Shown here piece by piece: positions 1 through 45,347 of a DNA stretch of 45,347 nt (positions are counted from its first letter, which is position 1; every line of letters begins with the position of its first letter). The DNA lies in contig CALCHY010000036.1 of assembly GCA_937907415.1 (NCBI GenBank), positions 1 through 45,347 of the forward strand, written 5' to 3'. The translations under genes and the position numbers were made by a program. The DNA is from an uncultured Trueperaceae bacterium (GTDB lineage Bacteria > Deinococcota > Deinococci > Deinococcales > Trueperaceae). The notes under the pieces are model-generated. The model had not been told where the DNA came from and did no database searches. It was given only the letters and a program-made list of their open reading frames with translations.

Positions 1-8124: not shown

Positions 8125-9170
8125 CAGACCTCCTTGAAGATGCGCAGCCAGTTGCCACCCAGTACCTTGGCGATATCAGGCTGTTGGTAGCCGCGTTTCT
8201 CGAGTTCGTTGATGACGTCTGGCAGGTGAGAGTAGTCGTCGAATCCTTCGACGTAGCGGAGCTTCGAACGCGGGCTCACCTCTACGAAGCGCGCGTAATC
8301 GCCACCGACCAGTGATTTGCCTGGCAGGCCACGTATGAGGTCGCCGTCCGGGTAGGTGCCGTAGCTCATGTCGGTGCCTATCCCCACGTGGTCGATGCCC
8401 ACCAACTCGACGATATAGTCGATGGCATCGATGTACTCGCTCAAGGTGGGGCGGCGGTCGGAGCCCAAGCGGTAGTTCAGCGGACCCCAGTTCGTGGGGG
8501 CCACCAGACCCCCGGTCCCTGCAGCCAGCCGAATCTGTTCGTCCGTCACATTTCGGACGTTGTCGACTAATGCCCGTGGGTTCGAGTGGGAGAAGACAAC
8601 GGGATCCTCGCTGAGGGAGAGCACTTCGAGTGACGAGCGCTCACCGACGTGAGTCATGTCCATGACGATCCCCAGGTCGTTGCAGGCAGTGACCCATTCG
8701 CGTCCGAGGTTTGAGAGGCCCGCTCCTGCGGGTTCTAGCAGGCCGTCCGCTAGGGTCGACCGCGTGTTGTAGGCGGGAATCATCATGCGCAAGCCAAGAC
8801 GGTGAAACATCGCCAGGCGCTGAAGGTTCGGTCCGAGGAAGTCACCGCCTTGCGAGTTGATGACGATGGCTGCTTGGCCGCTCGCCTTCGCCTCGGTTAT
8901 GTCCTCTGCGCTCTCTGCGATTCTTATACCGGGGTAGTCGGCCGCTATTCGATGCCAGTTGGCGATGGCGTCTAGGGCATTCTCTGCGCCGTCGTTCGGT
9001 CGGAACGTTGTGATGCAGTAAGCGGTCGCACTGTACTCATGGAGCTGGGAGTAGTCAGTGTCCGGCCAGATCTGCACGCACGAGTCGACAAATAGGTACG
9101 GCGTCGAGCCTTTGGTGTGGTGCCCCTTGTCCAGTGGATGGATGGGCGCGTCGTCGAACGACTGTTTCAT
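8121..9170 (-). CDS. M19 dipeptidase-like protein, first copy in operon A
   Basis: A 349-residue M19 homologue most similar to the copy at 6001. Markers: LFVDSCVQIWPDTDY in place of the HxD metal pair, VINSQGGDFLG with Q107 at the bridging-Glu position, VMDMTHVGERS (H174), VFSHSNPRAL (H195) and GIGTDMSYGTYPDGD (D267). The three paralogues share the same set of lost and kept ligands, so the loss predates their duplication. ATG at 9170 has a GGAG five bases upstream. It lies about 100 bp after the substrate-binding protein, separated by a strong hairpin that could lower its expression relative to that gene. Confidence 0.85.
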   Translation of the reverse strand: MKQSFDDAPIHPLDKGHHTKGSTPYLFVDSCVQIWPDTDYSQLHEYSATAYCITTFRPNDGAENALDAIANWHRIAADYPGIRIAESAEDITEAKASGQAAIVINSQGGDFLGPNLQRLAMFHRLGLRMMIPAYNTRSTLADGLLEPAGAGLSNLGREWVTACNDLGIVMDMTHVGERSSLEVLSLSEDPVVFSHSNPRALVDNVRNVTDEQIRLAAGTGGLVAPTNWGPLNYRLGSDRRPTLSEYIDAIDYIVELVGIDHVGIGTDMSYGTYPDGDLIRGLPGKSLVGGDYARFVEVSPRSKLRYVEGFDDYSHLPDVINELEKRGYQQPDIAKVLGGNWLRIFKEVW

Positions 9171-9202
9171 ACCGTCTCCGTTGTCCGGGGCGTTGCGGCG
9201 GG

Positions 9203-9233
9203 GATGGGGAGGCGGCGATGCCGCCTCCCCATC
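9203..9233 (-). terminator. 14-bp GC hairpin between binding protein and dipeptidase genes
   Basis: GATGGGGAGGCGGC (9203-9216), loop GAT, GCCGCCTCCCCATC (9220-9233): a perfect 14-bp stem with a three-base loop. No T-run follows on either strand, so it is more likely a 3'-end stabiliser or partial attenuator than a complete terminator. It lies 38 bases after the stop of the substrate-binding protein gene and before the dipeptidase gene of the same operon. Confidence 0.75.
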
Positions 9234-9270
9234 TGTCTGGCGCCCGCTTGCGCTGCGGCGCTCTGTGTTC

Positions 9271-10791
9271 TCACTCTCGACCGAGGTTCGTGAAGTCTAG
9301 GAACTGGTCGCGCGACGGCGTCCAACCCGTGATGCCTGCGCGGTGGGCGTAGAGGTCGTTCATCACGAACATCGGAATCACGTGGGCGTCGTTGGCAAGG
9401 ATCTCCGAGAGCTGGTTGTAGGTAGCTTGGCGCGCCTCGGCGTCCGTGGTGACGGCGGCTTCGAAGTAGAGCCGGTCGAACTCCTCGTTGCAGTAGTAGG
9501 CGTAACGGAAACCGCATGTGTAGGAGGCGTACGCGTCGTGGGCGTCTGGCGGGGTGAGGCTGCCCGAGTAGAAGAGGTCCTTGAGGCCCAACGTCACGAG
9601 GCGGTTGAGGAATTCGCCGGACTCGAGGACATTCTGGTTGACCGTGACGCCCGCTTCCTCGAGTTGGGACGCGAGCAGTTGGGAGATCTCGGAGTCCTGC
9701 GGGTAGCGGCCGTTCGTGTAATCGAAGTTGACGGTGACGCCGTTCGGGTAGCCGGCATCGGCGAGCATCTGGCGGGCCAGTTCTGGGTCGTACTTGGGGG
9801 TCTGGATGTTTGGGTTGAAGCCGAACGTTGACGAGTCGACGATCTGGTTAACGCGCCGACCGCGTCCGCCCAATACGAACTCGAGGATGGAGTCAGGGTC
9901 CACGGCGTGCAGTAGAGCGCGGCGGACTTCGACGTTGGCAAGGGGGCTGTTCGGGTCGAGCGTCGACATGGTGACCCGGTAGACGCGGCCGCCAGGCGCA
10001 GCGACGGTGACTAGGTTGGGGTTGTTCTCGAGGCGCTCGAAGGCGTCAAGGGGAACGTCGATCGTGAAGTCGATGTCGCCAGCTTCTAGCGCCGCCACGC
10101 GAGCCGCGGCCTCGGGAATCGGGCGGAAGATCAAACGCTGGAACGCCGGCGCGCCACCCCAGAAGTTCGGGTTCGCATCGAGCACTATGCGGTCGTCCTT
10201 GACCCATTCGTTGAACATGTAGGGACCGGTTCCGATTGGGTGGGCGGCGAAGCCTTCGAGAATCCCGACCTCCTGCGTGTACGCGGGCGGATACATGAAC
10301 GAACCGAGCGCTAGGGCGTTCATCATTAGGAGTTCCGGCGTGGGCTCCTTAGCGATGACGTCGACCGTGTGATTGTCCACGACCTCGATGCGGTCAAGCA
10401 GCGCCACGAACGTCGCGTAGGGCGGCGCCACCATCATCTGATCGAGCGACCACTTGGCCGTCTCGGCATTGAACGCTTCTCCGTTGGTGAATGTGACGCC
10501 TTCGCGCAGCGTGAGGCGAATGGTGTCATCACCCACGTACTCCCAGTTGGTCGCGAGCATGGGGATGTACCCTTCACCCCCGTAGCCGAAGTTCAGAAGT
10601 CGCTCGACGACCTGATTGGAGATGTTCTTCTCCTGCTGCGCGGTGCTGGAGAAGGGCGAGAGGCTGCGGGGGTCGCCGCCCTGGGCGATGATGAAGGTGT
10701 CTTGCCTGCTTTGGGCGAAGGCGAAAGCGCCTACGGCAGCCAATAGCATGAGGCTCGGGAGTATGTGGCGAAGCTTCTTGAAGATCTGCAT
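9271..10791 (-). CDS. ABC transporter substrate-binding protein, family 5 (set A)
   Basis: This 506-residue extracytoplasmic solute-binding protein of the peptide/nickel/oligosaccharide family captures ligand for the permease pair encoded just upstream. A signal peptide is evident: basic MQIFKKLRH, a hydrophobic core and an AFAFA|Q cleavage site near residue 26, with no lipobox Cys. Family hallmarks follow: GDPRSLSPFSST, TIRLTLREGVTFTNGEAFNAETAKWSLDQ, PIGTGPYMFNEWVKDDRIVLDANPNFWGG and VEVRRALLHAVDP. The neighbouring M19-like proteins and deacylase suggest peptides or acyl-amino acids as ligand. ATG at 10791 has a GAGG nine bases upstream. The 160-bp gap to the permease gene may hold an additional control site, but I see no clear one. 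Confidence 0.92.
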   Translation of the reverse strand: MQIFKKLRHILPSLMLLAAVGAFAFAQSRQDTFIIAQGGDPRSLSPFSSTAQQEKNISNQVVERLLNFGYGGEGYIPMLATNWEYVGDDTIRLTLREGVTFTNGEAFNAETAKWSLDQMMVAPPYATFVALLDRIEVVDNHTVDVIAKEPTPELLMMNALALGSFMYPPAYTQEVGILEGFAAHPIGTGPYMFNEWVKDDRIVLDANPNFWGGAPAFQRLIFRPIPEAAARVAALEAGDIDFTIDVPLDAFERLENNPNLVTVAAPGGRVYRVTMSTLDPNSPLANVEVRRALLHAVDPDSILEFVLGGRGRRVNQIVDSSTFGFNPNIQTPKYDPELARQMLADAGYPNGVTVNFDYTNGRYPQDSEISQLLASQLEEAGVTVNQNVLESGEFLNRLVTLGLKDLFYSGSLTPPDAHDAYASYTCGFRYAYYCNEEFDRLYFEAAVTTDAEARQATYNQLSEILANDAHVIPMFVMNDLYAHRAGITGWTPSRDQFLDFTNLGRE

Positions 10792-10951
10792 CTAGTTCGA
10801 CCTCGTTCCCTATTGCTCTTTTGGGAATACGTCTCGTCAGGCGTCTGTGGCCCGGGGGGTGCCGCGTTGGGACGCGACTGCTGCATTGCTCTGGTGCGAG
10901 ACTCTCAGTTCTGTACCTAGGTCGCTCCTCCTCTCGTGCGTTGGCGGTGAT

Positions 10952-11800
10952 TCAGCGTGACTTCGGGTCGAGCACGTCGCGTAACCCGTCGCCGATGAAG
11001 TTGAAGGACATGACAGCCAGGACAATCGCGATACCCGGGATGGTCGATACCCACCACCCCTGATAGATGTAGTTGCGCCCATCCGCGATCATCGATCCCC
11101 AGCTCGGGGTAGGCGGTTGGACCCCCAGGCCGAGGAAGCTAATGGAGGACTCGACGAGTAGTACTCGCGCGAGCTCGAAGGTGCCGATCACGATGGTGGT
11201 GCTCGAGATGTTCGGAAGCACGTGGCGCCATATCGTGCCGAAGGAGCTGTTCCCGAGTGCTAGGCTCGCCGCCACGTACTCGCGCTCTTTGACCGCCAAT
11301 GTCTCGGCGCGCACGAGTCGTGCGTACTGCGCCCAGCCGGACAGACCCAACAGAACGATCAGGATAGGGATGCTCGCTCCCAATAGCGCAACGAGAGCGA
11401 TGATCACGAGCAATAGCGGAAAAGCGAGTTGTACATCGACGAGGCGCATGATTACCGAGTCGATTAGGCCGCCGAAGTAGCCAGCTATCACTCCTGCCGC
11501 TATCCCGAGCACGGCCGAGATCAGCACGGCTAGGGAGGCAATCGAGAGTGAGACGCGCGTCCCTACGACCACGCGGCTGAGGATGTCGCGTCCCAACTGG
11601 TCGGTACCCAGCGGCCTCTCCATCGTCCCGGCCGCCGTCCAAGCGGGCGGGGTCAACCGCATCTGTGGCGAGGTGCTACGCGGGTTCGCTGGCAGCCATG
11701 CTGTGGGCCAACACGCGAGGATCACGAATAGGACTGCGATGAACAAGCCGGTGACCGCTAGCTTGTCGCGGAAGAATACCCGCACCAACTTCCGCGCCAT
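10952..11800 (-). CDS. DppC-type ABC permease (set A)
   Basis: A 282-residue inner-membrane permease of the oligopeptide/dipeptide class. It has an N-terminal transmembrane helix (LAVTGLFIAVLFVILACW), a periplasmic loop with the family motif LGTDQLGRDILSRVVVGTRVSL near residue 62, and a core of about five helices. The cytoplasmic EAA coupling loop, EYVAASLALGNSSFGTIWRHVLPN (about 172-195), is intact, so it should dock onto an ATPase. It ends in NFIGDGLRDVLDPKSR, typical of DppC. Its ATG overlaps the stop of the partner permease (TGATG), implying translational coupling. No ATPase gene follows. Confidence 0.92.
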   Translation of the reverse strand: MARKLVRVFFRDKLAVTGLFIAVLFVILACWPTAWLPANPRSTSPQMRLTPPAWTAAGTMERPLGTDQLGRDILSRVVVGTRVSLSIASLAVLISAVLGIAAGVIAGYFGGLIDSVIMRLVDVQLAFPLLLVIIALVALLGASIPILIVLLGLSGWAQYARLVRAETLAVKEREYVAASLALGNSSFGTIWRHVLPNISSTTIVIGTFELARVLLVESSISFLGLGVQPPTPSWGSMIADGRNYIYQGWWVSTIPGIAIVLAVMSFNFIGDGLRDVLDPKSR

Positions 11801-12723
11801 CAGGCGTCCCCGCCGACTCGGATGCGCGGATCAAGCAGTCGGTAAGAGAGATCCGTGATCAGGTTCACGACCACGAATATCAACGCTGCGATCATGATGA
11901 TCACCTGCACTAATGGGAAGTCACGAGCGTAGATTGCCTGCACGGCTAAACGCCCCACCCCGGGCCAACTGAAGACCGTTTCGATGACGACGGCGCCTCC
12001 GAGCAGATTGCCAAGCTGCAACCCGATCAGTGTCACTACCCCGATTAGGGCGTTGCGTAACGAGTGCCTGATGATGACCGTCGCTCGGCGAAGGCCCTTT
12101 GCGCGGGCCGTGCGGACGTAATCGGAATGAAGCACTTCTAGCATCGAGCCGCGCACGAACCGTGCCGTGATGGCGGCGTAATACGTTCCGAGCGCAATCG
12201 CCGGCAGGATCAAGTGTTGGATGGTGCCACGGCCACCTGTGGGGAGCCACTTGAGTTGCGCCCCAAAGATGATGATTGCCACGATGCCGAGGAAGAAGCC
12301 GGGGATAGCTTGGCCAATTAACGCGGTGGCACGCGCCACCGTGTCGAGCCCGGTGTTGCGGAACACCGCTGCAAGAACGCCCATCGTCACGCCGAAGACG
12401 ATGCTGACGAGGAGAGACGCGATGGTCAGTTCGACGGTCGCCGGGACCCTCTCCAGAAAGAGGTCGAGGGCTGGTTGCCGGTAGCGGGTTGAGTCGCCGA
12501 AATCCCCTCGCAGGGCGCCACCCAGAAAGTCGAGGTACTGCACGACCAGCGGTCTGTCGAGACCCAGGTCCTGTCGCAGTCGCACGAGCGCTTCCTCGGT
12601 GTAATCGGGCCCGAGGATAGCAATAGCGGGGTCGCCCGTGAGGTGCAGCATCAGGAAACTCGCGAGCGAGATGCCGAAAAGGACGATGACCAACTCGCCA
12701 ATGCGCCGCGCCCAGAAAGACAT
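11800..12723 (-). CDS. DppB-type ABC permease (set A)
   Basis: A 307-residue inner-membrane permease, partner of the DppC-type protein that follows. The N-terminal helix (ELVIVLFGISLASFLML) and the motif HLTGDPAIAILGPDYTEEALVRLRQDLGLDRPLVVQYLDFL are standard for DppB. The EAA loop DYVRTARAKGLRRATVIIRHSLRNAL is intact, and the C-terminus ends TDLSYRLLDPRIR. The start ATG follows directly on the TAG stop of the GntR-type regulator, so the regulator and permease are probably translationally coupled. Six transmembrane helices are expected. Confidence 0.92.
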   Translation of the reverse strand: MSFWARRIGELVIVLFGISLASFLMLHLTGDPAIAILGPDYTEEALVRLRQDLGLDRPLVVQYLDFLGGALRGDFGDSTRYRQPALDLFLERVPATVELTIASLLVSIVFGVTMGVLAAVFRNTGLDTVARATALIGQAIPGFFLGIVAIIIFGAQLKWLPTGGRGTIQHLILPAIALGTYYAAITARFVRGSMLEVLHSDYVRTARAKGLRRATVIIRHSLRNALIGVVTLIGLQLGNLLGGAVVIETVFSWPGVGRLAVQAIYARDFPLVQVIIMIAALIFVVVNLITDLSYRLLDPRIRVGGDA

Positions 12724-13776
12724 CTACCGCGTCCTACCGGGACGGAGTATTTCGCCCAAATTCTGCATCGAGGGCGCGTCGATTCTGAAACCTATCAGGA
12801 GGCGCTTCTCTGCTGGCAGGCCGAGGGTGGCCACCACCTCGCTAGCGCCGAAGGTATGAATCACGAGATCGGCGTTAGCGGCGCGCGTGGCAAGCTCCGC
12901 TGCCCCGGCGTCCACCGTGAGCCTGTGGATGTTCTTGGCGCCAAGCCGGCTGTTGGACTGCACGACGTTCAACGCGATGTCGAAGTAACGTTCGGTGGTC
13001 ACAATCAGCACGTTTAGGTGCGGGTCGAGTTCCAGCAGGCTCGCTACCGTCTCGTCCACGAGTTCAAGGGAGATCCCGAGGACACGATGCCTGCGTCCAT
13101 ACGGCTCTAGAAGCTTTGTGACGGTGCTGCGCGTGCTGACAAATGTGACTACGTAGTAGACGCGTTCAAGCACGGCTCGCGTCTCCGGGTCCAGCGCCGC
13201 AATGGCCTCGAAGGACAACGGGGTGGCGGAGACGCCCACGTGTCCTAAGTCTGCTTCGATGCTGCGTGCAAACTTCCCGGCACTTTCGAAGGATGGAGCG
13301 GCGAAAGCGATTTCGCACGGTCTCTCCGGCCCATGGGATAGGCCCATAACGTGACGTTGGAGATCCTCATCGTCTAGACCTAGCGAATGGATGCGGCGGC
13401 GCACTGCGGTGACTGCCTCCGAGGCCAATTCATTACGTAGGTGCCAATCCTCGTCTTGGTTGAAAACGTCAGGCCGGACGTAGGTGCCACTGCCTTTGAT
13501 TGCGACAGCCAGGCCGGTGGACTGCAACTCGGAGTACGCCTGTGAGACGGTGTTAGAGGTGACGCCGAGGGCGCTGGCGAAGCTCCTGACGGACGGTAGA
13601 GAGTCTCCTGGCTTCAGCTGCCGGCTGTAGATGAGGTAGGTCAGCTGTTGCGCAATTTGGACGTAGTAAGGGATTGTTGAGTCAACCGACAGGTAGACGT
13701 CCGCTCCGCCAACTATTGTCTGGCGGACGGTGTCTAAGGAGGCCGAGCCCCCGCCCAAGTGTTTGACTGTAGTCAT
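12724..13776 (-). CDS. GntR-family regulator with a periplasmic-binding-like effector domain
   Basis: This is a DNA-binding regulator of 350 residues from ATG at 13776. The N-terminal winged helix of the YtrA/GntR type is clear: VDSTIPYYVQIAQQLTYLIYSRQLKPGDSLPSVRSFASALGVTSNTVSQAYSELQSTGLAVAIKGSGTYV (about residues 30-100). The rest (130-340) has alternating strands and helices like a LacI-type ligand-binding domain, not an aminotransferase domain, so it probably senses a small ligand. The frame runs on upstream to an ATG at 13800, but the promoter's -10 box lies inside that extension, so 13776 is preferred and the message would be leaderless. As first gene of operon A, it probably controls its own operon. 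Confidence 0.85.
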   Translation of the reverse strand: MTTVKHLGGGSASLDTVRQTIVGGADVYLSVDSTIPYYVQIAQQLTYLIYSRQLKPGDSLPSVRSFASALGVTSNTVSQAYSELQSTGLAVAIKGSGTYVRPDVFNQDEDWHLRNELASEAVTAVRRRIHSLGLDDEDLQRHVMGLSHGPERPCEIAFAAPSFESAGKFARSIEADLGHVGVSATPLSFEAIAALDPETRAVLERVYYVVTFVSTRSTVTKLLEPYGRRHRVLGISLELVDETVASLLELDPHLNVLIVTTERYFDIALNVVQSNSRLGAKNIHRLTVDAGAAELATRAANADLVIHTFGASEVVATLGLPAEKRLLIGFRIDAPSMQNLGEILRPGRTR

Positions 13777-13784
13777 ACACCTGG

Positions 13785-13814
13785 ATGATAGAAGCCTCAT
13801 TTCTCAAATGTCAA
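13785..13814 (-). promoter_or_regulatory. Sigma-70-type promoter of operon A (leaderless)
   Basis: On the minus strand TTGACA (13814-13809) and TATCAT (13790-13785) are separated by 18 bases. The -10 box ends eight bases before the ATG at 13776, so transcription should start at or next to the start codon and leave no room for a ribosome-binding site. The -35 hexamer is a perfect consensus match. Confidence 0.75.
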
Positions 13815-14146
13815 TAGGCGATTGGCAAAAGGGAACCTTTGCTCGACTCCAGCTTCGAGCCGGATTTCGACTTCGCGCCGCGTTCGCTGAATGGAAAGCC
13901 AAGTAGGTCGGGCGGCAGACCACACGACTGTGTGCTGCCCATAGTTAGAACCAAATTAGGTGGGACCAGCCGTCCGGATTGAACTGAGCCGACCTACAAA
14001 TCCCGACTGCTACGTCTTGTTCACCGTCCGCCGCGGCACGGTTTCCTACCACCGTTCGACGACCATCACAGGGCACGGCAATCCCTGACCGTTCCCGCAG
14101 TGAATGCCGGAGTACGAAACTCATTTGAAGCCGGGCGACCATATCT
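13815..14146. other. Intergenic, nothing further seen
   Basis: About 330 bp separate the operon A promoter from the end of the IclR gene. A minus-strand frame at 13945-14142 is open but has no recognisable motif or start signal. I see no hairpin strong enough to call a terminator for the IclR gene. Confidence 0.4.
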
Positions 14147-14914
14147 TTACCCGGACTCCCGCACCATCCTCTGAGAGACGCTCTTAGCAGCCCGCGTTAC
14201 AAGTTCAATCCATTCCTCGCGTGAGGCCTGCTCCCGGTACGCTGGGGCTGAGATGCTGATTGAGGCCACGCTTTCACCGCGGGGCCCGATGATGGGCGCA
14301 GCCACACACCGAATGTCGGTCTCATGCTCGCTCTGATCGAGTGCGTAACCGCGCTCGGCGATTAGCCGAAGTTCATCTTTGAACTGCTCAGCCGAGGTGA
14401 TGGTGCTGTCGGTATAGCGCTGGAACTCAATACGTTGGATTATCCGCTGTTGCTCGCCTGCCGACCGAAAGGCCAGCAGCGCCTTTCCTACACCCGTGCA
14501 GTACACCGGCGCCCGCAACCCGACGTCCGAGTACATGCGGACCTTCTGCGTGCTCTCCACCTTGCTCACGTATATGACCTCGGCGCCGTCTAGCACCGCA
14601 AGGTGAACGGTCTCGGCGGTCTCTTGACCCAGAGCCTCGAGTGAGGGGGCAGCGAAACGGCGGATCGCATGCGTGCCGTCGCTGTCGTAGGTGAGCGCCA
14701 GCAACCTGATGCCTAACTCGTAAGTCCTAGTCGGCTCGTCGTAGAACACGAGCCGCTCTTCCTGCAGGACGGCCAGTTGTCGATGTAACGAGCCTTTAGC
14801 CATACCTGTGCTCGCGAGGAGGTCAGTGAAGCGCAGCGGTCTTCGGCCAGATGCCAGCGCCTCTAGGACGATCATGGCCTTCTTGAGGGCCGGGTTAGTT
14901 GGTTTCGCGCTCAC
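14147..14914 (-). CDS. IclR-family transcriptional regulator (divergent from operon B)
   Basis: IclR regulators have an N-terminal winged helix-turn-helix and a C-terminal GAF-like effector domain that binds small metabolites. Residues 10-70 (LKKAMIVLEALASGRRPLRFTDLLASTGMAKGSLHRQLAVLQEERLV) are the DNA-binding domain. The effector domain carries ETVHLAVLDGAEVIYVSKVES, PVYCTGVGKALLAF and DIRCVAAPIIGPRGESVASISISAP. I place the start at GTG 14914 (255 residues) because GGAGG stands four bases before it. The upstream extension to 15007 is basic, unlike the family, and would run into the divergent promoter. It probably controls the sugar-acid operon starting at 15064. Confidence 0.88.
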   Translation of the reverse strand: MSAKPTNPALKKAMIVLEALASGRRPLRFTDLLASTGMAKGSLHRQLAVLQEERLVFYDEPTRTYELGIRLLALTYDSDGTHAIRRFAAPSLEALGQETAETVHLAVLDGAEVIYVSKVESTQKVRMYSDVGLRAPVYCTGVGKALLAFRSAGEQQRIIQRIEFQRYTDSTITSAEQFKDELRLIAERGYALDQSEHETDIRCVAAPIIGPRGESVASISISAPAYREQASREEWIELVTRAAKSVSQRMVRESG

Positions 14915-14941
14915 ATCGCCTCCAGCTGGCGGTCGTTGTGC

Positions 14942-15021
14942 TGCTAAATGCAACGCGCCGCTTGACGTCCGGGGCCGCCACCGCCTTGACGCATCCGCCA
15001 AACCCATCTTATGCTAAATGC
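14942..15021. repeat. Direct repeat TGCTAAATGC flanking the operon B promoter
   Basis: The ten-base word TGCTAAATGC occurs at 14942-14951 and again at 15012-15021, exactly 70 bases apart. The second copy overlaps the end of the -10 box. The spacing (close to seven helical turns) and placement fit paired regulator sites, perhaps for the divergent IclR protein. Confidence 0.4.
14986..15015 (+). promoter_or_regulatory. Sigma-70-type promoter of operon B
   Basis: TTGACG (14986-14991) and TATGCT (15010-15015) are 18 bases apart. The predicted start is near 15022, giving a leader of about 40 bases with a GAGG ribosome-binding site before the ATG at 15064. Confidence 0.65.
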
Positions 15022-15030
15022 TGAACTCAA

Positions 15031-15047
15031 GTTCCGTAATATGGAAC
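15031..15047. promoter_or_regulatory. Candidate IclR operator GTTCCGTAATATGGAAC
   Basis: A 17-base near-perfect inverted repeat, GTTCC-N7-GGAAC, lies just downstream of the predicted transcription start of operon B and upstream of its ribosome-binding site. Size and symmetry fit the palindromic sites bound by IclR-family proteins. A repressor here would block transcription. The divergent IclR gene is the obvious candidate binder; this is inference. Confidence 0.55.
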
Positions 15048-15063
15048 CGAAGGCGAGGCACCG

Positions 15064-16578
15064 ATGTACCGACGGTTAGCAGCTCTTCTCGTCACAGCCG
15101 CCCTGCTCTCCACCGCGAGTGCGCAGGACGGAGCCATCAGGGTAGCCACCATCGGCGAGCCGCCCTCACTCGACTCCATGGCGACCACGGCCGACCTAAC
15201 AGCGACAATCACTCAGCACATCTTCGAGACCCTATACGCGTTCGGTGACGCCTGGGAGGTCGTGCCGCTTATCGCAACCGAACTGCCCACGATCAGCGCC
15301 GGCGGCACCGTGATTGACATCCCGCTGCGTACGGGCTTGACCTTCCATGACGGCAGTTCGCTTGACTCAGCCGACGTGGTCGCCTCGCTACAGCGTTGGA
15401 TGGAAATCTCTCCGCGCGGGCGTGCGGTCGCGGCGTCACTCGTATCGCTTGAGGCTATCGATGCGGCCAATGTGCGTATCACGCTCTCGCAGCCATTCTC
15501 GCCGCTGGTTTCCTACCTCGCCATCAACACTGCCGCGGCAATCATCATTCCCGAAGAGTTGGCGGCGTCGCGCGACCCCCTCACGCAGTACGTTGGTTCC
15601 GGCCCATTCGCATTCCTCGAATGGCAACCAGACCGTTACATCCGCCTGAAGCGCTTCGAGGGGTACGTCCCTCGCGATGAGGACCGCAACGGATACGGCG
15701 GGGCCCGGAACGCACTGGTGAACGAGATCCGATTCGTGCCGGTGCCGGACGCGAGCACCCGCATCGCTGGCCTCCTCGGCGGTGAGTACGACTTCGCCGA
15801 CAACCTCAACACTGAAGCCTACGCGCAGCTCACCACCTCACCTAACGTCGAGCCGGACATCGTCAAGCCGTTCGCGTTCCCCATCATGATCCTCAACGTC
15901 GCAGAAGGCGCCCTGACCGATGTGCAAGCCAGGCGCGCAGCGCAGGCCGCCCTCGACCTCGAGGCGATGCTCATCGCTGGATACGGTGACCCTCAGTTCT
16001 TCGCCCTCGAGGGCAGCTACTACCCGCAAGGCAGCCAGTTCTATTCGGAAGCGGGCACGGAGTACTACAACGACTACGACCCCACAGCCGCCGCTCAACT
16101 GCTGAAGGATTCGAGCTACGCCGGAGCACCGTTCCGTATCCTCACGAGCCACCAGTACGAGTTCCTGTACCGAATGAGCGTGGTGGCGGCTCAGAACCTC
16201 GAAGAGGCGGGATTCACCGTCGACCTTCAAACCGTCGAATGGGCGACGCTGGTTGACCGCCGCGGCGACCCGGGCGCGTGGGAAGCCTACTTTACCTTCG
16301 GCTCGTTCATCCCGGAACCGTCGGCATACTCGTTCCTCGTCGGGCCCGGCTGGGGCCAGTGGCAGCCAGCCGACAAAGTCGCCATCCTAGGCGCCTACAA
16401 CGCTACCTACGACCCGACGGAACGCGCGACCTACTGGAGCCAGCTACAAGAGCTGCTCTACACCGATGTCCCCGTAATCAAGATTGGTGACTCCTACAGC
16501 CTAACCGGCCGTTCCGCCGCGTTGAGCGGGTACCTGGCCAAGCCGTGGCCAGCGTTCTGGGACGTTACTGTCCAGTAA
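15064..16578 (+). CDS. ABC transporter substrate-binding protein, family 5 (set B)
   Basis: A 504-residue extracytoplasmic solute-binding protein with signal peptide MYRRLAALLVTAALLSTASA|QDG (cleavage near residue 20) and no lipobox. Family 5 hallmarks: ATIGEPPSLDSMATTADL, GTVIDIPLRTGLTFHDGSSLDSADVVASLQRW, YVGSGPFAFLEWQPDRYIRLKRFEGYVP and DVQARRAAQAALDLEAM. First gene of the operon, followed by two permeases and then sugar-acid enzymes, so the ligand is more likely a sugar acid, lactone or oligosaccharide than a peptide; family 5 includes known oligosaccharide-binding members. ATG at 15064 has GAGG six bases upstream. Confidence 0.92.
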   Translation: MYRRLAALLVTAALLSTASAQDGAIRVATIGEPPSLDSMATTADLTATITQHIFETLYAFGDAWEVVPLIATELPTISAGGTVIDIPLRTGLTFHDGSSLDSADVVASLQRWMEISPRGRAVAASLVSLEAIDAANVRITLSQPFSPLVSYLAINTAAAIIIPEELAASRDPLTQYVGSGPFAFLEWQPDRYIRLKRFEGYVPRDEDRNGYGGARNALVNEIRFVPVPDASTRIAGLLGGEYDFADNLNTEAYAQLTTSPNVEPDIVKPFAFPIMILNVAEGALTDVQARRAAQAALDLEAMLIAGYGDPQFFALEGSYYPQGSQFYSEAGTEYYNDYDPTAAAQLLKDSSYAGAPFRILTSHQYEFLYRMSVVAAQNLEEAGFTVDLQTVEWATLVDRRGDPGAWEAYFTFGSFIPEPSAYSFLVGPGWGQWQPADKVAILGAYNATYDPTERATYWSQLQELLYTDVPVIKIGDSYSLTGRSAALSGYLAKPWPAFWDVTVQ

Positions 16579-16592
16579 GTCAATCCACCTTC

Positions 16593-16614
16593 GGGGCGCG
16601 GCACGCCGCGCCCC
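16593..16614 (+). terminator. GC hairpin after the set B binding-protein gene
   Basis: GGGGCGCGGC (16593-16602) and GCCGCGCCCC (16605-16614) are perfect ten-base arms. In RNA the loop would be GCACGC with an eight-bp stem. It stands 14 bases after the stop and is not followed by a T-run. Position and lack of a T-run match the hairpins at 9203 and 42060, suggesting a processing or stabilising element within the operon. Confidence 0.7.
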
Positions 16615-16670
16615 GCTATCTTGCTCTGGTCGCACTTTCGGTGCGCCCCATCACGGTCGAGAGGTATAGG

Positions 16671-17618
16671 GTGTTCGGGTTCTTAGTGCGACGACTCGCG
16701 GGCATGCTACTCGTGATGTTGCTCGTGGGTGTCATCGTCTTCCTCATCACCAGAGCAGTACCCGGCGACCCGGTCGCTATCATGCTTGGTGAGGGAGCCA
16801 CCCCCGAAGACATCGCGCGCTTGCGGCTCGTATACGGCCTCGACCAGCCGATGCCCGTCCAGTTCGTCCTGTGGTTACGGCAGCTATTCACCGGAGACTT
16901 AGGCACTTCCATCTTCTTCAGCGAGCCCGTTACGCGGCTCCTTGCTGCTCGAGCCGAGCCTACTGCCCTCTTGAGTCTTGTCGCGTTGACCATAGCTCTC
17001 CTCCTAGGCCTGCCTGCCGGACTCGTGTCCGCCATCCGCCCGGGCGGCGCCGTCGACCGTGTCGTGCTCACGCTCGCGATGATTGCAGCCGGCATTCCCA
17101 GCTTCTGGCTAGGTTTGGTTCTGATGCAATACCTGGCTGTGAAGGCTGGCTGGTTTCCTGTGGCAGGGTACGGCCCGCCGGAGGCAAGTGCGTGGCAACG
17201 CTTGCCCTACCTCGTGCTGCCTGGGCTCGCCTTGGCGCTACCAAACGCCGCCCTTCTGGCGAGGATGACAAGGAGCAGCATGCTCGATGTCGCCAGCCTT
17301 GACTACATCCGCACCGCAACCGCCAAGGGCCTCGCCCCGCGCGCCGTGTTCCTTAAGCACGCCTTCCGCAATGCGCTCATCACCGTGGTGACAGTGATTG
17401 GGGTAATCACGGCGGTGCTCCTTTCAGGGGTCGTTGTGGTGGAGACAGTGTTCAGTCTCCCTGGCCTCGGTCAGCTCGTCATGTCGGCGGTACTCCGCCG
17501 CGACTACCCTGTGATCCAAGGCGCCCTGATCGTCATCGCCGGAATCTACGTACTGGTGAACCTCATCATTGACGTCCTGTACGGGCTAATAGATCCGAGG
17601 ATTTCGTATGCGAGCTGA
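16671..17618 (+). CDS. DppB-type ABC permease (set B)
   Basis: A 315-residue permease from GTG at 16671, with GAGG six bases upstream. The frame stays open back to 16545, but that part overlaps the hairpin and the previous gene. N-terminal helix LAGMLLVMLLVGVIVFLIT, then RAVPGDPVAIMLGEGATPEDIARLRLVYGLDQPMPVQF, standard for DppB. The EAA loop DYIRTATAKGLAPRAVFLKHAFRNAL is intact, and the protein ends IDVLYGLIDPRISY. Six transmembrane helices are expected. It pairs with the DppC-type gene 66 bases downstream. Confidence 0.92.
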   Translation: MFGFLVRRLAGMLLVMLLVGVIVFLITRAVPGDPVAIMLGEGATPEDIARLRLVYGLDQPMPVQFVLWLRQLFTGDLGTSIFFSEPVTRLLAARAEPTALLSLVALTIALLLGLPAGLVSAIRPGGAVDRVVLTLAMIAAGIPSFWLGLVLMQYLAVKAGWFPVAGYGPPEASAWQRLPYLVLPGLALALPNAALLARMTRSSMLDVASLDYIRTATAKGLAPRAVFLKHAFRNALITVVTVIGVITAVLLSGVVVVETVFSLPGLGQLVMSAVLRRDYPVIQGALIVIAGIYVLVNLIIDVLYGLIDPRISYAS

Positions 17619-17684
17619 CGGCAATCCCCGCGGAAGGCATCGTGCGGCAACTCGCCCCGGCTCGACAGTGCGCGCGAAGGACCG

Positions 17685-18563
17685 ATGAGCATGGTCACCG
17701 ACACAGCTCAACCATCACGCCGCGAGCGCTACGCCAAAGAGCTCAAGAGGCTCACGCGCAACCGCTTGATGATGGCCTCCGTCGCCTTCTTGCTTCTCGT
17801 GTTCCTGGCCGCGGTCCTGGCCGAACCGCTCTCCCCTTACGATCCCTCGAAGCTCAACGTGCGCAACCGCCTGCAACCACCGGGGGCTGAGCACTTGCTG
17901 GGCACGGACGGGTTCGGCCGGGACGTGCTGAGCAGACTGCTCTTCGGGGCAAGGCTATCTCTCACGGCCGGCGGGCTGGTCGTTACGCTGTCGGTCATCT
18001 GTGGCGTCATGGCTGGGGTTGCGGCCGCCTACTTCAAGCGCGTCGACGGCCTCATCATGCGCGCCATCGACGCAATGATGGCCTTCCCCGAGATACTGCT
18101 CGCCATCGCCCTCATAGCGGCGTTGGGCGCGTCACTCGCTAACGTGGTGATCTCCCTGGCCATCGTCTACACGCCCCGCATCGCTCGGATCGTGCGGGCA
18201 TCGGCGCTGGTCGTGGCGGAGCAGCAGTTCGTCGAGGCGGCTTCTGGCCTGGGCGCTGGCGCGCCGCGCATCATCTTCCGGCATCTGCTTCCTAACCTGC
18301 TCTCACCCATCATCGTCCAAGGCACGTTCATCTTCGCTTACGCGATCTTGGCGGAATCATCCCTCTCTTTCCTAGGTGTGGGGGTGCCGCCAGAACTCGC
18401 CACGTGGGGGAACATGATCAACGAGGGACGCCCCTTCTTCACGCAAGCTGACTGGCTGATGCTCGTACCCGGCATCGCCATCGTGCTAACGGTCCTCGCA
18501 CTTCAGGCCGTCGGCGACGGGGTCCGTGACCTCCTAGACCCTCGCCTCAGGAGCATCCGTTGA
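17685..18563 (+). CDS. DppC-type ABC permease (set B)
   Basis: A 292-residue permease. It has a basic cytoplasmic N-terminus (RRERYAKELKRLTRNR), a first helix (MMASVAFLLLVFLAAVLA), the DppC signature LLGTDGFGRDVLSRLLFGARLSL near residue 68, the EAA loop QFVEAASGLGAGAPRIIFRHLLPN and the C-terminal VGDGVRDLLDPRLR. ATG at 17685 has AAGGA three to four bases upstream. Its stop codon overlaps the TTG start of the creatininase-family gene, tying transport to catabolism in one operon. Confidence 0.92.
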   Translation: MSMVTDTAQPSRRERYAKELKRLTRNRLMMASVAFLLLVFLAAVLAEPLSPYDPSKLNVRNRLQPPGAEHLLGTDGFGRDVLSRLLFGARLSLTAGGLVVTLSVICGVMAGVAAAYFKRVDGLIMRAIDAMMAFPEILLAIALIAALGASLANVVISLAIVYTPRIARIVRASALVVAEQQFVEAASGLGAGAPRIIFRHLLPNLLSPIIVQGTFIFAYAILAESSLSFLGVGVPPELATWGNMINEGRPFFTQADWLMLVPGIAIVLTVLALQAVGDGVRDLLDPRLRSIR

Positions 18564-19342
18564 TACCCGCCTACCTAGAGCTTGCCCACATGACGCGAGA
18601 AGAACTGAAGGCGCGCGCAGGCGACGCCGTCCTCGTCCTACCGACTGCCGCCACCGAACAGCACGGCCCACACCTTCCGATGGGCACCGACGCGATGATC
18701 GGGGAGGCCGTAGCCCGCGCGGCGCTCGGGCACCTCGACAATAACTATGTGCTTGCCCCAGTTCTGCCTTTCGGGAGCTCACACCATCACCTGATCTACG
18801 GAGCCCTGTCGCTCTCGACAGCGACCTACCTGGCGGGCATATCCGACCTCCTCGCTTCGGCACTGGACTCTGGATTCAGGCGCGTATACGTCCTGAACTC
18901 CCATGGAGGGAACGTCGAGTGCGTCCGCCTCGCCGCCCGCGACACGGCCCTAGACCGCCCCAGTGTGATCGGCAGCTGCTCGTACTGGGACGTCAGCCGC
19001 CCAGCCATTGAGGCCGCCGGCCTCGGGCACACCGGACCGGTACCCGGGCACGCCGGGCAGTTCGAGACGAGTCTCATGCTCCACCTCGCACCTGGGCTCG
19101 TGAAGCTTGACCGAGTGGCAAGCGGTGACCACCGCACCCCGATGGAAGGGCTAGTGAGAACCCCAGGCAGCAGCATCCAGGCGCATGGTGACTGGCAGCG
19201 GACTGGCGGGTTCACAGACGCACCCGAGTACCCGAGTCCCGAACTCGGTCGCGCACTACTACAACTAATTGGCGAGCGCGTAGCGCAAACCCTCACCGAA
19301 TTCGACGCGCTCTCGCGAGCCAGCATTGCGGAGGCAATATGA
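18560..19342 (+). CDS. Creatininase-family metal-dependent hydrolase
   Basis: A 260-residue member of the creatinine amidohydrolase family, which opens cyclic amides or, in some members, cleaves ring C-C bonds or lactone-like substrates. The metal site is complete: E33 and H35 in TEQHGPHLPMGTD, D44, H115 in NSHGGN, E169 in GQFETS. TTG at 18560 overlaps the permease stop (TTGA) and has AGGAG seven bases upstream. With sugar-acid enzymes downstream, a lactone- or keto-inositol-opening role is more plausible than creatinine; a creatininase-family hydrolase (IolN) acts in the Thermotoga inositol pathway, which also ends in KDG enzymes. The exact substrate is not deducible. Confidence 0.85.
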   Translation: MIPAYLELAHMTREELKARAGDAVLVLPTAATEQHGPHLPMGTDAMIGEAVARAALGHLDNNYVLAPVLPFGSSHHHLIYGALSLSTATYLAGISDLLASALDSGFRRVYVLNSHGGNVECVRLAARDTALDRPSVIGSCSYWDVSRPAIEAAGLGHTGPVPGHAGQFETSLMLHLAPGLVKLDRVASGDHRTPMEGLVRTPGSSIQAHGDWQRTGGFTDAPEYPSPELGRALLQLIGERVAQTLTEFDALSRASIAEAI

Positions 19343-20490
19343 GCATCGAACGTATCGACGTCTATCAAGTCGGAGTGCCATTCAGGTCCGTCGTCTCCTG
19401 GGCCTCCGGCGTAAGGTCTGGCACCACGCGCCTCGTCATAAAGGTCACCGCTTCGGATGGCGCCGTCGGATATGGCGAGACGTTCTACCTCCCGTTCGTC
19501 GATGCTGCGCTTAGACAGCAGGTCGTCCCGGTCGTGCTGGGCGAGGACGAGGCAGACATCGAGCGCATCCACCGCAAGATCCTCGGGGCTGGCTTCTACC
19601 ACCACCGCCGCGCCGTCAACTACGCCTCGACCGGTGTGGAGATGGCGCTGTACGACCTTCTAGGTAAGCGAGCAGGCCTGCCGCTATACAAGCTCCTCGG
19701 TGGCAAATACCGAGACCGCATCGAATCGATCGCGTTCATTCCCACACAAGACCCAGACCAACTCGTCAAAGAAGGCCTAGCCGCGGTCAACGACGGCTTC
19801 AGAACCATAAAGATCAAGGTCGGCACCCACCCAGACCTAGATGGCGAACTCGTTAGGCGCCTTCGTGAGGCCGTCGGGCCCGAAGTGCAGATCCGCGCCG
19901 ACCTCAATCAAGCCCTTACAGTCGGCTCGGCCAAGCGCCTTCTACGACGCCTAGAACCGTACGACCTCCAGTACCTGGAACAGCCCCTGCTGCTGACCGA
20001 ACTCGACGCTACTCACGACCTACGGTTGATCACCACCGTGCCCATCGCCCTTGACGAGAGCGCGTACTCCATGGAGGACGTGCTCGAGATTGTGCGCAGG
20101 CGCGCAGCAGACGTCATCCTCGTCGACCCTCACCAGGCCGGCGGCATACTGCCCTGCAAAAAGGCCTCCGCAATCGCCGAAGCTGCAGCGATTCCCGTCG
20201 GCCTCCACAGTGGCGGCGAGTTGGGCCTCTCGATGGCCGCGATGCTCCACTTGGCTGCCTCAACGCCGAACATGCTGTACGCCATCGATAACCAGTACCT
20301 TCACAACTCCGACGACATCATCACGTGTCCCCTAACCGTGGAGGGCGGCTCGTTCAGTGTGCCCGAAGCGCCCGGCCTAGGCGTCGAAGTCGACGAAGCC
20401 AAGCTCGAACAGTACGCGACGACAGAGTTCTACTCACCCTACGGGCGCGCTGACGACCCGAAGTGGTTCGCGCCGAAGCCTGCGTACTAA
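19339..20490 (+). CDS. Enolase-superfamily sugar-acid dehydratase or racemase
   Basis: A 383-residue member of the mandelate racemase/muconate lactonising branch of the enolase superfamily, which abstracts the proton alpha to a carboxylate using Mg2+. Visible site residues: K158-x-K160 (TIKIKVG), Mg ligands D188 (RADLN), E214 (YLEQPL) and D239/E240 (ALDES), then a D263 (ILVDPHQAGG) and H290 (VGLHSGGE) pair typical of the mandelate-racemase subgroup. Together with KDPG aldolase and KDG kinase downstream, the best guess is an aldonate/uronate dehydratase yielding a 2-keto-3-deoxy acid. ATG at 19339 overlaps the previous stop (ATGA). Confidence 0.87.
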   Translation: MSIERIDVYQVGVPFRSVVSWASGVRSGTTRLVIKVTASDGAVGYGETFYLPFVDAALRQQVVPVVLGEDEADIERIHRKILGAGFYHHRRAVNYASTGVEMALYDLLGKRAGLPLYKLLGGKYRDRIESIAFIPTQDPDQLVKEGLAAVNDGFRTIKIKVGTHPDLDGELVRRLREAVGPEVQIRADLNQALTVGSAKRLLRRLEPYDLQYLEQPLLLTELDATHDLRLITTVPIALDESAYSMEDVLEIVRRRAADVILVDPHQAGGILPCKKASAIAEAAAIPVGLHSGGELGLSMAAMLHLAASTPNMLYAIDNQYLHNSDDIITCPLTVEGGSFSVPEAPGLGVEVDEAKLEQYATTEFYSPYGRADDPKWFAPKPAY

Positions 20491-20541
20491 TGGCCACCGG
20501 ACTCGCACGCCGACAAGAGAACGGATCTTAGGGGAAGCCAA

Positions 20542-21012
20542 ATGACGCCTGAGCATCGCCTGGAGAAGCTAGGAATCGAACTACCGGCAGCAGCAACTCC
20601 CGTCGGTCTCTACCAGCCAGTAGTGGTCTCCCGCGGGGTGGCCTACTTATCTGGTCAGGGCCCGACCGTTAACGGGCGACCCGCCTTTTACGGCCAGGTA
20701 GGCGGTGAGCTCACCTTGGACGACGCAACTCAAGCCGCGCGCCTCTGTGCGCTGAACGCTCTTGCAGTGCTGCGCGCCGAGCTCGGCAGCCTTAACCGCG
20801 TGAGGCGCATCGTCAAAGTGTTGGGTTTCATCGCCAGCGCACCAGGTTTCCACCAGCAGCCGATTGTCCTCAACGGCGCCTCAACCCTGTTGAACGACAT
20901 CTTTCCAACCGGCCACGCGCGAAGCGCCATCGGCACGAACCTACTACCGTTCAACATCCCAGTTGAGGTCGAACTCGTGGCAGAACTTGAGGGTGACGTG
21001 GCGCCACAATGA
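20542..21012 (+). CDS. RidA/YjgF-family protein
   Basis: A 156-residue RidA-like protein. Family members are trimeric enamine/imine deaminases or related hydrolases; many act inside specific catabolic operons. Visible: YLSGQGP near residue 37, ARLCALNALAVLRAELGSLNRVRRIVKVLGF in the middle and GHARSAIGTNLLPFNIPVEVELVAEL at the C-terminus, where the Arg normally binds a substrate carboxylate. It belongs to the longer YjgF-like type with an N-terminal extension (ME/HRLEKLGIELP). ATG at 20542 has GGGGAAG four bases upstream. The job in a sugar-acid operon is uncertain: it could tautomerise an enol intermediate from the preceding dehydratase. Confidence 0.88.
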   Translation: MTPEHRLEKLGIELPAAATPVGLYQPVVVSRGVAYLSGQGPTVNGRPAFYGQVGGELTLDDATQAARLCALNALAVLRAELGSLNRVRRIVKVLGFIASAPGFHQQPIVLNGASTLLNDIFPTGHARSAIGTNLLPFNIPVEVELVAELEGDVAPQ

Positions 21013-21665
21013 CCCGTACCGACATACTGGCCAGCATCGAAGCTAGTGCGCTGGTGGCCATCGTCCGGGGTAACTTCCAGCCCGAGCAAGTCCTAGAAAT
21101 CGGCCACGCCCTGGTCCGAGGCGGCATCTCGGCCATCGAAGTCACGCTCAACTCCGACCGCGCCCTCGAGGCTATCTCGCTGCTCGAGCAGAACCTCGGC
21201 GACAACGTCCTCATCGGGGCAGGCACCGTGGTTGCTCCCGACCAAGTCGACGAGGCCGTGGCGGCCGGGGCGCGCTACCTGATTGCGCCAGGGCTCGACA
21301 GCGCCTGCGTCGAGCGGGCCAGGCGCCGCGGCGTACCGTTCATCCCCGGTGTGTTCACTGCAACCGAGATCGGCCTCGCGCTCGCGCACGAGTGCCGGCT
21401 TCTTAAGCTCTTCCCTGCTTCGGAAGTGCGCCCGCAGTACCTTGCGGCCATGCGCGGGCCATTCCCGCAGGCGCGCTTCATGGTCACCGGCGGAATCGGA
21501 CTAGCCGAGATAGCGAAGTATCACCTTGCGGGCGCCACCGCATTTGGCATGGGTTCCAATCTCGTGAAGCACGGGAGGCCGCCGGAGGAGATCGAGGTTA
21601 TAGCTGGCCAGCTCGTTAGAGAGTTGGCTCGCGTGCGGGCCGCCGCCGTGGGGCTTACCTCGTGA
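21009..21665 (+). CDS. eda: 2-Dehydro-3-deoxy-phosphogluconate aldolase
   Basis: A 218-residue class I aldolase that splits KDPG (or KDPGal) to pyruvate and glyceraldehyde 3-phosphate. Hallmarks: AIVRG (R20, phosphate/substrate), IEVTLNS (E44, general acid/base), LIGAGTV, IAPG, FIPGVFTATE, LLKLFPASEV with the Schiff-base lysine K133, and MVTGGIG. All expected catalytic residues are present. ATG overlaps the RidA stop (ATGA). With the kinase that follows, it completes an Entner-Doudoroff-type ending for the operon's substrate. Confidence 0.93.
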   Translation: MTRTDILASIEASALVAIVRGNFQPEQVLEIGHALVRGGISAIEVTLNSDRALEAISLLEQNLGDNVLIGAGTVVAPDQVDEAVAAGARYLIAPGLDSACVERARRRGVPFIPGVFTATEIGLALAHECRLLKLFPASEVRPQYLAAMRGPFPQARFMVTGGIGLAEIAKYHLAGATAFGMGSNLVKHGRPPEEIEVIAGQLVRELARVRAAAVGLTS

Positions 21666-22636
21666 GCGCGACCCCGACTTTCGACGTCACCAGCATCGGG
21701 GAGAGCATGCTCCGCCTATCCGTCCCGCGCGGGGAGCGGCTACCGGGAGCGCAGCAGTTCCAATCTCACGTTGGGGGCGCCGAATCTAACGTTCTAGCGG
21801 CATTGTCAGGCTTGGGCAGACGAACAGCTTGGCACAGTCAACTGCCGGACAACGCGCTAGGCCTGGCCGCACTCAGGCAAATCCGGGCTGCTGGCGTAGA
21901 CACCGCGTCGGTAACTTTGGAGCAAACCGGCGGTCGCATGGGCCTCTACTTCTATGAACCGCCAACCGGCCCATTGCTTGGCGAGGTGATATACGACCGG
22001 GCGGGCTCATCCTTCTCTCGCATCGATTCCACCTTCGTCAACTGGAACCGACTGCTGGATACTCGCGTCCTTCACCTAACCGGAATCACTCCAGCCCTCG
22101 GGCCACGCTGCCGCGAACTGACTGTCCGGGCAATCGACATGGCCAACGATGCAGGGGTTCTAGTCTCACTTGACGTCAATTACCGCCGCAGGCTGTGGTC
22201 AGCAAGCGAGGCCGCCGAGGTGCTGGTGCCACTCTTCTCCAAAGTCAGCCTGCTGATTTGCGGCGTGGAAGATGCGCGTGCGCTTCTGGGCGCCAACGGC
22301 GACCCGATCACGATCTTGAGGCGGCTAGGTGAGGCGGCCGACGGACGCGACGTCGTACTCACGCGCGGCGCACAAGGAGCGATTGCTCTGGTTGGCGGTA
22401 AGAGGCTGACCGTCCCGGCCGTCGAGGTAGAGCCGCTCGATGAGCTGGGCGGCGGCGACGCGTTCGCCGCTGGACTCCTGGATGGGTGGCTTGAAGGAAG
22501 CCTCGAAGTAGGGCTGAGGCAAGGCGCCATGCTCGCGGCGGCGAAGCTAACTCAACGCGGGGACATGGTGACACTATCTCGCAAGGAGCTAACTGAGCGC
22601 TTGAGCGCCCGAACAACCGGCCGCATTCTGCGCTAG
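21662..22636 (+). CDS. kdgK: PfkB-family 2-keto-3-deoxygluconate kinase
   Basis: A 324-residue ribokinase-family sugar kinase, likely phosphorylating KDG to KDPG for the preceding aldolase. N-terminal IGESMLRLSVPRGERLPGAQQFQSHVGGAESNVLAALSGLG is close to known KDG kinases. The C-terminal signature DELGGGDAFAAGLLDG (about residues 258-273) includes the catalytic Asp and anion hole. GTG at 21662 overlaps the aldolase stop by four bases. Last gene of operon B. The assignment as KDG and not another sugar kinase rests partly on the neighbour. Confidence 0.88.
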   Translation: MSATPTFDVTSIGESMLRLSVPRGERLPGAQQFQSHVGGAESNVLAALSGLGRRTAWHSQLPDNALGLAALRQIRAAGVDTASVTLEQTGGRMGLYFYEPPTGPLLGEVIYDRAGSSFSRIDSTFVNWNRLLDTRVLHLTGITPALGPRCRELTVRAIDMANDAGVLVSLDVNYRRRLWSASEAAEVLVPLFSKVSLLICGVEDARALLGANGDPITILRRLGEAADGRDVVLTRGAQGAIALVGGKRLTVPAVEVEPLDELGGGDAFAAGLLDGWLEGSLEVGLRQGAMLAAAKLTQRGDMVTLSRKELTERLSARTTGRILR

Positions 22637-22886
22637 AGGTGTGGCATCAATGCAGGGCAACTTGTGCGGGCTTTAGTTGAAAGGTTCTCCTTCCGCACGC
22701 CAACCACGCGCGACCGTAGGCGCCGCCGGTCTGGACGTCTGGTTGTCCTCAGCTAAAAAGGCTGCCAACTCGGGCTAATTGCCACCCAGCAACGAACGTA
22801 AGAAGTCGATGGCCCTGGGGTACCATCCGCATGTAGTCCGCGGTGGCGACACGTCTAGCTTTGACCTCAACAAGTATTGCAACGAG
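22637..22886. other. Intergenic after operon B
   Basis: No gene is seen. GTGCGG at 22664-22669 and CCGCAC at 22693-22698 could form a six-bp stem with a long loop, a poor terminator. The stretch leads into the transposase remnant that begins near 22887. Confidence 0.35.
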
Positions 22887-23316
22887 AGCTACCTCAACTA
22901 GGGCGAGCCCTACACACGCCTTGCGCACCCTCAAGACGCCGCTTGAACTCAGGCCCCTACACGACGAGAGCGACGCTCACGTCAGGGGCGACGTGCGATC
23001 GGGCGTACTCGCCTACCCACTCACCCGCATCAATGACGACCGCCTGGAACTAGCTGGCCTCGATATCGGCGCGCAGGCCGCCCCCACCGAACTCACCTGT
23101 ATCCAACGCATCCCCCTGCAAGACGCTGGGCTCACCTTCACCAAGACCACCACTCCCGATACCCAGCACCGGCAGCTACTCAGCGCCATCGGCGCCTCCG
23201 TACCACCCCAACACGCCATGTTGTGGCAAATATCGATAAGAGGCCGCCCGTTGCAGACGCGAACTATGTGCAAAACTGTTCAACTTGGGCCAGGACGACC
23301 AGGCCCTGAAGAATGA
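22887..23316 (+). pseudogene. Remnant of an IS1634-like (IS4-superfamily) transposase C-terminus
   Basis: The end of a DDE transposase of the IS1634/IS4 type is recognisable: THALRTLKTPLELRPLHDES and HVRGDVRSGVLAYPLT match the family's Y-x2-R-x3-E-x6-K region (usually ...AFRTLKT-LRPIYH... and ...AHVFLCVLAYLL...). FTKTTTPDTQHRQLLSAIGASVPP matches the usual C-terminal ending. The expected 'SYLNLARVE' lies in a different frame (SYLN at 22887-22898 followed by a stop), so at least one frameshift and loss of the 5' two thirds have occurred. The frame is open from 22843 but is not an intact gene. It marks an old insertion between operons B and E. Confidence 0.6.
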
Positions 23317-23394
23317 CGACCCAATACCGGGGCAGAACCACCCGTGATTATCGGGCTAAACGACGTTCTTCAGGACCAAAAAGATTACGATTAC

Positions 23395-24495
23395 TTACGC
23401 AACCGCCGTGATCACCCAGTCATGGAGCGCCTTGCGTATTGGCATAAGCCTGTTGTCCGCTCGTGACGGATGCACGCGGTTTGTCAGCAGCGCGATTACG
23501 ACCTTGTTGCCTGGATCGATTAACAGTGACGTGCCAGTGAAACCTGTGTGTCCGTACGCGCTGCTTGTGGCTAGGTTACCCATGTAGCCGCCGGGCGTGT
23601 TCAGAAGCCAACCCCATCCACGGTTTTCACCTTCCAGATGCCCCGTTCTGTTCTGAATGGTGGCCTTCAAAACCGCACGCGGCATCGACGGTAGTGAATG
23701 TTGGGCAACAGCTAAGCCGAAGCTCGCTAGGTCAAGTGATGTGCCGAATAGACCAGCGTGACCCGTGACGCCACCGAGAAAACCAGCGATCTCGTCATGG
23801 ACCTCGCCCCTAAGCATTCTGCCTCTCCATGGGCACGTCTCAGTCGCCGAGTAGGCCAACGGGTCAGGAACCCGATCCAGGGGGCGATAACTGACACTGT
23901 CAAGGCCTAATGGGCCAAGAATCCGCTCGTGCAAAACTTGGTCCAGTGGTTCGCCGCACAGCCTCTCGGCGGCTATGCCCAACAAGAAGTATCCGATGGA
24001 GGTGTAGGCGACTCTAGTGCCGGGCTGAAACAGAAGGTCGACCGTGCGAAGGTCCTCAAGCAGGCGCCCGACTCGTTCTTCATAAACGGTGGCATCGAGC
24101 CGCCGAAGCACTGGCTCATCCCGCATGACGAAGGCCGCCTCGGCCTCGACTACTCGTGAGAAACGCCTCGGCTGGCCCGTAGTGTGCGCGAGAAGTTGAG
24201 CGAAGGACAGTCCGCCATGAACACTGTCGCCGAGTTCTGGGACTACCTGGCTCAACTCCGTTCCGATATCGAAGCCCTTCTCGCTCGCAGCCGACATCAT
24301 GGCAAGTGCCACGAACGGCTTGGTAACCGAGGCGTAGTCAAACAGGGTACTACCAACGACAGGAACGCTACTTGAGTTGTCGGTGTAGCCGAATGAGTCG
24401 TTTACCTCCAACTGGCCGTGACGGAACACGGTCAGTTGAGCGCCCGTGAACGCTCCAGTGCTAATAGCCTCTGCAAGCAACTCTTGATAGGTCAC
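23395..24495 (-). CDS. Beta-lactamase-fold serine hydrolase (class C/S12-like)
   Basis: A 366-residue serine hydrolase of the AmpC/D-aminopeptidase/esterase superfamily. Active-site motifs: S-x-x-K in YASVTKPF (near residue 57), Y-x-S in VAYTSIGYFLLG (near 166; most members have Y-x-N or Y-S-N) and HTG in YGHTGFTG (near 316). No signal peptide is visible, so it is probably cytoplasmic and not a secreted beta-lactamase; such proteins often hydrolyse esters or D-amino-acid peptides. GTG at 24495 has AGGA seven bases upstream. It is the last gene of minus-strand operon E, 104 bases after the DppC-type gene. Its role beside sugar-acid enzymes is unclear: it might remove an ester group from the imported substrate. 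Confidence 0.85.
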   Translation of the reverse strand: MTYQELLAEAISTGAFTGAQLTVFRHGQLEVNDSFGYTDNSSSVPVVGSTLFDYASVTKPFVALAMMSAASEKGFDIGTELSQVVPELGDSVHGGLSFAQLLAHTTGQPRRFSRVVEAEAAFVMRDEPVLRRLDATVYEERVGRLLEDLRTVDLLFQPGTRVAYTSIGYFLLGIAAERLCGEPLDQVLHERILGPLGLDSVSYRPLDRVPDPLAYSATETCPWRGRMLRGEVHDEIAGFLGGVTGHAGLFGTSLDLASFGLAVAQHSLPSMPRAVLKATIQNRTGHLEGENRGWGWLLNTPGGYMGNLATSSAYGHTGFTGTSLLIDPGNKVVIALLTNRVHPSRADNRLMPIRKALHDWVITAVA

Positions 24496-24599
24496 AGCTA
24501 CGTCCTAACTATTGTCATCAAACGGTGCTCTGTCTGGTCAACAGGCCGCAACTGGCGAGATGGACCAGAGCCACACGCCTGTGTCCTGGAACACGAAGA

Positions 24600-25496
24600 T
24601 CAATTAGCACGCGAGTCCAACGCTTCTCCGAGCCAGTCGCCGAAGATGTTGATTGACAGCACGATGATACTGATCGCGAGGCCAGGGAATAGCGCCGGCC
24701 ACCAGGCGATGAAGATCTGTTGCTGCGCTTCGCTCAGCATTCCGCCCCAGCTTGCTACGTCCGGCGGCACGCCAAGACCCAGGAAGCTCAATCCGGCCTC
24801 CTGAAGCATGAACCTGGCCGCTTGGAGAGTGGCAAGAATAACGATCGAGGTAGTCACGTTCGGGAGAATATGCCTGAACGCAATTCTTGCCTCGGAGCAG
24901 CCAAGGGCCCTCGCTGCCTCTGAAAAGTCTCGCTCGCGTAGGGATAGTACTTCAGCCCTCACTACTCGTGCATAATCAACCCAGCCCGAAACGGCCAGTA
25001 CGATCACCAAGTTCACGATGCTCGGCCCAATGGCTGCGACTATCGCGATAGCAAGCATGATGCTCGGGAAAGAAAGCTGCACGTCCGTGAGACGCATGAT
25101 CAGGTTGTCTACAGACGTGAAGAACCCAGACAACAGGCCCAATACGCCGCCGACAACCGCCGCGAGCAGCACCGCGACCAGGCTGACCGTAATAGAAATA
25201 CGGCCGCCATGCAAAGTTCGGCTCAATACGTCCCGGCCTTGATGATCCGTGCCGAACGGGTGTTCCATTGATGGCGGCAACAAGCGGACTCGAAGGTCCC
25301 TAGTGTTCGGCCCAGGTATAGGCAAAACAGGCGCGACGACAGATAAGAGACCCACGACCACCAGGACCACCATGCTTAGAAAGGCCGGTTTGTTCCTCCA
25401 CACCTTTGTCAAATGCCGTAATCGACCGTTACCCGCTCTGCGCCGAGGTGGCGCATCGACCACGATCACCGAGTGCTCCACGATGTTATCGACCAT
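24600..25496 (-). CDS. DppC-type ABC permease (set E)
   Basis: A 298-residue permease with a basic N-terminal tail (PPRRRAGNGRLRHLTKVWRNK), first helix FLSMVVLVVVGLLSVVAPV, DppC signature PFGTDHQGRDVLSRTLHGGRISI near residue 81, EAA loop DFSEAARALGCSEARIAFRHILPN and the ending NIFGDWLGEALDSRAN. The coupling loop is intact. Six bases separate its ATG from the stop of the partner permease. No ATPase gene follows; the next gene is a serine hydrolase. Confidence 0.92.
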   Translation of the reverse strand: MVDNIVEHSVIVVDAPPRRRAGNGRLRHLTKVWRNKPAFLSMVVLVVVGLLSVVAPVLPIPGPNTRDLRVRLLPPSMEHPFGTDHQGRDVLSRTLHGGRISITVSLVAVLLAAVVGGVLGLLSGFFTSVDNLIMRLTDVQLSFPSIMLAIAIVAAIGPSIVNLVIVLAVSGWVDYARVVRAEVLSLRERDFSEAARALGCSEARIAFRHILPNVTTSIVILATLQAARFMLQEAGLSFLGLGVPPDVASWGGMLSEAQQQIFIAWWPALFPGLAISIIVLSINIFGDWLGEALDSRAN

Positions 25497-25502
25497 CGCA
25501 CA

Positions 25503-26420
25503 TCACTGATACCGAATCCTTGGGTCTAGTACGGAGTAAAGCAAATCGATGAGAAAATTTATTACGAGGAACACTATCGCAGTAAAAAACACCGCAGCCT
25601 GAACCACAGGGTAATCACGGTTTAGAACTGCCTGTATCATAAGCCTGCCCAAACCCGGCCATGCGAATACTGTCTCAGTGATTACCGAGCCGCCGAGCAG
25701 CACTCCAACTTGAATGCCGAGCAGCGTCAGTACTGGCAAGAAGGCGTTGCGCATGCCATGTCGAATCACCATGATCCTTCGCGTAACGCCTTTGGCTGTC
25801 GCCGTACGAATGTAATCCTGGCGCAAGACTTCTGACAAGTTTGCCCGCAAGAGCCGCGTCAGTGCTGCCGCCGAATATAAGCCCAGCGTTATCGAAGGCA
25901 AAATCAGGCTACGCCAGCCACTGAAACCGTAGGTTGGAACAAGACTCAGCCTTACGGCGAATACGTAGATCATCATGATTGCGAGAAAGAAGCCCGGCAC
26001 CGCTTGCCCAACTAGTGCAAGCACAGTTGCGACCCTATCCCACACCGAATCCTTCTTGACGGCCGCTAGTACACCTAGCGGGATCGCTACCAATAGCGTG
26101 ACCAAGAGTGCTCCGCCTGTAAGGATCGCCGTTGCTGGCACTCGCTCCAACACCACGCTCATGGCTGGTGAGCGATAGCGGAACGATTCGCCGAAGTCGC
26201 CGGCGACTATCCCTCGCAGGAAGTCTAGGTACTGGCTTATTAGGGGCCGATCGAAGCCCATGATGTGACGGAATCTCTCAACGTCCTCGGGCGTCGCCTC
26301 TAGTGGCAACATCAAGGAGGTCGGGTCTCCGGAAAGGTGGAGGATCATGAACACCATGACCGTAATGCCGGCCAAGCTCACGACCCCCCACCAAGCCCGT
26401 CGTGCCACGTAGTGGATCAA
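25503..26420 (-). CDS. DppB-type ABC permease (set E)
   Basis: A 305-residue permease. N-terminal helix GVVSLAGITVMVFMILHLSG, then DPTSLMLPLEATPEDVERFRHIMGFDRPLISQYLDFL, EAA loop DYIRTATAKGVTRRIMVIRHGMRNAF, and a C-terminus ending LLYSVLDPRIRYQ. The start is TTG at 26420 with AGG eight bases upstream. It follows the substrate-binding protein gene by 74 bases, a gap that holds only a small hairpin (CCCG/CGGG at 26449-26459). Confidence 0.92.
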   Translation of the reverse strand: MIHYVARRAWWGVVSLAGITVMVFMILHLSGDPTSLMLPLEATPEDVERFRHIMGFDRPLISQYLDFLRGIVAGDFGESFRYRSPAMSVVLERVPATAILTGGALLVTLLVAIPLGVLAAVKKDSVWDRVATVLALVGQAVPGFFLAIMMIYVFAVRLSLVPTYGFSGWRSLILPSITLGLYSAAALTRLLRANLSEVLRQDYIRTATAKGVTRRIMVIRHGMRNAFLPVLTLLGIQVGVLLGGSVITETVFAWPGLGRLMIQAVLNRDYPVVQAAVFFTAIVFLVINFLIDLLYSVLDPRIRYQ

Positions 26421-26494
26421 GCGGTGAACCTAGGGGGCACTACGCTCACCCGCCGCGGGCTTCGGAGTGGCTGAACGTCCTACCATCTGACGCC

Positions 26495-28018
26495 TTAGTC
26501 CGCGACATCCACGCCGGACATGTTTAGGATCTGGTTGTTCGGGACTTGCCAGATTACGCGCTTGTTCACGCCGAACACTTCATCCGCCTGCGCGAGGTAA
26601 ACCCACGGCGCCTGCTCATGCAGGATTCCAAGCGCCTGCTGAATCAACGAGCGCCGCGTTTCCACGTCAACTTCAGACTTCAGGTCGGTGATGATTCCAT
26701 CGAGCTCGGGGCTGCTGTACTTGGTGCGTGGGTTGCCCGTAAGGAAGAAGGTGTCGATGAGTACAGTCGGCTCACCCTGCCAGAGCGTGTAACCAAGGTC
26801 CCAAAGAGGTGGGAGCTCTCCCTTGCCGTACTTGTCGCTGTACTCTGCTGCTGGCAAGCGGCTAAGGTTCGATCGTATGCCAACCTGCTCCAGCATGCCG
26901 GTTACGGCCACTGCGATGTCTTCGTAAATCCCGGGGCGCGTCGCAAAGTCAATCGTAAACCCGTCGGAGTAGCCAGCCTCTGCAAGCAGTTCTCGCGCAC
27001 GCTCCGGGTCGTACGCGTAGGGCTCGAGCGACGGATCGTAACCAAAGTTGGCGCTGGCTACTGGGGCAGCGATGCGCTTGCCCTTACCGCCGAAGAGTTC
27101 AGAGATGAGAAGTTCGGTATCTACGGCGTAGCTGATAGCTTGTCGAACACGCACGTCGGCCGTTGGCCCAGTCGGGTAGGCAGTCGACAGGTAGAAGATG
27201 CGGAGCCCTTCCGCGCTATCGACGCGCGTTGCCGGGTTGGCTTCAACGGTTGAGATGAAATCCGCAGGGAGGGTGGCTGCGATATCTACCTCGCCAGCCA
27301 GCAGGGCCGCCATGCGGCCAGCATCGCTTGGGATGCCAACGAACGTTACGCGGTCGAGGGCAGGTGCTCCTCGCCAATAGTCTTCATTCCGCTCAAGAGT
27401 GAGGTGATCATCTTTAACCCACTCGACGAACTTGAAGGGGCCCGTTCCGACGGGATGGCTAGCGAAGTAGGACGCGCCGTTGGTTTCAATATAATCCGCC
27501 GGCACGATGGCCCCACCAAAGAGGGTCAGCTTCGCCGGGACAATCGGATCGACGACATTGGTGTGAATGTCAACGGTGTGTGCGTCAACTACCTCGACGC
27601 TTTCAAAGGTACGGAACTCTTGAATTGGGGACTTGGTCTCTGGGTTCATGACGCGCTCGATGCTGTACTTCACAGTCTCCGGAGTCAGCGGTTCTCCGTT
27701 GTGGAAGAGCACCCCTTCTCGGAGCGTGAACCTCCACGTAGTGCCATCAATGTTCTCCCACGAGGTGGCAAGGTTCGGTTGAATTTCGCCAGAAGCATCT
27801 CGTGTAAGGAGCGTGTCGTAGATGTTGATCAGGACGGCCATGTCGGGCATGTCGCCAGTCAGGTGGACGTCAAGTGTGCTTAGGTTTGCGGCCTGTGCAA
27901 CTACGACGCTCTTCTGGGCTAGGGCCGTCGAGAAGAACAGGATTGACATGGCCATTAACGCAAACCATAGTTTTGAGGGCCCTCGGGTCATTCTTTGACG
28001 TGCGGTCGTAATCGTCAT
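26495..28018 (-). CDS. ABC transporter substrate-binding protein, family 5 (set E)
   Basis: A 507-residue solute-binding protein from ATG at 28018, preceded by AAAGG eight bases upstream. A longer frame to 28099 adds a segment unlike a signal peptide and overlaps the upstream gene. The signal peptide runs through KLWFALMAMSILFFSTALA|QKS (cleavage near residue 34). Family hallmarks: AQAANLSTLDVHLTGDMPD, WRFTLREGVLFHNGEPLTPETVKYSIERV, VGTGPFKFVEWVKDDHLTLERNEDYWRG and ADVRVRQAISYAVD. It lies 49 bases after the UxaA-type gene of the same operon, so its ligand is probably a sugar acid or related compound; peptides cannot be excluded because a serine hydrolase also belongs to the operon. Confidence 0.92.
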   Translation of the reverse strand: MTITTARQRMTRGPSKLWFALMAMSILFFSTALAQKSVVVAQAANLSTLDVHLTGDMPDMAVLINIYDTLLTRDASGEIQPNLATSWENIDGTTWRFTLREGVLFHNGEPLTPETVKYSIERVMNPETKSPIQEFRTFESVEVVDAHTVDIHTNVVDPIVPAKLTLFGGAIVPADYIETNGASYFASHPVGTGPFKFVEWVKDDHLTLERNEDYWRGAPALDRVTFVGIPSDAGRMAALLAGEVDIAATLPADFISTVEANPATRVDSAEGLRIFYLSTAYPTGPTADVRVRQAISYAVDTELLISELFGGKGKRIAAPVASANFGYDPSLEPYAYDPERARELLAEAGYSDGFTIDFATRPGIYEDIAVAVTGMLEQVGIRSNLSRLPAAEYSDKYGKGELPPLWDLGYTLWQGEPTVLIDTFFLTGNPRTKYSSPELDGIITDLKSEVDVETRRSLIQQALGILHEQAPWVYLAQADEVFGVNKRVIWQVPNNQILNMSGVDVAD

Positions 28019-28067
28019 TCCACAACCTTTCGTTACGCTCAAGAAGTAATGTGTCGAGTGCCGATAT

Positions 28068-29204
28068 TCATAAGGTCGCACCAATTCGTGGAATAGCAAG
28101 TTCTTGGCCAGCCCAACGTTCGGAGCTTGTTTTAGCGCCCGCGACCACCTCCTCCAAACTCAGAAGAATCCTTTGAGAGATAGCGTCCATGTCGAGATCG
28201 ACGGACGCGTCGACGTCGTAAACGTCCGGCATCGCGGAGTACGTCTTGGCTGAGCCGGCGACTTTCAAGACGGGCAAGACGGGGGGAGAGTAGAGGCTCG
28301 GACGTGTCGAGCCGTGGATCAGTACATGAGTTCCCGCGGTGATGAGGCCAGCACCCACGAAGAGGTCCTCCCGCGGCGAGTCCATCAACCACACCCCAGG
28401 ACCCGTTGGGATCTCGCCATACTCAAGTACACCTCGCAATCCCCGTGTGCCTAGACGCTGAAGGGGGCCGCTCGTCGAGCCATCTGTGTTGTGCTTCGGA
28501 GGCGACGTATGACTGAGTGCGTAAGCAGCGCCAAGGTCTTCGAGCTGTGTGGCGCGCTCGTCCGCTATTGAGAGCCAACGCTCTCGTTGCTGGGGGTCGT
28601 CAAACATATCGGCTACAAACTGCGGCTCCGCGATGAAGGGCCACGTTTCGGCGATAATGATCGTCGCGTTCAATCCCGCTAGGAAATCTACTAGTGCCCC
28701 GAACGCCTGGCTAATCTTGGAGTTTGTCTCCGGTAGGTCATCGGATACTCGAAACGCTACCGTAAGGTCCGACCACGTTCCGGGCACCATTTGTGTGTTT
28801 GTCATCGAAGCAGTTAGGGACCGGGCTTCTTCAACTCCGCTATCTACGGCGCTCGACGTGCCGCCGGACCCTTGGATCGTGAGATGGTTTAGGCGCTTCT
28901 GGCGCACGGCAGAGACTATGGTCTCGGGAGGCTGTTGTTCACATCCAAGCCCGACGAGGAGGGCTGCTCCTACGTTCGGGCTAGACGCAATGCCAACCAA
29001 CAGGTCGACTGTCCTTCGCCTGTCTTGGCCGAGTTGCAGGCACCCGGCGTCATGGGCAATTACCTCGGCTTGTAAGCTCTGCGCAATCTTGGTAGCCACA
29101 ACGTTCGAGCAAACGACGGTTGAGACTACGGCAAGATGATTGCGAATACCACGCGCACCATTTGGACGCTCAAATAGGTTGAATGAGGCCGACGATGCGA
29201 TCAC
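28068..29204 (-). CDS. UxaA-type large subunit, partly degenerate (copy 2)
   Basis: This is the C-terminal (large) module of altronate/galactarate dehydratase-type enzymes, 378 residues from GTG at 29204, which follows the upstream TAA by two bases. The frame stays open to 29255. N-terminal FNLFERPNGARGIRNHLAVVSTVVCSN and C-terminal ELAIPRIGATL align with the neighbour's RPDGRVGVRNHVAVI and EYALPRSGTVL. It keeps HDAGCLQLGQD (H51, C55, Q57) and LLVGLGCEQ (C88, E89), which are normal for the family. The other hallmark, usually GLKCGGSDxxSGxxxNPxxG, has become VAFRVSDDLPETNSK (around 149-163). It may be a non-catalytic or half-site partner of the next gene upstream. Confidence 0.75.
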   Translation of the reverse strand: MIASSASFNLFERPNGARGIRNHLAVVSTVVCSNVVATKIAQSLQAEVIAHDAGCLQLGQDRRRTVDLLVGIASSPNVGAALLVGLGCEQQPPETIVSAVRQKRLNHLTIQGSGGTSSAVDSGVEEARSLTASMTNTQMVPGTWSDLTVAFRVSDDLPETNSKISQAFGALVDFLAGLNATIIIAETWPFIAEPQFVADMFDDPQQRERWLSIADERATQLEDLGAAYALSHTSPPKHNTDGSTSGPLQRLGTRGLRGVLEYGEIPTGPGVWLMDSPREDLFVGAGLITAGTHVLIHGSTRPSLYSPPVLPVLKVAGSAKTYSAMPDVYDVDASVDLDMDAISQRILLSLEEVVAGAKTSSERWAGQELAIPRIGATL

Positions 29205-29206
29205 GA

Positions 29207-30352
29207 TTACAGCACCGTCCCCGACCTTGGTAGGGCGTACTCGGTGTGGCCCCACCGCTCGGCCTTCGTAAGCGCGCCATTGGCGATTGCCACCCAGTGA
29301 TTGAAGATCTCCCGGCCGACCTGCTCAAGGGACCTCTCACCCGTAATGACTGTGCCTGCATTGATGTCCATGTTGTGAGACATTCGCGTGTAATTCTCGG
29401 GATTCCCCATGATTTTCTGGACTGGCGTCAGTGGTGCGCCTAACGGGCTCCCGCGTCCGGTCGTGAATGCCTCAATCTGGGCCCCCCCGGATACTGGTCC
29501 CGCGACCGAGTAGACATCAAGTCCTGGAGTATCCATGATCACGACGCCTTTTGTTCGAATTTCTTCACCGAATGCGATAACCGCCTGAATGGGCCTAGAG
29601 CCACACTTCTTTATGGTCCCCAAGCTCTTCTCGGCAAGGGTCGTCAGTCCACCTTCGATGTTGCCGGGGCTGGGGTTTCCTTGGGCAAGGCTCATTCCCA
29701 AGGCCAACGCGTCTCGTTCCACCTTGTCGACGATCTCGTAAATGCGCCGAGCAACCTCGGGGTTCACAGCTCTTCCGGCGAGTATGAACTCTGCCCCGTA
29801 GATTCCACTTGTTTCGGTTAGAACGGCGGTTCCACCGTAGTCGACAAGAATGTCGCATGCCGCACCAAGCGCCGGATTACAGGACAAACCAGACATCGAG
29901 TCCGATCCGCCGCACTTTAGTCCCACGTGGAGTTCGCTCACGGGGGTAGACACGCGGACATCGCCGCCTAAGCGAGCCGTGAAGTCACGGACAGCTTCAA
30001 TCGCGCTATCAACTGCACCGCGCGCACCGCCACCGTTGGCTAGCGAAACCACTTTGAAGGGCTTGCCGTTGACCCCGTCTGCAATTCCTGAGCACGTAAA
30101 GTCATCGAGGCCCACCAAGACCACAGCACCCGCGTTTGGATGGTTGGCCATGCCGCGAAGGGAACGCAACACCAACTCAGCATCGGGTCCGGCCAGGTAG
30201 TCATCGTGATCGTGAGTGACGGGTTGCGCCCCTGTCTCCGCGGCTACCTTCCTCACTATGGCGTTTACCGACGCCTCGCAGGCGATGACCGCCACATGGT
30301 TCCGCACCCCGACGCGACCATCCGGCCTAGGGAAGCCGTTGAAGGTCGTCAT
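29207..30352 (-). CDS. UxaA-type dehydratase large subunit (copy 1)
   Basis: A 381-residue large subunit of the UxaA/GarD/SuyB family; members dehydrate sugar acids or remove sulfite from sulfolactate, usually with iron. It has the strong hallmark LHVGLKCGGSDSMSGLSCNPALGAACD (residues 141-167) and TETSGIYGAEFIL. Two other family motifs are altered: the usual H-x-x-GC-x-Q reads HDHDDYLAG (47-55) and the usual GLGCE reads GLDDF (81-85). These are exactly the motifs kept in copy 2. ATG at 30352 overlaps the SAF-subunit stop (ATGA). The separate small subunit resembles the split SuyA/SuyB arrangement, but the pathway context favours a sugar acid. Confidence 0.85.
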   Translation of the reverse strand: MTTFNGFPRPDGRVGVRNHVAVIACEASVNAIVRKVAAETGAQPVTHDHDDYLAGPDAELVLRSLRGMANHPNAGAVVLVGLDDFTCSGIADGVNGKPFKVVSLANGGGARGAVDSAIEAVRDFTARLGGDVRVSTPVSELHVGLKCGGSDSMSGLSCNPALGAACDILVDYGGTAVLTETSGIYGAEFILAGRAVNPEVARRIYEIVDKVERDALALGMSLAQGNPSPGNIEGGLTTLAEKSLGTIKKCGSRPIQAVIAFGEEIRTKGVVIMDTPGLDVYSVAGPVSGGAQIEAFTTGRGSPLGAPLTPVQKIMGNPENYTRMSHNMDINAGTVITGERSLEQVGREIFNHWVAIANGALTKAERWGHTEYALPRSGTVL

Positions 30353-30690
30353 TCGTTACCTCCGATGTTCGCCCTAATATCCGGGGAGGGTTGGTGGCGG
30401 CCATCCATACGCACCTCGTCGACAATGTCTCGCACGTTGTGCACGTGAACGTGAGCGCCAGGCGGAATCGCCTCGGTAGCAATACCCACGTGCGCACCGT
30501 ATTTCACGACATAGGCGCCCTTCGCGATCGCGGCAGTAGCAAACTTATGACCAAAAGCAATGTCTCCCACAAGCTGGATGAGAGCGCCGTTTACAGGGAC
30601 GGTCATTCCCGCCTGAAGCGCTTGTAACGCTACGGCCACGTTGTCATCGTCATTGATTTTCAAGACGCGAATCGATCCAGACTGGTCCAT
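30349..30690 (-). CDS. SAF-domain small subunit of a UxaA-type dehydratase
   Basis: A 113-residue protein matching the N-terminal SAF module of altronate dehydratase, which in split enzymes is a separate small subunit (SuyA-like). Visible: LKINDDDNVAVALQALQAGMTVPV, IAFGHKFATAAIAKGAYVVKYGAHVGIATEAIPPGAHVHVHNV, the typical GHKxAxxxIxxGxxVxKYGxxIGxAxxxIxxGxxVHxHN pattern. The start is ATG at 30690, overlapping the IclR stop (TGATG); the frame is open further to 30792 but lies inside the IclR gene. It forms the enzyme with one or both large subunits downstream. Confidence 0.9.
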   Translation of the reverse strand: MDQSGSIRVLKINDDDNVAVALQALQAGMTVPVNGALIQLVGDIAFGHKFATAAIAKGAYVVKYGAHVGIATEAIPPGAHVHVHNVRDIVDEVRMDGRHQPSPDIRANIGGNE

Positions 30691-31493
30691 CAACTGACCT
30701 CCAACGGCAATGGTTCCGCCACTGCGACATGGCCCAGATGTTGGGATACTTCTGATGCTGCGCTCTTGATGACCGCCCGTAGGGTCGCCCAATGGTCTGG
30801 AGTTGCGCGATGGATTGGTACGGAGAAACTAATCGCGGCGACGATCTTGCCGTCGCCTCCACGTACTGGGGCCGCTACGCAGCACAACCCTTCGGACACT
30901 TCTTGCCAATCCTCCGCAGCGCCTTGCGTCCGTACTTTGCCTAGTGCAGCCAGTAGCTCCTCGATTGTCCCTATGGTGCGCCCCGTCAGAGGCCGCATCT
31001 CTACACCATCGAGGCGCGAACGCACTTCCGACTCATCCATTTCTGCCAGTAGGCACTTACCGAGCGCGGTGGCGTAAGTGGGCAGGCGTTGCCCGACGTC
31101 CGACACGAGGCGGATGGGGTGATTACACTCTTGCTTCGCGACGTAGACAACGTCAGATCCGTCAAGTACTGCCATCTGCATTGTCTCTTGCACATCGTCA
31201 ACAATTCGGCGGCTTAGGGCGTCGAACGCCCTAACCGGATTCTGCTGCAGCATTTGCTGTCGGACGAGGCCATAAATCTTCGGCGCCAGAGCGTACTCCA
31301 CGCCCCCGCCGTCGGATACGAGATAGCCCGCATCCTCCATTGTCTTCAAGATGGGGAACAGACTGGACTTAGAACAATCCAAGTCGCGACTTAGCGCCGC
31401 CAGGGACACCGGTCGATCAGATCGCGCCAGGAGTTCAATGACCGCTAACGTGCGCCACGTCGTCCGATTGTGATACCTAGATTCGGCAGCCAT
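30690..31493 (-). CDS. IclR-family transcriptional regulator (operon E, first gene)
   Basis: A 267-residue IclR regulator. The winged helix-turn-helix (TLAVIELLARSDRPVSLAALSRDLDCSKSSLFPILKTMEDAGYLV) occupies residues 15-60, and the GAF-like effector domain follows: QMAVLDGSDVVYVAKQE, LPTYATALGKCLLAEM, GLCCVAAPVRGGDGKIVAAISFSVP. It is unusual among the three IclR genes here in being the first gene of the operon it probably controls, overlapping the SAF subunit start by TGATG. A strong promoter and repeated TTCGTCT elements lie just upstream, suggesting autoregulation. ATG at 31493. Confidence 0.9.
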   Translation of the reverse strand: MAAESRYHNRTTWRTLAVIELLARSDRPVSLAALSRDLDCSKSSLFPILKTMEDAGYLVSDGGGVEYALAPKIYGLVRQQMLQQNPVRAFDALSRRIVDDVQETMQMAVLDGSDVVYVAKQECNHPIRLVSDVGQRLPTYATALGKCLLAEMDESEVRSRLDGVEMRPLTGRTIGTIEELLAALGKVRTQGAAEDWQEVSEGLCCVAAPVRGGDGKIVAAISFSVPIHRATPDHWATLRAVIKSAASEVSQHLGHVAVAEPLPLEVS

Positions 31494-31514
31494 GGCCGTC
31501 GCTCACCTCAATCA

Positions 31515-31541
31515 TTCGTCTTTGCGAATGCATGTTCGTCT
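31515..31541. promoter_or_regulatory. Repeated TTCGTCT elements downstream of the operon E promoter
   Basis: TTCGTCT occurs at 31515-31521 and 31535-31541, 20 bases apart (two helical turns), with an inverted GCGAA (31524-31528) between them, giving CGAA-N6-TTCG symmetry with the right-hand copy. They lie between the predicted start of transcription and the IclR ATG, a fitting place for an autorepressor site. Confidence 0.45.
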
Positions 31542-31551
31542 ATTGGCCACA

Positions 31552-31580
31552 AGTGTAGTCACCCCCTTCCCCACTGTCAA
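31552..31580 (-). promoter_or_regulatory. Sigma-70-type promoter of operon E
   Basis: On the minus strand TTGACA (31580-31575) and TACACT (31557-31552) are separated by exactly 17 bases. Transcription should start near 31545, about 50 bases before the IclR start codon and just upstream of the TTCGTCT repeats. The match to consensus is strong. Confidence 0.75.
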
Positions 31581-31778
31581 GGTCGGCGTCAGAGTAAGCC
31601 GCCAGTAGATTGGGGTCTGGAGAGCGTAGCCTGCCATTGATGCAACTCTCCAAAGCGGAAGGCGGAGACGCCAGCACGCGACTCTTGACAGCTCGGTCCG
31701 AATCCCTAAACGTCATCGCCTCTTACTTGAGGCAAGTTGCACTCGGATTTTGGCCTCGTCACGCCATGGTCAGAAGAC

Positions 31779-31805
31779 TGCTATCATCTGCACCTACGTA
31801 TACGT
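31779..31805 (+). promoter_or_regulatory. Extended -10 box and palindrome upstream of the M19/FAH pair
   Basis: TG-c-TATCAT (31779-31787) is an extended -10 element. Nine bases further the perfect ten-base palindrome ACGTATACGT (31796-31805) covers the expected transcription start and is followed by another ACGT-containing copy. This could be the promoter and operator for the divergent plus-strand genes, with a leader of about 130 bases. The -35 is poor. An alternative TTGACA at 31685 has only a weak -10 after it. Confidence 0.4.
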
Positions 31806-31923
31806 GTACGTGTCCCCAAACGCACAATCGTGGCGCCCGGGTTACCACGTCTACAACTCACGGACTCACCGCAGGTACGACAATCGTGTACTCGGTGGCG
31901 TGATTTGAAAGGGGAAATAAGGA

Positions 31924-33000
31924 GTGGGAGAGTCCTTGGAGCAGGTCGCTCACAGCCTGCATGATCGCTTGTTCGTGGCAAATGTCCACGGCGATTACGG
32001 AATCGAGTTCGCTCTCGAGCGCGAGGAACATCAAGCGCGCGCCATCGTCAAGAACCGCTATCTGCCCTTGCTTCGAGATGGTGGCGTGAACTTTGAGTTC
32101 TACACGGTCGGTGGGGACCACAGGATTTTCACCCAGGACGACGACCTGACCCGAGGCACGTTCCGTTCGATAGACCACGCACTCCAAGAGCTCGAGGTCG
32201 AGTCCGACGAAAGCGTCATTGTTCGCCGTTTTGCCGATATTGAGGACGCTCGTAGAGCGGGCAAGTTCGCGTTTCTGCTAACCATCGAGGGCGCCGCCCC
32301 ACTCCAGAACGATCTCAGCATCCTCCGCAACTATTACCGTCTTGGACTCCGGTCGGTAATTCTCACTTGGTTTAAGAGCAACCCTTCTGCGGACGGCGTC
32401 GCCGAAGAGCGAAACGGTGGACTAACCAACTTTGGCCAAGAACTCGTGCGCGAGATGAACCGCCTTGGGATGCTCATCGATATCTGCCAATGCGCGCCGC
32501 AGACCGTGGAAGATGTCTTGGAAGCTTCCACTCATCCGGTAATCTCCTCTCATTCGAATGCTGCCGGCCTATACGATCACCCACGTAACTTGACCGACTC
32601 CCAGCTCAAGAAACTAGCAGCTGGCGGCGGCGTAATCGGCGTAACGTCCTTCCCAGCGCATGTTGGCCGTGGCAAGGTGAGCATTGAAGATTTCCTTGAT
32701 CACATCGATTACATCACCAACCTTATCGGCGACGACCATTTGGCCATCGGCCTCAACATCGTCGTTCACAAGGCCTCGCGTGCTCAGAACTTCTATCGAA
32801 ATTCGGACATCGAGTACTCTGACTTGTGGCTGCCAGGCCTAGAAGATGTCGATAAGATGGGGGCAATAACGCTCGGTCTCCTCAAACGAGGCTATGGCGA
32901 AGATCGCATCGCCAAGATCCTGGGTGGCAACATTTCTCGGGTTTTGAGCCAGGTCCTACCAGCTCAGAGCGATGCACCAATGGAAGCAGCGGGGGCCTAA
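31924..33000 (+). CDS. M19 dipeptidase-like protein with an altered second metal site
   Basis: A 358-residue M19 homologue (barrel segments LGLRSVILTWFKSNPSADG, GLTNFGQELVREMNRLGMLID, SSHSNAAGLYDHPRNLTD). Unlike the three operon A paralogues it keeps the first-site ligands H22-x-D24 (ANVHGDYG) and the bridging E122 (LTIEGAAP). Two other ligands are replaced: the usual D-x-x-H reads DICQC (Q189) and the usual G-x-D reads GLNIV (N278). H210 is kept. The start is uncertain: GTG 31924 directly abuts an AAGGAG, and TTG 31936 has GGAG at a better distance. It lies in a sugar-acid locus next to an FAH-fold enzyme, so it may be repurposed rather than a dipeptidase. Confidence 0.75.
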   Translation: MGESLEQVAHSLHDRLFVANVHGDYGIEFALEREEHQARAIVKNRYLPLLRDGGVNFEFYTVGGDHRIFTQDDDLTRGTFRSIDHALQELEVESDESVIVRRFADIEDARRAGKFAFLLTIEGAAPLQNDLSILRNYYRLGLRSVILTWFKSNPSADGVAEERNGGLTNFGQELVREMNRLGMLIDICQCAPQTVEDVLEASTHPVISSHSNAAGLYDHPRNLTDSQLKKLAAGGGVIGVTSFPAHVGRGKVSIEDFLDHIDYITNLIGDDHLAIGLNIVVHKASRAQNFYRNSDIEYSDLWLPGLEDVDKMGAITLGLLKRGYGEDRIAKILGGNISRVLSQVLPAQSDAPMEAAGA

Positions 33001-33004
33001 GCTA

Positions 33005-33847
33005 ATGTACTTACGGAAGCACGAGACTGCCGATGGCCCCCGTTGGTCATTCGAGGACCGGTTCCTACCAAGTAATTGGCGGCTTCAAGACCTTTTGCAA
33101 GTGAAGAGGAAAGATGCCTTGTCCTACCTCTCGGCCGTAGTTAGCGACACGGCTGCTTCGGGTCCCGTGCTTGCACCAATTGACGATGGTCAAGAGTTGT
33201 GGGCGAGCGGTGTCACGTACGTAAGAAGCCGCGAAGCACGGCGGGCCGAATCGCACGGCTCAGACTTTTACGATTACGTCTATTCAGCGGAGAGGCCAGA
33301 GCTCTTCTTAAAGGCCGTTGGCTGGCGCGTGGCGGGTAGCGGCGCAGAGTTGTCGGTCCGAGGTGACAGCGACTGGAATGTACCCGAGCCGGAACTGGCG
33401 TTGGTCATCAACCGCCATCTCGAGATTGTGGGCTTCACGATTGGGAATGACGTGTCATCTCGATCGATTGAGGGTGAAAACCCGCTATATCTACCCCAAG
33501 CTAAAGTGTTCGATGGGGCCGCAGCGCTTGGCCCGGCCATCCTTGTCGCCACTGATGAGCCCGCAACGCCAACTGAGTTCACCATAGAAATGTCCGTTGA
33601 GCACGAAGGCGTGCCCGTCTTCCAGGGCAGCACCAGCACACGTGACATGAAGAGGACCTTTGATGAGCTTGTGCGTTGGCTTGGCGCGCACCTGACTTTT
33701 CCTCATGGCGTAATCCTGATGACGGGCACAGGCATCGTTCCAGACGATGCCTTTTCGTTAGGCGAAGGCGACGTTGTACGAATTGCCGCTACCAACTTAG
33801 GCGTCTTGGAGAATGCCGTTCGCTCAAAGGCGCTCTCCGCCACTTGA
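33005..33847 (+). CDS. Fumarylacetoacetase-fold 2-keto-3-deoxy-acid dehydratase-like enzyme
   Basis: A 280-residue FAH-superfamily protein from ATG at 33005; the longer frame to 32972 overlaps the previous gene. Mg2+ ligands are visible: E128 and E130 in NVPEPELALV, and D149 in GFTIGNDVSSRSIEGENPLYLPQAK. The segments WASGVTYVRSREAR, AERPELFLK and IEGENPLYLPQAK resemble 2-keto-3-deoxy-D-arabinonate dehydratase (KdaD/AraD1-type), which turns 2-keto-3-deoxy-pentonate into 2-oxoglutarate semialdehyde; this match is from memory. Together with the divergent UxaA-type dehydratase it would give two successive dehydrations of a sugar acid. Other FAH-fold hydrolases or isomerases cannot be excluded. 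Confidence 0.82.
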   Translation: MYLRKHETADGPRWSFEDRFLPSNWRLQDLLQVKRKDALSYLSAVVSDTAASGPVLAPIDDGQELWASGVTYVRSREARRAESHGSDFYDYVYSAERPELFLKAVGWRVAGSGAELSVRGDSDWNVPEPELALVINRHLEIVGFTIGNDVSSRSIEGENPLYLPQAKVFDGAAALGPAILVATDEPATPTEFTIEMSVEHEGVPVFQGSTSTRDMKRTFDELVRWLGAHLTFPHGVILMTGTGIVPDDAFSLGEGDVVRIAATNLGVLENAVRSKALSAT

Positions 33848-33857
33848 TAGAGCATAG

Positions 33858-33914
33858 GGACCACCCCGCGGCTCCACCCCACCGCGTACCTCGCCCCACG
33901 GTGGAGCCTGGTCC
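33858..33914. terminator. Large bidirectional hairpin between convergent genes
   Basis: GGCTCCACC (33870-33878) pairs with GGTGGAGCC (33900-33908), and outside it GGACCA (33858-33863) pairs with TGGTCC (33909-33914), leaving a short bulge on one side. It sits between the convergent FAH-fold and IclR genes and probably ends both transcripts, though no T-run is present on either side. Confidence 0.65.
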
Positions 33915-33965
33915 AGAAGGTCGCGGGCTTCGCCCTGGGCAAAACTGAAGCCTCGGACACTTCGA

Positions 33966-34721
33966 CTAGTCAACACGTCCTAGTAGTCGCGAAATCTGCC
34001 GCGAGGCCCGTAACACGCCTTTGATGTGCGCCTCGCGCGCGTCTTTCGTCAGCCTGAACTGCGGCCCGGCCACGGTAATCGAAGCTACGACAGCCCCAGT
34101 TTCATTGCGAATTGGTGCCGCAACCGAGAACGCGTCATCATCAAGATCCGATTCAGCTACGTGGTAGCCATTCTTAACTATGTCGGCCAACACTTCCCTG
34201 AGAGCATCGGGCTCAGTCAGGGTCGCATCGGTGTGCCGTTCCAAAACCCCAGAAAGTACTTGCTCCCGTACTTCCTCGGGCGCAAATGCCAGCATCACCT
34301 TGCTTCCGCCGCCGGCGTGGAGCGGGCCGCGTCTGCCTACCTCGGCGTATAGCCTTAACGGCCTCGGACCCTCCACGATTCCTACGACCAAGCTGTTCAG
34401 GCCCTCCCGCACCACCAAGTGGCTCGTTTCGCGGGAAACGTCTGTCAAAGCACGCATGATTGGCTCGGCAATCCGGACAAGGTCCGTCTGATGTTTGGCG
34501 CGCTCGCCGAGGAATAACACACGGTAGCCAAGCGAATACTCCGAGGTGTCTGGGTCTTTGACAACATAGCCTTGCGCCTCAAGCGTATAGAGCAGTCTGA
34601 AGGTTAGGCTCTTAGTTTTGCCTGCCAGCTCCGAGAGTCGGGTCACTCCAACGTGTGGGTTCTCCGCAACCACTTCTAGGAGAGAGAGTGCGTTCTCAAC
34701 GGCAGTTATGCTGTACGACAT
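33966..34721 (-). CDS. IclR-family transcriptional regulator (divergent from operon F)
   Basis: A 251-residue IclR protein: winged helix ITAVENALSLLEVVAENPHVGVTRLSELAGKTKSLTFRLLYTLEAQGYV (residues 5-53), effector domain with THLVVREGLNSLVVGIVEG, PLHAGGGSKVMLAF and FSVAAPIRNETGAVVASITVAGP. ATG at 34721 has GAGGGG four bases upstream. It is divergent from the racemase gene at 34927, with the likely operator repeats TGAAACGCGG in the shared region, so it probably controls operon F and itself. Confidence 0.9.
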   Translation of the reverse strand: MSYSITAVENALSLLEVVAENPHVGVTRLSELAGKTKSLTFRLLYTLEAQGYVVKDPDTSEYSLGYRVLFLGERAKHQTDLVRIAEPIMRALTDVSRETSHLVVREGLNSLVVGIVEGPRPLRLYAEVGRRGPLHAGGGSKVMLAFAPEEVREQVLSGVLERHTDATLTEPDALREVLADIVKNGYHVAESDLDDDAFSVAAPIRNETGAVVASITVAGPQFRLTKDAREAHIKGVLRASRQISRLLGRVD

Positions 34722-34809
34722 TCATCCCCTCTTTCATGGCATGTACCGAGTTCATAAGTTGCCGTGCACATACCGTCCACCTATGCACACGATAATGAAA
34801 ACTCCCTGG

Positions 34810-34838
34810 TTGACTTGAAAGCGGGCCGTGGGTAAAGT
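34810..34838 (+). promoter_or_regulatory. Sigma-70-type promoter of operon F
   Basis: TTGACT (34810-34815) and TAAAGT (34833-34838) are 17 bases apart. The predicted start is near 34845, giving a leader of about 80 bases that contains the TGAAACGCGG repeats. Confidence 0.6.
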
Positions 34839-34890
34839 TCACCATGTCCAATGCGGTTGCTGCGCCACGGCTCTACTTATATCATAATCC

Positions 34891-34920
34891 TGAAACGCGG
34901 TTTCGTGTGATGAAACGCGG
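34891..34920. promoter_or_regulatory. Repeated TGAAACGCGG elements, likely IclR operator
   Basis: TGAAACGCGG occurs at 34891-34900 and 34911-34920, exactly 20 bases apart. The first copy is also half of an inverted repeat GAAAC-GCG-GTTTC (34892-34904). They lie in the leader of operon F just before the racemase start. The 20-base spacing matches that of the TTCGTCT repeats beside the other IclR gene. Confidence 0.55.
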
Positions 34921-34926
34921 GGGGTC

Positions 34927-35673
34927 ATGAGGGTTCTGTACCTTGTCCCGGCCCCCATGTCAAAGGGCCCCATGGGCGCCAAGGAGATGCTCCGCCGCCA
35001 AGCCCTCCTCAACTCCTGGGCTTTCCCGGGAACCGAGATTACGGTTGCTGATACTGAAGATGGACCGTTCTCGATTGAGTCGGCCTACGAAGAGATGCTT
35101 TCGATACCCGGCGCACTGAAGGGCATCCAACGGGCGGAGGCCGATGGTTACGACGCAGTAATCATCGGATGCTTCGGCGATCCAGGCTTAGAAGCCGCCC
35201 GTGAAATCGTTAGCATCCCGGTCATCGGACCGGGTGAGGCCTCGCTTCTCCTCGCAGCCGGACTTGGCCACCGCTTCTCCGTCGTCACTATCCTCGACAA
35301 CGTCGTGGCGTCGCAGGAACTTCAGGCCTACAAGGCCGGCGTGAAGGACAAGCTCGCCTCGGTGGTCCCGACCAACATCCCGGTACTCGAGCTCATGGCC
35401 GACCCTGCAGCTAGTCTAGGCCGCGTTGTTGAGTTGGGCCAGCACGCCATCACCAACCACCGTGCCGACACGCTGGTGCTTGGCTGCATGACCATGTCGT
35501 TCCTAGACGTGGCCGATGAAGTGGCGCGTACTCTACGGGTTCCCGTCATTAACGCCGCGAAAGCCGCCCTCAAAGCTGCCGAAGCACAGGTGGCTATGGG
35601 GCTAAGCCATAGCAAGAAGGCCTTCCCGTTTCCGCCTAAGCAAGAGCCCGTATCCCCGATTGGATCGGCATAA
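34927..35673 (+). CDS. Asp/Glu/hydantoin racemase-family protein
   Basis: A 248-residue member of the aspartate/glutamate/hydantoin racemase superfamily, cofactor-free enzymes using two cysteines. Both are present: VIIGCFGDPG (near residue 80) and LVLGCMTMSF (near 187), each in its expected loop; IVSIPVIGPGEASLLLAAGLGHRFSVVT is typical of the hydantoin-racemase branch. ATG at 34927 follows a G-rich run (GGGGGGTC). First gene of operon F, followed by nitroreductases, permeases and peptidases. A role in converting D-amino acids or hydantoins from imported peptides is plausible. The 20-residue C-terminal tail (SKKAFPFPPKQEPVSPIGSA) is proline-rich and atypical. Confidence 0.88.
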   Translation: MRVLYLVPAPMSKGPMGAKEMLRRQALLNSWAFPGTEITVADTEDGPFSIESAYEEMLSIPGALKGIQRAEADGYDAVIIGCFGDPGLEAAREIVSIPVIGPGEASLLLAAGLGHRFSVVTILDNVVASQELQAYKAGVKDKLASVVPTNIPVLELMADPAASLGRVVELGQHAITNHRADTLVLGCMTMSFLDVADEVARTLRVPVINAAKAALKAAEAQVAMGLSHSKKAFPFPPKQEPVSPIGSA

Positions 35674-35678
35674 CGACC

Positions 35679-36308
35679 GTGGTCTCGGTAACGCACCCCG
35701 AAGCGCCCGACCGGTTCGAGGCTGACGCCCTTAGTGCGCTCTTTGATGTGCCGCTGGCGGACCTAACAGGGAAAGTCAATGTCGCTGACATAGACGCGGC
35801 CTTAGCGGCGGCTCGATTTGCGCCTTCAGCAGCCAACCTGCAACCGTGGACGTTCATTCGAGTAACCCAGAGCGAGACCGTCCGGCTGATCGCTGAGAAC
35901 TCCCTCAATTCACTTGGACTGCCAATGCCCAACCACCGGAACGAGGCTATGGCCCAGGTCGCACACCTAGTTCTCGTGTGCTCCAACGTGCTGCGGGCCA
36001 AGTGCCGGTTTGGTGAGCGTGGCTTGGGGTTTTACGCCGTGCAAGACATCGCGGTCGCAGCCCACACGGTGCGCCTTGCGGCGCTAGCGAGGGGTATTTC
36101 CAGCCACTGGGTCCGCGAGCTTGACTTTGAGGCATTGAATCTTGAACTCGGCCTAGCGCCTCGCTTCGGACTACAAGCAGTCCTGGCGTTCGGTAAGGCC
36201 AATACGAAGCGCCTTGAACGCCCTCCTCAGCTAGATGCCAAGTACTTCGTGCGAGTGGAGGGCGATGCTCGTGCGGTCGGCGCACTGACCGCGAGGTTGC
36301 CGTCATGA
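35679..36308 (+). CDS. Nitroreductase-family protein 1
   Basis: A 209-residue FMN-dependent nitroreductase-fold protein. The FMN-binding signature APSAANLQPWTFIRVT (near residue 48) is clear, and the C-terminal half carries VQDIAVAAHTVRLAALARGISSHWVRELDFEALNLELGLAP. The usual N-terminal RRSxR phosphate-binding arginines are not obvious: the N-terminus reads FEADALSALFDVPLADL. GTG at 35679 starts five bases after the racemase stop. It overlaps the next nitroreductase by four bases (ATGA), so the two may form a heterodimer in which the missing arginines are supplied by the partner; this is inference. Confidence 0.8.
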   Translation: MVSVTHPEAPDRFEADALSALFDVPLADLTGKVNVADIDAALAAARFAPSAANLQPWTFIRVTQSETVRLIAENSLNSLGLPMPNHRNEAMAQVAHLVLVCSNVLRAKCRFGERGLGFYAVQDIAVAAHTVRLAALARGISSHWVRELDFEALNLELGLAPRFGLQAVLAFGKANTKRLERPPQLDAKYFVRVEGDARAVGALTARLPS

Positions 36309-36847
36309 GCTTGCCAGCACTCGAAGCCATCAAGCTCAGGCGCACCGTGCGCAGCTTCAAACCAGACCCGGTCCCCTCCGACCTGTTCCAGCAGGTGCTT
36401 CAAGCGGGGCTGCACGCTCCCACCAGCGGTAACTTGCAACCGTGGGAGTTCTTCAGGGTCGTAACACCCACGGTGCGCGAGCAACTGGTGGCCAGCACCT
36501 TCGGAGGCTACTCACAGTCCGCACCGTCGCAAGCGTGGCTACTCGAAGCCCCCGAGATTATCGCGGCTTGCTGTGACACGGTGCGCACAATGGCGCGATA
36601 CGGCGAGGATGGCCAGCGCTACGCACGACTAGATGTTGCCGCGGCCATACAGAACATGCTAATCGCAGCCACGTCGCTGGGTTTGGGCGCCGCCTGGATT
36701 GGCGGCTATCGAGAGCCCGAGGTCCGTGCCGCACTTGACCTCGATCCCGACCTCGACATAGTTGGCCTCGTGGCGTTCGGTTACGCACGAGAGAGTCTGG
36801 CCGCGCCCTACCGCATGCCTCTTAGCGACGTCCTGAGGGAGATTTAA
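36305..36847 (+). CDS. Nitroreductase-family protein 2
   Basis: A 180-residue nitroreductase-fold flavoprotein with the complete signature set: IKLRRTVRSFKPDPV (residues 9-23, FMN phosphate-binding arginines), APTSGNLQPWEFFRVV (near 38), DVAAAIQNMLIAATSLGLGAAWIGG (near 109) and LVAFGYA. It resembles the small oxidoreductases that reduce or oxidise nitro, quinone or enamide substrates. Translationally coupled to the preceding paralogue and only five bases ahead of the permease gene. Its substrate is unknown. In a peptide operon, oxidation of a peptide or cyclic dipeptide, or reduction of dehydro-amino acids, are possibilities. Confidence 0.87.
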   Translation: MSLPALEAIKLRRTVRSFKPDPVPSDLFQQVLQAGLHAPTSGNLQPWEFFRVVTPTVREQLVASTFGGYSQSAPSQAWLLEAPEIIAACCDTVRTMARYGEDGQRYARLDVAAAIQNMLIAATSLGLGAAWIGGYREPEVRAALDLDPDLDIVGLVAFGYARESLAAPYRMPLSDVLREI

Positions 36848-36852
36848 GGTCC

Positions 36853-37833
36853 TTGACCACCTTCATCATCAGGCGTCTCATTGCCCTCATCCCAGTGCTG
36901 TTAGGCGTCTCCACGGTGGTGTTCTTTATTCTGCACCTCACTCCCGGCGATCCCGCGCAGATGATGCTCGGTGATTTCGCCAGCCGGGAGGCGGTGGAGA
37001 AACTGCGCGAAGAGATGGGCCTCAATAAGCCGCTCTACGTGCAATACGGCTTGTTTGTGGCCGACATCGCGCGTGGCAATCTTGGTCGCTCCATCACCCA
37101 GCGCCAACCTGTCATCAAGCTCATTGGGCAGAAGCTGCAAGCCACGGCCGAGCTTGCAACCACCGCGATAATCATCGCCTTGATTCTAGGCATCTCGGCG
37201 GGCATCATTGCGGCCGTCCGCCGCAACGGGTTTGTCGATTATCTCGTTACGCTCGTCTCTCTGATAGGCGTTTCTGCACCGGTCTTCTATCTGGGCTTGC
37301 TACTTATCCTGTTCTTCTCGCTGCAGTTGGGCATCTTCCCGGTGTCCGGTCGGGGCGGGCCGCTGCTGCCTGCAATTGGAGAGTTGTTCACTGGTAACGC
37401 CCAACCCGTCATCCGGTCGCTGCGTCACCTCTTCCTGCCAGCGCTAACGCTGGGGCTCTCCTTCGCGGCGCTGCTGGCGCGCATGACGCGCGCCACCATG
37501 CTCGAAGTCTTACAACAAGACTTCATCCGAACGGCCCGCGCCAAGGGTCTGAGTATTCGATTCGTAACCGTGAAGCACGCACTCAAGAACGCTGGCATAC
37601 CGCTCCTCACGATCATCGGGTTGCAGCTCTCGGCGCTGCTCGGCGGTTCCGTCCTTACCGAGACGGTCTTTGCGTGGCCGGGATTGGGTCGTCTGGCGGT
37701 CGACGCCATCTTCGCTAGGGACTTCCCACTCGTACAGGGCACCGTTCTCACTGTGGCCGTGATCTTCGTGCTCATGAACCTGATCATCGACGGGCTTTAC
37801 GGCCTCATTGACCCACGGGTTACCTACTCATGA
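36853..37833 (+). CDS. DppB-type ABC permease (set F)
   Basis: A 326-residue permease from TTG at 36853, five bases after the nitroreductase stop, with AAGG just upstream. Features: first helix LIALIPVLLGVSTVVFFILHL, then TPGDPAQMMLGDFASREAVEKLREEMGLNKPLYVQYGLF, EAA loop DFIRTARAKGLSIRFVTVKHALKNAG and the ending IDGLYGLIDPRVTYS. It is slightly longer than sets A, B and E because of an extra periplasmic stretch (GGPLLPAIGELFTGNAQPVIRSL). The coupling loop is intact. Confidence 0.92.
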   Translation: MTTFIIRRLIALIPVLLGVSTVVFFILHLTPGDPAQMMLGDFASREAVEKLREEMGLNKPLYVQYGLFVADIARGNLGRSITQRQPVIKLIGQKLQATAELATTAIIIALILGISAGIIAAVRRNGFVDYLVTLVSLIGVSAPVFYLGLLLILFFSLQLGIFPVSGRGGPLLPAIGELFTGNAQPVIRSLRHLFLPALTLGLSFAALLARMTRATMLEVLQQDFIRTARAKGLSIRFVTVKHALKNAGIPLLTIIGLQLSALLGGSVLTETVFAWPGLGRLAVDAIFARDFPLVQGTVLTVAVIFVLMNLIIDGLYGLIDPRVTYS

Positions 37834-37843
37834 GGCGCCCTTG

Positions 37844-38683
37844 ATGCCCAAGATGATCAAGCGTTTCCTGCGCAACCCCAGCGCCATGGTGGGCATTGCG
37901 ATAAGCGTGTTCGTGCTCTTGGTGGCCTTGTTGGCACCTGTACTTGTGCTTGAGGACCCTACCCAGATCGACTTCGGGAAGCTGAGCCAAAAACTCGAGA
38001 AGCCCGGAGTAACGACCATCCTTGGTCGCGATAACTTTGGCCGCGATCTCTACTCCCGCATCGTCATGGGTGCCCGGGTGAGTCTGCTGGTAGGCACTTC
38101 GGCCGTAGCGCTCGGCATGATTGTGGGTAGTCTCTTCGGGCTACTAGCAGGTTTCTTTGGCGGTTGGTTCGACGAGGTCATAATGCGCGTTACCGATATC
38201 CTCTACGCGTTCCCGGCCATCTTGTTGGCGTTGGCGTTGGTGGCGGCGCTGGGTCCAAGCCTCTCCAACTTGGTGTTTGCCATCTCATTCGTCTCCATCC
38301 CCGGTTTTGCTCGTGTGATGCGCAGTTCAGCGGTCACCGTGCGCGGCTCCGAGATGGTGGAGGCTGCTCGGTCCAGTGGGGTGCGCACCCTGCGGATCAT
38401 CTTCAAATACGTGTTGCCCAACGCAGTTACCCCCACGATCGTGTACGCCGCAATTTCACTAGCAAGCGCCCTGCTCACCGAGGCGGGTTTGTCGTTTCTC
38501 GGCCTCGGCGTTCAGCCGCCAACGCCCTCATGGGGCGGCATTCTCGCGGAAGGCCGGGAGTTCCTCCGCACCGCTCCTTACATGACCAATTTCGCAGGTC
38601 TGGCAATCCTCATTACTGTCGTGGGCTTCAACCTCTTGGGTGACGGTGTGCGCGACGTACTCGATCCACGCAACGCCTCATGA
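37844..38683 (+). CDS. DppC-type ABC permease (set F)
   Basis: A 279-residue permease. I take ATG at 37844 (MPKMIKRFLRNPSAMVGIAIS) with GAGG eight bases upstream; an open extension to 37808 lies inside the partner gene. DppC signature ILGRDNFGRDLYSRIVMGARVSL near residue 63 (R replaces the usual T of LGTD), EAA loop EMVEAARSSGVRTLRIIFKYVLPN, and the C-terminus LLGDGVRDVLDPRNAS. The next gene is a prolyl-iminopeptidase-like hydrolase 22 bases on. No ATPase gene follows. Confidence 0.92.
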   Translation: MPKMIKRFLRNPSAMVGIAISVFVLLVALLAPVLVLEDPTQIDFGKLSQKLEKPGVTTILGRDNFGRDLYSRIVMGARVSLLVGTSAVALGMIVGSLFGLLAGFFGGWFDEVIMRVTDILYAFPAILLALALVAALGPSLSNLVFAISFVSIPGFARVMRSSAVTVRGSEMVEAARSSGVRTLRIIFKYVLPNAVTPTIVYAAISLASALLTEAGLSFLGLGVQPPTPSWGGILAEGREFLRTAPYMTNFAGLAILITVVGFNLLGDGVRDVLDPRNAS

Positions 38684-38705
38684 ACAACAGAACTGGAGAA
38701 GCATT

Positions 38706-39551
38706 ATGAACAAGCTACTGATAAATGGCGTGAAGCTGCCGGTAGACGTACAGGGATCAGGTAACGAACGGCTCTTCATCGGCCATCACGGTGCACCGGG
38801 CCTCTCGAGTCACGCTGAACCTAAGAACGCGTTCGGCAAGCTAGCAGAAAAGTTGAAGGTAGTCACATTTGACGCGCGCGGTAGCGGCGATTCAGATTAC
38901 GTAGGCCCTTACACGCACGCACAATGGGTGGCCGACGTTGACGCCATCCGGGCGCACTTCGGTGCCGAGCGCTTCGTGATGGGTGGCGGTTCGTACGGCG
39001 GCTTCCTCACGCTCGAGTACGCGCTGGCTCACCCGAATCGAGTGGAGGCCTTGGTGCTCCGCGACACCGCTGCCCGCAGCTACGACGCCGAGGCCAAGCG
39101 CAACGCACTGGCCCGCGCCACGGAGTTCCCTTGGCTTACGCCCGCCCTGGTCGAACGCGCCTTGGGCGGAGAGTTCCGCGACAACGACGAGTTCCGAGAG
39201 ATGTACGGGGCCATCTTGCCCTTGTACGACGTGAACTACGACCCGGCAAAGGGCGCAGAGAAGCTAGACCGCATTAAGTTCAACTACAAGGCCGACAACT
39301 ACGCCTTCTCACACAACCTCCCCAACTACGACGTCCGGGACCGGCTGCAGGAGATAACTGTGCCCGTTCTCATAACCGTTGGTCGTCATGACTGGATAAC
39401 CCCGGTTGAGGCGAGCGAGGAGATGCATGCCCTCCTACCCAACAGTGAGCTGGCCATCTTCGAGAACTCCGGCCATTCGCCGCAAGTAGAGGAGCACGAC
39501 GCGTGGTTTGCAACCGTGCGGGACTTCCTTGATCGTCACGGGCTGCTCTAA
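38706..39551 (+). CDS. Prolyl-iminopeptidase-like alpha/beta hydrolase, copy 1
   Basis: A 281-residue S33-type alpha/beta hydrolase. Catalytic triad: S96 in GGGSYGGF, D229 in GRHDWITP, H257 in NSGHSPQVEE; HHGAPG (27-32) supplies the oxyanion hole as in proline iminopeptidases. ATG at 38706 with GGAGAAG about nine bases upstream; the longer frame from 38640 lies in the permease gene. It probably removes N-terminal residues, often proline, from imported peptides in the cytoplasm, as no signal peptide is present. It is nearly the same as the copy at 42121 over long stretches (for example NERLFIGHHGAPGLSSHAEPK). Confidence 0.88.
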   Translation: MNKLLINGVKLPVDVQGSGNERLFIGHHGAPGLSSHAEPKNAFGKLAEKLKVVTFDARGSGDSDYVGPYTHAQWVADVDAIRAHFGAERFVMGGGSYGGFLTLEYALAHPNRVEALVLRDTAARSYDAEAKRNALARATEFPWLTPALVERALGGEFRDNDEFREMYGAILPLYDVNYDPAKGAEKLDRIKFNYKADNYAFSHNLPNYDVRDRLQEITVPVLITVGRHDWITPVEASEEMHALLPNSELAIFENSGHSPQVEEHDAWFATVRDFLDRHGLL

Positions 39552-39574
39552 GCCTACGTAGAAGGAGAGTGCAG

Positions 39575-40414
39575 ATGAAACTTCGAATTAACGGCGCCAG
39601 CCTGTTTGTGAATGATCAAGGCCATGGGCCTGGAACTCCGATCATCGGCCATCACGGTGCGCCCGGAATGTCGAGCCACGCGGAACCTAGCAAGGCGCTG
39701 GCAGGACTCGCTAGCGAGCACCGCATTATCACTTTCGACGCGCGCGGCAGCGGCCGATCCGAGCTGAAGGGCCCGTTTACGCACGCGCAGTGGGTTGCTG
39801 ACGTTGAAGCCATTCGCGCCCACTTCGGCATCGATAAGTTCATCATGCAGGGCGGCTCCTACGGCGGGTTCGTCACGCTCGAGTACGCGCTCGAACACCA
39901 GGATCGACTTAGTCATGTGATTCTGCGTGACACCGCTGCTTCTTACACCTTCAACGAAGTGGCAAAACGTAACGCGCTTAGCCGCGCCGGCGAACTGCCC
40001 GCCATCACCCATGAGGTGCTCGACAAGCTCTTTGATGGCAAGTACGAGAGCGACCAGGACTTCTCTGACGTACACCTGATTATCGCCCCGCTCTACAACG
40101 TCGATTTCGACCCCGAAGAAGCCAAGCGCGCAAACACTCAAATGATGTTCCACCACGAAACACACAACTACGCCTTCACTCACAACCTGCCCAAGTACGA
40201 CGTTCGCGAACGACTCCACGAACTGAGCATCCCCGTCCTCATCACAGTTGGTCGTTACGACTGGATTACCCCCGTAGCGGCCAGCGAAGAACTCCACGCG
40301 CTGTTACCGAACAGCGAACTCGTCATCTTCGAAAACTCGGGGCACTCGCCTCAGGTCGAAGAAAACGATAGGTGGATTGCAACCATCAGGGACTTCCTGG
40401 CTAGGCACTCATGA
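39575..40414 (+). CDS. Prolyl-iminopeptidase-like alpha/beta hydrolase, copy 2
   Basis: A 279-residue S33-type hydrolase with triad S95 (QGGSYGGF), D228 (GRYDWITP) and H256 (NSGHSPQVEE). It is more diverged than copies 1 and 3, for example GRSELKGPFTHAQW where the others have GDSDYVGPYTH. ATG at 39575 has GAAGGAG seven bases upstream; the alternative GTG at 39569 is less well placed. It lies 23 bases after copy 1. Divergence of this copy suggests a different peptide preference, an inference only. Confidence 0.88.
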   Translation: MKLRINGASLFVNDQGHGPGTPIIGHHGAPGMSSHAEPSKALAGLASEHRIITFDARGSGRSELKGPFTHAQWVADVEAIRAHFGIDKFIMQGGSYGGFVTLEYALEHQDRLSHVILRDTAASYTFNEVAKRNALSRAGELPAITHEVLDKLFDGKYESDQDFSDVHLIIAPLYNVDFDPEEAKRANTQMMFHHETHNYAFTHNLPKYDVRERLHELSIPVLITVGRYDWITPVAASEELHALLPNSELVIFENSGHSPQVEENDRWIATIRDFLARHS

Positions 40415-40500
40415 AGCGCCTCGGTCCAGTTAATCCATACTACCGGCCCGCAACCGCCAGCCCAGCTGGCACCAAGTCCTCGAAGGAGAGTACAAAAAGG

Positions 40501-42042
40501 ATGAAGAGACTAGTTACCCTGCTGGTAGTTGCCCTGATAGGCAGCTTAGGCTTCGCCCAACAAGACGGCGGCGTACTCCGTGTTGCCACCGTTAGTGAAC
40601 CCACCAGCCTCGACCCAATCACTACCAACAACATCCCTTCCCGCCTGGTGTTCATGCAGATTCACGACTCGCTTGTGAGCTACGACGAGAACCTCAATGT
40701 CGTGCCGGAACTCGCCGAGAGCTGGGACGTGAGCGACGCCGGGACTGAGTACACCTTCCACCTGCGCAGCGGCATTACCTTCCAGAACGGTGACCCGTTT
40801 ACCGCCGCCGACGTGAAGTACACGTTTGAGCAGGCTCTCAACTCCGAACTGCAGGGCCAGTGGCTAGGCATACTCTCAGGCATTACCGGCGTGGACGTCG
40901 TAGACGACCTGACCGTCGTCGTGCACGTGGCCGCCGCCGATGCGTCGTTCATCGACCAGATCGTCTACTTGGGCATCCCCAATAGCAAGGTGCACCAGGC
41001 GATTGGCGCCGACGCCTACGCCATCAACCCCGTTGGTACCGGCCCCTTCGCGTTTGTGTCTTGGGAACGTAACGGCGACCTCACGCTAAAGCGCAACGAA
41101 ACGTACTGGCTGACCCGCCCACACCTCGACGGCGTTGTCTTCCGTGCCATCCCCGAGCGCAGCGTCGCCGCTGTGGAACTCGAGTCGGGCGGCGTGGACG
41201 TTGCCATGTCGTTGAGCGCCTCTGACCTCCTTCGCTTGCGCGAGAACAGCAAGTTCGTCGTCGACGCGCGACCGACCCTCAGCTACTACTACTTGGCGAT
41301 CAACAACAAGCAGGGCCCCCTCGCCGACCGGCGCGTCCGCAAGGCACTCGCTATGGCCATCCCCATGGATCAGTTCGTTGACACCATCTTCCAGGGCGTT
41401 GGAGCCATCCGCGCTTACAGCTCGTTTGCGCCGGGCAGCCTCGCGTACAGCGAGCAGCTCGTGGCCGATTACCCCGCGTTCGACCCCGAAGGCGCCCGTG
41501 CACTTCTGGCCGAGGCCGGCTACCCCAACGGCTTCGAAACCACCATCTACACGCCCACAGATAGCAACCGCCGTCAACTAGGCGAACTCATCCAGGCAGC
41601 CTTCTCGCAGGTCGGCATAACCGCCGAAGTTCGGTCGGTTGAGTTCGGTACGCTGCTGCCCCTCACCTATAACGGTGAAGCGCCTATGTGGATCCTCGGC
41701 TGGACTAACGGCGTTGACCCGAACAACTACCTCTACGACATGTTCCACAGCGACCCGGCCGCGTGGGCCGACAACGAAGTGACGTTCAATAGCGTCCGTT
41801 ACGAGAACGCCCAGGTCGACGAATGGTTGGAAGATGCGCGCACGCTCAACAACATGGAAGACCGCTTGGTCATCTACCGTGAAGCCGCGCGCGTCATTTT
41901 CCTGGACGATACGGCACACGTGCCCGCCTATCACCAGACCAGCACGTTGGCTTACCGCACGAATGTGCAGGGAGCCTTCGCCGACCCGAACTCGGGCATC
42001 GAGCTGGTTAGCACCTACAACAACGTCTGGATTGACAACTAA
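40501..42042 (+). CDS. ABC transporter substrate-binding protein, family 5 (set F)
   Basis: A 513-residue solute-binding protein from ATG at 40501, where the signal peptide MKRLVTLLVVALIGSLGFA|QQDGG begins (cleavage near residue 19). The longer frame to 40411 would hide the signal behind 30 polar residues. Hallmarks: ATVSEPTSLDPITTNN, YTFHLRSGITFQNGDPFTAADVKYTFEQ, PVGTGPFAFVSWERNGDLTLKRNETYW and DRRVRKALAMAIPMDQF. Unlike the other sets it lies two genes after its permeases, surrounded by peptidase genes, so di- or oligopeptides are the likely ligand. A GAAGGAG stands about 11 bases upstream. Confidence 0.92.
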   Translation: MKRLVTLLVVALIGSLGFAQQDGGVLRVATVSEPTSLDPITTNNIPSRLVFMQIHDSLVSYDENLNVVPELAESWDVSDAGTEYTFHLRSGITFQNGDPFTAADVKYTFEQALNSELQGQWLGILSGITGVDVVDDLTVVVHVAAADASFIDQIVYLGIPNSKVHQAIGADAYAINPVGTGPFAFVSWERNGDLTLKRNETYWLTRPHLDGVVFRAIPERSVAAVELESGGVDVAMSLSASDLLRLRENSKFVVDARPTLSYYYLAINNKQGPLADRRVRKALAMAIPMDQFVDTIFQGVGAIRAYSSFAPGSLAYSEQLVADYPAFDPEGARALLAEAGYPNGFETTIYTPTDSNRRQLGELIQAAFSQVGITAEVRSVEFGTLLPLTYNGEAPMWILGWTNGVDPNNYLYDMFHSDPAAWADNEVTFNSVRYENAQVDEWLEDARTLNNMEDRLVIYREAARVIFLDDTAHVPAYHQTSTLAYRTNVQGAFADPNSGIELVSTYNNVWIDN

Positions 42043-42059
42043 GCAAGGTACGTCTTCTC

Positions 42060-42085
42060 GGGCGGCGCGAAGGTTCGCGCCGCCC
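42060..42085 (+). terminator. 12-bp GC hairpin after the set F binding-protein gene
   Basis: GGGCGGCGCGAA (42060-42071) and TTCGCGCCGCCC (42074-42085) are perfect 12-base arms around GG. It stands 17 bases after the binding-protein stop and 35 before the next start in the same operon. As with the hairpins at 9203 and 16593, there is no proper T-run. It probably protects the upstream message or terminates part of the transcripts. Confidence 0.75.
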
Positions 42086-42120
42086 ACCTTTCGCCCTACG
42101 GCGGTTCAATTGGAGGATTG

Positions 42121-42969
42121 ATGGCTGAGAAATTACGCATCAACGGGATTGACCTAGTGGTCGACGTGCAAGGCGAGGCGAACGAACGACTTTTCATCGG
42201 CCACCACGGCGCGCCGGGCCTCTCCTCTCACGCCGAACCCAAGCGCGCCTTCGGCAAGCTGGCCAATACGCTCAAGGTAGTAACCTTTGACGCTCGTGGT
42301 AGCGGCGACTCGGATTATGTGGGCCCTTACACGCATGAACAGTGGGTAGCAGACGTCGACTCGCTCCGCGAGCATTTCGGCGCGGAACGCTTCGTGATGG
42401 GCGGCGGTTCCTACGGCGGCTTCATGTCTCTGGAGTACGCGTTGGCGCACCCAGACCGCGTGCTGGCCCTCGTGTTGCGCGACACGGCGGCCCGCAGCTA
42501 TGGAGACACCGCTACGCGAAACGCCAAGGCTCGCGCAGCTGAGTTCCCAGGCATCACGGACGAGGTGCTGGATCGTATTTTCACAGGAACCGTCATTGAT
42601 AACGACGACTACCGGCGCAGTTTTGCGGCCATCGCGCCGCTCTATAACGTCAACCACGACCCAATTGCCACCGCTGAACGCATCGCCAACACCAAGTTCA
42701 ACTACTTGAGCAACAACTTCGCGTTCTCTCAGAACCTACCGAACTACGACCTGCGTGAGCGGCTGGCCGAAATCAAAGTGCCGGTGCTCATTACGGTAGG
42801 CCGACATGACTGGATTACGCCGGTCGAGGCAAGCGAAGAGCTTCATGCCCTGCTCCCAAATAGCGAGTTGGTGGTCTTCGAGAACTCGGGTCACTCGCCT
42901 CAAATTGAAGAACACGATGCTTGGTTCGCTACGGTGCAGAGCTTTCTGGACCGCAACGGGCTGCTCTAG
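42121..42969 (+). CDS. Prolyl-iminopeptidase-like alpha/beta hydrolase, copy 3
   Basis: A 282-residue S33-type hydrolase, the closest relative of copy 1 at 38706: identical over GERLF-type stretches such as IGHHGAPGLSSHAEPK and FDARGSGDSDYVGPYTH. Triad: S97 (GGGSYGGF), the Asp in GRHDWITP and the His in NSGHSPQIEE. ATG at 42121 has GGAGG four bases upstream. It lies immediately after the operon-internal hairpin. Recent duplication around the binding-protein gene is likely. Confidence 0.88.
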   Translation: MAEKLRINGIDLVVDVQGEANERLFIGHHGAPGLSSHAEPKRAFGKLANTLKVVTFDARGSGDSDYVGPYTHEQWVADVDSLREHFGAERFVMGGGSYGGFMSLEYALAHPDRVLALVLRDTAARSYGDTATRNAKARAAEFPGITDEVLDRIFTGTVIDNDDYRRSFAAIAPLYNVNHDPIATAERIANTKFNYLSNNFAFSQNLPNYDLRERLAEIKVPVLITVGRHDWITPVEASEELHALLPNSELVVFENSGHSPQIEEHDAWFATVQSFLDRNGLL

Positions 42970-43030
42970 ACCGCATGCCTTCTGGACGGCGGCCCCTAAA
43001 CGCAGCTGCCAAAATTGAGAGGATCACTTA

Positions 43031-44749
43031 ATGAACGAAACTGAGAAGCAGGTTCTGGAGCAGATCTCACTCGACCATCCGTGGTCGCTTGTCGAGGAAT
43101 TCTCCACCATGGTGCGCGAGCACCCTACTGACGTTAACAGGGCCGCAGACGTAATCGCCTCGCGACTCGAGGGGCTCGGGGTGCCCGTTGAGGTGCACGA
43201 CGCTCGCCTGTTCCTGAGCCTGCCAAAGCCATCATCTGTAAATGCGGGCGGCCGGGAGTTCCGCGCAAAGGCGCCGTCCATGAGCGCAATCGCCGAGGCT
43301 GGCGTGCGTGGCGAACTGACCTACGTGCCAGTGCGGGTTGGAACCGGCATCGACGATATTTTCGACACCGTCTCCGATAAGGACCTGGCGCAGAAGGACG
43401 TGCGTGGCAAGATCGTCCTAACGGACGGCTTTGCCGGGCCCGCCAACGTAGCTCAGTTCGAGGCGGCCGGTGCCGCTGCCGTAATTGCCATCAACGCGGG
43501 CGTCGACATCCATTGGGGCACCTGCACCACGGTGTGGGGCGTCCCCGACCTGCATGATCTGCCGCGCAAACCGAAGATCCCAGCTGTGGCTGTTAACCGC
43601 CCCGACGGCGAGGCGCTCATTGAGATGGCAAACCGTGGTGAAGAAGGCGTGGTCTTCGCGAACCTCGAGGAGGGCTGGTACGACTCGAAGGTGCCTGTCG
43701 TCGAGATTCCTGGAAACGAAGAGCCCGAAAAGTTCGTGCTGTTGCACGGCCACTACGACTCGTGGGACGTAGGCGTAGGCGACAACGCTACCGGCGACGC
43801 CACCATGCTCGAAGTGGCCCGCGTCCTCTGGAACAATCGCCACCTATTGCGGCGCTCGGTGCGTATTGCCTGGTGGCCCGGCCACTCTACTGGGCGTTAC
43901 GCCGGTAGTACCTGGTTCGCCGACCAGTTCGCCATTGACCTAGACGAGAACTGCGTAGCGCAAATCAATTGTGATTCGCCAGGGTGCCGTTGGGCCACCG
44001 AGTACAAGGACGTCTCGTTGACTGCCGAGACCACCACATTCGCAGCTAGTGTCATCAACGATGCGGTTGGCCAGACGATGGTGGCTGAGCGCGCAGCACA
44101 AGCAGGCGATTACTCGTTCAACAACATCGGCATCAGCGGTTACTTCATGCTTCTCTCGACCATGCCTGACGCGCTCCGCGCCGAGAAGGACTATTACGCA
44201 GTGGGCGGTTGCGGCGGCAATATCGCCTGGCATACCGAGAACGACACCCTTGAAGTGGCCGATAAAGACATTCTCCTTAAAGACATGCGCATTTACACCC
44301 TCGCCGTACTGCGTAACGCCAACGTGAGCATCTTGCCGTTTGACTGGCGCATCACCGCCGAGGAGTTCAGAGAAACATTATCGGTCTACCAAGACGCTGC
44401 TGGGGAGAATTTCAGCCTCGGCGCAGCCTTTGAGGCAACCGCCGACTTACAGCGCGCGCTAAATGAGTTCTACGCCGCGGTCGAGACTGGGCAAGCTGAC
44501 GAAGCGCGCGCCAATCACGTGATCCAACGGTTGGCTCGGCTGCTCATCCCCATTAACTTCACGCGCGAACCACGTTTCTGGCACGATCCCGCCCTCACGC
44601 TGCCGAAACTGCCCGACTTGGCGACGGCCACCACGCTTGACGAGTACGGTGAGGAATCTCTAGGGTTCGCGAAGACCCACCTGACACGTGGTCAGAACCG
44701 GTACGTTGCAACGATACGGGAAGCGACTCGGTTAGTAAGGGGCGTATAG
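43031..44749 (+). CDS. M28-family peptidase with PA-like insert and altered Glu-Glu motif
   Basis: A 572-residue cytoplasmic M28 (aminopeptidase Y-type) protein. A PA-like domain lies at about residues 110-230 (GKIVLTDGFAGPANVAQFEAAGAAAVIAINAG). The zinc-peptidase core follows: H241-x-D243 (LLHGHYDSWD), bridging D251 (VGDNATGD), D315 (INCDSPG) and H401 (IAWHTENDT). The usual Glu-Glu pair (catalytic Glu and zinc ligand) is replaced by H285-S286 in WWPGHSTGRYAGSTWFAD. I recall other bacterial M28 annotations with this GHS variant, so it is probably a subfamily. It may remove N-terminal residues from imported peptides. Last gene of operon F. ATG at 43031 with GAGAGG about ten bases upstream. Confidence 0.85.
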   Translation: MNETEKQVLEQISLDHPWSLVEEFSTMVREHPTDVNRAADVIASRLEGLGVPVEVHDARLFLSLPKPSSVNAGGREFRAKAPSMSAIAEAGVRGELTYVPVRVGTGIDDIFDTVSDKDLAQKDVRGKIVLTDGFAGPANVAQFEAAGAAAVIAINAGVDIHWGTCTTVWGVPDLHDLPRKPKIPAVAVNRPDGEALIEMANRGEEGVVFANLEEGWYDSKVPVVEIPGNEEPEKFVLLHGHYDSWDVGVGDNATGDATMLEVARVLWNNRHLLRRSVRIAWWPGHSTGRYAGSTWFADQFAIDLDENCVAQINCDSPGCRWATEYKDVSLTAETTTFAASVINDAVGQTMVAERAAQAGDYSFNNIGISGYFMLLSTMPDALRAEKDYYAVGGCGGNIAWHTENDTLEVADKDILLKDMRIYTLAVLRNANVSILPFDWRITAEEFRETLSVYQDAAGENFSLGAAFEATADLQRALNEFYAAVETGQADEARANHVIQRLARLLIPINFTREPRFWHDPALTLPKLPDLATATTLDEYGEESLGFAKTHLTRGQNRYVATIREATRLVRGV

Positions 44750-44761
44750 AGTCGATTGGCA

Positions 44762-44794
44762 CGGGCGGCGGGCTCAGGGTAACCCCGCCGCCCG
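44762..44794 (+). terminator. Terminator hairpin of operon F
   Basis: CGGGCGGCGGG (44762-44772) pairs with CCCGCCGCCCG (44784-44794), an 11-bp perfect stem with an 11-base loop, starting 13 bases after the peptidase stop. A pyrimidine-rich CTTCCCCTCCTTGGTTTCCC tract follows, which could serve in place of a T-run. Confidence 0.7.
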
Positions 44795-44887
44795 CTTCCC
44801 CTCCTTGGTTTCCCTGCCTGATCGCAGTGCCGTGGCAAGAGACGTTAAGTTTCAGGAGTCCTTGTCGCCTTATCGGGAGATTCAAGC

Positions 44888-45040
44888 GGCCTAGCATCAA
44901 ACTGGCGTTCGTCCCTCGCCGATGTGGAGATTGCTACATTTGAATGTGTCCTCTGGTTCAACTACCAGCGTCTGCCGCAACTAATCGGGGACATGCCGTA
45001 AGCCGAGTATGAGCAGATGTACCTTCTGCAGCGGGATTAG
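44888..45040 (+). pseudogene. C-terminal remnant of an IS3-family transposase
   Basis: One frame reads GLASNWRSSLADVEIATFEC then VLWFNYQRLPQLIGDMP, a stop, and AEYEQMYLLQRD before the TAG at 45038-45040. This matches the end of IS3-type OrfB proteins (typically ...DVELATLEWVDWFNxxRLxxxIGxxPPAExExxYY...), with the second Pro of PPAE mutated to a stop. Upstream the frame is lost within about 100 bp, so only the last 50 codons survive. The right inverted repeat lies 39 bases further on. Confidence 0.7.
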
Positions 45041-45078
45041 ACGGCCGCTTGGCTCAAGCCATCTAGCCTACGGAGTAG

Positions 45079-45091
45079 TCCGGGCGGTCCA
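45079..45091 (+). repeat. Probable right inverted repeat of the IS3-type element
   Basis: TCCGGGCGGTCCA resembles the right terminal repeat of many IS3-family elements (ending ...CCGGGGCGGTTCA), and ends in the CA dinucleotide expected of IS3 termini. The left end is not in the window or has been lost. Confidence 0.5.
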
Positions 45092-45302
45092 CCTCTTTCA
45101 ACCCACTGCCTGATGCTAATAGCAGCGCTCTCGACATAATCGCTGAAGCCCTTGCGGGCGTCCCACACGCTGTCGTACAGGCTCCGACAATGAGGGTGAC
45201 ACCTGCGAGCGCGAGTATCAGCGCTTTCCTCGCGAAGCTGGTCGGCTCGCCGGCGGTCGATCCCGGGGGATGCCGCTGGCGAGCCAGGGAACGTGCGGAG
45301 CT
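45092..45302 (-). other. Sequence beyond the IS end; decayed coding remnants
   Basis: No intact gene is visible. On the minus strand one frame reads LYDSVWDARKGFSDYVESA (from 45180 leftwards) and another reads RKALILALAGVTLIVGACTT, which looks like a signal peptide with a lipobox, but no start codon is placed for either. An inverted repeat GGCTCGCC/GGCGAGCC lies near 45243-45288 (plus-strand GGCTCGCC first, GGCGAGCC second) and could be the terminator of the partial gene at 45303. Confidence 0.35.
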
Positions 45303-45347
45303 TCAGTCCGCGTTGGGGATGAAGCTGTACTTGATGACGCCGGCGTC
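45303..45347 (-). CDS. C-terminal 14 codons of a gene cut by the window edge
   Basis: The minus-strand frame entering from the right edge reads DAGVIKYSFIPNAD and then TGA (45303-45305). It is followed by a GC-rich inverted repeat as expected for a gene end. Fourteen residues are too few to name a family. Confidence 0.4.
   Translation of the reverse strand, partial: DAGVIKYSFIPNAD

Follow-up and report, generated by a model that had tools for sequence, protein, structure and literature searches.

A putative dehydratase of the UxaA/GarD superfamily with its conserved cysteines and motifs divided between two large chains

Organization of the locus

The genes considered here lie in a stretch of 45,347 nucleotides from an uncultured Trueperaceae bacterium, which in its entirety is referred to below as the window. 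Along its minus strand an IclR-type regulator is followed by a gene for a SAF-domain small subunit, and by two adjacent genes for UxaA-type large chains, copy 1 and copy 2 (chains A and B); then come a solute-binding protein of family 5 and a pair of ABC permeases (Table 1). The start codon of the SAF gene (ATG at 30690) overlaps the stop codon of the regulator, the SAF stop and the copy 1 start overlap by 4 bases, and copy 2 begins with GTG two bases past the copy 1 stop. The solute-binding protein is probably encoded in the same transcription unit as the dehydratase genes. The first-pass annotation of this DNA had already placed the two large chains side by side, two bases apart and with a single SAF gene in common, and its coordinates were recovered unchanged.

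Table 1. Positions of the genes and cysteine codons discussed in the text
Feature	Position in the window	Strand	Domain match or remark
IclR-type regulator, operon head	30690..31493	-	PF01614 and PF09339
SAF-domain small subunit	30349..30690	-	PF08666, 32.5 bits
Large chain A (copy 1)	29207..30352	-	domain-3 motifs intact, without the domain-2 cysteines of the family
C147 codon of chain A	29912..29914	-	KCGGSD; fourth family cysteine
Large chain B (copy 2)	28068..29204	-	domain-2 cysteines intact, domain-3 active loops lost
C32 codon of chain B	29109..29111	-	first domain-2 cysteine
C55 codon of chain B	29040..29042	-	HDAGC; second domain-2 cysteine
C88 codon of chain B	28941..28943	-	GLGCE; third domain-2 cysteine
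Family-5 solute-binding protein	26495..28018	-	PF00496; ATG at 28018 from the sequence
Two ABC permease genes (span 24600..26420)	25503-26420 and 24600-25496	-	PF00528
PfkB kinase	21662-22636		
KDPG/KHG aldolase	21009-21665		
Enolase-type protein	19339-20490		

Both large chains score above the gathering thresholds of PF04295 and PF20629. The balance between the second and the C-terminal domain of galactarate/altronate dehydratase is opposite in the two, with 77 and 294 bits for copy 1 and 107 and 84 bits for copy 2. Scored singly, the chains reach 206.9 and 44.8 bits against TIGR03248, the NCBIfam equivalog model for GarD, which spans the fused three-domain protein and has a cut-off of 730.85. 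Both are full-length, and the GarD fold is predicted with confidence for each. The full-motif chains examined are often fused to the SAF domain, whereas the window encodes two large chains and a separate SAF protein.

Other genes in the window were also noted. An operon of sugar-acid-like content (15064-22636) encodes parts of a family-5 ABC transporter along with creatininase-family, enolase-type and YjgF proteins, a KDPG/KHG aldolase and a PfkB kinase; the aldolase, kinase and enolase-type genes suit sugar-acid catabolism, but they belong to another operon than the dehydratase. Elsewhere we observed four M19 dipeptidase genes (4979-9170 and 31924-33000), two of them with an AstE/AspA-type gene between them (7054-8124), and a family-5 solute-binding protein surrounded by three alpha/beta hydrolase genes (38640-40414 and 42118-42969). 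Two nitroreductase-family genes that adjoin and overlap (35679-36847) may be a further diverged pair, with scores of 56 and 117 bits for one and the same Pfam model, and a ParB-family gene (2628-3938) may hint at a plasmid or origin region.

Reciprocal division of the conserved residues

A study by Watanabe and colleagues describes a D-arabinonate dehydratase of this family as brown and as giving ferric EPR signals (PMC6336799). The same study reports four cysteines that are conserved in the family except in sulfolactate sulfo-lyase and proposes them as iron-binding (PMC6336799, 2019); in the Herbaspirillum huttiense D-arabinonate dehydratase C785_RS13685 the proposed ligands are Cys134, 173, 208 and 276 (PMC6336799). 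Their spacing of 39/35/68 residues is nearly equal to the 36/35/68 of the family cysteines in the relative L212, and we therefore take the four family cysteines to be those proposed ligands (PMC6336799). C785_RS13685 has all four on one chain, whereas in the window they are divided three and one over two chains. The full-motif chains examined, of the kind of Escherichia coli D-galactarate dehydratase GarD (PDB 6u7l) and altronate dehydratase UxaA, likewise unite the four cysteines and the domain-3 motifs in one polypeptide.

To score conservation we used as reference the 381 of 389 chains that passed a test for three scored cysteine motifs; the eight dropped were P0008, P0099, P0100, P0150, P0267, P0280, one L063 chain and the L170 chain. 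Positions shared by at least 93% of the 381 chains were taken as invariant; domain 2, counted from its first cysteine, has 10 of them and domain 3 has 39. Cysteines account for four: domain 2 contributes three, and domain 3 contributes C147, numbered as in copy 1. The first domain-2 cysteine, which played no part in the selection, is present in 380 of the 381 chains.

The first-pass annotation had pointed out that copy 1 keeps KCGGSD while having HDHDDYLAG and GLDDF in place of the other family motifs, and that copy 2 keeps HDAGCLQ and GLGCE while having VAFRVSDD. We find the motifs exactly as described there, and alignment with the 381 full-motif chains answers its concern that the lost motifs might lie at shifted positions: they are absent at their own columns. 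Copy 1 is devoid of the domain-2 residues, the GC of GLGCE being deleted, and copy 2 has neither CGGSD nor the NPSPGN...EKSLG loop. The first domain-2 cysteine forms a fourth hallmark that the annotation had missed, namely C32 of copy 2, with no cysteine in the corresponding column of copy 1. Thus, copy 2 holds the three cysteines of domain 2, which are the only ones in its 378 residues, and copy 1 holds only the fourth, in domain 3. The complete set of four cysteines that characterizes a single chain of the UxaA/GarD superfamily is found in neither copy, only in the two jointly. In the models, read for secondary structure, the motif loops come after the ends of strands in both domains, so that either domain could form half of a pocket.

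Separate genes for the SAF domain and the large chain are also a feature of sulfolactate sulfo-lyase SuyAB. However, SuyAB has one large chain, whereas two follow the SAF gene of the window, and the second of the two carries the cysteines missing from the first. The SuyAB cysteines fall outside the conservation seen elsewhere in the family (PMC6336799), a state that copy 1 shares.

The division is kept in metagenomic orthologues: in all six of copy 1 (P0117-P0122, 67-73% identical, besides the near-copy P0116) and, where covered, in all seven of copy 2 (P0002-P0008, 48-57% identical, besides the near-copy P0001), P0008 being a fragment that starts behind the first domain-2 cysteine and so is without that region. 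Its retention in six and seven diverged orthologues is more than chance would give. The copy-2 orthologues have from two cysteines (the fragment P0008) to seven. Copy 1 and its six orthologues retain on average 2.7 of the 10 domain-2 invariants and 38.3 of the 39 in domain 3; for copy 2 and six orthologues the values are 10 of 10 and 17.6 of 39. In all eight copy-2 sequences the altered loop HGSxRxxLYSPP (residues 297-308), which replaces TTGRG, is invariant, and the domain-3 half of copy 2 may thus have a function outside the model proposed below. We had also considered the loss of N231 and K242 as a marker of every B chain and dropped it, since the region is gapped in B and its columns shift between alignments: the N231 column of copy 2 holds N in one alignment and S in another, and one haloarchaeal B chain has K in the K242 column. 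Erosion of domain 3 was accordingly scored over all 39 invariants.

The longest contigs are alike (26101, 16698, 22963 and 4298 bases) in four copy-1 and four copy-2 clusters, and we read these four cluster pairs as coming from the same contigs. The other contigs provide no test of co-occurrence, being short for copy 2 (2429, 1889 and 4407 bases) and for two of copy 1 (3235 and 3505), while on the contig of the near-copy P0116 (27103) copy 2 was not identified. As a control, all 81 chains from 80 genome loci drawn with copy 1 have a cysteine in each scored motif, one of them reading LGCQ; GLKCGGSD was part of the search pattern, which leaves motifs 1 and 2 as the unbiased part of this control. 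The best of these 80 loci, taken from at least 592 stretches, is 45% identical to copy 1, and a scan of genome contigs with copy 2 gave no relative; as far as the search patterns reach, no close orthologue of either was thus found in the genome collection. A search of viral contigs gave no match.

Haloarchaeal triples

A search of plasmids with copy 2 led to adjacent large-SAF-large genes on haloarchaeal megaplasmids. With a haloarchaeal B chain as query, 28 plasmid records were retrieved, of which 16, all haloarchaeal, are at least 48% identical and the other 12 are 26-34% identical; a haloarchaeal A query returned the same 16 at 70% or more, the next best match being at 48%. The A-SAF-B triple is contiguous in all 16 records, one of which (L124) has a small hypothetical gene annotated where the B open frame begins. 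These triples, annotated only as UxaA family hydrolase, show the same reciprocal split as the window pair in every record: each A chain has none of the three domain-2 cysteines and keeps the fourth, and each B chain has all three and no CGGSD, although in three B chains from near-identical Haladaptatus strains a cysteine stands in the fourth column with the motif absent. They differ from the window, where the order is SAF-A-B, in gene order, and in the manner of the loss: most haloarchaeal A chains read HQMGTxQ and LGTE, with the cysteines replaced, whereas in copy 1 they are deleted.

Both chains are under purifying selection in haloarchaea. In six pairs dN/dS is 0.08-0.17 for A and 0.07-0.27 for B, the L133-L137 pair being too similar to carry weight, and for B it stays below 1 in both domains in all six comparisons (highest value 0.41). 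Frequent neighbours are dihydrodipicolinate-synthase-like aldolases, mannonate dehydratases, enolase-type proteins and fumarylacetoacetate hydrolases, genes typical of sugar-acid breakdown.

Chloroflexota and other bacteria

We searched samples of bacterial genomes whose phylum names are inferred from the named locus used as the centre of each. Among 400 genomes of the phylum of a Dehalococcoidia genome, taken as Chloroflexota, 64 matched a B-type profile at 1e-40 or better; the chains of 24 of the 64 were examined, and the counts are therefore lower bounds. A B-type chain is present in at least 11 genomes, eight of which also encode an A-type chain. B and A are adjacent in two (G700 and G658), a SAF-B-A set is adjacent in a third (G802), and the other five (G579, G651, G635, G547 and G707) have the two chains on separate contigs. 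In the remaining three (G603, G728 and G735), genomes of unstated completeness, no A chain was found; in G735 the B gene is located 244 bases from a contig end. Seven of the first eight B-type genomes have a SAF gene, with none found in G547, and it lies near B in G802, G707 and G735. The B chains are eroded to different degrees: three (331-332 residues) have lost the EKSLG region of domain 3, and the other eight retain 30-31 of the 39 domain-3 invariants together with C147. Some of these partly eroded chains may still act alone.

Elsewhere full-motif chains prevail among the loci examined. The 15 best loci from the Actinomycetota sample (346 genomes, 32 matching at 1e-50) are all full-motif, as are 11 of 15 from the Pseudomonadota sample (349 genomes, 59 matching), the other four being single chains without domain-2 cysteines. 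Two Bacillota samples consisted mostly of the same genomes; all 30 loci examined from them have a cysteine at each scored motif, and P0128, P0201 and their kin are not among them. These belong to a clade of large chains without domain-2 cysteines (P0128, P0137, P0154, P0162, P0178, P0201 and P0214), two of them named from Alicyclobacillus.

Comparison of all lineages

Scored by the same invariants, the two kinds of chain fall into ranges that do not overlap. All 26 A chains (seven of the copy-1 group, 11 of the 16 haloarchaeal and eight Chloroflexota) are without a domain-2 cysteine and retain 2-6 of the 10 domain-2 and 37-39 of the 39 domain-3 invariants. All 31 B chains (seven of the copy-2 group, 11 of the 16 haloarchaeal, P0098, P0285 and 11 Chloroflexota) have the complete 10 in domain 2 and 13-31 in domain 3. 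Twelve further chains without domain-2 cysteines (one keeps the third) and with no known partner have 28-39 of the domain-3 invariants.

The pairing foreseen in the first-pass annotation is borne out by the 16 haloarchaeal triples and the eight of 11 Chloroflexota genomes. Its corollary that neither copy should occur alone with the SAF subunit fares less well. In three relatives (L127, L229 and L231), all of them distant, a single large chain without domain-2 cysteines is found next to a SAF gene or in its vicinity, and the stretch examined has no other large chain; the three Chloroflexota genomes noted above have B with no A detected. Five single chains without domain-2 cysteines (L213, L218, L220, L223 and L231) share HPYGRLQ, a GIE variant of GLGCE and KCGESD, and are possibly of the SuyB type.

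Origin of the split

In tests on trees, all of them quick trees, that left out the chains of G802, G707 and G735, a single clade was rejected for all A chains (p 5.3e-5), for all B chains (p 0.0137) and for the Chloroflexota A chains (p 0.021), which argues for at least two origins of the split. When motif columns are omitted, a single group (99, starred) takes in 13 of the 15 Chloroflexota A and B rows and stands next to full-motif chains from that sample; A and B of G700 are sisters (96). Copy 2 grouped with haloarchaeal B in three trees, without strong support; in a fourth it did not, and haloarchaeal A and B came together (84), with the long G802 B row beside haloarchaeal B and the G802 A row beside P0159. 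A grouping of copy 1 with haloarchaeal A was not rejected in two tests (p 0.077 and 0.188), nor was one of copy 1 with copy 2 (p 0.296), the tree behind the values of 0.077 and 0.296 being without five long rows. A later tree was without 27 rows of the first set and the near-copies L159, L165 and L169.

Discussion

We propose, with a probability of roughly 0.72, that the products of the three genes assemble into a single heteromeric dehydratase of the UxaA/GarD superfamily, made up of A, B and the SAF protein, with a predicted active site shared between chains. To judge from the recurrence of the split, the two large chains probably work only as a pair. Chain B would supply the iron-binding domain 2 with its three cysteines, chain A the domain-3 loops KCGGSD, NPSPGN...EKSLG and TTGRG along with the fourth cysteine, and the SAF protein the small domain. 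One complete active site would then form in trans, B giving its domain 2 and A its domain 3, and the reverse combination, domain 2 of A with domain 3 of B, would be dead or serve another role. Complex formation, the site in trans and sugar-acid dehydration as the reaction are what we infer from these patterns. The second domain reportedly forms the dimer interface in the GarD structure, which would suit a site in trans. By analogy with the characterised relative, the family cysteines would bind iron, in which case three ligands would be on B and one on A; it is an equally good reading that the three B cysteines hold the cluster and C147 of A is nearby. The recurrence of the split in haloarchaea and Chloroflexota agrees with what would be expected of an obligate heteromer with a composite site. 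In titles and the openings of abstracts, within a literature that leaves out most subscription journals, a search for a UxaA-type enzyme with two large chains returned no report.

The lone A-like chains near SAF genes in distant relatives raise the alternative that chain A and the SAF protein are a complete enzyme without an iron site, as SuyAB may be, with B a regulatory or structural pseudo-subunit. The exception of sulfolactate sulfo-lyase from cysteine conservation (PMC6336799) points the same way. Yet B keeps all 10 domain-2 invariants, the three cysteines among them, in each of the 31 chains scored, which a mere scaffold would not need, and in the 16 plasmid records neither A nor B is seen without the other; we consider this alternative unlikely.

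Still less probable, in our estimation, is that A and B are co-regulated by chance and act independently, as two enzymes or homo-oligomers each with a new reaction of its own. Each chain is full-length and by prediction a well-folded GarD-type protein, copy 2 has its own invariant replacement motifs, and five Chloroflexota genomes have A and B on different contigs; against this, one SAF gene accompanies both chains in the window, as it does in each of the 16 haloarchaeal triples, and the complementary losses fall on identical cysteine positions in lineages that do not group as a single clade. The loss of 20 to 25 of the 39 domain-3 invariants in the copy-2 group might be taken for the decay of a duplicate, an explanation that we find hardly credible given that copy 2 has an open frame and seven diverged orthologues with invariant motifs, and that haloarchaeal B evolves under constraint in both domains.

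The sites of iron binding and catalysis in this widespread family seem poorly defined in the accessible literature, and natural pairs that divide the conserved residues alike in separate lineages would show which residues belong together and predict a site between chains. A broader proposal, to which we give about even odds, is that in the family domain 2 of a given chain faces domain 3 of a different chain, and that the homo-oligomer has become a hetero-oligomer on several occasions, with B dedicated to iron binding and A to the substrate; a widespread and hitherto unnoticed haloarchaeal enzyme would be among the outcomes. On that proposal, the split pairs would reveal which family residues lie on either side of the active site. 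The pairs would offer a testable case of the passage from a homo-oligomeric enzyme to an obligate hetero-oligomer, and a probable function for gene sets that are annotated only as UxaA family hydrolase.
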